64,000 nucleotides of DNA, from contig NC_052507.1 of assembly GCF_014356525.2 (NCBI RefSeq), forward strand, positions 58,130,053 through 58,194,052, given 5' to 3'. The translations under genes were made by a program, and so were the position numbers. The notes under the pieces are model-generated. The model worked only from the letters and a program-made list of their open reading frames with translations, had not been told where the DNA came from and did no database searches. Positions 1 through 64,000 of the stretch are shown here, in pieces. Position 1 is the stretch's first letter. The number at the start of each line of letters is the position of its first letter. Origin of the DNA: Nilaparvata lugens. Taxonomy: Eukaryota; Arthropoda; Insecta; Hemiptera; Delphacidae.

Positions 1-209
1 GACGTGACGACATCGAGTTTCATGTATACTAATGACCCCCTATCAATAATCTGGAGACAAATTAACTGCCTCTCTCATGTATGCTCAATGTAATAAGCTA
101 CTGCCTGTACTAAATTTGATATCCTTTTCATACAGTTTACTGAATAAGCTATAAAGCTCTTGTACTGGACAAGTGTAACAGTGTAAGGCTACTAACATGT
201 TATTCATAT

Positions 210-215
210 TTTATT
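210..215 (-). promoter_or_regulatory. Candidate OAT polyadenylation signal
   Basis: The minus strand reads AATAAA here, about 235 nt past the OAT stop codon. It is the nearest consensus hexamer I see. AT richness makes a chance match possible. Confidence 0.35.
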
Positions 216-450
216 ATCAGTCATGTAGGCCTACATAAAATTATTACACTTATGTGAGAAGGCACAACAGGCTTATGCCCAAAACTGTCCCTTCTCAAAT
301 TTTCACAACAGTCCAAATTAAATTGTAGGTTTTAAGTTACCATCACTTAAGTTATACCGATCAAGTTATATCAAACAGGTAGTAATAACTATAAACGTTT
401 TTGTAGTAAAACATATTCCATTGTTTAGGCCTATTCAAATCTGTAGAAAT

Positions 451-614
451 TTACAATTCATTCACAGTTTTCACAATGATTTCCAGTCCTTGATTGAGCT
501 GTGATTGATTGATGATCAGTGGAGGAGCAAATCTGATGATATTCGCTTTGCAAGGACGAGTCACAAGGCCGTTGTCTCTCAGCTTGATACAGAAGTCCCA
601 CGGAGAACAAAAAT
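451..614 (-). CDS. OAT: OAT coding exon 6 (C-terminus)
   Basis: The last exon starts after acceptor TATTTCAG at 616-615 with a split Asp codon. It encodes the C-terminal small-domain strand pair around [10 protein letters not shown] and IIRFAPPL and stops with TAA at 453-451. This matches the normal C-terminal end of OAT, so nothing is missing. Confidence 0.93.
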
Positions 615-3600
615 CTGAAATACATTTTAGATATGAAATTGATGACATTTGATAAGGAATCTATATATATAAAAGCGAAATGGCACTGACTCACTCACTC
701 ACTCACTCACTCACTCACTCACTCACTCACTCGCATAACTAAAAATCTACCGGACCAAAAACGTTCAAATTTGGTAGGTATGTTCAGTTGGCCCTTTAGA
801 GGCGCACTAAGAAATCTTTTGGCAATATTCCAACTCTAAGGGTTGTTTTTAAGGGTTTCAAGTTCGTCTTTTAGCATGTTTATTCTTCTTCTCCCAATCT
901 CTTAATTATAATTGAAATTTCCATATCATATGTTACTATAGAACTATAATCTAGATAGAGTACCTCTTCGAAACAGTTGTTAACTGACAACTAAATTAAT
1001 AATTTTGTCAGGTTGGCATTAAGTTGAGTTGACTTTGTTAGGTTGGCACCAAGTTGAAGATTTAAAAGCATTTATCGCGGAAAAATTGATTGGGGACTGC
1101 TACTTCAATCCTGGGAATATTATATTACTAGCCGTCAGGCTCGCTTCGCTCGCCATATCCGTTTAGCCAGACGTTTAGTCTGAACCCCCGACTGGATTGT
1201 CCTAACATATGATAAAAATGCTCAAATGAAAAATGCAGGCGAGCGAAGCGAGCCTGCTGATCTCATTCTTGGACGATCCAGTCGGGGGTCCAGGGGGCGG
1301 AGCCCCCTGGCTAGACGGATATGGCGAGCGAAGTGAGCCTGACGGCTAGTGCCAAAATAAGAGTAACAAGGACTTGATTATTCCATGATAAGAGCCATGA
1401 ATACGGTTTTCTAAACAATATCGATAGCCCTGGAAGTCTACTTAATTTAATTGACCGAGCGAAGTGAGGTCTAAGATTCAAGTCGACGTTTCAGCATTTC
1501 TCTCATATTTATGTCGCGCATTTACGGCAAAAAACGGCAATAGATTTTCATGAAATTTGACAGGTATGTTACTTTTTGAATTTCGCTTCTACATTATAGT
1601 GAGGTTTTTCTCTAATTTTGCATTGCAAGGATGATACAAAAGGAAAGGAGTCTCCTTCAAACGCCAATATTTCCGTAAAAATCAGACTATTCATCGTAAA
1701 TCAGCAGCTGTCGAGTAGATTATTAATTGCATTCAATGATGCAGGCAATTAATATCTCAATGTAACTTAGTAAAAAATAATCAGTCCACAGCTGTCATGT
1801 GGACTATTACTTGCATGCAATAACGCATGCAATAATAAATGAAAGTAACATAGAATTATTCTCTCGACCTTTCTCTGCTTTCAACTCGGGCTGACCTGTT
1901 GCCAGATGTCTTGGCGAGCGCGCTCAATCTCACCCACGAATTGGGAAGGTGGTAAACTTTCAGTGTTTCAGCTAACAAGCGAGACCTCGCCCTCCCACAA
2001 AATTTCTTCCAAATTTTTTCTCCAATATAAATATCTCACGTCTAAAATCAGTCTATTTTATGGAAGAATAAAATAATAACAATTCCATCTCACTTCTCAT
2101 ACGTACAATTTTTTGGCATGGCGCCCTTTTCAGAGACTCTTCGTCCATAGTTTCCAGTATTAGTTTCTTCGCATTCTTATATGAGTGAAGGAACTAACGA
2201 AACAATGTTTGAGAATGTTACTATGATCTTGAAAGTAAAAGTAAACAAACACCTTTAAATCTATGATACGCATTTCCAAAGTCTCATGAAGAATGTAAAC
2301 TCATAATGGAGGGATAAGGGAGGCGGGTTTTTCACGGTATGTATATCATCGTTTTTTTTCACCAAACTGTTTGAATACTTACTCTCATCATGTATTGCAA
2401 TGGGAGGCGGGTTTATTATTCATATCAGAACATTTTCTTACTGAAGCTTAACTTATAGCATTTTGTTGGATTTTTTGGTCCACAAATTTTATTTTCTACA
2501 CCAGAGTTCTCAATAGGGTCGTGGTGGAGGACGGGTGACGAATTATTTTTTGGAGAGAATTATAATATTTCGCTACAATATTGACAGCATATTACAACAT
2601 CATTACTTTATACTTTTGTCAAAATTGATTATATTTTTTTAGGAAATGCTAATGCATCTCCAAAGCCATACAAACAAAAATTCAAAGTACTATTACTTTA
2701 GAAGCTTCTTATTATTAATTTAGCGATTCCCACTGATATTTTTCATCGATCTTATTCATTAATTCTCGACTTCTATCAATCGATAATGAAAACAGAAATT
2801 TGATCAGTTGATCTTTATCAATGTCAATTATTATATCCACTGAATGAATTGATTTTTAATTCTCACCTGTATTGAGTGCAATAGCATTAAGAAGACCCAT
2901 GCCTCGCACCAGCGACACCTTCTCTTTGGGCAGAGATCGCTCCAACTCGTCCCTGAATACCTGTCCCATCTTGTCAGCATTGTCGACCAGACCCTCCTCA
3001 GTGATGACGTCAACAGCAGTGATGGCCACCTTGCAGCCCAGTGGATTCCCGCCGAACGTCGAGCCGTGGGTGCCCGGAGTGAAGCAGTCTATCACGTCTG
3101 AGTCAGCTACCACTGCTGATACCTGGGGGTTGACGAAATTTCACATTAATCAGAATAATATAGAGAACATTGGCCAGTAGTTATGTAGGTCTATAGTTGT
3201 GTGTTCAAATCCCGTCAAGAGCATACATTTCTCTTATCATTTTATCCCCAGTGATTCTATCATATTTCATCAGTTCAATTTCATCATCAATTTATGCTTT
3301 ATTATCATTTTCTATCTCATCATCCATGCACAAGCGAAAGCTTGCGGGATCATCAAGGAAAATTAGATTCCATTGTATTAATGATAATTATATAGGCTAC
3401 TGCAACAATACTGAGGGTCATAATTTGTCTCAACCTCCGATCACATAGGTATCATGAGATATGGACGGAGTGAGGGGGCGATTTTCACAGAGTTCAAAAG
3501 CGTGTCCTCCTCACCAAATGATCTGTGATCGGTAGAGAGTTAATTTGGTAGAGAGTTAGTGGGGAGGATATTTTTAATATTCTTCCCAAAGAATGGACAT

Positions 3601-6600
3601 TGATATGTCCAAAGCTCCGCCAATTTATGTAGATGCATAACAATATGATTATTATCTATAGTTATTATATTACAAATTGCTTTTTCATATCATATACAGT
3701 TCAATAGTTATTTTCTTAGTCTATATTATGTGAATTCATCTATAACTTTGCTGTATTGTAAGCTATTGTATATAAGTGTATAAGCCAGTATATATTGTAA
3801 TCTACATAAATAAAGTACTCAATCAATCAATCAATCAATCGGTGCGTCCTGATCGTCAATTGTTGTCAAGATATACAAGATCTGTACAATAAGTAACCGG
3901 ACTGACCTCAGAAAATTCTTTATTGGCAAAATATGTACAATTTTTCTCCAGGAATCTTCAAAGAAGTCCCCATTGGAGTCGATAACACGCTGATACCGGA
4001 TTTCCCAATCCTTGAACGCTCCCTGGAAGTCGACAACCTCTATGCTGTCTAGTCTAGAGCCCTCGTCGTAGCACGTTGAACGTTTTCCAGAGTCCTGAAC
4101 CGCGCCCCCTTAAGTTGTCTCTTGATCTTGAGGAACAAAATTATGTCCGGTGGTGCCATAAACGGGCTGTAAGGAGGATGTGGCTACGTTACCCTCGACT
4201 GTTTGGCCAACTGCTCGGTGACGAGCAGGCAGGTGTGCAACGGAGCATTGTCGTGATGGAGGATCCACGAATCGGCAATCCCCGGACGGACTTGGTGAAC
4301 CCGGGCAGTTAGTCGACGGAGCACCTCTCTGTAGTACTGGCCGTTCACAAAGAGTTTGTGCCACCCGACCAAACTGTAAACACACACCTGTCTGCTTGTC
4401 ACCGAGCAGTTGGCCAAACAGTCGAGGGTAACGTAGCCACATCCTCCTTACAGCCCGTTTATGGCACCACTGGACATAATTTTGTTCCTCAAGATCAAGA
4501 GACAACTTAAGGGGACGCGGTTCAGGACTCTGGAAAACGTTCATTGTGCTACGACGAGGGCTCTAGACTAGACAGCATAGAGATTGTTGACTTCCAGGGA
4601 GCGTTCAAGGATTGGAAAATCCGGTATCAGCGTGTTATTGACTCCAATGGGGACTAATTTGAAGATTCCTAGAGAAAAATTGTACATATTTTGCCAATTA
4701 AAAATTTCCTGAGGTCAGTCCGGTTACTTATTATACAGACCCTGTGTATCCATAAACTTAGTCTCCCGTAGCTACCATAGTTGCTTATCGTTATTAGTTA
4801 TTCGCAAGAAGAAAGAAATAGTTCAATAGGAATCTACCATAAAATCAGTCAAGTTCATGCAGAAAGCTTCATGAGTGATAATAAAGTCATACTAGCAAAA
4901 AAGGTTGGCCGTCGTCATATTAAACGCTGCTGGTCTTTCTTGGGACCCCCTCACCAAGAATGCACTCTGCGGGCACCCCCTAAAGACATGAATCATGTCA
5001 GGAATTCAAAGATGCTAGTTTGAATTACGAAACATTGTGAGACGTCATGACAACGTTAGTGTTGTCACCCAGTTTTGTTACAACCAAACGAATCCTTATC
5101 AGCAATAATCCAAAAGGAATATTTCCGATCACCAGTCATTCAAACCTGAGTTAGCTACTAATAACTTGCCAGCCTTCACCTTTCTCTTCCTGAAGCTCAA
5201 GCCAGAACATGAAAGGCACAGCTTTCAAACTAACGAACAGCTCCAAAACAAAGTTTTGGCCCACTTCAACTCATTTGGCGGCACAAGGTTACCTTATTTT
5301 TCCTCGCACTATCATTTTGATGATGTACTTATTGTATGAATCAATAAAGAATCATTTTATGGACAGGATTTTGATAGGCTGATTTACTGGTATGACAAAT
5401 GCCACAATCTTCACGGCGATTCTGTTAAAGAATAATAACCATAAGTGTATGCAATTCATTATTATTATTTATGATAACTATTATTTTTTAATAAGGGAGT
5501 CTACTAACAGGCATAAGGCCTACGCCTGAATCAGTCTTCACTACTATCCTATATACTATTAAACGAGCAACTTCTGTTTATATGTTCATATGTTTAGATG
5601 TTTGAATGTTTAGATGTTTGAATGTTTAGATGTTTATGTTTGTATTTCACCGGATCTCGAAAATGGCTCTAACGATTCTCACGAAGTTCAGAACATAGTA
5701 GGTTTATAATATAAAGATTCGATTGCACTAGGTCTTATCTCTGGAAAAATTCGCTGAAGGACATTAAAAGGATAACTATTATTCATCCTTGGGAAAACAG
5801 CTGATAATAATTATTTCGTCGTCTGTTGGTGATGGAAGTGAGTGTGCGAGTTCATGTGTGTGGGACTGTGTCAAAATTATGACTCAGCAGTTGAACTTTT
5901 GTAATCATTCAATCAGGTACTTAGTGCCGGTTGCAAAAAAGCCGGGTTATTTCCAATCCTGATGAATTCCAGTAGATCCATCTTTTCGAAATGGTATTCT
6001 CTGATTTGGTTCACGTGAAATTAATCAGTATTAAAATTTAACCGGCTTTTGTGCAACCGGGCCTTTGTGAGGGAAATTTTTGCATTCCTCTGGGAATTGA
6101 TCTCAATTTATTGTGATTAGATAGAACATCTCTGTTATGAATGTTTTTATAATTTCTTCTTTCGTTATAATTTTTTTATGCTTTCGTACTCCAGAGCGAA
6201 GCTCGGTCCCCGATATTTTACAATCGAATTTAGAATGTAAATAGAATCAGAGATGTACACCACAGCAATACCGTGCATTCGAATTTAATTCACAAGAGGT
6301 ATAAATATAAGCATTTATCAAGAAATAAAATTAAAAAAATCTAAGTAACCTCTTTGAAAATATTTACTCACAATGTGACATATTCATTGTTTCAACATTG
6401 ATGTCATTATCAAGTCAAGCCTTACTTTGAAATGACATTTATAATGTTGAAACATATGTTGTGAGTAAAAATTTTAAAAGAAATTTATATGCTTCGATTA
6501 TTTGTTTACATTTCTTGATAATTGAGAGTATCCATAACCAAAAACGTAATATAAGCATTTATTTACATTTGTTTTTCATATACGACAAATCAGAGGTTCA

Positions 6601-9600
6601 AAAATAGCCCTTCTATTATTATTTATCCAGTAGATGATGAATTATAGTAATGTAACCCTCACCGGATATACGCCTCCAGCCAGCGCCTTGCCGAGTACCA
6701 TGACGTCAGGCCGGGCATTCTCGTAGTGCTGGTGACAGAAGAGGCGCCCGGTGCGCCCCAACCCGGCCTGCACTTCGTCGTCGATCCACAGCACGTTGTA
6801 CTTGGAGCAGAGCCGTCTCACGCCCGTCAGGTACGCTGCATCCGGAACGACAACTCCGGCCTCGCCCTGGACGGGCTCCACCATGAACGCGCACACGTTC
6901 GGGTTTTGTAGGGCTTTCTGCAAGTTGAAAGATGATGTATTTCAGGAATAAGTGTTTCAATATCCACGTTCCTAGAAAGGCTAGGCTACTCGTATTTACA
7001 TAGAATTAAGTTGAAAACAGGGTACCGGTGTACGGTACTTCAATTTTTAATTCAAAGCTATAGTACTTCAGAAATGAGTGTTTAGCCGTGTCCACACTGA
7101 ACAAATTGTTCGACAAACATTTTTGTTGGGAAAGTTTAGGCAAATTCTATTATGTTGGACAAACAATGTTTGCCCGTGGCCAGTGTGGACGCGTCACCAA
7201 ACAAAATATTTGTAAGTGGGAAGAACAGGTTTTATGTTTTACAGCTGTCAACTCTGAAAATGTTTGGAAAAACAGTAATATTTTGTTTGACAAACAATGA
7301 TTGTCCAAACTTTTTAAAATGTTTGTCCCTGAGCTCCTCAACAAACATGTTTGCCGGAAATGTATGTCGAACATTTGTTCAGTATGGACACGGCTTTTCA
7401 ATATCCACTGTATTGGTAATAGCTACTAGCGTATTTGCATAAAATTGAGTTGAAAGCAGAGTAGCCTACTTGAATCTCCAATTCAAAGTTATTGCATTTT
7501 AGGAATAAGTAGTTCAATAATCGCTGTATTGGTGAGGGCTACTTGTATATTCACATGGGAAAAAGTTAAAAACAAGGTACTTTGATTTTTATCCAAGTGT
7601 TTTAATTCCAGTAATTCGATGAATGAAGAGGAAGGATGATGCGAAGGATAAGAAGAAGAACAAGAGGAGTGAACAAGAAAGAACAAGCAGAACAGAGAGG
7701 AGAAGGGGAAGAAAGAGAATACCAATTGAAGAAGGAAAGAGGACTCATAAAGGTGAGGGATCCACAGGGATTAATGCAATTTAATGTGTTCTTATTCAAT
7801 TCATTCAATACCAGAAGCAGGATAAGGAGAAGGAGGACGATGATGATGATGAAAAAAAGTGGTGGGGAGGAAGAAAGATTAATTGATTGAGGGAATGTGA
7901 GGGGAAGTAAGTGAAAGGTTTTCTGTGATTGTTTTTTCATTTGACGAATAATATGAATAGAGGAGGAGGGAAGAATGAGGAAAAGTGGGGAAAACCATGA
8001 GAGAAGAATAAGAGAGGAACGTAGAAAGAGAAGAGCAAAAAATGAGAAGAGAGAAAAACGTTTTGAAGGGCTTTCTATAATATTGAAGCATTTTATTTGA
8101 TTCGATCATTATAAAAAATGAGAGAGGATCACGAGAAGGTGTAGAAGGAATGCAGGAGAAGAAGGAGGCAAAGTAGAAGGGGACAAAAGAAGAATGAAGA
8201 AATGTAAAAATTCTTTACTAGGCGGAGTAAGGACTTCAACCTCAAGAATGAGAAGACTAATAAGTGGTGGGGCCGCGATGATACAAAGTGAAAAGAAATA
8301 GAAAAATTAAAGGTCGAAAAGAAGAAGAATGTTGATGACGAGGAGAAGGGAAGACGAAAGGAGGAAAAGAGAATGATGAGATTGGAAAGGAGAAATGAGT
8401 GATAAAGATGACCAGTTTCCATAAGACCTTGCGTTCCCCAATAATAATATTGAATATCTAACTCTTCAACTATGGATGAATCGAATATGATAAGTAGACT
8501 GCTACAGACCAGGAAGGGAATATCAATGCATTCAATATACATAATTTCAATTGGTTCATAGTTGATTGGAGATCATTAAATGCCCTATTGTTGTTATATA
8601 ATATTTTAAATCATAACGTCCATTTACCATATTTTATCAGCCTAATTAAGACCTATCAGACCTAGAAGGAATATATTGTTCGAGATTCCCCTTTGCTAGA
8701 ACAAACCATCATTACAACTCATTTATTTATAAAACCTTACGACTGTTTAATAGCTTGAATGAATACATTGATCCGTTTTCGAGCTCATTCAATGAATATA
8801 AGAAACATTGTGAACTGAATCTATCATCAGACGCTCGTTTTTTAGATGAATTGTTTTGTAAACTCTGGCTGGAACTCTCCTAGTTTAAGACTTTTCTTTT
8901 TCTGTTTACTTAGCTTTTTTTCTTTTATTAGTTATTATTTTCTCTCCTGTAATCTTTAAATCGTTTTTTTAATTGTATTTTCCTCTAGAATCTTTGGAAA
9001 GGATTGTTTTACCTTCTTTCTTTTCACATTTTTCTTTATAATAATGAAATTATTTGATTATTCTGAGTAAATGCTTTTTGCTTTCTTTTCTTTATTTACT
9101 ATTTTTCAAAATGTATATAAGTTAAATTGTTGTTTCATTTAATTGTGTAAATAAGGCTCTTTATGGATCTCTGTGAGCCTTTGTATGTGAAGAAAATGAA
9201 TGAATAAATAAATAAATAGTTGAAGCAACTACAGAACTCTCACTCACCTCCAAATCCTCCAAATCATTGTAGTCGACCAGATTCAAGTTGGGCATGTAAG
9301 GGCCGAAGTTCTCATACATCCAGGGGTCCACCGAACTGGAGATGGCAGCCAGGGTGCGACCCCAGAAGTTGCCGCGAGCGAACAGCACAATCGCCTCATT
9401 GGCTGCAATTCTCTTCTTCTTGTAACCCCACAGTCGAGCTAGCTTCACTGCCGTTTCACCACCTTCAACACCTACAAGAGAAATCCATGTAGGGAGAAAT
9501 TTACCCTATGTACAAAGATGTTGTGGAATTTCTGCCTATCAAGGTAAAATAAGAGCGATATTATCAGGTCCACAAAATTTATAATTTTTAATAGGTAATT

Positions 9601-12600
9601 ATTATTTCAGCCAAATTGAGGCTAGACTAAACAAAAATTATCACTGATGATGATGCATCAAGTGCATTGATACTTCAGTTTGTCTCAAATAAACCATGTG
9701 GAACTGACAATATCGCTTCCATTCCACCGTGAAAATTTTTCATGAACTAGATTATGAGATCACCACTTATATGATATAATAAGTAGACTGGAGAGATGTA
9801 TTTTTACTCAATCGTGAATTTGTATGTATCGGCCTATACGAAATTGAAACATTATTAGTAACAATGTTTTCTGTGTGGTTGTATACTGTCAGAACGGAGA
9901 TGAATAATTCATCAAGCTAACTCCAAATCTAGGTTTTGGAAAGGGTTTAGAAGGTTCATAAGTAGAGAGGATGGAACAGACGTAGTAGAGTGATAATGCG
10001 AAAGAGGTGAAGAAGCTGGAAGAGGAAAGGAGAAGTTGGAGTAAAAGGACAAGAATGAGGGAACTTGAGATGGGAACAAGATTATGAGGAGGACAAGAGA
10101 GAACTAGAGAAATATTGATATAGAGAAATAGGATAGAATCTAGGAATATGAGAAGGACGCTAAATAAGTAGTGTAATGTTACTATGATCTATATTTAGAT
10201 AGGGAATAATCATTGAATAGGGAAAGATGTGAAGGGATGTGTTTTAATAGAGAATAGCCATAAGAGTTGGTTATTTCATGGTTTCAGATAAAAACTGGGG
10301 AATGGAAGAGGTGCTATCACCCCATCAGGGGGTAAGGGGGGAAATCTGGAATTGCGATAAGTGGGAGAGATGGAAGAGCAAAATGAATTCGAGAGGGAGA
10401 AAAAAGAAGAAGACTGAACGAAATTTTAATAAGAATGATAGATTACAAGGATTCACAAGATGGAGAGGTTGCTGAAGAGAAAACTTTTGAAACTAGTTGT
10501 GTTATAGTCTTGTCACTGTAGATGTGAAGATGTCCGGATGAAATTCACAACTTTTCTTATAAAATTGACTAGAATCATGTAAATTTTTGTTTGCTCATCA
10601 TTTGATATCATATAAAATTATGTAATTCATATTGTTTAAATTTAAATGTGGAAAATGTTCCTTGACTTTATTCCGGAGAATGTTATATCTGAGAGTGAGA
10701 TTATAACAAGTATATGAATGGCGGAAATATGAGTATGAGGGAAACATAAATTTTAATATGGAAGTGTTCGCCTGTTTCTCTAATAAAATATTGTGATAAT
10801 ATTGATTTTCCCATGAATAAATGGATGGATGAATAATTTACAATACCATAAGTAGTACAATGATTGCATATTTTACCTGTATTCATAGCCAGCACTTTAT
10901 CAAATCCCGTAAGCTTTGTGATATGCTCTGAGAACTCCCATAGCACATCGTTGTAATGCGAGCGGGAAGTGTGATGTAATTTACTGGCCTGGTCCATCAA
11001 TGCTTTCAGAATGCGAGGATGACAATGGCCTTGATTGAGGGTGGCAAATCCACCCAGAAAATCCAGGTATTGTTTGCCGTCTACGTCCCATACATCAACT
11101 CCTGGGAAAATATTTTCAAAAATAATATTATCGTATAGTATCGGAAATATTTGACTGTGCTTCCATGAAATTTTTTGAGGGGCTCTAAACCAAATCTTTC
11201 CTAGAATTTGGGGGTGCGTCTATGGTTTTGAGAGGGGGGGTTAACACCTCCATATTCATGTATATTATAGGCCCAGTCCAATTATAAACAAACATCGGAA
11301 TACAGAAATGCTATTGTTCAGCATCTACGTCACATAATTATATAATATAAGAGAAGACAGAAGATATTATCAACTCTTGAATTTTTTTCTGATAATTCTA
11401 ATAGGCTATCTTCATTTATTGAAAATTAATTGAAATACAGGAAGGTATTGTTCAGCGTTTACCTCCCATGATATATAACTTATATGAATTCCTGAATATG
11501 TTTTGAATTTGAAAGTTAGTTATTAATGAATTTTATTTATTAGCAGGAAAATTCAAATAACAGAAATATTATTGTCACATAATCTACTAGAGAAGGATTC
11601 TCATCCATAAATGTAGTTTTTATTAATTAAAAACTCGACTGAAATAATGTGGAATATTATTCTTCACTGTCAACTCCCCAAAGCGATTATTCAAGCATTG
11701 TATTGATAGGACAGTTATTCCATGAAGATGGACTGGAATCCTTAAAAATAATGCGCAGGCTCATGAGTAGATTATTGATATTGTTTATATTGACTACCGT
11801 CCCAAGCATTGGATCATGCGATTTCCTAAGATAAATATTTCTTCAGTTCTTGAATTGGGGAAGTTAATATAATATATAGGCCTAGTAATGTTGACTTGCT
11901 TTGTCTCATAGTAATCCATGTTCAGTTAAGAAGCCATTCAATTTATTTCTACGCAAGAATGAAAAATAATAGCTTTAATGGAATTCCAAATAGAAACGTA
12001 CGGTAATATAAATATAATTTTAAATAATTTTATCAATTAGAGAAAAATGTATAATATTATTGATCGAATTAGTAAGAGAGTTGAATAATGTAGGTACCGG
12101 TAACAAAAATAGCAATATATGTTCAATATTTTTGAAATAATATGATTATTCATTGGAGAGTTACTAGAATAAAAAACAATTTCAGATGAAACAGAAATGC
12201 ATATTTATTTCAAAATCAGACTTTTAAGAATATAATAGCACTTAAAAAACCAATAATTTCTCACTCATCATAAGAGCTTCATAGAGAAGAACGTTTTGTT
12301 CAATGGCTAGAAATGTTTATAGAACTCAAAAATCAGGCCTAACCATCAAAATTATAATCGTTTCCCTGAGAAGTAATATGAATTACAGGTCCAACTCAAA
12401 CAGTATTGAAAGCACTAGATACTAGGACTGTGAATCATTAAATCAGATTTTTATTTTGCATCAAAACAAATACAACATATTATAGTACAAGTTCCTTCTC
12501 TTGAGTATAATAACATACTGTAATTTAAAACTAAAAAATATATATAATAAGAGAAAAGGAAAATAAAAACTCATGATTTTCACAGAGCAAAATAAAATTA

Positions 12601-13005
12601 CTACTAATAAAAAAGAACAAAGTCTTTTGCCCGTTAGTAGGAAGCATAAATAAATGAGAATGAGAATAATGATTATATTTCTTCAGGGCGACGAGTTGAA
12701 AAATAATATCATAGTAACCTTTTTTAAAAGTTATATTAAGAAGTTTTTTTAGAGAAAGGGTACTATGGTATAATTTTTTAACTGAGAATGAGAATAAATT
12801 TATTTCACAATATAATACACTCACCTTTCCCTTTGGATATGACAATAGGCACTGGTTCATAATTGTTAGCATGAAACTTCTTCTCATTTTCTATAACTTG
12901 TTTCGAAGAGAGACTTCTTGATGGAGGGGATATTCCTCTGGCCACAATTGATTTGAACAGATTGTTTATTATACAATCACTGGTGCACTTTATTATTGTA
13001 GACAT
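451..13005 (-). CDS. OAT: Ornithine aminotransferase, mitochondrial; six coding exons
   Basis: This PLP enzyme moves the delta-amino group of ornithine to 2-oxoglutarate, giving glutamate semialdehyde and glutamate in the mitochondrial matrix. Coding exons in order are 13005-12825, 11101-10877, 9471-9248, 6917-6663, 3122-2867 and 614-451. All junctions are GT/AG and the phases agree (1,1,0,0,1). The total is 1305 nt, or 434 codons plus stop, close to the usual length of about 440. Recognisable family blocks are the WDVDGK start of the fold, [27 protein letters not shown], the Asp of WIDDEVQAG, the Schiff-base Lys of VLGKALAGG (near residue 287), [11 protein letters not shown] and the C-terminal DNGLVTRP and IIRFAPPL. 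The first 30 or so residues are basic and Ser-rich, as in a transit peptide. I see no frameshift or premature stop. The introns are long and loaded with mobile elements. Confidence 0.95.
691..731. repeat. (TCAC)n microsatellite
   Basis: About ten TCAC units in a row, followed by CGCATAACTAAAAATCTACC. That downstream motif looks like the start of a dispersed repeat family. Confidence 0.9.
1127..1350. repeat. Fold-back element with long near-perfect inverted ends
   Basis: The left end (ACTAGCCGTCAGGCTCGCTT onward) is repeated in inverse at the right end over about 45 bp. Inside are three more hairpins: CCCCCGACTGGAT against its complement (1186-1200/1271-1288), GCAGGC...GCCTGC at 1236-1258, and a perfect CCAGGGGGC-GGA-GCCCCCTGG at 1290-1310. 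It is non-coding and probably a non-autonomous mobile element. Confidence 0.75.
2867..3122 (-). CDS. OAT: OAT coding exon 5
   Basis: Residues 296 to about 380. It begins [10 protein letters not shown] and contains [21 protein letters not shown], the Thr/Gly cofactor loop contributed to the partner subunit. It then has [14 protein letters not shown] before donor GTGAGA at 2866. A plus-strand reading of the same stretch is open only by chance. Confidence 0.94.
3640..3840 (+). repeat. Probable LINE 3' end with (AATC)n tail
   Basis: AT-rich 3'UTR-like sequence ends in AATAAAGTACTC and five AATC units, the usual form of a target-primed LINE insertion tail. No RT coding remains. Confidence 0.5.
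3873..4745. mobile_element. Palindromic mariner-family relic
   Basis: Both ends carry the same terminal sequence (AATAAGTAACCGGACTGACC, inverted). The arms 3873-4240 and 4376-4745 are inverted copies of one another, so the element is a giant hairpin around a centre of about 135 bp. On the minus strand from about 4417 down, transposase text is readable: [10 protein letters not shown], the catalytic HHDNAP block and, after a shift, a PPD-type third Asp region. Only the C-terminal half of a transposase is present, and the other arm duplicates it in reverse. It sits in OAT intron 4. Confidence 0.85.
5549..6217 (+). repeat. Dispersed repeat, copy 1
   Basis: It starts near ATTAAACGAGCAACTTCTGT and ends with a small hairpin GAGCGAAGCTCGGTCCCCGATATT. 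Much of 5660-5850 (GGCTCTAACGATT, CATAGTAGGTT, GATTGCACTAGGTCT) reappears at 38950-39130, and the tail reappears at 39779-39806. A Helitron-like origin is possible because of the 3' hairpin, but no CTRR end is demonstrated. Confidence 0.6.
5925..6063. mobile_element. MITE with CCGGTTGCA..AAAAGCCGG termini
   Basis: Left TIR GCCGGTTGCAAAAAAGCCGG and right TIR in inverse (AACCGGCTTTTGTGCAACCG). It is about 139 bp, non-coding, and inserted inside the repeat at 5549-6217. Confidence 0.7.
6339..6480. mobile_element. Short hairpin MITE (TTTACTCACAA termini)
   Basis: TTTACTCACAA...GTTTCAACATT...CATTATCAAGT is followed by its inverse, forming a hairpin of about 120 bp. The terminal sequence (ATCTAAGTA.CC..TTTACTCACAA) is shared with the larger element at 33090-33558. 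Confidence 0.65.
6663..6917 (-). CDS. OAT: OAT coding exon 4 (PLP lysine)
   Basis: Residues 211 to 295, phase 0 at both ends. It holds [14 protein letters not shown], the PLP-ring-contacting Asp in [15 protein letters not shown], and [12 protein letters not shown] with the catalytic Lys. GC content is clearly above that of the flanking introns, as expected for conserved coding sequence. Confidence 0.95.
6938..7605. repeat. Three degenerate tandem copies of an intronic unit of about 120 bp
   Basis: Units begin near 6938, 7064 and 7493. Each reads about TTCAGGAATAAGTGTTTCAATATCC, then a GGCTACT..GTATTTACATA segment, then AAGTTGAAAACAGGGTA. The second unit is split by the MITE at 7084-7395. Confidence 0.7.
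7084..7395. mobile_element. MITE, 312 bp, AGCCGTGTCCA termini, TTT target duplication
   Basis: The ends are AGCCGTGTCCACACTGAACA and its inverse (TGTTCAGTATGGACACGGCT). The neighbouring tandem units give the empty site (GTGTTTCAATATCC), so the inserted length and the TTT duplication (7081-7083 and 7396-7398) can be read directly. The ORFs in it are incidental. Confidence 0.8.
7610..8400 (+). repeat. Purine-rich (GA) tract in OAT intron 3
   Basis: Low-complexity GAAGAAGAGG-type sequence for nearly 800 bp, interrupted near 7750-7810. The pyrimidine strand is the OAT sense strand. Reading frames of up to 137 codons here have biased composition and no domain. Confidence 0.75.
8578..9219 (+). mobile_element. 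5'-truncated LINE, C-terminal RT tail and 3'UTR
   Basis: After a frameshift, a reading of the form [15 protein letters not shown] ... [15 protein letters not shown] gives the usual C-terminal end of LINE ORF2. A 3'UTR follows and ends in GAATGAATAAATAAATAAATA. Confidence 0.6.
9248..9471 (-). CDS. OAT: OAT coding exon 3
   Basis: Residues 136 to 210. It begins [17 protein letters not shown], the cofactor-phosphate region of class III aminotransferases, and ends [10 protein letters not shown]. Acceptor CTTGTAG, donor GTGAGTG. It follows an MNTG split codon from exon 2. Confidence 0.93.
9950..10490 (+). repeat. Second purine-rich tract, OAT intron 2
   Basis: GA-rich sequence resembling 7610-8400, with no credible protein. 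The remainder of intron 2 (9472-10876) shows nothing further. Confidence 0.55.
10877..11101 (-). CDS. OAT: OAT coding exon 2
   Basis: Residues 61 to 135. The acceptor TTTTCCCAG is followed by a [15 protein letters not shown] segment, then NQGHCHPRI and [12 protein letters not shown], all typical of the OAT large domain. The donor is GTAAAAT at 10876. Codon phase 1 on both sides joins exactly to its neighbours. Confidence 0.93.
11102..12824. other. OAT intron 1, AT-rich, nothing recognised
   Basis: It is strongly AT-rich, with only short chance ORFs. I see no repeat ends, RNA gene or exon in it. Confidence 0.6.
12825..13005 (-). CDS. OAT: OAT coding exon 1 (transit peptide and N-terminus)
   Basis: Residues 1 to 60. 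The ATG at 13003-13005 is the first in-frame ATG after a likely splice acceptor at 13016-13017. The upstream in-frame codon at 13024-13026 is TTG, not ATG. The exon starts [10 protein letters not shown] and ends SKGKG split by the donor GTGAG at 12824-12820. [17 protein letters not shown] aligns with the region before the WDV motif in OAT. Confidence 0.9.
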
Positions 13006-13030
13006 CTTGTCTGTCCTGGTGTTCAAAATA
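13006..13030 (-). promoter_or_regulatory. OAT: Splice acceptor of a 5'UTR intron of OAT
   Basis: The minus strand reads a T-rich tract, then GAACACCAG followed by GACAGACAAG and the ATG. The AG lies at 13017-13016, so only ten noncoding bases precede the ATG in this exon. A noncoding first exon therefore probably lies further upstream (higher coordinates). The LINE at 13064-16690 would then sit inside that intron and not in the promoter. Confidence 0.5.
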
Positions 13031-13632
13031 AAAAAGATGAAAATGAAATATTTCCAATAATAGAATAGAATAGAATAGAATAGAAACTTTTATTTGCCAT
13101 AAAAAATTAAAATAAATACAAAAAATAGTGAACAATAGATTACAAATCTCAACAAAAGAAAAGCAAAAGTAACATTGTGTTCAAATACAAGCAAACATAA
13201 TATTATGGCAAATGTACTGGGCGCAAAGGAATGAAATTTCTGTCCGCGCATAGGAGTATCAATAAATCTCTAAAATTACAATACAAGGACTATTTTTTGA
13301 AAATAAACTGAAAAAAAAACATCCATAATATAATGAGTAAGTTAATGAAAAAGAAACATTGTTATAAGAGTAATGAGAGTAATGAGGTCTATAATTAGAA
13401 AAAAAACATGTGATTAATATAATTAATTAATGTTCAGAATTAAACCAGCAATCATATAACCCAGGAATAGAAAGGTGGATAGAGCTAAGAAAAATAGTAA
13501 TTGAATAGAACTTAGAAAATAGCAGCAACTGCCAAAAATACAATAACAGTTATGCAACCTAATAACCTGAAAGCTATATTATGTTGAAATGCCAGATCTT
13601 AGAAATATGAAGCTAAGGGAATATTGAATAGA

Positions 13633-15873
13633 TTATCTTAGGATGTGGTACCAACTTTCAATCACATCAATATTGAGAGCCAAGATTATCTTCTTCACTT
13701 TTCTTTTGAAAATTGGGAGAGGATAACTAGCAGAAGCAATATCCTGAGGCAGTTGCTTGAAAAATCTTCCTTGCAGGAAACAGAAAGACTTTTGGAAAAA
13801 AGTACTATGAGGTCTAGGAATGGGAAACCTTTCAGCAAACCTAGTTCTCCTATCATTGGCCTCGTGCCCCAAGGTAGCGCCTTCATTCCCACTAGACCAA
13901 TAGAATTGAGATAATACCTTGAAAACATACAAGTGTCTCAGAGGCAAAATTTTCATAGACTGAAAAGAAGAGAATAAATCCAGATTTTCTTGATTATCAA
14001 CTATTGCTCTTACTAAGGCTCTCTGGAGTGACAATACAGGCTTCAAATGGGTTATGTAAGTACTTCCCCAACAAACTAATCCATATGAGAGACGAGACTG
14101 AGCAAGGGCAAAATAGAGGTCTCTCAGAACAAATGTTGGACACAAGTTTCTAAGACTGAAAACCCTATGTAGAAGGCAACGCAAGTATTTTTTCATTGAC
14201 TCTATCTGGTTTTTCCACAATAAATCATCATCAACGGTAATGCCAAGATACTTTACACTTCTCTCTTGATTTATAATTCCACAGCCACAATCAACTTCAT
14301 TGCAACCAACAAAATGAAACTTCAAGGGCTGGATAAGCATGAATGAAGATGCAATCCCAAAATTCAGGTAGATGGTTTTCTCAAGGTTCAGGCTCAATTT
14401 ATTGTATGCAAACCACACAGAAATCAAGCGAAGGTCATTTGACATCTGATCATACAGATCCGAATCTGAGGTTGCACCATAAGAAAGGGCAGTGTCATCA
14501 GCAAAAACTGTGAACCTTCCACTGAAAGGGCCATGATACAGGTCATTAATATACACCAGGAACAGGATAGGTCCCAATACAGAGCCTTGTGGAACTCCAC
14601 AATCCACCATAAGAAGTGGACTAGAACTCAAGCCAATGCTAACTGCCTGAGACCGTTCAGAAAGGTATGAATAGAACCAAGTTAGAGGCAAACCACGAAT
14701 ACCAGCTGCTTCCAATTTCCTAATGAGTGTTGCATGGTCAACCGTGTCAAAGGCTTTCCGAATGTCCAAAAACAAGCCAGATACTCTTCTCACCTCTCTA
14801 TTATTGATGTTCAAACATATCTCTGAAATGAACTTTCTCAAAGCTAACTCAGTTCCTAGGCCCTCTCTAAAACCAAATTGGCAATTTGAGAAAAAATTAG
14901 TTGAATTTAGGAAAGTCAACAAGCGATTTTTGATCAGTTTTTCAAATATAACTGAGAAAACAGAGAGAAGAGAAATGGATCTATAATTCTGGATTAATTT
15001 TGGGTTACCTTTTTTGGGAATTGGAACTACTTTCGCAATTTTGAGTTTACATGGAAAAACACCCTCAGAAATGCTTAAATTAAATATGAAACATAACACT
15101 GGACTGATGATTGTGCTTATTTTCTTGACCATGACTGATGAGTATCCATCGATGCCAGGGGCCTTAGGGTTTTTCAGGGATGCAATGACTTTTTCAATCT
15201 CCAAAGAAGAAATCGGATACCAAAACAGTGATCTATCACAACGTGGCTCTCTGAAAACATTGTTATAGTCGTTCAACGCTTGCTGAGGAAAAGGGGGTGG
15301 AACAGCAGACTTAGGTGCAGAGACAAAGTATTCATTGAACATATTAGCAACCTCTGAATCTTCACTTACAACACCATCCTCGGTTACCAAATTGAATTTA
15401 CTTTTCTTGGCTCCTCTTCCAATCAATTCATTGATAAGTTTCCACTGTTTTTTGGAATTACCTCTTACAGTCTGGAACCGATCATAGTAATATCTCTCCT
15501 TTGCTATCTTTACCCACATTTTTATCTTGTTCCTCAAAGTAACAAATTCATGTTTCAATCTGATGTTCTCAGGCTCATTCATTGTCTTCTTATATAATTT
15601 GTCCCTTGACCGAATAGCTTCACAAAGTCCACTGTTCATCCAAGGCTTCAATAATCGTTGCTTGTGATTTATTTGAGTGGACTTAGTGACCTTAGATGAT
15701 TGAATGGCAGAGTCCAAAACATAACAAAAACAATTATATGCGTGATTAACACTTTCGGCACTGAATACAACAGACCAATCTTGGATTGTAAGTAATCCTG
15801 TGAGAACATCCCAATTTGAAATGAACCAAAATTCACCCCTGGCCGAGACTTTTTTGCCAGCATAGAAAGACAC
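13633..15873 (-). CDS. LINE ORF2 reverse transcriptase (746-codon open frame)
   Basis: This is the reverse transcriptase half of a non-LTR retrotransposon ORF2, which primes on nicked target DNA. In order it has the linker with WMNSGLCEAIRSRDKLYKK, fingers with LKNPKAPGIDGYSS and NYRSISLLSVFSVIFEKL, motif A FLDIRKAFDTVDH, GVPQGSVLGPILFLVYINDL, the active site VFADDTALS, and the thumb with KYLGITVDDDL. The C-terminus has the family's usual conserved tail. The catalytic residues all look intact and the frame is open, so this is one of the youngest elements in the window. The endonuclease lies in other frames at 15669-16573. Confidence 0.88.
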   Translation of the reverse strand: MSFYAGKKVSARGEFWFISNWDVLTGLLTIQDWSVVFSAESVNHAYNCFCYVLDSAIQSSKVTKSTQINHKQRLLKPWMNSGLCEAIRSRDKLYKKTMNEPENIRLKHEFVTLRNKIKMWVKIAKERYYYDRFQTVRGNSKKQWKLINELIGRGAKKSKFNLVTEDGVVSEDSEVANMFNEYFVSAPKSAVPPPFPQQALNDYNNVFREPRCDRSLFWYPISSLEIEKVIASLKNPKAPGIDGYSSVMVKKISTIISPVLCFIFNLSISEGVFPCKLKIAKVVPIPKKGNPKLIQNYRSISLLSVFSVIFEKLIKNRLLTFLNSTNFFSNCQFGFREGLGTELALRKFISEICLNINNREVRRVSGLFLDIRKAFDTVDHATLIRKLEAAGIRGLPLTWFYSYLSERSQAVSIGLSSSPLLMVDCGVPQGSVLGPILFLVYINDLYHGPFSGRFTVFADDTALSYGATSDSDLYDQMSNDLRLISVWFAYNKLSLNLEKTIYLNFGIASSFMLIQPLKFHFVGCNEVDCGCGIINQERSVKYLGITVDDDLLWKNQIESMKKYLRCLLHRVFSLRNLCPTFVLRDLYFALAQSRLSYGLVCWGSTYITHLKPVLSLQRALVRAIVDNQENLDLFSSFQSMKILPLRHLYVFKVLSQFYWSSGNEGATLGHEANDRRTRFAERFPIPRPHSTFFQKSFCFLQGRFFKQLPQDIASASYPLPIFKRKVKKIILALNIDVIESWYHILR

Positions 15874-16573
15874 ACAGCTCTGTGATCACTTATAGAGACC
15901 TCAAGAACAGCAGAGCGCGCAGAAGATGGACCAACACCTCTCAGCAACACATGATCAATGCACGTTGAAGTATTTTCCGTGACACACGTGTATCAATATC
16001 AATCAAATTTTCAAGACCACTAGAAGAGATTATTTCAAAGTACCTGTCGCTAATTCGATCAGAATTATTAACATTTATATTAAAATCACCAATACATACA
16101 ACAACCGAACTCTTAATGCTACTCAACATATCACTAAAATCAGTCAAGAAACGATCAACCGGAACTCCATGCCATCTATAAATTCCTATCAGAGTGAAGC
16201 AAACATTATTGTACACACATTCAAATATAAGAGAATCTGCCCCATCAATCTGTCTAGCTACTGTGCAACAGGTGAATTCCTCCTTGTGATAAACAACAAT
16301 ACCACCACATCTGTTATCATTACATGAGAATAAAGTAACATAACCCTTAATATCATATATATTTATATTTACATCAGGCTGGATCCACGCTTCAGACAAA
16401 ACAATAAAATCTGGTTTCATTTCTAAATTGTTCAAGTATAACAAAAATTCATCAAAATTTCTATTAATGCTTTGAATATTCATATGGAAAAAAATAAGAC
16501 TCTCATCACTCTTAAAATATTCATTAAAGTCCTCAATTGAAGTTAAATATTTACATTCAAAATCATTGTTCAT
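15669..16573 (-). pseudogene. LINE endonuclease domain, frameshifted from its RT
   Basis: The frame 16573-15941 carries the exonuclease/endonuclease/phosphatase fold: FFHMNIQSINRNFDEF, VLSEAWI, GGIVVYHKEE, IGIYR and CIGDFNINVNN. It shifts near 15945 into a frame with SISDHRAVCLSM (the SDH catalytic motif) and again near 15870 into the RT frame. At least two single-base lesions therefore separate endonuclease and RT. An unspliced element needs the two in one frame, so this copy is probably inactive. Confidence 0.8.
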
Positions 16574-17277
16574 AGTATAAAGTTTCTACTAAATGAAAAA
16601 AAAGAGAAATGAAAACGAAACACTGGAAAAAATAGAAAAAAAAGAAGTTTTCGTAGTCTCGACCGCACTAACAAGACTGAATGACTCAAAAAGTAGTTTT
16701 ATCTAATAAAGGAACAAGTAATGGAAGTAGAATAAAACATTTTTAGGTATAGAATAAACTATTGGATTATGACTTGAGAGAAGGTTATAAGGAAGACTCC
16801 TTATAACCCAGTAAGATATTCGTATAAGATACGTATATGATTCAAACCTGGAATAGGATGAAATTATTAAAAAATTGAAAGAAAGAATTTAAACTAGACC
16901 ATACCTACAAACCTATTGAAGTTTTTTTTTTCCAAAGGGCTCAAATTGACTAGGACCTGAATATAGAATAGTTTCTAAAATATTTAGAGTAATTCAATGT
17001 AAAAATAAACCACTAGTTACATCAATTAAATTCACTTGGAAAACAATATCAAACTTAAACCCTTTAGTAACAAATTGATCCAAAATGAGCTCAGAATATA
17101 AATAATCTAGATAGTCTACAACAAATAAATTAAGAATCATGCAGATTGATAATCTCAAGCAATCACTGTTATGAATAGATAAGAATCACAACCTCTAAGA
17201 ATTGATAAGAGTTTATCTACTTCGATTAAATTCATCTCGATTAATAGAAAAATAGAATCAAACTAGAGGCATTTGAA

Positions 17278-17616
17278 TTGTGGCTCTACCGGAGGATGCT
17301 GAGGGTGTCATGGGTGGACCATGTCTCTAATGAAGAAATTCTAAGAAGAATGGGAAAGGGAAAAGAAATTCTCAATACTGTAAAAGCGAGGAAGCTCAAA
17401 TATCTCGGACATATAATGAGAAACGGAAGCAGATACGAGCTACTCCAACTTGTATTGCAGGGCAAGGTAGAAAGTAAAAGAGGTCCTGGAAGAAGGAGAA
17501 TATCGTGGCTTAGGAACCTGAGGACATGGTATGGAATGAGCACAGCACAGCTGTTCAGGGCGGCAGTCAACAGGGTCATCATAGCCAGAATGGTTGCCAA
17601 CATCCGGAACGGATAG
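17278..17616 (+). pseudogene. RTE-type retrotransposon C-terminal fragment
   Basis: The 112-codon frame has the tail seen in RTE-like RTs: LYRRMLRVSWVDHVSNEEIL, KYLGHIMRNG, GKVESKRGPGRRRISWLRNL and an ending with VNRVIIARMVANIRNG. Nothing of the endonuclease or catalytic RT core is present. It lies between the LINE ORF2 at 13064-16690 and the PHD-type ORF1 at 18763-19685. Confidence 0.75.
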
Positions 17617-17740
17617 GAACCAAAAGAAGAAGAAATAGAAAAATAAGTGGAAATAGAAATTCAAGTTGCATTGACAAATAATACGGTATTCAATAACAAA
17701 ATTCTAATTACCTCAAAATAATGATAAAAATATTCAAAAT

Positions 17741-18378
17741 ATTCTAATATGATTATTTAATCTTAACTGTTATCAGTCCTATTATTCTCTAAAGATGTAT
17801 ATTCTGTGATATAGCCTATGGTATTTTAACTTATTCATAAATTAGGCCATTATAAATGCAATATTACAATTGTCAGAAGCTGTACAATATCAAATTCCGG
17901 AATCTAATTCAATATTATTACAGAATCAGTGATCAGATTAGAGAGAATAATATTGATTGTGCCAAATAGTTAATTATCTTAGAAGTGAAATATTCTCCAA
18001 ATTCATGTATTTACCGAAAAAATTGAAAAATAACAATAATATACACATACATAAATATAATCTTAGACCATTAGTGTCCACTATATTAATATCATAATAT
18101 TATAATAAGTATAGAATCATATATATTATAATAAGTGTAGAACATCTTCATGATAACAGTAGGCTATATGTTGACTGTATCAGATTTATCGTTGAGATAT
18201 AGTATTTATTTTGAGGTATACGATTTATTTGAGGTAAAGTCTAATATGATTATTCAATATAACTGTAATCAGTCCTATTATTCTCCAAAAATGTATATTC
18301 TGTGATATAAATATATTTTTTAATTATTTTTTTTTAATTATTTATAAATTAGGCCATTATAAATGCAATATTACAATG
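17741..18378. repeat. Direct repeat pair of about 130 bp
   Basis: 17741-17870 and 18240-18378 share TCTAATATGATTATT.AAT, CAGTCCTATTATTCTC, ATGTATATTCTGTGATAT and TTAGGCCATTATAAATGCAA. They are separated by about 370 bp of AT-rich sequence with no recognisable gene. Confidence 0.65.
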
Positions 18379-18762
18379 TATTATCAGAGATGTAATATAC
18401 TATTTCATTATGAATGGATTGAAGTAATGATTCCAAATCAAAGATAAAATAGGTACTGAGCTAAATCCTGTACATCCCGAAAAAACATTTTACTGATATG
18501 ATAAGTGCTACCTGTTATCTAAGTATTCTCACAGCTATTGATAGCTTAAATACAAACAATAGGAGAACAGGATAATAATGAACGAAATAAAATTTCATTA
18601 TTATCAATATAGAAGTCCAATAATTGAACTTCTATAAAGGAAAACTCAACTGAATAAGATACCGTACTAACCTAGGCACATTGATATGACACTTCCAACT
18701 ACACACACGTCCAAAATAAATAGACACATCATACATGAGTAAGGCAATCATGAAGAAGTCTA

Positions 18763-19685
18763 TTCTCGAAACTGCTCAAGATCATTCTCCGATTTGATAA
18801 TGAAAATTTTTCCGTCGTCTACCTTCCTAACTTGACTCGACCCGCTCGATCGCACCACACATGACGCACCAATCCGCTCTTCTGCAGCTCTCTTGAAGCG
18901 TTGAAAAGTTTTCTCTGGCCCTTGGAAAGCGCCATATTGACGAAGATCCGGCCATCCCCATTCAGGTTGATTGACTTGGGAGTGAGTTTCTTCTTCTTGT
19001 TTCTTTCAAGTAAAAGATGAGCATCAGTTCGACGTACGAATTTGACATGAAGTGTAGGGGGGCGACCTCCACTCGGCTTTCCCAGTCTATGAGCGCAGTC
19101 ATTGATTCACTGTTCAAATTAATGTCCAGCGCGCGACCCAACGAGGTAACAATCTGAACAACATCTTCACCAACGCTTTCAGGAATACATGAATTTGAAC
19201 GGAATTTAGACGGGAGTATTGATCACGCTCTTCAAGAAGCGCTAATATTTTGATGTTTTCAGCTTTCACTTTTGCGTAATCACTCTTCAATGAATCAATG
19301 GAATCCTGTTGCAGCTTAATCTTTTCATTAAGTAGTTGTTACTAGCGATATGGTCATCGAGTTTTTTCTCTAGATTTTTCTGAGAAGCTATAATGTCCAT
19401 CTTGAATTTTTCAAACAGCGAAACAAGAGTATCCCGATCAATCACTTCACGAGTCGGATTCTCCTTATGAATAGATTTCACCGGTGTAGAGTCCGATTGT
19501 GAACGTAAACGTCTCTCATTGGAAAAGCAACTATCACACGACCACGATTTGGTTGACAAAATTTCAATTTCAGAGTCATCAAGTTTCAGACACTTGCCGT
19601 GAAAAGAAGACCGGCACTGAGAGCACTGAAGTTGATTTTTCTCGTTTCTTTTAATTGATACTAAGCACTTACCACACACAGACAT
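18763..19685 (-). pseudogene. LINE ORF1 with PHD-like finger and FP-like C-terminus, broken
   Basis: The ATG is at 19683-19685. The N-terminus has paired Cys/His (CGKCLVSIKRNEKNQLQCSQ ... FHGKCLK ... WSCDSCF), a PHD-type finger. A Lys/Glu-rich helix with coiled-coil character follows (LVSLFEKFKMDIIASQKNLE). After 19287 the frame is lost, but C-terminal pieces remain readable in shifted frames, among them FKRAAEERIGASCVVRSSGS near 18880 and a KVDDGKIFIIKSENDLEQFR end, as in Baculo_FP-like LINE ORF1s. It probably begins near 19850 with a 5'UTR. It is the same class as the ORF1 at 26135. Confidence 0.7.
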
Positions 19686-19869
19686 GGTTAGAAAAGTGAA
19701 TAACCGATTCTAAAAATTGCAAGAATTTCAGTGTTAAACAATACAACGATGGAAAGTTCCAATTCAACAGTTTACGCGAGTCAGTATCAGTCAGATAAGA
19801 TACGGTCAACGGAGCATTTAACAAATCAACCGTTCACTACGACTGCCTAGTCGATACTGATCAAAGATT

Positions 19870-20780
19870 GCTTAATAATAGTGATTCCAGCAGTTGGCCA
19901 ACTACAATTTCCATTTAATCTTTTTCATCTGAGATTGTAATTATCACTTGAATAGACCCCAAATTATTTCCTGTTGAGAATGAAATACTAAAATTTATAT
20001 TATTCATTCATAACTCCAATAAGTAGAATCACTTCACTTATATGGGCTACTCTATTCAAATTAATAAAAGCAATATAAAAACGTGTAGTACCCTTCTATT
20101 AAAAACTTCAATTTGAGGGTACTACAAGTTTTTATATTATTGTTTTTATTAACTCCAATAAGTAATCTTCCATCATTTCTTGTTGGAAATTGAATATTAT
20201 TACATTGTCATATATGTTTGAAAAGAGAATAGTCTACATGTAAAATATTTCTGCATTTATTCTGCATTGCTTTATATAGTTTGAAAAAAAATATAGTGTT
20301 GAAAAATCTAGGGTGTGTTTCAGAGATTAACAGCAATAATTCATACATTCAAAGGGATTGGAATTCATGAATGCTCGATCACGAACAATGCTCCATGAAA
20401 ATTCAGAAGTCCTATGAATGTGGAACATATGGGACACTACAAAAATTCAATTTTCGCCTTACCATAGTGTTCTATCTCCTATATTACAAGACTAGGGTAA
20501 TCAATTTCAACAAGACAAGTCCAGATTCACTGTATCAGACATTAGGCCTACAATACATTTTTTGATCAGAGATCCTTGATAGAGATATTTTTTGATATTT
20601 GAAGCATCCAGTAACCTCTTATTGAAGGGGTATAAATGACTTGTCATGTCAATTTTAAAGTTAAGTCATTTTAATTTTCAATTGATAAAAACATTATTGG
20701 AGGATACATAAATCAGCTATTTTAGCTACATTTAATTAGCTATTTTCTAATTCACGTATATTTTTTTGAATTCTGATATT
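19870..20780. other. AT-rich spacer with a small hairpin
   Basis: At 20063-20150, AATAAAAGCAATATAAAAAC..TGTAGTACCCT is followed by its inverse, an imperfect 88 bp hairpin. The phrase TAACTCCAATAAGTA occurs on both sides of it. Nothing else is recognised. Confidence 0.5.
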
Positions 20781-21290
20781 TTTACATGTTATCAGGCAAG
20801 GCATCATAGAATCTGATACCCATACTCCTAACCCCTATAGTGAAAAGAGTAGTTCGTTCGATGATGATCATCTCTAAGATGAGGCGTCTCTTTGTTTCGT
20901 AAAAATGTATTGCCGATCCTCTTGTCATATCGCTCTATTTTTTTTTTAATAAGGAAATACATTCATAAATGGGAAGACTGAGAAGAGGGAAAATTCCCAG
21001 TTCCTTGAAGAATGGCCGGCAGCTTGTTCTCACTGTTTAATCTACCGAATGGATTCTGTAGATTCTGTATTGATCAGATGTTCCCCCAGAATGCCACTTC
21101 ATATGATATGAGGGAATGGAACAATGCATAGTGGACGCTTTTCAAATTATGAATATTTGACAAACCTCTAACACTTCGAATTATAAAGACAGCAGAGTTC
21201 AGTCTCCTACTCAAATAATCGATATGAGGCCTCCACGACAATCCACTATCAAAATCATTACCTACTCCCAGCATCTCTATTAAGCTGAGA
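20780..21290 (-). pseudogene. LINE RT C-terminal fragment
   Basis: The 21274-21074 frame reads LSWRPHIDYLSRRLNSAVFI and later HYALFHSLISYEVAFWGNI, the standard post-catalytic LINE block. Further down, in another frame, TIGVRSMGIRFYDALPDNM gives the C-terminal 'NxLP' block. It is truncated at both ends and decayed. Confidence 0.7.
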
Positions 21291-21299
21291 ATTAACTTG

Positions 21300-22260
21300 G
21301 TATTTCCAATCGCACAGTATTATGCAGTTTTTACGCAGCCAATTACAATTTGTTGAATAATAACCATGAATCTACATAATCACAATGAAGTGAATCAATT
21401 TTGGAAAAGTGAACAAATATTTGTTTTATTTCGATTAAAAACAAGTATTTAAAAAATTATTGACTTTTATTTACCTGTAAAACGAATTGTAGCTTCTGAA
21501 ATAGCAAATTCCTCAACACTAGTTTGAAATGCAGATTTTGTTTCATCTAAATGAAATTTTTGTAGAAATAGCTTGCAGTTATGTCTACTTTTTGAATACA
21601 CACAAACAAACGACACCCACCACTCACGCACACAAACAGAGGTTGTGACATTTTCATTCAAACTTTATATACTACCGATAAACATACTTCTCTTAACTGT
21701 TATTGGGTCGTATAGAATAATGATTTGTTATGTGATTGCGATAAGATATCCTGATGAAGTCTTGTATAATCAAATCGTTACATCATGTCTAGAAAAATCA
21801 CAGCATAAAAAGTAATTTGATAAGAAAAAATCTGATAAAAGGGATCAATTAGAATGATGATGCTAGGAAAGTGTTCTGAGCTACATACATGTTAATTCGC
21901 TCCTAGATAATCATTGAGGTCTCTCAAATACCTCTTTGAAAAGCAGAACAATTCGTTCAGACCAAGGTACCTAGAGTACAATGTATTCTAGGTTCATTGG
22001 TTCAGACCTTCATTTGTATACTATATAGTTTAATCTCTGAAACAGATGACTATGAAAGTTTACTCCAAAAATATCTAATAGAGGTCCTTTCAGGAAAAAC
22101 TTGTTGAATTTGAAGGTCTAGAGAGTAAATCTAGTAGAGTAATCACTAGACTACTGTGCAGGAACATGTTTCAAGCAATTATATTATAACCAGCAATTAA
22201 ACATGGAAAAGAGATGGATAGAAAACGAAAACTTTACTTTCGACTCATCCACACTCATGA
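21300..22260. other. Unrecognised AT-rich sequence
   Basis: No reliable coding or repeat structure, apart from short chance ORFs. Confidence 0.5.
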
Positions 22261-22269
22261 ATCATTCCC

Positions 22270-22560
22270 AAGTAGCAAAACAATATTGTCTTAATATTGG
22301 AAGGAATGTTTTCCCAATATTGTTTAATATATTGTAAATGCTGGTCAATGTTGTCAAAATACTCCGACAATATCTTTATGAAACCTTTAATATTTTTTTT
22401 TTAAATATTATAGCAATGTTGGTACATATTGCTAAGATATTTTGAAAAAATATTGGAAAATATTGTCACAATATTGCAAAACATTTTTTAAAAAATATTG
22501 TCTCAATATTGTTACAAAAATTATCACAACATTGATCAATGTGTTGTAAATATTTTTAAA
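22270..22560. repeat. Sequence dense in CAATATTG/AATATT words
   Basis: CAATATTG-type words recur about every 10-30 bp, with a segment GGTCAATGTTGTCAAAATAC (22343 onward) that reappears at 24244 in the same orientation on the far side of a LINE. Confidence 0.55.
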
Positions 22561-23159
22561 AAATTCAAATACATTTTATTATTATATATCACACATTTAA
22601 ACTTTAACGTAGAAATATTTTTAAAATGAAATTTATTTCCCAAGAATAAACAAAAACAAAACATAATAACACACCACTTTACAGCATAGAGAAACACTAA
22701 AGAGATTTATAAACAGTGTATATAAGAAAAAATACATAATAATAATAAATGTTAATCTATGCAAAAAGTACAGAACACTCAAAAGGAAAATATTAATACC
22801 TGCATAGGCGTTGAACCTGTGCGCAGATATGAGTCCCAAATATAGAATTCAATACGGTAGTAGTTAAAATTGAAATTGGGAAAAATAAATGAGAAAAAAA
22901 AACCAACAACTCAGAATTAGCGGTTAAAAATATTAATTGAGAGGAAAAGAAGAAAAATACTAAGAGAGAGACAGGTTAATCAAGAAATTTTGATGTTTTT
23001 ATTTTTTTTTAATATTGCATCTAATAAATTAGATATTTTTATTCAATACATCAGACAGATCACAGCGTAATCTGATTAAGTATTTTAGGATATGGGTCAC
23101 TCAAGTTTTAAATGGTCGAAATATAAATATATCGACGTAAAATGAAAAGGAAAAATGAA

Positions 23160-24243
23160 AAGGAGACAATACGGACACTTATATTAAGTAACGTTACTGG
23201 AATAGTTTCTCATCAAGCTTGTAATCTAATATGTTTTCATCTATAATCTTGCTTAAATTGTAAGTATTTGCAATACCTAGTACCTCACCAGGAAGAAAAT
23301 TAACTAATTTATTTGCTACAAATACAAATTGTCTACAGCATACATCGAGAACAGTACGGTCAAAGTTGTAGGTTATACTAGATGTTCTTAAATTATATTG
23401 AGTCACACGGGGATGAAATTTGTGTTTATTTTTTATTATGTAAAGGATAAGGCTTTTTGAATACAGCTGTCTGACGGTTAAAACCTTGAAATCGGTAAAG
23501 AGATCGTTAGTTGGGTACAGTTTGGGTTTGGAAGATATAGCTTTGATTAAAAATTTCTGTGTGACAAACAATTTATTGAAATGGACATTTCTGGCTCCCC
23601 CCAGGCGATGATTCCGTACTGAAGGACTGATTGGCCATAAGCATAATACACCAATCGAGCAATATCTCTATCTTTCAGCAAGCCGATGTTGTAAAATTTA
23701 TAAATTACGAATCTTAGCCTACGACATAAGTTATTGATGTGTGCATCCCACCTCAAGTGTTGGTCAAGGATAATACCTAGGAACTTTGTATTTTTTTCAC
23801 TTTTTATGCTAGGGCAGTCACAGGTTCTATTGACGTTAAGCAAACAGGAATGAATTTTTAGGTCATTAAGATTTCCAGGGAGACCCGACTTATTAGGTGA
23901 GAAAGTTAAATAAATACTTTTCTTTGAGTTCAAAGTTAAGGTGTGTTCATCCAGATAGTTTTTTATTTTTCTCATACCATTTTCACAGATGACCTTCATG
24001 TCTTCCCAGGAATCAGCCGAAAAAACAAGTGTAGTATCATCTGCATAGGACAAAATTTCACAGTTTTTGACTCCCATTCTAAGCATATCATTGATGTAGA
24101 TCAAAAATAGTATTGGTGATAATACTGTCCCCTGAGGCAACCCATAATTCGATAAATTAATAGTACTCGTTTTACCATCCAATGTCAGATACTGAGAGCG
24201 TTCTTTTAAATAATTAGTGGTTTTAAAAATAATTGACCAATAA
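23160..24243 (-). mobile_element. 5'-truncated LINE (RT core to C-terminus), minus strand
   Basis: The frame from about 24240 to 23547 holds the GLPQGTVLSPILFLIYINDM block, the active site SYADDTTLVF, KFLGIILDQHLRWDAHI and a terminal QSVLQYGIIAWG. It shifts into 23571-23194 for the C-terminal region (FKVLTVRQLYSKSL, NLRTSSITYNF). It is truncated before RT motif A, and one frameshift is visible near 23560. It belongs to the same subfamily as the plus-strand LINE at 26045-30385. Confidence 0.82.
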
Positions 24244-24349
24244 ATCTTGGTCAATGTTGTCAGAATACTCTGACAATATCTTAATGAAACCTTTAATATT
24301 TTTTGAAAATTATTAGAAATGAATTTTTGCAATTTTGTAAATTTCAATT

Positions 24350-25255
24350 AATATTTTCAACTATATTGAGGTTCCAGGGATTGATTATTCAATTAAAAAC
24401 CGTAATTATAATCAATTACTAATGTATTGTTTATGATGTCACTATTATCTTTTCTGTTACTACTATGTACTATATTCTTATCTATTCGACAGGTTCATCT
24501 TCACAATCGATGTTGATTATTGTTGTTGTAGGTAGCTGGTGTTGATGGCTGATTCCTGGAAAAAAATGAAAATAATAAAAAAATCAGAAAGAAACTAATA
24601 CAAAGCAGAAAATAGATGATCAATTTGTATTTTAAATACTGAAGGGTTATAATTGGATATGAAATCATAAACTTGTATTTTTTATTGATAGAAAGTGTAG
24701 AGAATCCGATTCTGAAGAAAACGTTAGATGGCAGTGATTGTGTTAAAGTGACTCAAATTTCAGAAATCCCGATCAAAAGAAGAAGAAAAAGTTAAACCAT
24801 AGCACATCTGAATAAATTTTAGTCTTTCGATTTTGTAAGAGTTTTACAAGTTTTACACAATCATGCTAATCAACTTTCTCTCCAGAATGTAGTTAGCTAG
24901 AGTACCCAATAAAAAATTTGTTGGTTGGTGAAAGACAAGGTTATTAAAAACAAGATTATTCTGATTTGAGAGAACTAAAAATGATGAAGATCCCGAAAAA
25001 TAGTAGGCTACAGATCAGAGATCGCCCGACTACACTGGAGATCACGACTGGTGCATTGAAAATATTAATCATATTGAGCTTTTATGGCTAATAACATCCA
25101 CAAGGTTGCTTTAATAAAAAAAATATTAATCAATTGAGTTTTACATTTTTACCAATGTTTTACTAATGATATCACGTTTCTGTAATGTTGAAATCTGATC
25201 TTTTTATTAGATTTAGTCTTAGTAGAAACCAAGTGATAAGTGTTCTAGTTTGAGA
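24350..25255. other. AT-rich spacer, nothing recognised
   Basis: Only chance ORFs and no clear repeat structure. Confidence 0.5.
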
Positions 25256-25259
25256 AGTG

Positions 25260-25470
25260 TAACAAGATAACATAAATGATATTTTCCTACAGTTACCTTG
25301 AAAAGTGGCCATTCCTGCACTGATTACAGATCGCAAAGAATCACTTTCCCGCTCTAGTGCGCAAAGTATTACTTTGCGTACTCCAGATTTGCAACATGGC
25401 AACACAAAATATTTGGTGGGTTATATGGAGGATTAGTGCACGAAAACAAAAATAAAGTTGGTAACAATGA
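25260..25470 (+). repeat. Left part of a repeat split by a LINE
   Basis: ATTTTCCTACAGTTACCTTGAAAAGTGG and the words CGCAAAGAATCACTTT and GTGCGCAAAGTA match the inverted copy at 42820-43030. The remaining part lies at 30400-30660. Confidence 0.7.
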
Positions 25471-26134
25471 CTGTGGTTAGATTTAGGTAAGAATCATTTC
25501 AATGGCTACCCTACATTTATGATAAAATCCCAATCTAGAAATCCAAAACAAGAATAATGTTCATCTAAATCATAATTAAATAATCATCATTTACGAATTC
25601 TTATCATTTAGTGATAAATAATAGTTCTTTTCTATTGATAATTATCATTTCAACTGCAAGCAATGAGAAAAGTAGCATATTATACATTATAAAATTCGAA
25701 TTTTGAGGTTAAATGATTACCTTTACTTTGAGCATAGTTTTTACCTTTACTTTTGAGTTTACTTTGAGCATTTTTCTCGATAATTTGAGCAAAAGTCTAA
25801 ATTTTTGTATCCTGTTTCAGTACATTTTAGCTGGATGAAACAAACTTAGGTACGATTCTTCCCACTAGGTCGCGCGCTTGTCGGTTCAGGCATCTTGCAG
25901 CCATCCCAATCAGCTGTTGGCGTGTATTTGAATGCAAATTTTTTGTTCTATCTATTTTTTTCTGATTCTTGAATGAATAAAAATGAGAACTTTGGCTGAG
26001 AATTTTCAGCTTCAATTGGATTATTAATTTTTAAATGAATTTAAACAGTTCAGTTGGAGCAGTCGAAGTAACAGGTTGTGTTTTTGTAGCTCCCTTATCT
26101 CAGTTCTTATCTTTCATTCATAACCGAAAGTAAA

Positions 26135-27114
26135 ATGATTTGCAGTGAATGTAAATGTGAAGTGCCTGATCGCGATGTGTTATTGTGCTCTCGTTGTAGG
26201 ATTGAGCATCATTTCGTGTGTCAAAATATAAAAGATTCAAATTTTCGAAAAATGTCGGCCGAAACAAAATCGAAATGGTGTTGTTCAAAGTGTAAATTAG
26301 TCAACACCGGTACATGCTCGTCAACGGTGGCTGGCTTATCAACCACTGATAAGCAATCTCAGTTGGATTCAGACGGTAAGAGTAGCAGTGCTTCACTTTC
26401 GCTATCACTGACTAAAGCTGACCTTGAAGCTATTGGTCGAATTGTCAGAGAAATGATTCAAGCGGAGCTATTGCCAATCAAGCAAGAGTTCAGTGCAATA
26501 AAAGAATCAATTGAATTCATTTCTAACGAGTTTGATAATTTTAAGAGTGAACTTTCTACTTTTAAAAATAAGGTTGAGGAACTCAAAAAGGAAAATACTA
26601 CATTGAAATGTGACAATAATAAATTAAAATCACAATTGGACTCAATTCATGAATATACACGTAGGGACAATTTGATTATTACTGGAATTCCAGAAACAGC
26701 TAATGAGTCGGTTTACGAAATTTTCAACAGTGTATCAACTGCAATTAGTAGCCCACTAACATCAAAAGACTTAAGTACGGCACACAGACTTCCTACTAGA
26801 ATTAAAGGCAAGAATAGCATCGAACCGATAGTTGTGAAATTTGTACGAAGGCAGGACGAAGAGACTTGGTTAGCTGATTTCAGAAAAATGTCATCCATGG
26901 ACGAAACTAGTTACCGTATAGCGACAAAATCTATAAAAAAAATAAGTCCCTCCCTGATGGCAATGTATTGGCTCACCAAGACTTGCCTCCTCAAATCCTT
27001 GAACAACTCAAACAGGTACGAGAGGTCGCCTCTGAAAAGGGGTACAAGTTCCTGTGGTCGAGAGAGGGGAAGATATTTGTTCGCAAAGATACTATAACCA
27101 GGCGGCAATTGTGA
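26135..27114 (+). pseudogene. LINE ORF1: PHD-like finger, coiled coil, FP-like domain
   Basis: Nucleic-acid-binding ORF1 protein. Residues 1-55 carry the cysteine/histidine finger (CSECKCEVPDRDVLLCSRCR, HHFVC, WCCSKC). Residues 90-180 are helical with Leu/Lys/Glu heptads. EYTRRDNLIITGIPE starts the Baculo_FP-like fold and VVKFVRRQDEETWL follows. Near 26930 a run of A residues carries a one-base shift. The track then runs to a false end at 27097, while the other frame gives a family-like GYKFLWSREGKIFVRKD ending with TGA at 27112-27114. Otherwise it is well preserved. Confidence 0.82.
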
Positions 27115-27303
27115 TACATCGCAAGGAGGACTTAAACTCTCTGTAGACTCAGGATCAGGACCCAATTAATTTCTTTTGTATATTTTTATGCCGTTTGAGA
27201 ACTTTGAAAATCAAATTGTTTATGATAGGTAATTATGAAACATTAGTTGTAGAAGATATTAAATTATAAAATTGCTAACTTTTATGATGTAAATGTCATT
27301 CAC

Positions 27304-30142
27304 ATGAATATTAGGTCCATCAAGAAAAATTTCGATGAATTCATTTATTACATAAGCCATTGTAAAACTAAATTTGAAATTATAATATTATCTGAAACAT
27401 GGATTAGTAATGACTCAGAATTTGTTTTCAATATAGAGGGGTACTCTGTTGTAAATAGAAATAATAGGTTCACGAGGAGTGATGGATTATGTATATTTGT
27501 AAGCAAGGATATTGATTTTCAAGAAGTTAATATAAAAAAAGATAACGTAAATTCAATTATAATTAAATTTAAATTAAAAAATTCATCATATGAGATGATC
27601 GCACTTTACAGGTCTCCTTCTTTAGAAGTAAATGCCTTCTTGCTAAGTTTGGATTCCTATTTGCAAAGTATTGGAAATGAGGTATCTGTCATTGTAACGG
27701 GTGATATAAATATAAATATAATGGACGAAAATAATCTAAATTACTTAACAAATGAGTACCTTAGTATTTTACAATTAAATGGCTTTAAATCTTACATCAA
27801 TAAATATACTAGATCTTTCAATAATGCCAATGGGCAAGTTAACAGTTGTATTGACCACATGTTTTTTAAGGGTGAATCAAATAAGGAGTTGGACGTGCTA
27901 GGTGCAATCTTGCAATCAAGTATTACTGATCATTACAGTATTGTTTTCCATATCAGAGAGACATATCATGATGTTAAATCTAAGATAAATTTAAGTGATG
28001 CTGTAACTAAAATAAATTTTTGTAAGCTAAAATTATGCCTTGAAACTCAAAGTTGGGACGATGTTTGTGACAATGTGACAGAAGATATTGACACCTTGGT
28101 TGATAGGTTTACCAACAAAATTAATGAAAATATTAATAAATGCACTGAAGTTATTAAGTATTCTCATAAAAGAAAACCGTTGAAAAAATGGATTACTCCG
28201 GGTTTAATATCAGCCATTCGTAAAAGAGATAGGATGCATATCAAATTAGGCAAGCAGCCCTTCAATGCAAGCCTCAAACAAGATTACATAAATTATAGAA
28301 ATGTATTGAACTCTTTAATAAGAAAATCAAAGAATGATTACTACAACAATAAATTTATTGAATATAGAAATAATTCCAAGACAAAATGGGAGTGCATTTC
28401 TGAATTGTTGGGAAAGGAGAAAGAATATCACGAACCTAAAATTGATCCTGGAATTTTGAATAAATATTTTGTAAATGTGGGAATTGAGCATGCTAAGAAA
28501 TTGCTGGATTCTGTAAAGCATATTGAAATACCTCAATCATTAAATGCACCCCCAACAGATAGCATGTTCCTAAACCCAACTAGTATTAATGAAATTTTAG
28601 AAGTAATTGGTCAATTGAAGAATAACGCTTCTCCAGGTGTAGATAATATCAGTACACGTTGACGTTGTGTTAAATTAATGAGTAAATATATTGTTTGTCC
28701 ACTGGAACATATAATTAATAGATGTTTTTCAGAGGGTTATTTTCCAAGGGCGTTCAAGTCTGCAAAAATAATTGCATTACACAAGTCAGGGAATAAATCG
28801 CAACCAGAAAATTATCGTCCCATTAGTATTTTAAATAGCTTCTCTGAAATTATCGAGAAGATTATTAAAAAAAGAGTTTTAAACTTCCTAAATAGTAATA
28901 ATTTTTTTGAAAAAAATCAATTTGGTTTTCAACATGGGAAGTCTACAACTGATGCGATCATCCTCCTAACTAAATTGATAGATGAAAATTTCAATTCTAA
29001 ACAAAAAACATTGGCTGTCTTTTTAGATTTGGCAAAGGCATTCCATACAATCCCTCACAGCATTTTATTGGAAAAATTAGAGAAATGTGGGATTAGGGGT
29101 ATATGTAATGATCTTCTAGCTAGCTATCTTCAAGATAGAAGACAAACATCAAATTTGTGTGGAATATCAGTAACAGATCATTTATCTAGTTTTGGTTTAC
29201 CACAGGATACAGTACTGTCCCCAGTATTATTTTTGATCTATTTGAACGATGCTCTAAAATTGCCTATACCAAATTGTACCCAGATTTCTTTTGCTGATGA
29301 TGCAGCATTAGTATTTTCGAGTGAATCATGGCCACAGTGCTAATGATGGCCTAAAAATTATGAAAAATTGGATGGATGACCATATTTTAACAGTCAACTT
29401 AAAAAAGACAAAATATATTACTTTTTCTCCAACATTAGCGGGTCAACCTGATGATTCATTAAAATTAAAAATGCATACTGATTCACTCTGTTCAAATATC
29501 AGGATAAATTGTTTATGCCAACAAGTTGAGAAAGTCATGTCTATAAAATACTTGGGAATAATGGTGGATAGACATTTGAAATGGGATTCTCATATTAATT
29601 ATTTGTGTTCTAAACTTAAATTTCTTATATACAACTTTTACAAAATTAATCAATTAAAAGACCTTGACATAAAGAGATCAATTTATTTCGCTTATGCCCA
29701 CTCATTGTTTCAATATGCAATTGAGGCATGGGGTGGTGCATTTGATACTCATTTTAATAAAGTCTTCACATTGCAAAAGCATCTTATAAGGGCAGCACTG
29801 GGTAAAGCAAGGCGATACCCGAGTAGGAAAATTTTTGAAGAACTAAGGGTACCCACACTTAGGCAGTTATATGTGATAAAGATTGTTTCGCATTTAAATA
29901 AAAATATAAGTAATTTAGATATAAGGCATACACCATACAAAATACGACCAGCAGTATCAAACATTTTCAATATAAATTTTATTAAGTTAGTGGTGAGTAG
30001 ACACCAATTCTCTTATTTTTGTAATATATTTTCGAAAAAAGCTCCAATTATTTCCATAAATACAAAAATTACTAAAAAACTTCTTAAAGAAATAAATATA
30101 TGGGTTGAACAGAATATTTATTATAGACTACCTAAATTCTAA
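27304..30142 (+). pseudogene. LINE ORF2 (endonuclease + reverse transcriptase), three frame pieces
   Basis: Piece 27304-28662 holds the AP endonuclease (MNIRSIKKNFDEF, SETWISND, GDININI, SSITDHYSIVF) and the start of RT (LKNNASPGVDNI), with a stop at 28660. Piece 28678-29343 has NYRPISILNSFSEIIEKIIK, motif A FLDLAKAFHTIPH (the second Asp of the usual DxxKAFD is His), GLPQDTVLSPVLFLIYLND (Gly to Asp) and the active site SFADDAALVF. Piece 29321-30142 carries KYLGIMVDRHLKWDSHI to the C-terminus. One stop, one frameshift and two motif substitutions make it dead despite its length. Confidence 0.85.
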
Positions 30143-30399
30143 TAGTTTCATAATTTCGTTACCAGCTCCATTTTGGTTATGTGTTGAATGAGGTTTCTTT
30201 TTTTTGTCATTGTACTACCTATTGGATTTTTGTTACTTTTAATTTCTTTATTTATATAATTTAATTTCCTGTATGAACTCACAGCCAGCGCACAAGTTTA
30301 CTTTTATGACTGTGCCAAGTATGCGTAAAAATGTATTTCATCTCATTATTTGTATTGTACATTGGCAAATAAATATTCTTATTCTTATAATTAAGGTTG

Positions 30400-30660
30400 T
30401 TATTAATAACAGCATCACACACACAAACATGTGATGGATTTCAGCCTTCATTTTACCCATAATTACCTACTTTTCATATTCAATGGTAACTGTAGGAAAA
30501 ATTTAATGTGAAATACATTATCTATTATATAAGTACATCTGCTGCACTCAAGAAGCCATTCCGCCCTTGCCTACGGCTTGTGTGTACGGTTTCTTTCGGT
30601 GCAGCAAACTGTCACTTCACGCACTAGTTGCACAAATAACTATTTTGCTGAAAAGACAAG
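30400..30660 (+). repeat. Right part of the LINE-interrupted repeat
   Basis: GGTAACTGTAGGAAAAATTTAATG, GCTGCACTCAAGAAGCC, TTCTTTCGGTGCAGCAAACT and CACTAGTTGCACAAATAACT are inverted relative to 42480-42700. Confidence 0.7.
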
Positions 30661-31051
30661 TGCATGTGCACGGTACTAGAATTTCTGATCTGCAGCACTT
30701 CAAATTCTAGTCTCCCCACCCAATTTCCATTTCTTCCTAATATCAGGCAGTTATGGAAAAACCTTCTTTCTAATAACCTTGGGCGAAAGATGCTTATTCA
30801 GGAAACAGCTCAATACAGAGTGAGTAAAAGGTTTGGAAACGGCTTGATACTTTTCATAGAGGTAATTTCATGGTAGGTGACGTGGGGGATCGTGCTAAAA
30901 GTTTCCACTGAATCATGACATTAAAAATTTGGTCCGCCATCTTGGATCAGTCATATTGAATCCTAGCTCAAATTTTTCGAATGGGAAGATGGTCGTGTAA
31001 TACATTTTTCCAATGCAGATTTTCTAGAGAAATTGATTGTGAGATGGATGC

Positions 31052-31152
31052 TTACATTTTGTCCAACTTCGATTGTGCTTGTGCAAGCCATGTAGCCGCT
31101 TTCAATTGGACCTGCTTTGATTCTGATTTTGGCCAGCACCGTTTTGTAGCAG
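31052..31152 (-). CDS. DUF4806-like gene, terminal exon
   Basis: The acceptor TTTTTTTGTTACAG lies directly before. The in-phase reading ends in LKAATWLAQAQSKLDKM and TAA (31054-31052). The Trp-Leu-x-x-Ala pattern matches the C-terminal helix of the family. Confidence 0.6.
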
Positions 31153-34100
31153 CTGTAACAAAAAAATCATTAGAACACCAATCTCTCACACATTACTCAA
31201 TACAATGCGAGAGAAAAGTACAAATAACAATGTATAAAGAACAAACAATGTATGAACAAAACTACTTGTTCTAAGTGGAATCGGCTAGGAAGATAAGATG
31301 AGAAAAAATACCTCATGGATAATGATTTATCATGTAGGGTTATATGCAGATTGTAATGAAACATGAACAGGAAAGGGTTCAGAAAACCCGATAAAAAGTC
31401 GGGGTGAAAAAATAATTTAAAAGGAAAAAGCGAATCTAATGAACATGTTGTAAGAAAATTGTAGTATTAATGAATTTCCGATGAAAATATTCAATAATCA
31501 GTAATGAAATCATGATTGTCTTCTATTATGTAGGATTAAGAGTGTCCTAGACAATGGAGTCTTTAGTAGACCTTATCTTGATATCCAAGAAACTCGAAAT
31601 AGAAATAAATTTATTTGGATAAAAGTAATTTATCTCTAGTTCTCCATATAGTATTTATTTATTGGAAATTGAAAGATGGTCTTGTTGTGCATGATACCAC
31701 CTAACTTCCTTCCGCCCTAACTTTGCCCTCCGAGGTTGAAATGAAGGCAACGATTCTATTCTATTCCAATATAGAATTCCAGTATGAAGTGAATAGTGAT
31801 TACCTCAAATCAATAGGACAAACCCTTTCAAAGCTATATGAAGTATTAATCAAAGACAAATCAATTAATATTTCCGATACGAATTAATGATCAGCATAAT
31901 AATGACCACCTCCCTTGTTGAAAAAAATCAACTTAGAGATTCAATATTCCAGATCCTGGATGGAATGATTACTTTATTCATTCATTAGGATAGAATGACT
32001 TCTTTATTTCAATGACGTGGCGAAGTTTGGACAGTAATGTCCACTCTACCACTTAACCACGATCTTTGTGGATGTAATATTTAAAGACAAATTGAATTTT
32101 TTGAGTCAGTGAAGTCGAATTTTCTATTCAAGTGGTATTTTGTCTCCCTGATATTGATATTGCCAAATTAGCGTAGTTTATAAAATATAAAGCAAGCGAC
32201 AGTAAACTGCAAAAGGAGAAATTAGCTGGAATCTTACCAATCATAACTTTGGCTATTAGCAGATTCTTGAATGGTTTCTTCTCTAGGCCTATTTTATGAT
32301 CCTTCCGTTGCACTCCCTTCCAAGAAAAGTTAACGGCTACGTCGAGCGTCACCAGCTTCCCCATTATGCTTGTGATTGTGCGCCCTTCTGAGGTTTTGTC
32401 GGCGCATGACGCGACATATGTCACCTTTGAACAAATGAAAAAACAAAATACTTAAGTTGAATAATAAAATGAATTAAAGAATAATATTCTCAAAGGGATC
32501 ACGTATGTCTGTTGAAAATTCGACTGAGTCATTGTCAATATTGTAGAACCGTTTCATAATGAAATAAAAAGACACATTTATGTTGTCAAATTCTACACAG
32601 TTTTATTCTGTACAGGACCATGGTTTCGTCACCACATAGGTCACATTTTTAAGTTGACTGAAAAATATGACCAGTGTGGTCACGAATCCATGGTCCTGTA
32701 CAGAATAAAACTGTGTAGAATTAGACAAAACATATGTGTGTTTTTATTTCATTATGTCTGTTGAATTCATAATGTGATCTGGGATTTTTTTACAATTTCC
32801 AAAAACATCACAAATTGAACTGAAATTAGAAAACAGATTATGTATGCAAATAATTTTTGAGTTTGTTCTAAGTGCTAGGTTATATTTCAATTAGTGGAAT
32901 TTATAGGTAGGTACACGGTTGAAAATCGTAGTGTTTCTGGCCTAAAAAGCTTCTTATAAAATTAAATTATCACTCTCAATTTGTTTCCTTTTAAGACTCT
33001 TTATAAATTTCTGTCGATTTTCTAAGCAGTTCACACAGAATGTGAATTTTTTTGTTAGGACTACTCTTGAATAGAAATAAAAATGAAAATCTAAGTACCC
33101 TTTTTTTTAAATTCTTTACTCACAAAATATTTCGGCTATGATGCCAGCATTATCAAGTGATTGAAAACTAATAATCAAAATTATTTTAAATGAATACTAT
33201 TGCAGTATTTATAAGAAGCTTATACTATATAGCTTCTTATAGCTTGCATCTTATTCTTGATCTTATGTGCATTTATATGTACATTTATAATAAATAATTA
33301 TTCATTCACTTATTAGGTTAGCAAAAACAATACAACAAAAAGAATAAACGTTTATTATCGTAATAAAAGTGGAAAACTGAATGTTAAGAGTTTCATATCA
33401 AAATTCACAGTCCTTGTTTATAAAATCAATGTACAAACATATGATCAAAAATAATAAGCTTGCAATAGTATTTATTTAATGTCATTCTATTTATTTTTCA
33501 ATCACTTGATAATGGCATCGTAGCTGAAACAAGTTGTGAGTTAACAATTTGAAAAAAATGTATTTGGATTTCTATATTTATTTCTGTGGTTTCTTGATGT
33601 TTTGTGACAATTCCTACATAATAGCATGCTTACAAATCGACAACACATGTGTGTTACGGTATCTGATGGAGTTCAATGAAACATGCATGTCTTTTGCATG
33701 CCCCGTGTCTGCACCATGCGAAATCTCAAAACCATAATGTTGAAAGAATGATAAGCAAGGGAGCCCATACTTCGATAAGAACATGGAAATGTATAGCACA
33801 ATTATTTCATAATACCATATTTATTTTTATAAATGACTACTACTACAGAACAGTTGGGTCAAAATTTCTTGGCACCTGACTGCTGACTGTAGTTAATTAA
33901 CTTCATTGAAAACAATGCGTGCTGCTCTACTCCAATGTCTCTATATTTTGATTGAATAATGTTTTCAGAAAAGCGCTACCCTCCTCGCCGAGGCAACCTG
34001 ATTCTTGCCAAGATTATTAATAACGTTGTGTTCTTGCTAGGTGTGAATAAATTTTCGTCCAACTATTCTACTACTACTACTACTTCTGTACTTATAATAG

Positions 34101-37100
34101 AAATCCTATTATATTAAGCGAGCAATTTCTGTATATATTTATATATTTGGTTATGAAACATCTATTCTTACAGTAAGACAAATTTTTATAAAAGTTCTTC
34201 TCATTCACATGTACAAACATCAAAACTCAATCTTTTCAGTAGTCTCACACTCTTATAACACCCGTTACAATGAAATAGACTAAATAATAATATGTGTGAT
34301 TGACAAGGCACTGGTGACTCAGCTGCACGCCAAAACGACTCTGTACTGAACTCTGTCTCTGTGAAGTGTGCGTAACATGCCTTAAGTAAAACGTTTGAGT
34401 TCAATGTATTGGTTTGACTTTAAAGTAAAAAATAAAATCAGTAATAATGTTCAAATAATCGTAATACTTTATTTCTTCACCGATATAACCTTCAACAGGT
34501 TATGGGCCCAGGATGGATCTTTCGTGTGCAAGTAAAAAAATTTTTTTAACCTAAATACTCTCGTGCAAGACAACAATGGAAGTTCGGAGATTCAACTCTA
34601 AAATAGTAATACCGGTGAAGTGATTGAACTCTAGTAAAAACATTAAAAGTAAAAGTAAAATACCCAAAAGTAAAATCAGGTAAGGCAATCGAGTTCAAAG
34701 TAAAAATGGCTGGTTCCAGTGATTCGGACTTGGGTATGGTTGGAAAGCTATCCAACGATGAAGACTTTCAAATGTGGAAATTTAAAATAAAAATTTTGTT
34801 CGACTCTCAAGGACTTAGTGATATTGTTAATGGAAAAGAATTAAAACCAAACGACCCTAGTAAAGAAAAAGAACTTTCTATTTTCAATTTGAAGAACGCT
34901 AAAGCCAAGAAAATAATAATAACTACAATTGACTCAAAACCTTTGAATCACATTTTGAACTGTGAAACTTCATGTGAAATGTTTAAAAAACTGTGTCAAA
35001 TCTACGAACGTGATGAAAAACAACAGAAATTTTCTCTAATGCAGGACTTTTTCAATTTTACACTAGAGGCTAATGAAGACATTGCTAGTTTCATCAGCCG
35101 TCTGGAAAATTTGACCCATAAATTGAAATCTGTTGGACACGAAATCGATGACGAGATGGTTATTGGCAAAATATTCAGCTCCCTGCCCAGGAAATACACC
35201 CACTTTCAAACTTCGTGGGAAGCAACCGCAATTTGTGACAGAAATCTCACAAACCTAACCTCCCGGTTGGTGAATGAAGAACGCAGACTATCTACTGATA
35301 AAGGTGATTCTGTGCAACCAGTGGTATTCAAAACATCGGAAATCCAGTGCTACAGATGCAAAAATTATGGACATATTTCCCGTGAATGCAGAAATAAAAT
35401 GAAACAGAAAAGTGGTCTATTCTGTAGTATTTGCAAGAAGAATAATCATGAAGACAAAGACTGTTACTTTCGTAAAAAACAGAATGATAAGAAGAAGAAC
35501 CAAGTATCCTTTTTAACTACTAATTCTAATGTAAAATACTATGACACTTTCGTAATTGACTCAGGGTCTACTTCACATATGGTAAAATCTAAATCACTAT
35601 TTGATAGTTCCATTCCAATTAGTTGTAAAGTAGGAGTAGCCAAGGAAAATGAATCAATGTTTGCTCTTGAGGTAGGAAACATCAAATCAGACAAATGCAA
35701 CTTAAATAATGTTTTATATGTTCCAGAACTTTCTAAAAATTTGTTATCTGTAAGTGCTATCACTGAGAACGATGGTAAGGTCTTATTTAGTGGAAATAGG
35801 GTTGAGGTGTTGAAAGACAATGAAGTCATTATGGAAGGCATAAAAAATTCGAATGGTTTGTTTGAAGTTGACTTGAAAATGCATAATTCAAATTCAGTCC
35901 ATCATGTAATGACTAGCACTATTTCACCCAAGTCTAATGAGTCTAATGAAGTAGAATTATGGCATAGGAAGCTAGGCCACCTTGGTGTAGATAACATGAA
36001 AAAGCTCATAAATCTTAGTGAGGGAATGAATATTAAAACTAAAATTGATGACTTTTCAAAAAACCCATGTGAAATATGCTTGTCTGCTCGCCAAACAAGG
36101 CAACCTTTTAAAACAGTCAGGGAAAGGGCAACAAGACCCCTTGAAATAGTACATACTGATGTTTGTGGGCCTATTACCCCGGTAAGTTGGGACAATAAAA
36201 GATACATGGTTACTTTTCTAGATGATTTCACACATTTTGTCATGGTATTTCTTATTCAAAATAAAAGTGAGGTATTTGATATAATGAAACAATTTGTAGC
36301 TGAAGTAGAGGCAAAATGGCATTCTAAAATTTCAAAATTTCGGTGTGATAATGGTGGGGAATATTCTAGTAATAAAATCAAGGATTGGTGTCAAAATAGA
36401 GGGATTTTCATGGATTTCACCATTCCATACACTCCAGAATTAAATGGAAAGGCAGAAAGAATCAATAGGACATTGCTAGAAAAGGTTAGGGCACTTTTGT
36501 TTGATTCAGGATTGAAAAAGGAAATGTGGGGTGAGGCTGTAAGGACAGCAGCTTATATTGTTAATAGAAGCCCAACATGTACTCTTGATTGTACTCCAGC
36601 TGAAAAGTGGTACGGTAAAAAACCAGATCTATCAAGACTACAGATTTTTGGAAGTATAGCATACAGTCATGTTGCAGGTAATCTTAAGAAACTTGACAGT
36701 AGAACCAAGAAGCTAACGTTTGTAGGATATTTGCAAAATGGTTATCGGTTGTGGGATGCTGATAAGAGGAAAATAATTGTTTCTAGGGATGTAATTTTTT
36801 CAAATGTTGAGCAATCTAACCAAGGTGAAAAGTATTCTGACCCCAAAGTATTCAAGATAAATCAAGGCTTTGACATTGAGGGAATCGCAAAAGGTAATGA
36901 TCCAAACAATGTATTTGAAGAAATTGAAAATGATGGAGTACAAGAAACTGAAATAAATGAAGTTGAAGAAATTGAAAATAATGAAGTAGAAGAAACTGAT
37001 ACAAGTGAAGCTGAGGGTATTGAGATTGAAACAAATGATATTGAAGATGGAATCAATGAAGTAGAAGTAAATGAAGAAAGTGGAGAAGAAATGATGGATG

Positions 37101-40100
37101 AAAGTAATGAAATAAGAGGGAGAGAGAAAAGAGTGATTAAAAAACCAGTGTGGTTGAAAGACTATGAAACCAGTTATCTTAGTCTACAAGTAGATGAGCC
37201 TCTTACATTTTCTGAAGCTATGAAATCAAACAATTCTGTAAAGTGGTTGGAGGCAGTAAAAACTGAACTAAATGCTTTGAAAGAGAATAATACTTGGACA
37301 GAGGTAGATACTGTACCAGAAAACAAAGAAATTATTGATAGCAAATGGGTATTTAAAATTAAAAATGATGAGAAGGGTAACATTCAGTACAAGGCTAGAT
37401 TAGTTGCTAGGGGGTTTCAACAAAAGGATAGCATAGATTTAAATGACATTTATGCCCCTGTGGCCAAATTGCCAACTTTTCGGATTTTCATGAGTGTTGC
37501 AAATAAATTAGGGTTTCCTGTATATCAGATGGATGTAAAAAATGCTTTCCTTAATGGTGATATCAAAGAAGACGTTTATATGTCATTACCAGAGGGAGTA
37601 GAAGGATTTAGGAATAAGGTTTGTAAACTTAAGAAGTCAATTTATGGTCTGAAGAAATCTCCAAAAGATTGGAATTCTAAATTTGATTCTGTAATGAAAA
37701 TGAACAATTTTACTAGGTCTAAAAATGATTATTGCTTGTATTCTAAAATTGTGGAGGGTAAAAAGGTATTTCTATTATTGTATGTAGATGACATACTTAT
37801 TTTTGGTTCAGATGAGAATGATGTTTCAAGATTGAAATCAGTCTTACAAGAAAATTTCAAGATGAAAGACTTGGGCTTAGTTTCTAATTTCTTGGGAATT
37901 AATGTCAAACAATATATTGAGAAGGGGGTAACTGTTATTAGTCAGAAGGAGTATCTCAAACATGTATTGGAAAAGTTCAACATGCAGGATTGTAAGCCAA
38001 TGGACACTCCCATGGATAAAAATTTCAACTTTGAATTATTGACTAGAGATAAGTCAGAGTCTGTAGAAATAGAAAAGAAATGTCGTAGACTAATTGGTTG
38101 TCTTATGTATGTTGTTGTAGGATCTAGACCTGATTTGTGTTGTACTGTATCTTTCTTGAGTCGATTCCAAAGTTGTGCCAGTGAAATGTTGTATAAAAAT
38201 TTAAAACGTGTATTGAGATATGTAAAATGTACTTTAGATTTAGAGCTATTATATAAGAGAGAATTGAATGATGATATGATTGTAGGCTATGTAGATGCAA
38301 ACTGGGGTGGTGATTTAGAGAGAAGATCAACCTCAGGTTATTGCTTCAAGGTTTTTCATAATATTTTTCTGAGTTTAGTGTCTTGCATCAGACTTAAGGT
38401 AAATTTTGCTCCTCATTCAATTCATAATTATTTATTAGAATTTCAATTAAGGTATCATTCCTATAATAGCTCTACAGTTTTTTTTTCTAATTGAAATCCA
38501 ACATCGTCGGGGTTTGTGCTTTGTTTCTCATTTCGAGTTTTCCCTGTCCTCCTCTCAATATCTTAGGATACGTCAACATCCTTTTCCAATATAAATTATT
38601 AATGAATTTATATGTAATTTAATAATAAAATTTTATTCTCGTCAGGCTGACTGATGGGGGCTCATCCTTGCTCACAGACCTTAGGTCCATGCAGGGATTA
38701 ATTCCTTTAAGTACGGCCTGTCAGCTTGCACTATTAGAGGAATAATAAACATTAATGGTAGAATAGAAAGTTTTTATGTTATTATGCTTTATTATTATTA
38801 TGCTTTGTAAGTAACATTATTGTATTGTAAACATTTTTCTGATAGTGTGGGTGACAGAATTTATTTATATTTGTTGTATTGTTTTTTGGATGAAGAATAA
38901 AAGAATTTGATTTGATTTGATTTGATTTATTTATTGGTTATCTATATGGTTATTTTCTATGTCCGGCTCTAACGATTTTCACGAAATTTGTAACATAGTA
39001 GGTTGATAAAAAAATCGATTGCACTAGGTCTCATCCCTGGGAAAACTCGATGAAGGACATTAAAAAGATAATTATTCATCCTTGAAAAAACAGCTGAGAC
39101 TTTCGTCGTCTGTGGATAATAAAAGTGATTGAGCAAGTGCGTCTGTGGAAAATCAAAATATCTCATCCCCGAAAATTCATAAACTGACATACAGCCAGCT
39201 GTAAAATAAAAACACGATTAAAAAGATAAAGAAACCTTAAGAGTTTGATAGGTGAAATTATTCATAATTGATCAAAAATAATAATCATATTTTAAATTAA
39301 AAGCATATTTTCGCGATGTTTCCTAATTCATCAACAAAGTTATTTTTTCTTTTAATACTTGAAACTTGAATAAACCTTTTTTTAGTAAATGCACTCAGCT
39401 GCTGGGTGGCTCTTAATCAATTAGAAATTTCAATCAGCTTGATCAAATATCTGATTTGTTGACATGACATGGTATATCATTCAAAATTAAAGTATATATT
39501 AGAATTTTCAAAGTTGATCAATATTTTACAGTTTTAAGTGATTAGTGAGTGTTATTTTGCTATTGAATTTGTTTTTTAGACAATCTAAACTAAAACTTTT
39601 ATGTTCTCAAATGTTTGGACTGGGAATTGGACTTTAATTCAAGTGCATGAAACATAATCTACTTTTTGTACTATTTATAGTGTATAGATCAAAATTCGAA
39701 AAATAAACCGTTTTGCGCTTTTAGTCCTTCCCCAATCATTCTAAAGAATTTTTGTGTTCTGTTTATCAATAAATAAATAACGAGCGAAGCTCGGTGCCCC
39801 GATATTATATTTTTAAATGAACTGAAGAATGTAAAATTGTAAACTCACACATCTGATTAGGAAACTCCTTTCCATGAGTTTTCGTTCAATTTTCTGCAAA
39901 CTCTCCATAGTTGAAGCAGGAAAATCCTCAATTATTCCCTCTGGGGGGTAGTGCAGGCTTGGCATATTCACATCTGCACGGCTTTCCTGCGCAGTTCTTA
40001 GAACTTCAACAGATTTCACAAGCTCGTTTTGCGTTTCCCTCAAGTAGAACAAGTTGGTATTCATTTTTTTTATTTCTCCTGCAAAAAGTAACAGAAGTTA

Positions 40101-42198
40101 TTGAATCAATTCGTTCCCTACACAAACACAATATGAACTTTAAAAAAAGTTTGTAATGACATGCAATTTATTAAACAATAATTTTGTGACTTAATATGAA
40201 TACTTATCAATTGTTTCCTTGGAAATTGCAAAATATCTTGAAAATTTGCGATTCAAATTGAGTTTTACATGTGGAATTGCTGGTTATACAGAGCGAACAG
40301 CAGCATGAGCTGTTGAAGCTGTAAGAAGTTGCGCAACAGCGTGATCATATTTATGTAATCACACAAATCTTGTTCAGTATCATTTTTCTGATTAACAATT
40401 AATGTACCATTGAGAACATCATTTTGAATGTATAGCCTATACTTGACTTTAATTTGATATGTTTGCTCTGTAACTATAGACTATTATTTCTTTCATTGGC
40501 AACTGAACCAATACATTTTAATGTAGGTATGATACTAAAATTCAATCAATTGTTTTTTTAAATTCGTGAACATTTGACATTTTAATTTGAAAAATGCTTA
40601 GAAACATCGATACTTAATATAAATTATCAAGCAGTCTGTACGGAGAAAAGTTCATAAACTAATTAACATTGAGAGCTCAACTCAATTGACATAAGAAATT
40701 TTGTCAGCCATCTATTATCCAAGGTCCATGTTTTAATGGGAAGGTGGACATGTGGTATATGATTTATATCGAGAATTCAAAGACAATTTGATTGCTGAGA
40801 ATTGCACAATGCTATATCTCAAACCCCTACAAAGATAACATGATATAGACTATACATACATTTTTTTCAAGAGACACAGATAATTATGAATAGTTTTATT
40901 ACTCAAAAAGGGTTTGACTGATTGATTTGCAGTCGTCACCATTCATTCTGTCATGCAATTTTGTACTGGAATCATGTATTCCCTTCCCCACCTTTCCCCA
41001 TTAGAAAAATATATGTGAATTTTTGGATATTCAAGATGGGGGACTTATTATTTTTAAAATTTTTGTTGTAATAACCTTGGGTATGTGATACATGATAACA
41101 TAATTTCAATGTCATAATGAATATTCACTTCGAGGTATCAACTGATTGATAAGTTTTTTCCAAATCACCTTTGTACTGTATAAGAAATATTAAGTTCCGT
41201 TTCACACACCACAATTATTTGAGGTCTGGCTTTCGCTGTCTTTAAAAATTATATTAGATTGAACAGAACTTTTCAAACAACATCATATGTTTGCCAAACT
41301 TCATTCAATCAAGTAAAATTCATAGGACCGGTAGAAAACCGGACGTCCAAAACTCGTGGTGTGTGGAACGGGATTCAATTAAACATAATTAATTTGAAAT
41401 TAAAAAGTACATGTTGAATTATTAAAATTAAGTTGGCGTCTACTTACTTGATAAAGTGCACATTGTATGTGCCAGCTGTTCGAATCCCACCTCACTTCCA
41501 TCAAAGGGACAGGAATGTTTTTTGTTCTTGCCCACTCGGCAACACCCTTTAGATTCCTCAAACACCTTTTCGCACCGCTTCTTTTTGAGGAGTGGTTCCA
41601 GAACTGGTGGACTATGGGAACTGGAGGAACTTTTTTGAGAAATAGGAGAACTCGAACTTGGGGATGAGCGGACTCTTCGAAGTGGAGATTCTTGCATAAA
41701 TGAAACTGATACCTCCTCCTCCTCCTCCTCCTCCTCATCCTCATCCTCAGCTTCCTCGACATTATTCACCATATTTTCAAATCTACGATTCTTCACCGCC
41801 TTCCTCTTTCCTCGCCCTCTTTCCTCATTTTCTGAGGACGTTAGTGAGGATTTCCCTGATAAAAAACGTAAGACATCCGTCATACCCCGTTGATAGTATT
41901 CGCTGTTAGTATCATCAGAAACATAATCGGGCACTTCACTTTCACATGAACTAGAAGTGGGGGAAGAATGAGGTAGGAGAGGATGAACTTCACTCAAAAG
42001 GTTTGAATGAAGCTCTTCAGGGTCTATTTGTGGGATTACAATAGAGGAGGGAGATTTTACCAATCCCTGAGGAGATGAGTTATCATCAGAGCTGCTATCA
42101 GACAGCCAAGATGTTGGCTGTTTTTGAGAATTACATCTCCTCCATTTTGTTGTTCTGGACAACCTATGGTAGCCCAAACCAAATGACTCCTTCGACAT
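31052..42198 (-). CDS. DUF4806-like protein, four exons, 422 codons
   Basis: Exons are 42198-41448, 40078-39849, 32424-32238 and 31152-31052, joined with phases 1, 0, 1 and canonical GT/AG sites, for a total of 1269 nt. The N-terminal 250 residues are low-complexity Ser/Glu/Lys-rich with an acidic run (EDEDEEEEEEEEE) and basic patches, suggesting a nuclear protein. The C-terminal part follows the DUF4806 pattern as I know it: FPASTMESLQKIERKLMER, then VTYVASCADKTSEG, NFSWKGVQRKD, FKNLLIAKVMI and a final LKAATWLAQAQSKLDKM. The function of this family is unknown, and members are often seen near or inside transposon-rich loci in insects. The copia element lies wholly in intron 2. The assembly rests on phase agreement, not on transcript data. 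Confidence 0.68.
31160..32230. other. Intron 3 of the DUF4806-like gene
   Basis: AT-rich, no repeat ends recognised. Confidence 0.5.
32238..32424 (-). CDS. DUF4806-like gene, exon 3 (core)
   Basis: It follows TTTGTTCAAAG and starts VTYVASCADKTSEG. The Trp of NFSWKGVQ and the FKNLLIAKV helix are the family-like positions. It ends with one base before donor GTAAGA at 32237. Confidence 0.68.
32555..32756. mobile_element. 202 bp near-perfect hairpin (MITE-like)
   Basis: CATAATGAAATAAAAA at the left end returns inverted at the right end, and most of the length pairs, for example ACAGTTTTATTCTGTACAGG with CCTGTACAGAATAAAACTGT. About 80 bp per arm with a loop of about 40 bp. It sits in intron 2 of the DUF4806-like gene. 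Confidence 0.8.
33090..33558. mobile_element. MITE with TTTACTCACAA termini, about 450 bp
   Basis: The left arm (TTCTTTACTCACAAAATATTTC..CTATGATGCC.GCATTATCAAGTGATTG) is inverted at the right (CAATCACTTGATAATGGCAT..TTGTGAGTTAAC). Same family as 6339-6480; the interior is non-coding. Confidence 0.72.
34498..34511 (+). promoter_or_regulatory. Copia primer-binding site
   Basis: GGTTATGGGCCCAG directly follows ...TTCAACA, the form of an LTR end. This is the copia-type site complementary to an internal part of initiator tRNA-Met. The 5'LTR therefore ends at 34497. Its start, somewhere in about 34,050-34,300, cannot be fixed because no 3'LTR is present for comparison. Confidence 0.7.
34706..38494 (+). 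CDS. Ty1/copia polyprotein, 3'-truncated in RNase H
   Basis: A single open frame of 1262 codons. Gag (residues 1-210) is followed by two CCHC knuckles (CYRCKNYGHISREC near 214, CSICKKNNHEDKDC). Protease VIDSGSTSHM is near 283. Integrase has the zinc part LWHRKLGHLG, then HTDVCGPI, RCDNGGEY and NGKAERINRTL (484-590). A long acidic Glu/Asn linker lies near 735-810. RT has KARLVARGF, YQMDVKNAFLNG and the active site LLYVDDILIFG near 1025. RNase H begins GYVDANWGGDLERRSTSGYC near 1195 and is cut at about 38362; the last 45 codons are foreign. Internally open, so recent. It lies inside intron 2 of the DUF4806-like gene in opposite orientation. Confidence 0.92.
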   Translation: MAGSSDSDLGMVGKLSNDEDFQMWKFKIKILFDSQGLSDIVNGKELKPNDPSKEKELSIFNLKNAKAKKIIITTIDSKPLNHILNCETSCEMFKKLCQIYERDEKQQKFSLMQDFFNFTLEANEDIASFISRLENLTHKLKSVGHEIDDEMVIGKIFSSLPRKYTHFQTSWEATAICDRNLTNLTSRLVNEERRLSTDKGDSVQPVVFKTSEIQCYRCKNYGHISRECRNKMKQKSGLFCSICKKNNHEDKDCYFRKKQNDKKKNQVSFLTTNSNVKYYDTFVIDSGSTSHMVKSKSLFDSSIPISCKVGVAKENESMFALEVGNIKSDKCNLNNVLYVPELSKNLLSVSAITENDGKVLFSGNRVEVLKDNEVIMEGIKNSNGLFEVDLKMHNSNSVHHVMTSTISPKSNESNEVELWHRKLGHLGVDNMKKLINLSEGMNIKTKIDDFSKNPCEICLSARQTRQPFKTVRERATRPLEIVHTDVCGPITPVSWDNKRYMVTFLDDFTHFVMVFLIQNKSEVFDIMKQFVAEVEAKWHSKISKFRCDNGGEYSSNKIKDWCQNRGIFMDFTIPYTPELNGKAERINRTLLEKVRALLFDSGLKKEMWGEAVRTAAYIVNRSPTCTLDCTPAEKWYGKKPDLSRLQIFGSIAYSHVAGNLKKLDSRTKKLTFVGYLQNGYRLWDADKRKIIVSRDVIFSNVEQSNQGEKYSDPKVFKINQGFDIEGIAKGNDPNNVFEEIENDGVQETEINEVEEIENNEVEETDTSEAEGIEIETNDIEDGINEVEVNEESGEEMMDESNEIRGREKRVIKKPVWLKDYETSYLSLQVDEPLTFSEAMKSNNSVKWLEAVKTELNALKENNTWTEVDTVPENKEIIDSKWVFKIKNDEKGNIQYKARLVARGFQQKDSIDLNDIYAPVAKLPTFRIFMSVANKLGFPVYQMDVKNAFLNGDIKEDVYMSLPEGVEGFRNKVCKLKKSIYGLKKSPKDWNSKFDSVMKMNNFTRSKNDYCLYSKIVEGKKVFLLLYVDDILIFGSDENDVSRLKSVLQENFKMKDLGLVSNFLGINVKQYIEKGVTVISQKEYLKHVLEKFNMQDCKPMDTPMDKNFNFELLTRDKSESVEIEKKCRRLIGCLMYVVVGSRPDLCCTVSFLSRFQSCASEMLYKNLKRVLRYVKCTLDLELLYKRELNDDMIVGYVDANWGGDLERRSTSGYCFKVFHNIFLSLVSCIRLKVNFAPHSIHNYLLEFQLRYHSYNSSTVFFSN
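38363..38932 (+). mobile_element. LINE 3' end fused to the truncated copia element
   Basis: From the point where copia homology stops, the sequence is a non-coding 3'UTR with AATAAAAGAATTTGATTTGATTTGATT at the end, a (TTTGA)n LINE tail like that at 58975-58995. It replaces the remainder of RNase H and the 3'LTR. Confidence 0.6.
38936..39810 (+). repeat. Dispersed repeat, copy 2
   Basis: It shares GGCTCTAACGATTTTCACGA, CATAGTAGGTTGATA, GATTGCACTAGGTCTCATCC and the terminal CGAGCGAAGCTCGGTGCCCC hairpin with 5549-6217. The central part is longer here. Confidence 0.6.
39849..40078 (-). CDS. DUF4806-like gene, exon 2
   Basis: The acceptor TTTTTGCAG lies at 40079-40084. It encodes NTNLFYLRETQNELVKSVEV and the PASTMESLQKIERKL helix preceding the DUF4806 core. 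Donor GTGAGT at 39848, phase 0. Confidence 0.65.
40085..41440. other. Intron 1 of the DUF4806-like gene
   Basis: AT-rich sequence without recognised elements. Confidence 0.5.
41448..42198 (-). CDS. DUF4806-like gene, exon 1
   Basis: ATG at 42196-42198; an upstream in-frame TTG is not used. It encodes 250 residues, mostly disordered: SSSDDNSSP, an acidic E/D run, and a SSPSSSSPISQKSSSSSHSP stretch. It ends TMCTLS plus one base before donor GTAAGT at 41447. Confidence 0.65.
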
Positions 42199-42479
42199 TT
42201 TCAAGCTGACGTAACTGTAAATTAAGAATTGCTATCAAAAAATAAAATTACTTACAACACTACAGGACAATATTTATACACACAGTGTTAATTAGGCACA
42301 GGCGGCTATTTCGAAAAAGCTAAATGACAACAGGGGTCCAATTTCACAACGTAACAAGTCTTGTTACTAACTTTCCATGTGAGGAATCACGCCCTGACTT
42401 ATGGGCACCTTTTTTCTTCCCAAAAAATGAGTTAAAAATTAGTTTAAAAAGATGTTCTTAGCCAATAGCTCAATACTTG

Positions 42480-43030
42480 AAATAATAATCGAGTTCCAAT
42501 AAGAAATAGTTATTTGTGCAACTAGTGCGCAAAGTGACAGTTTGCTGCATCGAAAGAAACGTTTACGCCCGAGCCGTAGGCGAGGGGCTGAATGGTTTCT
42601 TGAGTGCAGCAAACGAACTTTGCGCACGTATTTCACATTAAATTTTTCCTACAGTTACCATTGAATATGAAAAGTGGGTAATTATGGGTAAAATTTCCTG
42701 TATAATGTAGTAGTGTTTGAATGGCGGGGGGCAGCTGTGTGGTGTGTGCTGTGGTGGCACTGTGCTGTCGTTGTCCTTGGTTATAATATCTACTTAATAA
42801 TATGCACCTCTGCTCACTATAGCAGCCACAGCAGTCACTGTTACCAACTTAATTTTGATTTTGCTGCACTGGTGCTCCATATAACCTACTAACTATTTTG
42901 CGTTGTCATGCTGCAAATCTGGAGTACGCAAAGTACTCACTTTGCGCACTAGTGCGGAAAAGTGATTCTTTGCAGCCTGCAATCAGTGCACAAATGGTCA
43001 CTTTTCAGGGTATCTGTAGGAAAACACTAT
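42480..43030 (-). repeat. Uninterrupted copy of the GCGCACTAGTGCGC-bearing repeat
   Basis: Read on the minus strand it is collinear with 25260-25470 plus 30400-30660. The internal palindromes ACTAGTGCGCAAAGT and GCAGCAAAC recur in both halves. Confidence 0.7.
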
Positions 43031-43068
43031 TTCAGCTGTGTTCTGTCTAGTTTTTTTAAAATTGGATT

Positions 43069-44030
43069 CCTTCTAGTCGTGACCCTATTTTTTTCTGATG
43101 TTAGTCGTGACCCTGGGTCCCAGGGACCCACTTCTTTCATATCTCAAAATTTTTCAAGGTATAATGTTATTCTATGATTCTATAATATGTCCAAGGGTTA
43201 TTGATGAACGCAACGAGCACTTATGTAAAGCAGAAATAGATCTTCATTATAATTATAAAAATAAATTTATATAACCTTGCATTTTTAGGGTATTGAAAAG
43301 TAACGTTTGGTTATTTTATATAAAGTGATCAAAAAATTATAGTGATGAATACTATGATGGATCTTACAAGCAACACTACTAGAAAGATAGGAAAAAATTT
43401 TAAGGTCATAGTTCACTCTTAGGGTAGTTTTTACTCCACCCTCAATTTCATGTTGCACAATCTTTGCAAAATTTATGAAATTATAGTGATGAATACTATT
43501 ATAAATCCTAAAACCTACATGAAACACTACTAGAGACTTGAAGTATATATAAGATCATATGAAGTTCACTTTTAGGGGAGGTTTAGTATCCCTGGGTTCA
43601 CATGAAGTTCATCGGTTTCATTATCATTCTACTCAGGGTCAGTACGGTACTCTTATCTTGAACTATGAATTTATTTTTATCATCATAATGTCATTGGAAT
43701 AGAGATCTAGGAGTCAATTTGTACATTCTTCGAAGTGTCTGTTCAAAATGTAAATATTGACTGCTTGAATCGAATCACGATTGCATAAAAATGTGCATTT
43801 GGAAAAAATGAAAAAAGTTAAGTTAGTCGTGACCCTTGGGTCCCAGGGACCCAAAAGCGTCATTCCACGAAAACAACAAGTCACAGAGCATTAACACTCT
43901 ACATCAAGTTTAAGTGTCCACTGACATGAATTTACATGGGTCACAATAGACAGTAAAGCAAACGGAAGCAAAATTAAAACTAAAATAAAAATTGCCTGGG
44001 TCCCTGGGACCCAGGGTCACGACTAGAAGG
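43069..44030. mobile_element. Unclassified element with CCTTCTAGTCGTGACCCT ends and GGGTCCCAGGGACCC palindromes
   Basis: The ends CCTTCTAGTCGTGACCCT and AGGGTCACGACTAGAAGG are exact inverses. Just inside, TAGTCGTGACCCTGGGTCCCAGGGACCC occurs at 43102-43130, again at 43823-43851, and inverted at 43994-44025. The interior is AT-rich and non-coding. A piggyBac-like non-autonomous element is possible, but no TTAA duplication is shown. Confidence 0.6.
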
Positions 44031-44362
44031 TGAATGCCTGAGGGTGGAAAATTTTGATATGTTCACCTCCTTACTACCCTCAACAAAACTGCGGGGTCAA
44101 AAGTTGTCTTCCAAACTTTTCCCTCTATAACCCTTCCTTGACTGGACTATATATTTTATATAGCCCTACCCAAAAAAAATATGTTCTAAAATTAGTTTTA
44201 AAAAAATGTTTTCAATCAATAAATCAATACTTGAAATAATAATTGAAATCCAATAAGAAAACACCATTTCAGCTGTGTTACATATAAAGCGTTAGTCACA
44301 TTATTGCAAAAGTGAGTTATAGCTGATAGACTAGTGAATCCATCCGTTACCGTACGTTACAT

Positions 44363-45789
44363 ATGAGATCACCGGTCAGGGCGCCATATGGATTAATTCC
44401 GGAATTTGAGGAAGTGGGAGAAGAGAAGGAGCAATCATCATCTTCAGGACAGGTCCAGGAGTCCCCTACAATGGAACAACCAGCAGAGCAATCTACATCA
44501 AAGGTAATCAGCAATGAATTTTCAAAGGATTATGAACTTTTAAAGCAGTTAAACTGTCGGTCCCGGCTGAAGTATGACAGTCGTAAGGCCCATTGACGGC
44601 TTAAATTATATATTCAGGCGGTGGAACATTCCCGAAAGGGAACTCCCCACCAACAAAAGCCATACGAATTTATTTTTATTTATTTTTAAAGCAGATAAAG
44701 CACAAACTTAATCTATGGGCGGAAGCGGAATATGAAAAAAGAAAAGTTCTGAGAGCTGATTTCGACAGATTTATTTCAATAACTAATAAATTGTCGGAAA
44801 CAATCGTCAAATTAGAAACAAGGTCAGTAACAATTTTACAGCTAGCGGCAGGGCTCGGAAACACCAATAAGGGTATTCAAGAGTCCCTTAAAAATATAAA
44901 TAAGGCGGTAGACAATATAAAACAAAGTGAAAGTAGTGAAAGTAGGCCTACATTAAGCTATGCTGATATAGTGCAGTTGCCAGGAAAATCGAAGGAAAAT
45001 AAAGTTGCAGGGAACAATGTTAGGAAACTACAACCACAGGAGCATATAGTTATGTTGCAGCCAGTCAAACCAGTCCTGAACGAAGTGGAAAACAGTAGAA
45101 TTATTAAAAATGTATTGCGGGAGAATATCAAAAACAAAGACGATATTAGAGTTAAAAAGACCGTGAATGTAAGAGGAGGTGGCCTCATGATTTTTCTGAA
45201 TTCGGAAGAGGACAAGAAGAAAATAAGGCGTTGAAGACTGGAAATATGAAAAATTTGAAAATAGTTGAACCACAGAATAGGAAGCCACGTTTAATAATTC
45301 ATGATGACCCTAGTGATTTAAGCAAAGAGGAACTAGCCGAGAGTATTTTCAACAAAAACTTTGCTAGCTCTGAACTAGGAAAAGACGCATTTTTAAACGG
45401 ATGTAAGCCTCTCTACAAGGTTGGACCAAAGAACAAGGAAGTAGTTCATTGGATCATTGAATGTGAGCCCGAGATAAGAAGAATTCTAATAAATAGGAAA
45501 CGAGTCTTTGTCGACATGACTTCTTGCAGGTTAAATGACTTTATTTCGGTTCAATGGTGCTTCAAGTGCCAGTGCTTTGGTCACGTTTCAAAGTATTGCA
45601 AAAAAGAAAGTGAAGTCTGCGGTCACTGTGCTGAAGATCATAGCACTAAAGATTGTCCAAATACCGCCAAGGAAGCAATATGTAGCAATTGTAAGAAGAA
45701 CAAAAAGCCATCAAATCATAAAGTTCACGATCCACAATGTCCTAGCCACCAGAAATCATTGCAGCAATTGAAAAGACTAATTATGGGAT
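44363..45789 (+). pseudogene. Gag-like LINE ORF1 with CCHC zinc knuckles
   Basis: ORF1-type RNA-binding protein of I/R1-like LINEs. The N-terminus is Glu/Ser-rich (44363). It is cut by a 135 bp insertion (44549-44683), then continues with a helical region (IKHKLNLWAEAEYEKRKVL, ISITNKLSETIVKLE). A one-base shift near 45230 moves to the next frame, where the basic domain leads to three knuckles: CFKCQCFGHVSKYC (45558 onward), CGHCAEDHSTKDC and CSNCKKNKKPSNHKVHDPQC, then CPSHQKSLQQLKR. The class differs from the PHD-type ORF1s elsewhere in this window. Confidence 0.78.
44549..44683 (+). mobile_element. 135 bp SINE-like insertion with 11 bp target duplication
   Basis: TTTTAAAGCAG occurs at 44538-44548 and 44684-44694. 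The inserted sequence has GTCGGTCCCGGCTGAAGTAT at the start, GGGAACTCCCCACCAACAAA near the end and an ATTTATTTTTATTTAT tail. This looks like a short LINE 3' end or SINE copied into the gag frame. The gag reading frame resumes after it. Confidence 0.75.
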
Positions 45790-46283
45790 TGTTTAAAAAT
45801 AGATATTGTTCTCAAAAAATAATGAATCAGGCTGGAAATATTGTGTTGGATATTAATGAAATTTTAGGTAATTTGAATGATACAAATAGAGTTCAACAAA
45901 GATCAAAAAGTAGGACATCACTCGTATTTAATTTTGGAGGTTACACTGACCTGAATATTTCCTTCGCCAGCGTAAAAAACGAAAAAGTAAATATTTCCAA
46001 GGGCATTATTGCTACCGTAGTAAATAGGAAATGTATGAGCATTGATTACTTCAATAGTTCAACTACTATATTTTCACAAACAAAGCAAATTGATGCGTCA
46101 GTCAAATTCGACGAGTCATTAAAAATACTCAATTTGTTTTCATTGACAGATGATAGTAACTTGCTTTCCAATCTAAACATATTACTATCTATGATCGATG
46201 AATGGGCTTCAGATAAACAAGCTCTGACAGTTGGAATTGATTTTTTGGAACCATTGCTGATGATGTACGGTATCTTGTATTGA
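45790..46283 (+). other. Open continuation of the gag frame, unidentified (about 165 codons)
   Basis: The frame that encodes the zinc knuckles stays open for about 165 further codons after CPSHQKSLQQLKR, to a stop at 46281-46283. It contains RTSLVFNFGGYTDLNISFAS and DESLKILNLFSLTDDSNLLS. I do not recognise it as LINE sequence. Next to the helicase it could be an upstream part of a viral replicase. Near 46250 a different frame (starting IADDVRYLVLISQVLSWQQN) continues open for about 30 codons, suggesting one more shift. Confidence 0.4.
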
Positions 46284-46556
46284 TCTCTCAAGTACTGTCT
46301 TGGCAACAAAACATATTAAATATGTGTTTTACTACAAGGGTATAAATAATCTTACACTTTAAAATATTCCAGAAGAGAAAAACAATGAGAAAGCATGTCC
46401 AACGGGATACTTACCTGAAAAACAACCCAAACATGAAATCTTCTGAGTCAACATGATCAGATAAATTCTATTATTTACTATTAAATTCTGACTAACATTA
46501 CAAGAAAACAATTATTGAGCTCTTATTCGTAACTAATAGATATAAAGTGTAAAGAT

Positions 46557-47590
46557 ATGAATATTTATGATAATAATCCAAGGTTTCTATGGCCAACTGG
46601 AAAAAGTTATAGAATGGGCTTCTGCTTGGATAATGAAGGAACCTACGTGGAATTCAACGAGAGTAATAAAAGATTCTTAACAAAAGAAAAATACATTCTT
46701 GTTAGTAGAGATACACAACTCATGTTAAACGGTGAGCTGTATCAGAAAATATCATCAGTTGACATTTCTGCTTCAAGTCTTCCCAATATTACGTGGATAG
46801 ATGGTGTGCCAGGGTGTGGAAAGACGTTTGAAATACTGAACCAGCATAAACCAGGAATAGATTTAGTTCTAAATCAAACAAGAGCAGGAATCAAAGACAT
46901 CAGAGAGGCTGTCATTCATAAGTACGGTAAGGATTACTGTAGAAAGATAATCAGATTAGATTACAGAACAGTTTCATCTTTCATTATAAATGGAGTGGGC
47001 AAGAAATATCATTGTGTCTTTATAGATGAGGCTGTACTGATGCATGCTGGCTACATTGGTTTCATTGCAAAATTATCAGGATGCTCCGGAGTTTTCCTAC
47101 TTGGTGATTCTAAACAGATTCCGTACATTGAAAGGAGGGACTGAAAGTTAGACGGTCTCATCCTTCAGTTTTTTGTGAGCCCACACGGAAAGTGACATTG
47201 ACTAGAATGTCACGATCGATGTATGCTGCGCACTATCCAAATTCTATGGTTAAATTGAAACAACTAGTGGAAATCTTCACTCAATTAGAAAGACTATCTT
47301 CAACGGCGGTCTTCCACAGCTTGATCCAGAAACACTCGTATTAACATACACGCAGAATGAGAAAAAATTATTCAAGAGTTACTAGGTGACAGGATTGATA
47401 AAACAATAAAAATTCACACGATACACGAAGCACAAGGTCTTACTTATAGAAATGTTATGCTGGTGAGGACAAATTCAAAGGATCTAGAGATCTATAACAG
47501 TGAGTCATGTGATTGTAGCACTCAGTAGGCACACTCATAGTTTCAACTAACAGCAGCAGAGAATGATCTCATCATTGCTTATAAATAACA
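46557..47590 (+). pseudogene. Endogenous viral element: SF1 helicase of a positive-strand RNA virus (virga/nege-like)
   Basis: The open piece 46557-47144 has Walker A GVPGCGKT (46803-46826), a YRTVSSF segment, Walker B CVFIDEA (47014-47034) and motif III LLGDSKQIPYI (about 47099). These are the motifs of alphavirus-superfamily replicase helicases. After the stop at 47142-47144 the region is shifted and stopped several times, but motif V TIHEAQGLTY (47418 onward), LVRTNSKDLEIYNSES and motif VI VALSRHT (47515-47535) remain readable in two other frames. No methyltransferase or RNA polymerase domain of a virus is visible. It is non-functional as it stands. The source was most likely an insect-infecting virga-like virus. 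Confidence 0.82.
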
Positions 47591-47675
47591 CATTAAGCTT
47601 TGATGATAAATATATAATGAGATGGCAGAGGAAAATAGAGGAGAACAAGCATGTAGGGGTGCGTCTGAATAAGCA

Positions 47676-50600
47676 TAATGATGAGTAATAATAACGTGCT
47701 GGATGTGGCAAACGAACTGGATTTCGTGGATGAGATAGAGGACAGTGTGATGGAGGATAAACAACAACTCCACGCTGCTCTTCAACACTCTAATATAACT
47801 GTATTTTCTCTCAATATCAGAAGTATTAGGAAGAACTTCAATGACCTGATGATTCAGCTACAGGATATGTCCTATGATTTCGATATAATAATACTAACAG
47901 AATGCTGGATCAAAAGAGATTATACACAGAAGCAACTGAAGGACTACAATATTTTCCACTCTTTGAATAATCGTACTCAAAATGATGGAGTAATTGTATA
48001 TGCAAAAGAAAATCTCAACGTACAATCGGTAGAACTAAATATTAGACAGGCCAACGTTCTTCATCTACAACTTCAAACATCAAAGGAGAGATATAATATA
48101 TTAGCAGTGTACAGATCACCTTCCTACGCCAGCATATCAGAGTTTTTAGAGGACTTTGAAACAGTGCTTGGTAGACTGAGAGGTCAACTTATTATTTGCG
48201 CAGGAGACTTCAACATTAATACGCTACAGCCGCATCACCATTATCAACTTGATGACTATTACGACTTATATTGAGTGAACACGGTTTGAAGAACTGCATT
48301 AAAAAGGCTACCAGGGTAACAGCGGGAATGTCTTCTTGTTTGGATCATATGTTGACCAACTGTAAAAGTAAAATCCATCCAATCGTATATCACTCGAGTA
48401 TCACAGACCACTTCATTACAATTCTTGTACAGGAAGAACATCAGTTAGACAGAACAAATGGGGATGAACAGAGCTCAACTAACTGTCAACTCTCAACTAA
48501 CTGTAAATCTGTCAACTTGAACGGCTTGAGGAAAGGACTGCAAGTGGAACAATGGACGGAGGTTTTTGAGTCAAATAACACAGACTCAGCTTACGAAAAG
48601 TTCCTAGAAATTCTACAAAAACATATTGAGAGCAATCAATACACATCATTACAGACAAAAGAAGAGGATCAAGAGCATAAAACCATGGATAACACGAGGA
48701 CTTATCTCAGCTATAAGAACAAGGGATTCTCTAAATAGAAGAAGAAAGCTGGACCCAGAGAACGGAGAACTCGCTAACTACTACCGAAGATAGAGAAATA
48801 CACTGACATCACTCATCCAAACTACAAAAGAAAATTATTTCAAGATGCAACTGAATGAAGCGAACAATGATGTAAGGAAGACATGGAAAATGATTCAAAT
48901 CAGAAAAAGGATATACAACTGAATGCTTTGAAAATTAATGGTGACATAGTCACACTGAAAGATAATCCTAGAGAACTATTGAGTCATGTAAATAATTTCT
49001 TTGTTAATATTGGAGAGAGTATGGCTAACAAAATATCTGAGAGTCTGAATAAAAATATTAACCAAATTATAGCAGATAATGTACCAGAATTGCATGTATC
49101 AAATAATATGTTTCTTTTCCCCATAGATGAATAGGAAATAATAATCACAATTGATTCTTTACACAGCAATAGTGCACCAGGTCTAGATGGATTAGATAAC
49201 AGGACCTTGAAAGGAATAAAAGATTTAATTTCTAAACCTTTAACTCATATTTTCAATCTGAGCTTGTTATATGGTACTTTTCCAAGAGCAATGAAGCAAA
49301 TCTGTGTCAGACCTACACATAAAGCAGGCGATAAACTAATTATTAGTAATTATAGACCTATTTCACTGATTAGCAATGTATCAAAAATTTTAGAAAAACT
49401 AGTTAAATCAAGATTAATAAGCTTTTTAGAAATTAATAATATTCTTTCTCCTAACCAATTTGGCTTCCGCAAAGGTATAAGTACAGGATTAGCTGTACTA
49501 GAATTATCAAAATTTGTAACTAGCAATTTAGAGGAAAAGAATAAATGTCTAGCAGTATTTTTAGATTTAGCAAAGGCCTTCGACTCTGTTTCCCATGACT
49601 TATTAATAAAAAAGCTTGAGGCAATAGGTATAAGAGGAGTGCCACTTGAATGGTTCAGATCCTACCTCAGCAATCAACAGCAAAAAACAAAGGTTGAAAA
49701 CCATATGAGTGCAGAGGGTTCCATGAAGTTTGGAATACCTCAAGGAACAGTTTTAGGACCAATTTTTTATTCGATCTTTGCAAATGAGTTGTGCTCCATT
49801 CAAATTCGAGGTAGAGTTATAGCCTTTGCTGACGATCCAACACTCCTTTTTCAAGGAAAAAACTGGAGAGAAGTGTTCCAAACAGCAGAGATAGAACTAA
49901 CAAAAATCACTAGTTGGTTAAGAAATAATTTATTGTCATTAAATTCAGAAAAAACAAATTTTTTAGCTTTTTCTTTAACAAATAGCACAAAACCACACAT
50001 GACAACAATGAAGCTTCATAATTGTGATAGAAATAGTAACAATAATTGTAATTGCCCACTAATAGAACACTCTGACAATATAAAGTATTTAGGAATAATA
50101 GTAGATGATTCATTGAAATGGAACAAGCACATAACATATACAACTGCCAAAATAAGGAAACTTATACAAATTCTATCAATTAAGGCGTATCATAGACAAA
50201 GAAATGTTAAAAACTGTATACTTTACATTAGTTGAATCTCTTTTAAGGTACGGTCTGTTAGTTTGGGTTGCAGCTAACTTCAGTTTTATAGATCCATTAT
50301 TTAAAACTCAAAAACGCATTTTGAAAATAATGGGAAACAGGAAAATCCGGTTTCCAACTGTAGAATTATTTATAGAAAATAGAGTACTCAGCGTTAGGCA
50401 ATTGTATATATTGTTGTTATTAGGGTACCTATATGAAAAAACATCAAAATAGGAACCATATCATAAATCATAGCCATAATACTAGAATAAGAGAACGTTA
50501 CAACCAAGAAGTACCAAGGATGAATACAGCATTTGGGCAAAGATCACTAGGATATTTAGGGCCTACAATATCTAATAGAATACCATTAGAAATCAAAGGA

Positions 50601-50960
50601 GAGGAAAATTTCAATAGCTTCAAAAGAAAAATTAGACATTGGTTATTCAGTATTGGGATACAAAGTAGTGAGGAACTAATAGTAAGTAGGATTTAGATTT
50701 GAGTAGTATTCTTTTTAAATAAGGTAATTTATAGGTAGAAAATAGTACCTCGGTTTAGTATCTTTTGTACTAGGTTAATAGATATAGTTTAAGATTTTTT
50801 TGGAATTTTTGTATTATCTGTTGTAGCATAAATTAGTATTAATTTGATGATAGCCTCGACACATATATTATATAGTGAGGTATCATTTTCTAAACCCTGA
50901 ATATTGTTATATTAAAAAATATGTAATATAATGTAATGTATGTATGAATTTATGAATAAA
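47676..50960 (+). mobile_element. LINE ORF2 region (EN-RT), decayed, plus strand
   Basis: Endonuclease 47676-48274 (FSLNIRSIRKNFNDL, LTECWIKRD, DGVIVYAKE, CAGDFNINTL), then 48271-48738 with SSCLDHMLTN and SSITDHFITI. The linker is broken around 48740-48880. 48883-49134 leads into RT. 49207-50235 has NYRPISLISNVSKILEKL, FLDLAKAFDSVSH, GIPQGTVLGPIF and AFADDPTLLF (the residue after the catalytic Asp pair is Pro). The tail is at 50204-50452 and 50433-50696. At least five breaks. Related to the LINE at 26045-30385 rather than to I-type elements. Confidence 0.85.
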
Positions 50961-50984
50961 CTCCTCTGGATGTGTCGTCCAGAG

Positions 50985-51410
50985 AAAAATTGAGAGAAAA
51001 ATTGTTGAGAGAAAAATTGTAAGGCGTATCATGGGACCAGTCAGGACAGAATATGGGTGGCGTATCAGAAATAATGAAGAGATTGCCAATTTCATGGGAC
51101 CAGAAGATATTGTACGAGTTATAAAGGCGCAACGGTTGAGATGGTTGGGGCATGTCCAGAGAATGGAGCACTGCAGACTACCGCATAAGTTGTTAAAAAG
51201 TAAAATGATTGGTACGCGTAGAAGAGGAAGACCCAGGAGGAGATGGCTGGAGGATGTGAGTGCCGATTTGCGTGTTTTGGGCATCAGAGGATGGGAGAAT
51301 GTGGCGGAGAGGAGAGACGATTGGAGGCGAATTGTGCAGGAGGCCAAGGTCCACATCGGACTGTAGCGCCAATGAAAGTAAAGTAAGTAAGGATGTGTCG
51401 TCCAACATCC
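50985..51410 (+). pseudogene. RTE-type C-terminal fragment flanked by direct repeats
   Basis: The 111-codon frame 51031-51366 includes VIKAQRLRWLGHVQRMEHCR, GTRRRGRPRRRWLEDV and WRRIVQEAK, the C-terminal region of RTE-like RTs. GGATGTGTCGTCCAGAGAAA lies before it (50964-50983) and GGATGTGTCGTCCAACATCC..AGAGAAA after it (51392-51416). AGAGAAAAATTG is repeated three times just upstream. Confidence 0.72.
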
Positions 51411-51416
51411 AGAGAA

Positions 51417-51485
51417 ATTATTATTATTATTATTATTATCATTATTATTATTATCATTATTATTATTATTATCATTATTATTATT
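51417..51485. repeat. (ATT)n microsatellite
   Basis: About 70 bp of ATT with occasional ATC units, directly after the RTE fragment. Confidence 0.9.
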
Positions 51486-51595
51486 GAAAATATTAATTTG
51501 CCCTCATGCAAAGCCTATGGTAATGATTGGAATAGTACAGTATTCTTTCCTGCTCAAATCAAACCTGTACTGTAGGCTACAGAAGAGCCACGACA

Positions 51596-51835
51596 TGTCA
51601 ATTGGAAAATTTTCTCATTTCAATTGATATCTTCTCATTTACATTTTACGATTTCTCAAATACAATTCACTACTCTCAATTACATGTGATGACTTCCCAA
51701 ATACAATTGACTATTCTCATTCACATCTGACATTCTCTCAATTACAAGTGACTATTCTCAAGTACAATTGATACTTTCTCAAATACAATTGATACTTTCT
51801 CAAATTAACTTGATACTTCCTCAAATAAAATTTGA
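51596..51835. repeat. Minisatellite of 20-21 bp units
   Basis: About eleven degenerate copies of CTCAAATACAATTGATACTTT in a row. The last full copies are identical and the left copies have diverged. Confidence 0.8.
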
Positions 51836-51839
51836 AAAG

Positions 51840-52045
51840 TTGTAGTTTGTAGTTGAAAGCAGAGAAAGGTCGTGAAAAATCACTGAGTTATTAGTTGCAT
51901 GCAATTTATAATCCACTGGAAAATACTATGCTCCGTTGAGCGTTATGAATTGCATGCAATGAATAATCCACTTGTCAGCTGATTAATTATCAATATATGT
52001 GACTAGCGGGGGCACCCGTGCTTCGCTAAGGGAATTAAAATATAA
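51840..52045. repeat. Dispersed repeat ending ACTAGCGGGGGCACCCGTGC
   Basis: GTTGAAAGCAGAGAAAGGTCG, TTAGTTGCATGCAATTTATAAT and TTGCATGCAATGAATAATCC match, in inverse, the region 1680-1930. The block closes with GACTAGCGGGGGCACCCGTG CTTCGCTAAGGG, a motif that looks like the end of a mobile element. Confidence 0.55.
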
Positions 52046-52049
52046 GATT

Positions 52050-54620
52050 AATTTTCCAAAATATTTATAATCCAAATTCAATCAAAATAGTTTATAATCC
52101 ATCCATCACACAAACAAAGATATCTATAGCCTATTCCCAGAAATAGCTCTGATTGAACAATGAAAAAGTTCAATGTAATAAGAAGGGACTTGTTTACTAT
52201 TCATTTTATAAGTTTATACATTAATTTCATATGATCAGCTGAATGTCCTCGTCCTACCGTCCCTTCTATATGAATCGCCCCTTACAGGTAGCCTACTTCT
52301 CAGTAACCATAGTTAGTAACAAAACTTGTTACATTGTGAAATGGGGCCCTACTAGTCATTTCATTAAAGAATCAAACACCATAAATGTTCACAAGTTCAA
52401 ATGTGGACGGCAGGTAGTGTAAAATAATTCAAGCATCCATTAAGTGGCGTAATACAGATATAATAATAATACCATAATATACTCAATAAATAATTGTAAA
52501 TTCATAATTTAATATGCTAATTACAAGAGGCGGCTCATTTACCTTAGAGTCATTGTTTCACAAGCATGAAATATTCTTGTAATAAGTTCTTACACTATTA
52601 TCTCGAGAGAATATTATTCAATTAATTAATATTACTGTAATTTCCTCAAAAATGTTTCAAATTAACAAGTAACTTGAATTATACCGTACACATCTTATCA
52701 AAATTGATGGATATCGAACACCATATGTGAATAAACGGAGCTTTAATTGCAATTTTCCCCAAAGTATGGATGGATATTGTAAACCATGTAAAAGAACGGA
52801 ATTTTCAACATCATATTCATGGCACGAAACGAGAGACTTAAAAAACAATAAATTGAAAGTAACTGAAAAAAAAATCGCAGACAAGATTTTTCAATATTTG
52901 ATGTCCTCAGATTGGACATTGCGCTCAATATTTTGTAACTCAACCCTATTTTCAAATTCACAATATATTTTTCGTATGTAAACCGTGTTGTGTTTATTCT
53001 CATATCAAACTACTATAATATTTCAACTGTTCTAATACTCTGTTACAGAATGTAGTATCTGTTCCATTTTTAAATTATTACTATAGAAGTACTGTTTTGA
53101 TTTGAATAAATTATTATTATACAAGCTTTACTAACTGATCTTCACCTTCCAGTCTTATGTTTTGTTAAGACTTTATTATGAGTTCAAAATGTAATTATAT
53201 TTAGTATACTGTTGAGTGTTTTTTGAATGTGATAATTGAGTTTCTTATCTAAAATATTTAAAAGTGAATCTCAATATAGAACTATCTTTTTGCAAATATT
53301 TCTGTAATAGCCGGTCTTGAGCTGTTCTTGAAGGTAAAACTAGTTTGTTTTTTTAATTTTCTATAATAGAATGTTTATAGTTTATGTAGTCTGTTGAGAT
53401 TTGATGTATTTATTTTTACACTTATTCTTTCTTAAATGTATTTTTTAAAGGTAGGCTAGTGTATAATACAAATACAGTAAAGCTAAAGTTTATCTAATAA
53501 GCTCAATTTTTTATGTTGCATGATTCAATTAAGCCTATTTAAATTGTGCGAGCAATTAAATTTTGTAGAAATTGGGCAGCAAGGATTATAATTTACAACT
53601 GAAGCTTTCAGTTAGGTAACTATTGAAATCACGTAACCTATAGAGATTTGGTGAAAGACTCCAATGTTGGCCATAAAATGTATCATTTATTCAGAAGACA
53701 AAATATTTCAATAGAGTAGTAAAAGTAAAGAATAGAAATAATGTGATTTTTTATAATAATATACAAAAACCATTTAAAGTAAATGAAAGGTTAGTCAAAT
53801 TTGTAGGTTAGGATTGGAGTGCAAGGATGCTAATCTATTTAAAACTTTTATTCATTTATTGGATAGAGCAAACAATACAATAGTTGGTGGAGAAAAAACA
53901 GGCTATTGCCTAAAACTTCTTCAATTTCCTAATTCTCTCTTGAATTGTCCAAATATTATGTTGGTTAGGTATGTCCATTTTAATTTATACACTAAATCAT
54001 TAATCTGAATATACAAATCAGAATAAAACAAACAATTGATATGATATTCAAGTCAAGTCAACTCCATACAACAAATATTTTTACACGAGTAGGTAACTTG
54101 AGCATAAAGAGTAACATAAACTAAATTCTACTTAGAACTGTGCTTTAGTAAACTAGGCCTATATCCTGCTCAATTATAAACTTCCTATTGCTTGAAATTT
54201 CTAAAAAAAGTGCCCTATATGGGTGTCTGTCAATAAATCTTCATGATTTAAATAGGTAGTTCTTTTTCAGATGAATATCTTTTCAAATGGCAATAAAATA
54301 CGGTACACCTTTTTCCAAATGTATGAATCTACAGTAATCAATTGATCGCTTGGAAAGATCATTAAAATATCATCTGGTTTGTTCATACTAATTTAAAATT
54401 CACGTCACTTCTAGAAAAGCTCATACACTGCAACCTGTGGGAGTAAAATAATAATATAGGCTACATCGACTTTTGTGATAAACATTGATCAGTACGGTAC
54501 TGTATGGATTTAAAACCTACACAACCCATACCAAACCTAACTAACTTAATTGTCAGAAGCCCATAAATATAGTGCACTACACCAAAATTGTTGTTTATTA
54601 TATTACTCATACTATATTAT
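52050..54620. other. 2.5 kb AT-rich spacer
   Basis: No coding sequence that I trust. At 52310-52350, TTAGTAACAAAACTTGTTACA with ATGGGGCCC is inverted relative to 42332-42370 and is probably a MITE end. Confidence 0.5.
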
Positions 54621-55710
54621 GTCATAAACTATCTTATTACGGGTTGAATCAATTGGCTGTTGACCCTATTTATTCCTATCTCACAAATAGAGTACCATAC
54701 AGTATGTTTTAAAAAAATGGCGAGTATTATAGAGGTGGAATAGTCAAATACGGTGTGCCACAAGGTTTCATTCTTGGTCCACTGTTATTCATTGTTTATA
54801 TTAATGATTTGCCTAATATTATTGATTCTTGTAATGACGATAGTGCTTCGTATTTGTTTGCAGATGACTTAGGTTTGAAAGTGGCTAATAAGAATAAGGA
54901 TCATTTGTATTCTAACACATTGAATAATACCTCTAAAATTGAAGATTGGTGTGCAGCAAACAATCTGAGCATTAATTCCACAAAAACAGAGGATATAACT
55001 TTGAGCTTTGACAGAAAAATTAATGACATAAACTCAATTAAGCCTAAGTTTCTTGGCGTGAGAATTGATACTAACCTGACTTGGAAATGTCATATAGGCT
55101 AACTAATTTATAAAAAAATCAACAAGGGCATCTTCCTTTTACGTAGATTATGTAATATTGTAGATATGTCTGTTTTAATGAGTGTTTAGTTTGCCCTTAT
55201 TCATAGCCTTTTGCTATATGGAATCCAGCTGTGGGGAAATGGCTCAACTACAGACATCTTGTTTAAATGTCAAAAGAAAGCAGTGAGAATAAATTGCCAC
55301 AAGGCTCCTCGTAGTCCATGCAAATCATTATTTATTGAACTCGGACTATTAACTCTGCCATCTTTGTATGTATTGTCATGCTTGATTTCAGTGAAGAAAA
55401 CTGAAAATCAATATGATGTTAACTCTAGTATACACCAACATAACACTAGAAATAGGAATAATATAAGAGTCGAGTATTGCCAGTTTACAAGTTCCCAAAA
55501 AAACTGGCAATACATGTCAATAAAACTTTATAACTCTTTGCCTGAAAATATCAAAAGAATGAGCTTTAATAGTTACTGTAAATATTTAAAAAAGTATTGG
55601 TCAATGAAAGTTGAATATTTCTTTGTAATAGATTTTTAAACTGATGTTTCTGTGTTATTAATGACGTTGTTGTAACATTTTAATGTTGTGTGACAATAAA
55701 TGATTTGATT
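54621..55710 (+). mobile_element. 5'-truncated LINE, RT core to 3' end
   Basis: It starts inside RT (YSYLTNR, then GIVKYGVPQG), then 54755-55102 with QGFILGPLLFIVYINDLP and YLFADDLGLK, then a stop. 55211-55639 has LLYGIQLWGNGS, a LGLLTLPSLYVLSC segment and KLYNSLPENIK. The 3'UTR ends in AATAAATGATTTGATTTTG. This is a different subfamily from 26045-30385. Confidence 0.82.
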
Positions 55711-55915
55711 TTGATATTATTTAACGCATAGCCTAAGTTAAATTGTGTACGGTATATAAAATCATTTTATTTCAATTTACTTCCCAAAGTGCTATTCCCA
55801 ACAACTTTTTTCCTCTGCGCGGCTAGAGCCATCGCTAAGGGATTACGCCTTTAGTGAACAATTGTAGAAACCAACTGATTAACAACTTCTAAACTTGAAT
55901 TATTCTTCTTTATAG

Positions 55916-56010
55916 AATGAAGTGCAAGAATATTCCGGCTGAGTTCCATCGTGAAAGAGTTGGCGTTGCATCTAGTGCAGATGCTCGATTCACCCATAAC
56001 AAGATCGAAG
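55916..56010 (+). CDS. Possible host exon (32 codons), unassigned
   Basis: A pyrimidine-rich ATTATTCTTCTTTATAG acceptor precedes an open stretch reading KCKNIPAEFHRERVGVASSA DARF and so on, and GTAAAG follows. The composition is less AT-rich than the surroundings and includes an ATG at 55917-55919. I do not recognise the protein and find no partner exon. Confidence 0.25.
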
Positions 56011-56639
56011 GTAAAGGTCTAATTTCTTTTTCATTGAAAATTACCATATAACGCAAGCGGCAAATGTCACGTTGAATATTATAAGATACAGTGTAGGCTA
56101 TAACAAGGTCCTTAAACAATAAGGATCCGACTCGAACAATTTCGATCAACTGCAATTTATGATGGCGGCTAAAATGGCGAAATGTTGTCAAAAACAGGGT
56201 TTTTCACGATCAAATTTATACCTAAAATAGTCATCGATAAGCTCTATCAACTGCCACAAGTCCCACATCTGTAGAAATTTCAAGAGCTCCGGCCCATCTA
56301 TGCAAAGTTTGATTTAAGATTCCCAATCATCAGGCTTCAGATACAATTTAAACACAAAATAAGTGGAAGAGATTGAGAATGAAAATCTTACAATTAATGT
56401 TCAGTAAAATGTTCACCTAAAATTGAAAATAAGCTTGAAATTCAAGAAAATGTTATTATTCAATTGCAAACTGTTGGCAACTGTTGATTCTATTAAATCA
56501 TTCACTATGAAGAGATAGCAGACCTCGTGTGTCTCCAGCGTTATTGTCCTGTCACCAGCTGGCTCAGATCTTTGGATAATAGACCTGAGATGCGCGTGAA
56601 CACTAGCGTCAGGTGATCAATAATTTTCATAACAGCAAA

Positions 56640-57297
56640 GAAAAGTTGTGTGAGTGCGCCACACCAGATTTTTACATCAATTTTCACTGGATCCAAACTG
56701 CTCTCGTAGATATGAACCACTAGAAGTAAGGAAAAAGTTGAATTTTCTTGGTATTCACATTGTTGAAAAACTGACCCAGGAAGATCATATCAATTACATC
56801 ACAAATAAAATAAATAGAAATTCCTACATTCTCAAAAGGCTTTCCAAATATTTAACTGAAGATCGGCTTCTTCTGATTTATTATGGAATCATGTAAGCTA
56901 CTCTCATCTAGCCTATGGTATAATATGGGGAGGAGCTGCCAATAAATACATGAATAGACCTTTTCCCGTTCAAAAAAGAATATTGAGATATATTTTTAGA
57001 CTAGGATATAGAGACTCTTGTAGAACTACGTTTCAAAACTATAAAATATTGACAGTTTATGCTCTCTACATATATAAAACCATAATCTTCATCCACAAAA
57101 ATTCACATAAATTGACTGCTTCAAGTGACATACATAGCAAGAACAGTAGAAACTCTAAATTTTATCACATGATAAGGGTAAATAAGAAACTAACAGAGAA
57201 TGATTAATTTATTATTAAGGTGTCATATTTTTCAATAAATTGCCAGAGCACATCAAATCCCTGAAAGGCAACCAATCAAAATCTCAGACCAGGAGAT
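56640..57297 (+). pseudogene. LINE RT C-terminal fragment
   Basis: KLNFLGIHIVEKLTQEDHIN and LLLIYYGIM, then after a shift a VQKRILRYIFRLGYRDSCRT and FQNYKILTVYALYIYKTIIF block. These are the post-catalytic LINE blocks. It ends at a sharp junction with the next LINE at about 57298. Confidence 0.75.
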
Positions 57298-58995
57298 TCC
57301 TGGTCTCGCAGACCAGGTTCACCGGTTAACTGATCGTAGTAAAAGGGCTCTATTAGTTTTTATTGATCTTGCCAAAGCCTTTGATTCCTTGGATAGGAGC
57401 ATCCTCCTGAACAAGCTTGAGTGTATTGGGGTTAATGGAAATGCCTTGAGCTGGTTCAGGAGTTACCTCTCTGACAGATTTCAAACGGTATCGGTGAATG
57501 GAGTTGAGAGCGATGTCAGACGCATAGATTACGGAGTAATTCAAGGCAGCACTCTGGGACCTCTCCTCTTCCTGATCTATCAGAATAATCTCGGAAGAGT
57601 AAACCTCCAGAATGGACAGATGTTCTTGTATGCTGATGACACTGCCCTACTGTTTGAGGGACCTACATGGGCGGATTTCTACAGTGTGGCTGCCCAGGGG
57701 CTTAAGAAAGTCAAGCAATGGTTTGACCACAATAAGTTGTCTGTGAATGTTGGTAAAACTAAATACATGGTGCTAGCCCTGCGGACTCAAGGTGATGTTC
57801 ATGGCAGGGTGCTGCACTTGCATTCCAATACATGTGTTGTTGCAGAGGGCTGCCAGTGTCCAGTTGTTGAGCTGGTCGATAAATACTAGTATTTGGGTGT
57901 TGTTTTTGATAACCGGCTCTCCTGGTCGGCTCACACTGCATGCATCAATGGTAGGCTGAGGAAGTTTATTTATGTGTTCACTGTGTTGTCCAAAATCCTC
58001 AACCATGGACAGTTGAAAATGGTGTATTATGCATTTGTACAATGCATCCTTCAATTTGGCATTATAGTCTGGGGAGGTTCCACAAATGCATCAGTTAAGT
58101 ATTTGGAAATAACCCAGAAGGCCATTATCAAGGCAGCTCTTTGTGTTCCGATCCGTTACCCCACAGAAGCATTGTTCAATTCATTTAAAGTGCTGGACCT
58201 GAGACAACTTTTTATCAAGAACCTACTTTAGTTTGGTTTTAAAAGAAATTTCAATATGTTGCAACCTGTGAACCATGTTTATCCAACTAGATATAGAATT
58301 AATGTCGGCATAACTGTCCCCCCTATCATTAGATCTGCATCAGCATCCAACCCCCACCATCTTATCCATATTATCTACCAGAATATCCCAACAGATTTGC
58401 GTACAGTTTTACCAAGCACAAATATCTACAAAAGAATGCTTACCTCATGGCTAATTCAAACTGGTAGAGAATCTTCTAAAAATATGTTGAAGTCAGCCCA
58501 CACCACTTATATTTAAAAATACATTTCACAGTTTCTCCTCCCTTCTGATATATTATCTTCAATGATCTCCAATCTTATTTTTATCTTTGTATTCTCAGGT
58601 CTATACATGCATATGTGAACATATATGTGTATGTTTATTTTTCTTCTTAAAAATAATAATCAACTATTACACGGTGCAGTACATGATCAAAATCCAATGC
58701 AACTCGGTCCCCGCGCACAGGCACAGCCCATGCGGGGACCTTCCTCCTATTCAACAGTTATTTGTGTTAACAGCAATAATAGTTATCAATGTTTATTAAT
58801 TTAACAGTGACAGTTTTGTTAATCATGGTCATGTATTTTTAGAAATTTTATTTTATATACATTATAATACCAACATGGGCTACTAGGCTCATAGTCATGT
58901 TATAATTCTGTGTATATTCTGAGTTTTATTGCTGCTATAACATGTATTGTGTTTTTTGTTTTTGAGGAATAAACAGTTTGATTTGATTTGAATAC
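57298..58995 (+). mobile_element. 5'-truncated LINE from RT motif A to tail
   Basis: It opens with ALLVFIDLAKAFDSLDRSIL (motif A). 57389-57889 has YGVIQGSTLGPLLFLIY and MFLYADDTALLFEG. A TAG at 57887-57889 breaks the YLGV block, then 57893-58231 and 58256-58516 complete the C-terminus. The 3'UTR ends AATAAACAGTTTGATTTGATTTG. Confidence 0.85.
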
Positions 58996-59142
58996 TTTGG
59001 GAAAAACTTTGGTCAATTCTGGTGTTCATTGATTGTGCTCGATGATCAAAAATTGCTTTACTGAATACACTCGGTACTTTCGTTCTATTGCCTTTTAACA
59101 TGTGATGAATTGTCTTATAGCCTATTCATCTGTGACACAAAA

Positions 59143-59148
<6 letters not shown>

Positions 59149-59198
<50 letters not shown>

Positions 59199-59245
59199 GA
59201 CAAGCCGGCAGGCTCACTTCGCTCGCCTGCAATCTTTATTTGAGC
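59149..59245. repeat. (TA)n followed by GCAGGCTCACTTCGCTCGCCTGC hairpin
   Basis: About 24 TA units, then GACAAGCCGGCAGGCTCACTTC and the same GCGAGCGAAGTGAGCC core as the fold-back at 1127-1350. Confidence 0.8.
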
Positions 59246-59862
59246 TTGCTTGCTCCCGTGAAATACTGATATACAGACTTTTAATCTCGAATCAATTACA
59301 AGTTGACTGAGACCGCGCAATAGAACACTGGAAAACGCCGATTTCGGTCTTATCGCTGGCATACTTTTAGAGCTCTTTCTATAAGAAATTTTGGACCTAT
59401 GCTGAGCCCCTGTAACGGATATGATCGTTTCCTATCCATCAGTTCTCGAAAAGGTTGATATCAACAATGTAGCTTGGAGTTGCAAAAATATCTGTCGATT
59501 TTGATTATGATTATAATTTTCCACGTAAAGTGATTTGGATGTGACAATTATTATATTTCAATCTAGTTAAAATCAATTAAAATCTAAACTAGAATCAGTA
59601 TGGTGGATTCAAGATGAAAAGTAGTTTTTTAATTAGAATATGATCCCCAATTAAACATACTGCAAAATTATATTTTGAAAAGAGATACCTAATAAGCTGT
59701 TTCACCTGCATGATTTTCACATGCCTGTAGGCCTATGTGAGTCCTAAGAGCTTTATAGTTACTCCGTAAATGGGTAAATAATTCAGAATCAAAATTCAAA
59801 ATCCCTAAACTAATAATACTAACTAGTACAGGCAATCAATGCTCAAAAAATGGTATAGAAGG

Positions 59863-59945
59863 AAAAGTCAGGAAGACGATTTTTGACCCCGCAGTTCTGT
59901 TTGGGATAGTATGGAGGTGAACATATCAAAAGTCCCCTCCTCTAC
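59863..59945 (-). repeat. Copy of a repeat also at 44045-44125
   Basis: On the minus strand it reads TTTTGATATGTTCACCTCC and AACTGCGGGGTCAAAA as at 44053-44110. It is GC-richer than the surroundings. The rest of 59,000-60,530 shows nothing. Confidence 0.6.
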
Positions 59946-60539
59946 CCCCTGTGCTAAGGTGGTGGGGGTGGTTCTCGGGTACCATTTTTTGGTTTCTCGC
60001 TTATAGATCTCCAAAACTATTCGTCTTACGGACATTACTATTCTATACAAAATTTAAGCTTGCAAAATTCCCTACAAAATTTATCTCACAACCTTGAAAA
60101 ATTGTCGAAATTGCATGCGATTGAAAATCCAGCTGACTAAATCACAACATATTTTTTCTTATCTGTTAAAAGGTTTGAAGAATATGTGTTCAGAATTCGA
60201 AGCTGTTCAAAACGTTTAAAAGTTATTGCAAAACATACTGACAAACAAACATAATATACATAAGTACAACGATTTTGGTCTTGAGTCAAAAGTGAAAACT
60301 CGCTAACGCTCGTTCAAAAAGAGCTGAATTGAAACTAAAGCGATAAATGTAAGGATGATGTCATAAGCGTTGATGTGAATAAAAGTCTTGCGATAAACAT
60401 TATTTTCAAAATACCTTACAATAAGAACTCACTCGCGCAAACACACTGATCACAATTATTGTTTCTGACGAACTAACTGCATGGATTGAAATGAAACTTG
60501 AAACACTGCTTCCTTGTGAGTCCTAGATACTCACTAATG

Positions 60540-60740
60540 CCCAGTTTCACCAAGCTCTGTAAAAACATTTTTTTATTGTGCGTGGGAAATGGAATCAAGT
60601 GCGTGGGTGTTTTGGTAAGATGATCAATCGTCCATGCCTTCTGGCGGGATCCGAACCCACTACCGGGTATCGCTAGCAGACTGAAGGGTGCAACACCTTA
60701 AGCCAGTTACACACTGCGGTGCTCCTATTTTGTTTGAGAT
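60540..60740 (-). mobile_element. tRNA-related SINE-like sequence
   Basis: On the minus strand, TGGCTTAAGGTG (60705-60694) resembles an A box and GGGTTCGGATCCCGCC (60658-60643) a B box, 35 bp apart as in a tRNA promoter. A body and A-rich segment follow (AATAAAAAAATG). It does not fold as a functional tRNA that I can show. Confidence 0.5.
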
Positions 60741-60989
60741 TTTCTTCTCTACAGCACTACTTTCTACCCACTGTTGCCTAAAGATGAGGCATACCACACT
60801 TGTATTTGTTAGGAAACACAGTGTGAGATTTAATATAAAAGAAGACAAGTTTTTCTGATATCATATTATATTTCTTCCTAGAACCCATCCTGTGGCATTC
60901 ATAGGAATTAAAAAACAAAACATTATAAAATTAATTTCAAGCTTTTTCAATATTGTCACAGATATTTCTTGTACAACAAAAATAATTAT

Positions 60990-61335
60990 AAAACAAAATA
61001 TGACCTTAGAATAGACTATTTACAATATCACAAGGGAGATCAATGAACTCTCCAACACTGTACAGTGAGTTCTCCAAAAGCATCCTTTTCACAATTGTTT
61101 TGAAAACAGATATACTCAGATTCCTGGAACACAACGGTAATCTATTGAAAGCTTTTATTGATGGGACGTCAGATTGACACTGCAACTTTCTCAATTTTAC
61201 GTAGGGAACATTCAAATAATTACCCTGTCTAGTGCCGTGCCTATGCATTTCTGATCTACACTTCAAAGTATGCAACTCGTTTTTTACTTTTATCAGAAGG
61301 AGCCTAACATACAAACTGAACACTGTCATAATCTG
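60990..61335 (-). pseudogene. LINE C-terminal fragment
   Basis: The 61329-61006 frame reads NELHTLKCRSEMHRHGTRQG, SDVPSIKAFNRLPLCSRNLS and a SLYSVGEFIDLP end, the pattern of a LINE ORF2 C-terminus. No catalytic part is present. Confidence 0.7.
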
Positions 61336-61868
61336 TTGTGATTTTAAAAGAGGATGACATTGCGCATAGTAGTTTCAACCAGTCATAATTGTTTGTCCTC
61401 AATTTGTTTATTTCATTGATGTTTTATAAATTACAATTTAAAATAGATTTAGAGAATGGGAGAGATAAGATTATATTAGAGTTATTTATCAATGTATGTT
61501 ACAATTTATTCAGTCTTATACACTAATTTATAATTTATGACAGTATGGCTAATTATTCAACGAATAATTAATAATAATACTCTTTTTTCCCTTTTTTTGT
61601 TGAAACATCACCCTTTTATGTACCGTAGTTACATTACAATATTATATTATCAATATTCAAATTGCATTCAATCTTCATTCACATAAATATTTTGAAACAA
61701 TCGTTGAATAATTAGCTATACTGTCATTTATTGTAAATCCGAGTATAAGTAATCAGAAGATATTGTAATTTACATGAATAAAAAACTCTAATATCTCTCC
61801 CTTCTTTCTCTTTCTCTCTTAAACCTCTTAGAAGGATTACAAAAATGCAATCATTTTCATGACTGGAA

Positions 61869-62681
61869 ATGCAGCAAATAGGTCTTTTTGATAATTTTAA
61901 TGCTATTGTTTGCCACAGAATCGAACGCTGTCACGTCATCAACAACAACTCACTTTTCATGGACTCGTTGAATGTTGTGAAAACAGGTCTCCTTTCCAAA
62001 GACGGGCTCCACCTACAAAGAGCAGGGATCATCGCTTTAATAGGTAATGTTATTTCTAGCGTTTGCAGTAGATTAAGAGAGTGTCCACCTCACCTTCCAT
62101 CTCTCTTTAATTATGAATTGGCTTTTCCTCCTTTGTGTCCGAAACAAATGTCCAGTCTCACGCCCTCCGCTCCACTCCCTCTTGCTACATCAACAATTGA
62201 TGATGATGCTACATCATACCGTGATGCGCTCATTCTACATGAAGCAGTTGAGGAACCAAAACCTCAACCGAAATCCTCTCATCCTCGAATCCAACCCAAA
62301 GTGACCAAACCCAGACCGCCGGTCACTATTGAACCTGTATTTTCATCTCCTTCTCCTGCCAAATTAATCGATCCTGATGGTTACCAACTGGTTACTTGCA
62401 GAGGAAGACATCACCGAATTTCCATGTCTCGTCATCGTTCCAGCCAGATCAATTCCATGTATGAAGGTATATATTCAACTCTGCGAAGCTCTTCTCCTTC
62501 CTTATCGCATGAGAGCAGTAATGAATCTGCAAGAGATCAAATTCCTGATATATCACTTGTTCATGATTCATCAGATGCCAGCTGCGCTCAGCCCCTCAAT
62601 CATTCTCGCTCCTCCAAGCAGAGAAGACGTAGAAGAAGGGGAGCTGGGTCCAAGTGGAATTTGACTGACAATAAGAAGTGA
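61869..62681 (+). CDS. ORF with SGNH-hydrolase-like tail and basic C-terminus
   Basis: 270 codons; an in-frame stop lies just upstream at 61860-61862. Residues 1-60 contain SLNVVKTGLLSKDGLHLQRA G followed by a hydrophobic helix, which is the last block (DGLHL, catalytic Asp/His region) of SGNH/GDSL hydrolases such as those in some LINE ORF1s. The Ser and GxND blocks are absent, so it is 5'-truncated or split by an upstream exon. The middle is Pro/Ser-rich and the C-terminus has RRRRRRGAG. Its stop TGA (62679-62681) overlaps the next ATG. Confidence 0.55.
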   Translation: MQQIGLFDNFNAIVCHRIERCHVINNNSLFMDSLNVVKTGLLSKDGLHLQRAGIIALIGNVISSVCSRLRECPPHLPSLFNYELAFPPLCPKQMSSLTPSAPLPLATSTIDDDATSYRDALILHEAVEEPKPQPKSSHPRIQPKVTKPRPPVTIEPVFSSPSPAKLIDPDGYQLVTCRGRHHRISMSRHRSSQINSMYEGIYSTLRSSSPSLSHESSNESARDQIPDISLVHDSSDASCAQPLNHSRSSKQRRRRRRGAGSKWNLTDNKK

Positions 62682-64000
62682 TGAAGAAGGAATCTGACAA
62701 GAAGCAGAGAAAATTGAATGCTGTTTATGAGAAAAGAAGGGGAATAACTTTGAAGAATGATAATACTGAATACGACTGGAATGAGGCCAAAGAATGGAAT
62801 TCTATGGCTATGAAAAAGATCTTGGCTGGAACGATGAAGAGCAAGGGAAAGAAATGTGATGAGACATCACCAAAAATTGCTGGTGTTGAAAGAGTACCTC
62901 CTTATGTTCCTTCTCGTGAAGCCTATCCTTTTGCTCCTAATAAATCCTGCGCCTTCCAGCAGCTTCAATTGAAGCAACTTTTGAATGGTGGAGGTGACGG
63001 TGGAGACTACCCTAAACAATGTGATAGATGTAAGAAGATTTATAAATCACGTTGCTCTTTTGTAAATCATAAGAAACGTTGCCATACTCCCAATGAACCC
63101 CCCGTTTTCACTTGTGAATTGTGCAACAATTCTTACAAACTTCAAAAAATGTTTATTCAACATAGAGAAATTTGTAACGGTTCTTCCTACCATCGCACTT
63201 GTGAAGATTGCAAAGTAGTTTTTAAAACACTGTATTCATTCGCAAATCATAAGAAAAGGTATGTTGCAGAACAGAAGAAAACAGAAAAATCCTATTGCAG
63301 TTATGCAAATGTTCAGTTTGATAATGAATGTGCTTTCTATCGGCATAAATCATGTTGTGTAGTGTGTGACAATCGACAGGTTACATTAGTTTTTGACTCA
63401 ATGTTTGAATTCGAAGAGTGGAAGATCAATGAAAGTAGGAGAACGTCATCGCAATTCAAAAAAGTTCGAGGTACATCAACATTGAAAGGAAATGTGAAAA
63501 ATCATAATTTCAGTTGCATATTTAACAACACCCGTGCTCAAACTCCCAGAAGCACAGTTCGTCGAAGACAATATGGTCAAATCCCAAGAGGACAGTGCCA
63601 TTCTCGAATAAATGTGATAGAATATGAGAATGGAAAAGTTGAGGCAACATATTCATCTGAACACTCACATCCATGTGGCCCGGAAACGCTGATTTATCAT
63701 CGATGGTCCCCTGAAACGAGGAAGGCAGTGAAGAGTTCATTAAAGGATGGAGTTGATCCAAATGAAATAAGAAAGAAATTCACTATGAATGATGAAATGG
63801 TTGGTGCCGCTATCCAAAAAGAATCATTTATGACTAACCGACAGATATTGCGTTACAAATACAATTTATTACAGGAGAAGAGAGGCTACTGCAATGATGC
63901 CACTTTTTTGAAAAATCATGTTGACGGCATGAGTGACAGCGAAAGAAGGTGTATTTTAGCATATAAGCCGCAAAATTGTAAAACTTTAATTGGTGACAAA
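62681..64000 (+). CDS. C2H2-finger protein with C-C-HxH (FAR1/FLYWCH/MULE-type) domain, partial
   Basis: The frame opens at ATG 62681-62683 and has no stop to the window end (440 codons). Residues 1-90 are Lys-rich. There are three C2H2-like fingers: CDRCKKIYKSRCSFVNHKKR near 114, CELCNNSYKLQKMFIQHREI near 145 and CEDCKVVFKTLYSFANHKKR near 174. Then come FDSMFEFEEWKINESRR and a C..C..HxH arrangement (FSCIFNN, RGQCHSRINVIEY, SEHSHPCG), which is the WRKY/GCM1-type fold used by FAR1, FLYWCH and MULE transposases. An helical LKDGVDPNEIRKKF region follows. The DDE or SWIM part, if any, lies beyond the window. Likely a transposon protein, unassigned. Confidence 0.6.
   Translation, partial: MKKESDKKQRKLNAVYEKRRGITLKNDNTEYDWNEAKEWNSMAMKKILAGTMKSKGKKCDETSPKIAGVERVPPYVPSREAYPFAPNKSCAFQQLQLKQLLNGGGDGGDYPKQCDRCKKIYKSRCSFVNHKKRCHTPNEPPVFTCELCNNSYKLQKMFIQHREICNGSSYHRTCEDCKVVFKTLYSFANHKKRYVAEQKKTEKSYCSYANVQFDNECAFYRHKSCCVVCDNRQVTLVFDSMFEFEEWKINESRRTSSQFKKVRGTSTLKGNVKNHNFSCIFNNTRAQTPRSTVRRRQYGQIPRGQCHSRINVIEYENGKVEATYSSEHSHPCGPETLIYHRWSPETRKAVKSSLKDGVDPNEIRKKFTMNDEMVGAAIQKESFMTNRQILRYKYNLLQEKRGYCNDATFLKNHVDGMSDSERRCILAYKPQNCKTLIGDK

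What the first reader, a model, noticed from the sequence alone, without database searches (positions are those of the whole stretch)
44363..50960. Gag-like ORF1, RNA-virus-type helicase and LINE EN-RT in one collinear plus-strand locus
A zinc-knuckle ORF1 (I/R1-like), a superfamily-1 viral helicase and a LINE EN-RT are lined up in the order and orientation expected of a single element, with the helicase exactly where ORF1 would meet ORF2. Seen: the motifs and order. Known: helicases with GVPGCGKT, IDEA, GDSKQIP, HEAQG and ALSRHT belong to alphavirus-superfamily replicases, and I know of no LINE lineage that carries one. Inference: either a retrotransposon captured a viral helicase, or template switching during target-primed reverse transcription joined viral and LINE RNAs, or this is a stack of nested insertions. 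The ORF1 class differing from the ORF2 class favours a chimera over an intact lineage.
Basis: partly seen in the sequence, partly recalled or inferred. Interest (0 to 1): 0.85.

Follow-up and report, generated by a model that had tools for sequence, protein, structure and literature searches.

The report
Planthopper LINE carrying a viral-type helicase
This is a decayed copy of a jumping gene of the brown planthopper that carries an RNA-virus-type unwinding enzyme as a third gene; this kind of element was reported in 2017, but its three overlapping genes, several young families and apparent swapping of gene blocks go beyond the parts of that report that I could read.

Summary
Window 44300 to about 51487 is one old, broken copy of a non-LTR retrotransposon (family A) of the brown planthopper Nilaparvata lugens, with gene order ORF1 (zinc knuckles), ORFH (viral SF1 helicase), ORF2 (EN-RT). 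It is not a one-off chimera. Junction 1 is intact in 20 of 20 fetched copies, junction 2 in 17 of 20; 14 copies differ from a 15th by at most 0.53%. Beyond their text I find: the helicase is a separate middle gene; overlaps are conserved (14, 14, 14, 11 nt; 8 nt in all four) in four families of identical order; ORFH has a conserved N-terminal region of about 300 residues without a known relative; ORF1+ORFH appears to move as a block between ORF2 lineages. A helicase-less LINE at 26090-30142 groups by ORF2 with family D. Long-term constraint on ORFH is strong; on the most recent branch I detect none (7 synonymous, 17 nonsynonymous). What the helicase does is inferred, not shown.

The parts
44300..51487 (+). 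Whole element copy (family A), lacking about the first 70 bp of the 5' end seen in most other copies; includes two later nested insertions
   Evidence: Colinear blastn with 20 other genomic copies; 5' and 3' ends of other copies; tail
44363..45796 (+). ORF1 remnant with CCHC zinc knuckles; 430-444 codons open in other copies (annotated in N. lugens as uncharacterized LOC120356092)
44549..44683 (+). SINE-like insertion inside ORF1, absent from the 20 other copies compared, between repeats TTTTAAAGCAG
45783..45796 (+). Junction 1: ORFH start codon overlaps the ORF1 stop by 14 nt (ATGGGATTGTTTAA)
45783..47688 (+). ORFH: about 300-residue N-terminal region of unknown fold followed by SF1 viral-type helicase; 650-codon open frame in unbroken copies; broken here
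46533..47600 (+). SF1 helicase core (Viral_helicase1), in pieces in this copy
47678..47688 (+). Junction 2: ORF2 start codon overlaps the ORFH stop by 8 nt (ATGAGTAA); two tandem in-frame ATGs in this copy, three in copies L012 and L013
47678..50696 (+). ORF2 remnant: AP-type endonuclease and reverse transcriptase, 1011-codon open frame in unbroken copies
50697..50981 (+). 3' UTR up to the terminal hairpin
50982..51390 (+). Nested 3' fragment of another LINE, flanked by the 14-bp repeat GGATGTGTCGTCCA (50968-50981 and 51391-51404)
51391..51487 (+). Rest of the element's 3' end: hairpin GGATGT...ACATCC and (ATT)n tail

Best explanation
Shown: the locus is an old copy of a three-gene non-LTR retrotransposon family of Nilaparvata lugens (ORF1 - ORFH - ORF2), one of at least four such families in the genome. 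The copies read from each of the four families have overlapping genes in the same order; families A, B and C were each seen as several near-identical copies. Inferred: one RNA is made. ORF1 protein coats it. ORFH and then ORF2 are translated by stop-start coupling at the conserved 14- or 11-nt and 8-nt overlaps. ORF2 nicks the target and copies the RNA from its terminal hairpin and (ATT)n tail. Inferred, and least sure: the helicase works inside the element's own RNP, unwinding structured or double-stranded element RNA so that it is translated and reverse-transcribed rather than diced. I give RNP or reverse-transcription help about 0.45 and silencing suppression about 0.35.
For: Copies and junctions. 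Youth: 14 of the 19 other fetched copies differ by 0-0.53% (mismatches, gaps not counted) from copy L013 in ORFH and ORF2 where those parts are present. Of 34 ORF2 matches that begin at residue 1, 29 have an ORFH match directly upstream, and the other 5, fetched, keep the ORFH 3' end next to ORF2. Four families with the same order and overlaps. Long-term constraint: ORFH 50% identical between A and B with synonymous sites saturated and dN 0.44, against 0.41 for ORF1 and 0.34 for ORF2; differences at codon positions 1/2/3 are 0.38/0.27/0.63; helicase motifs kept in 19 aligned homologues. All 9 ORF1 homologues listed end in Y-G plus 1-3 residues, as expected if TATGG must also give the ORFH start. 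Species: ORF1 is 99.8-100% identical to N. lugens LOC120356092, whose contig length equals that of C2810.
Against: On the most recent branch ORFH shows no constraint: shared changes 7 synonymous to 17 nonsynonymous (plus one stop), private 45 to 91, Fisher p=0.82, while ORF2 does (24:17 against 42:135, p=4e-5); ORF1 is not significant either (8:10 against 31:72, p=0.28). Four fetched copies (L018-L021) have an 8-A instead of a 9-A run that breaks the ORFH frame, and 6 places show the resulting 401-codon frame, so broken-ORFH copies may have spread. No expression, translation or helicase assay was possible. Structure prediction was never accepted.
Confidence: 0.85

Rival explanations
1. The trio is a stack of nested insertions or a single template-switching accident at this locus.
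For: Two real nested insertions lie in this copy.
Against: Same junctions in 20 of 20 (J1) and 17 of 20 (J2) other fetched copies with different flanks; three more families with the same order.
Confidence: 0.01
2. ORFH is mainly a suppressor of host RNA silencing that protects the element's RNA, rather than a helper of reverse transcription.
For: The SF1H of a lepidopteran TRAS element had weak but detectable suppressor activity in a plant assay (PMC4686597, passages; PMC5563155). Being a separate ORF, ORFH need not be tied to the RT.
Against: No assay for this protein; the helicase motifs are kept, whereas mere small-RNA binding might not need ATPase motifs.
Confidence: 0.35
3. ORFH is now a passenger in family A, kept from earlier times but not needed for current spread.
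For: No constraint detected on the recent branch; copies sharing an ORFH-breaking A8 run.
Against: In the P0010 search 61 of 68 scored ORFH matches (all families, best candidates only, so biased to unbroken ones) have no stop in the matched stretch and all 68 rows show an open frame of at least 603 codons; strong long-term constraint; the A-run difference could be an assembly error.
Confidence: 0.12
4. The disagreement between ORF2 and ORF1/ORFH trees reflects uneven rates or sampling, not exchange of gene blocks.
For: Clades were named after seeing the trees; the link of P0024/P0025 to P0012/P0007 rests on equal contig lengths only; the PHD-ORF1 LINE was seen at one locus.
Against: AU tests reject the vertical alternatives (p=0.00012, 6.5e-63 and 1.0e-7; 0.0013). 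Family C keeps the same ORFH-ORF2 junction in 4 of 4 copies on four contigs. EN and RT trees agree on C.
Confidence: 0.35

Closest known systems
SF1H-encoding Jockey-like LINEs of Hemiptera and Orthoptera, incl. N. lugens (Morozov et al. 2017, PMC5563155)
   Same: Same species, dozens of copies, viral SF1 helicase ORF directly before and overlapping an EN-RT ORF2
   Different: They place the helicase in ORF1 and give a 2-nt overlap with ORF2 for one contig; here a separate zinc-knuckle ORF1 precedes it, so it is a third ORF, with an 8-nt overlap. I saw the legend of their Fig. 4 but not the figure, nor the supplements
TRAS (R1 clade) LINEs with C-terminal SF1H in Lepidoptera (Lazareva et al. 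2015, PMC4686597)
   Same: A LINE carrying a virus-derived SF1 helicase
   Different: There it is fused to the C terminus of ORF2; here it is an independent ORF upstream of ORF2
Tobamovirus-type replicase helicase (PDB 3vkw, 3wrx, 'Replicase large subunit'; that these are tomato mosaic virus is recalled)
   Same: Closest solved structures by sequence, E=8.6e-37 single sequence and 1.2e-57 profile for 3vkw
   Different: Match covers only the helicase core; no methyltransferase or RdRp, and the N-terminal region of ORFH is not matched

Membership tests
SF1H-bearing Jockey-like LINEs (Morozov 2017) | Viral SF1 helicase ORF next to or overlapping LINE ORF2 | tested here: met
SF1H-bearing Jockey-like LINEs (Morozov 2017) | Helicase encoded in ORF1 | tested here: not met
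   A separate CCHC ORF1 precedes and overlaps the helicase ORF in four of four families read; their text calls the helicase ORF itself ORF1, so this may be a difference of naming
SF1H-bearing Jockey-like LINEs (Morozov 2017) | EN and RT in ORF2 | tested here: met
   RVT_1 and Exo_endo_phos above cut-off in L013 ORF2, no RNase H family listed at E<=0.1
SF1H-bearing Jockey-like LINEs (Morozov 2017) | RT falls in the Jockey clade proper | not tested
   No clade reference set was at hand; the RT reads CR1/L2/Jockey-superfamily-like to me (recalled)
TRAS/R1 LINEs with SF1H | Helicase at the C terminus of ORF2 | tested here: not met
   Helicase ORF lies upstream of ORF2
Alphavirus-superfamily SF1 helicases | Pfam Viral_helicase1 with Walker A, DEAx and C-terminal motifs | tested here: met
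   21 of 21 members of A1 match PF01443 at E<=1, best 2.2e-40; motifs (the strict patterns missed motif III in D and RRCP in C, where the stretch reads GDANQI and NRCP)
Endogenous viral element (replicase insertion) | Adjacent methyltransferase or RdRp | tested here: not met
   No such Pfam family listed for ORF1, ORFH or ORF2

The most novel reading that the evidence does not exclude
The zinc-knuckle ORF1 and the viral-type helicase form one exchangeable 5' cassette that has been joined to several different EN-RT (ORF2) lineages. LINEs of this group would evolve by swapping 'gag+helicase' and 'PHD-ORF1' cassettes at stop-start junctions, and the helicase would be a portable accessory gene rather than a trait of one lineage.
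Probability: 0.5. Interest if true: 0.68.

Novelty: already known. Interest (0 to 1): 0.5.

Why it matters
Helicase-bearing LINEs have been on record since 2015-2017. If the three-gene plan, the conserved overlaps and the cassette exchange hold, N. lugens is a good system for asking what a viral helicase does for a retrotransposon: at least four families, many unbroken copies, and a helicase-less relative with related ORF2 in the same genome. It also documents the taking-over of an RNA-virus-type enzyme by a selfish DNA element, with long-term purifying selection.

Tried and rejected
Nested or one-off chimera: rejected by copies. Whole endogenous virus: rejected, only the helicase core is viral-like. 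Relatives of ORFH in IMG/VR and GTDB genomes: none found. Rfam on the window at gathering scores: none. NCBIfam: nothing useful. Target-site duplications: none convincing among 8 copies with both ends read (the longest shared string was 10 bp, TAATAATTTT in L010); the 5' end is preceded by ATT in 14 and TTT in 2 (L009, L016) of 16 copies with a full 5' end. Recent-branch selection on ORFH: no constraint seen. dN/dS between A and B: dS saturated, no ratio obtained. RNA folds around junction 1: no shared structure seen by eye. ORF2 clade name (Jockey, CR1 or L2): not tested. A tree with virus replicases: not made, since no virus set could be reached with the length-limited protein search. Fold of the ORFH N-terminal region: structure prediction was never accepted.
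Full report
What is there. The window lies in a 1.085-Gb genome. The ORF1 of family A (copy L013) is 99.8-100% identical to the Nilaparvata lugens protein LOC120356092, whose contig is 19,338 bp long, which is the length of contig C2810 here, so the host is the brown planthopper. Window 44300-51487 is one copy of a non-LTR retrotransposon, called family A here. In this copy all three genes are broken and it differs by 2.2-3.5% (mismatches) from copy L013 in the three ORFs. A 4-nt loss near the end of ORF1 puts ORF1 and ORFH in one frame at junction 1 in this copy. Two later insertions sit inside it: a SINE-like piece in ORF1, and a fragment of another LINE in the 3' hairpin with a 14-bp duplication.

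It is a family. 39 other places match window 45700-46700; 33 of them cover practically the whole stretch at 90-92% (40 scored of 156 candidates, the window included). I fetched 20 of the 39. Junction 1 is spanned in 20 of 20 and junction 2 in 17 of 20, the other three (L023, L027, L028) being interrupted before or at it. Flanks differ between copies; 16 of 20 begin at exactly the same base, after ATT in 14 and TTT in 2. The 3' end is a hairpin (-17.3 kcal/mol for 34 nt) followed by an (ATT)n tail. Fourteen of the 19 other copies differ from L013 by 0-0.53% in ORFH and ORF2 where those parts are present, gaps not counted. Of 47 ORF2 matches (first look 55,678 candidates, 45 scored), 34 begin at residue 1. 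29 of them have an ORFH match just upstream or 40 (one of these, on C5, only by the DNA match). I fetched the stretches upstream of the other five, and each keeps the 3' end of ORFH next to ORF2. So among these I saw no family A copy in which ORF2 follows ORF1 directly.

More families. The helicase protein search scored 103 of 1072 candidates: 51 at 74-100% identity (family A, the window included) and 52 at 56-58%. With a foreign ORFH homologue as query, 68 of 1259 candidates were scored; all 68 rows show an open frame of at least 603 codons and 61 have no stop in the matched stretch. Only the best candidates are scored, so unbroken copies are over-represented. I read copies of three further families: B (L029, and L030), C (L036) and D (L037). 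All have ORF1 - ORFH - ORF2, with overlaps in A, B, C and D of 14, 14, 14 and 11 nt at junction 1 and 8 nt at junction 2. Nine of nine ORF1 homologues from the protein search, three of which are families A, B and C themselves, end in Tyr-Gly plus 1-3 residues. This is what TATGG, shared by the ORF1 end and the ORFH start, would give. Of 19 full-length ORFH homologues 9 start with Met-Gly and P0001 has it after a 20-residue extension. Stop-start coupled reinitiation is the natural reading, but it is an inference.

The helicase ORF. Pfam finds Viral_helicase1 in 21 of 21 members of alignment A1. The closest solved structures are viral replicase helicases (3vkw/3wrx) and then a helicase/nsP2 group (6jim, 7y38), and these match only the core. 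Residues 60-345 (in P0001) are also conserved (mean pairwise identity 0.35, against 0.52 in the core), yet no Pfam family recurs there and no solved structure matches there except one chance-level hit at E=0.099. I could not get a structure prediction.

Selection. Between A and B amino-acid identity is 50.8% (ORF1), 50.1% (ORFH) and 56.3% (first 680 codons of ORF2); synonymous sites are saturated and dN is 0.41, 0.44 and 0.34. Codon-position differences in ORFH are 0.38/0.27/0.63. So ORFH has been held about as firmly as ORF1 over the long run. On the recent branch the picture is weaker. I took changes shared by at least two of six older copies (window, L009, L024, L025, L026, L028; grouped by divergence) and absent from the other 15. 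They are 24:17 synonymous:nonsynonymous in ORF2, 8:10 in ORF1 and 7:17 (plus one stop) in ORFH. Private changes are 42:135, 31:72 and 45:91 (stops left out). Fisher p = 4e-5, 0.28 and 0.82. Changes seen in any young copy are few and alike in the three ORFs (13:19, 11:16, 9:12). Four fetched copies (L018-L021) have an A8 run, against A9 in ten; this splits ORFH into 255 and 401 codons in three of them, the fourth having further breaks; three older copies have 7 or 8. One search shows six places with that 401-codon frame. Either broken-ORFH copies spread, or the run is misassembled.

Different histories of the gene blocks. In the ORFH tree C groups with A and B (96/99). In the ORF2 tree C groups with P0024 and P0025 (100/100), in both EN and RT parts. 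Holding C's ORF2 with A, B and P0022 is rejected (p-AU 0.00012), and so is holding C's ORFH with P0012 and P0007. P0012/P0024 and P0007/P0025 are paired only because their contig lengths agree (5415 and 5877). By my own rough estimate about one such coincidence could arise by chance among all pairs listed (P0106 also shows 5415), though not readily for two of the four top ORF2 hits, whose ORFH and ORF2 identities to each other are both 58.4%. Family C is a real family: the ORFH-ORF2 junction is the same in 4 of 4 copies (98.4-99.7%). In the same window, 26090-30142 holds a LINE with a quite different ORF1 (PHD-like Cys/His pattern read by eye; Pfam gave only weak coiled-coil-type hits) and no helicase between ORF1 and ORF2 (open frames 155 nt apart). 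Its EN groups with family D's ORF2 (100/98), and one clade of A, B, C, D, P0022, P0024 and P0025 without it is rejected (p-AU 0.0013). Against a wide scatter: in a 44-row ORF2 tree (midpoint-rooted for drawing) these ORF2s, the helicase-less LINE and four of unknown status form one cluster of 12, so the ORF2 lineages concerned are relatives, not strangers. The helicase status of P0022 is unknown. All these clades were named after seeing trees. The simplest reading is that ORF1+ORFH moves as a block between related ORF2 lineages.

What is known. Lazareva et al. 2015 (PMC4686597; abstract start in the search listing and passages) described R1/TRAS LINEs with a C-terminal helicase. Morozov et al. 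2017 (PMC5563155; parts 1-5 of 7 read, and passages) reported dozens of N. lugens sequences in which a helicase ORF lies next to or overlaps a Jockey-type ORF2, and placed the helicase in ORF1. Of Morozov et al. 2019 (PMC6338049) I read passages, and of PMC7658314 passages. So the core of this finding is already known. I found no account of the separate ORF1, the conserved overlaps, the N-terminal region or block exchange in seven searches of an open-access library. The figures and supplements of the 2017 paper were not available to me.

Mechanism. Shown: architecture, copy number, youth, long-term constraint. Inferred from established LINE biology: ORF1 RNP, coupled translation, target-primed reverse transcription. 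Least certain: the helicase's job. I favour unwinding of element RNA in the RNP (0.45), then silencing suppression (0.35), then a present-day passenger (0.12).

Noticed in passing
window 26090-30142 (+): Another, broken LINE with a PHD-like/coiled-coil ORF1 directly before ORF2 and no helicase; its ORF2 groups with helicase-bearing family D. Copy number could not be checked.
   Followed up: partly
window 34628-38494 (+): Copia-type LTR retrotransposon polyprotein with a 1288-codon open frame (gag, integrase, RT).
   Followed up: no
window 13633-15885 (-): 750-codon open frame of a further LINE reverse transcriptase, 33% identical to family A ORF2.
   Followed up: no
L018-L021, poly-A run in ORFH: Copies with 8 instead of 9 A share an ORFH-breaking frame change: either a spread broken lineage, a slippage site, or assembly error.
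   Followed up: partly
L018, just upstream of the element's 5' end: A second element 5' end lies head to head with this copy.
   Followed up: no
L029/L030 3' end: Family B copy L029 ends in a long hexanucleotide tail (reads as N-L repeats), unlike the (ATT)n tail of family A.
   Followed up: no
window 41440-42231 (-): 263-codon open frame with acidic and serine-rich stretches, no Pfam family above its cut-off.
   Followed up: no
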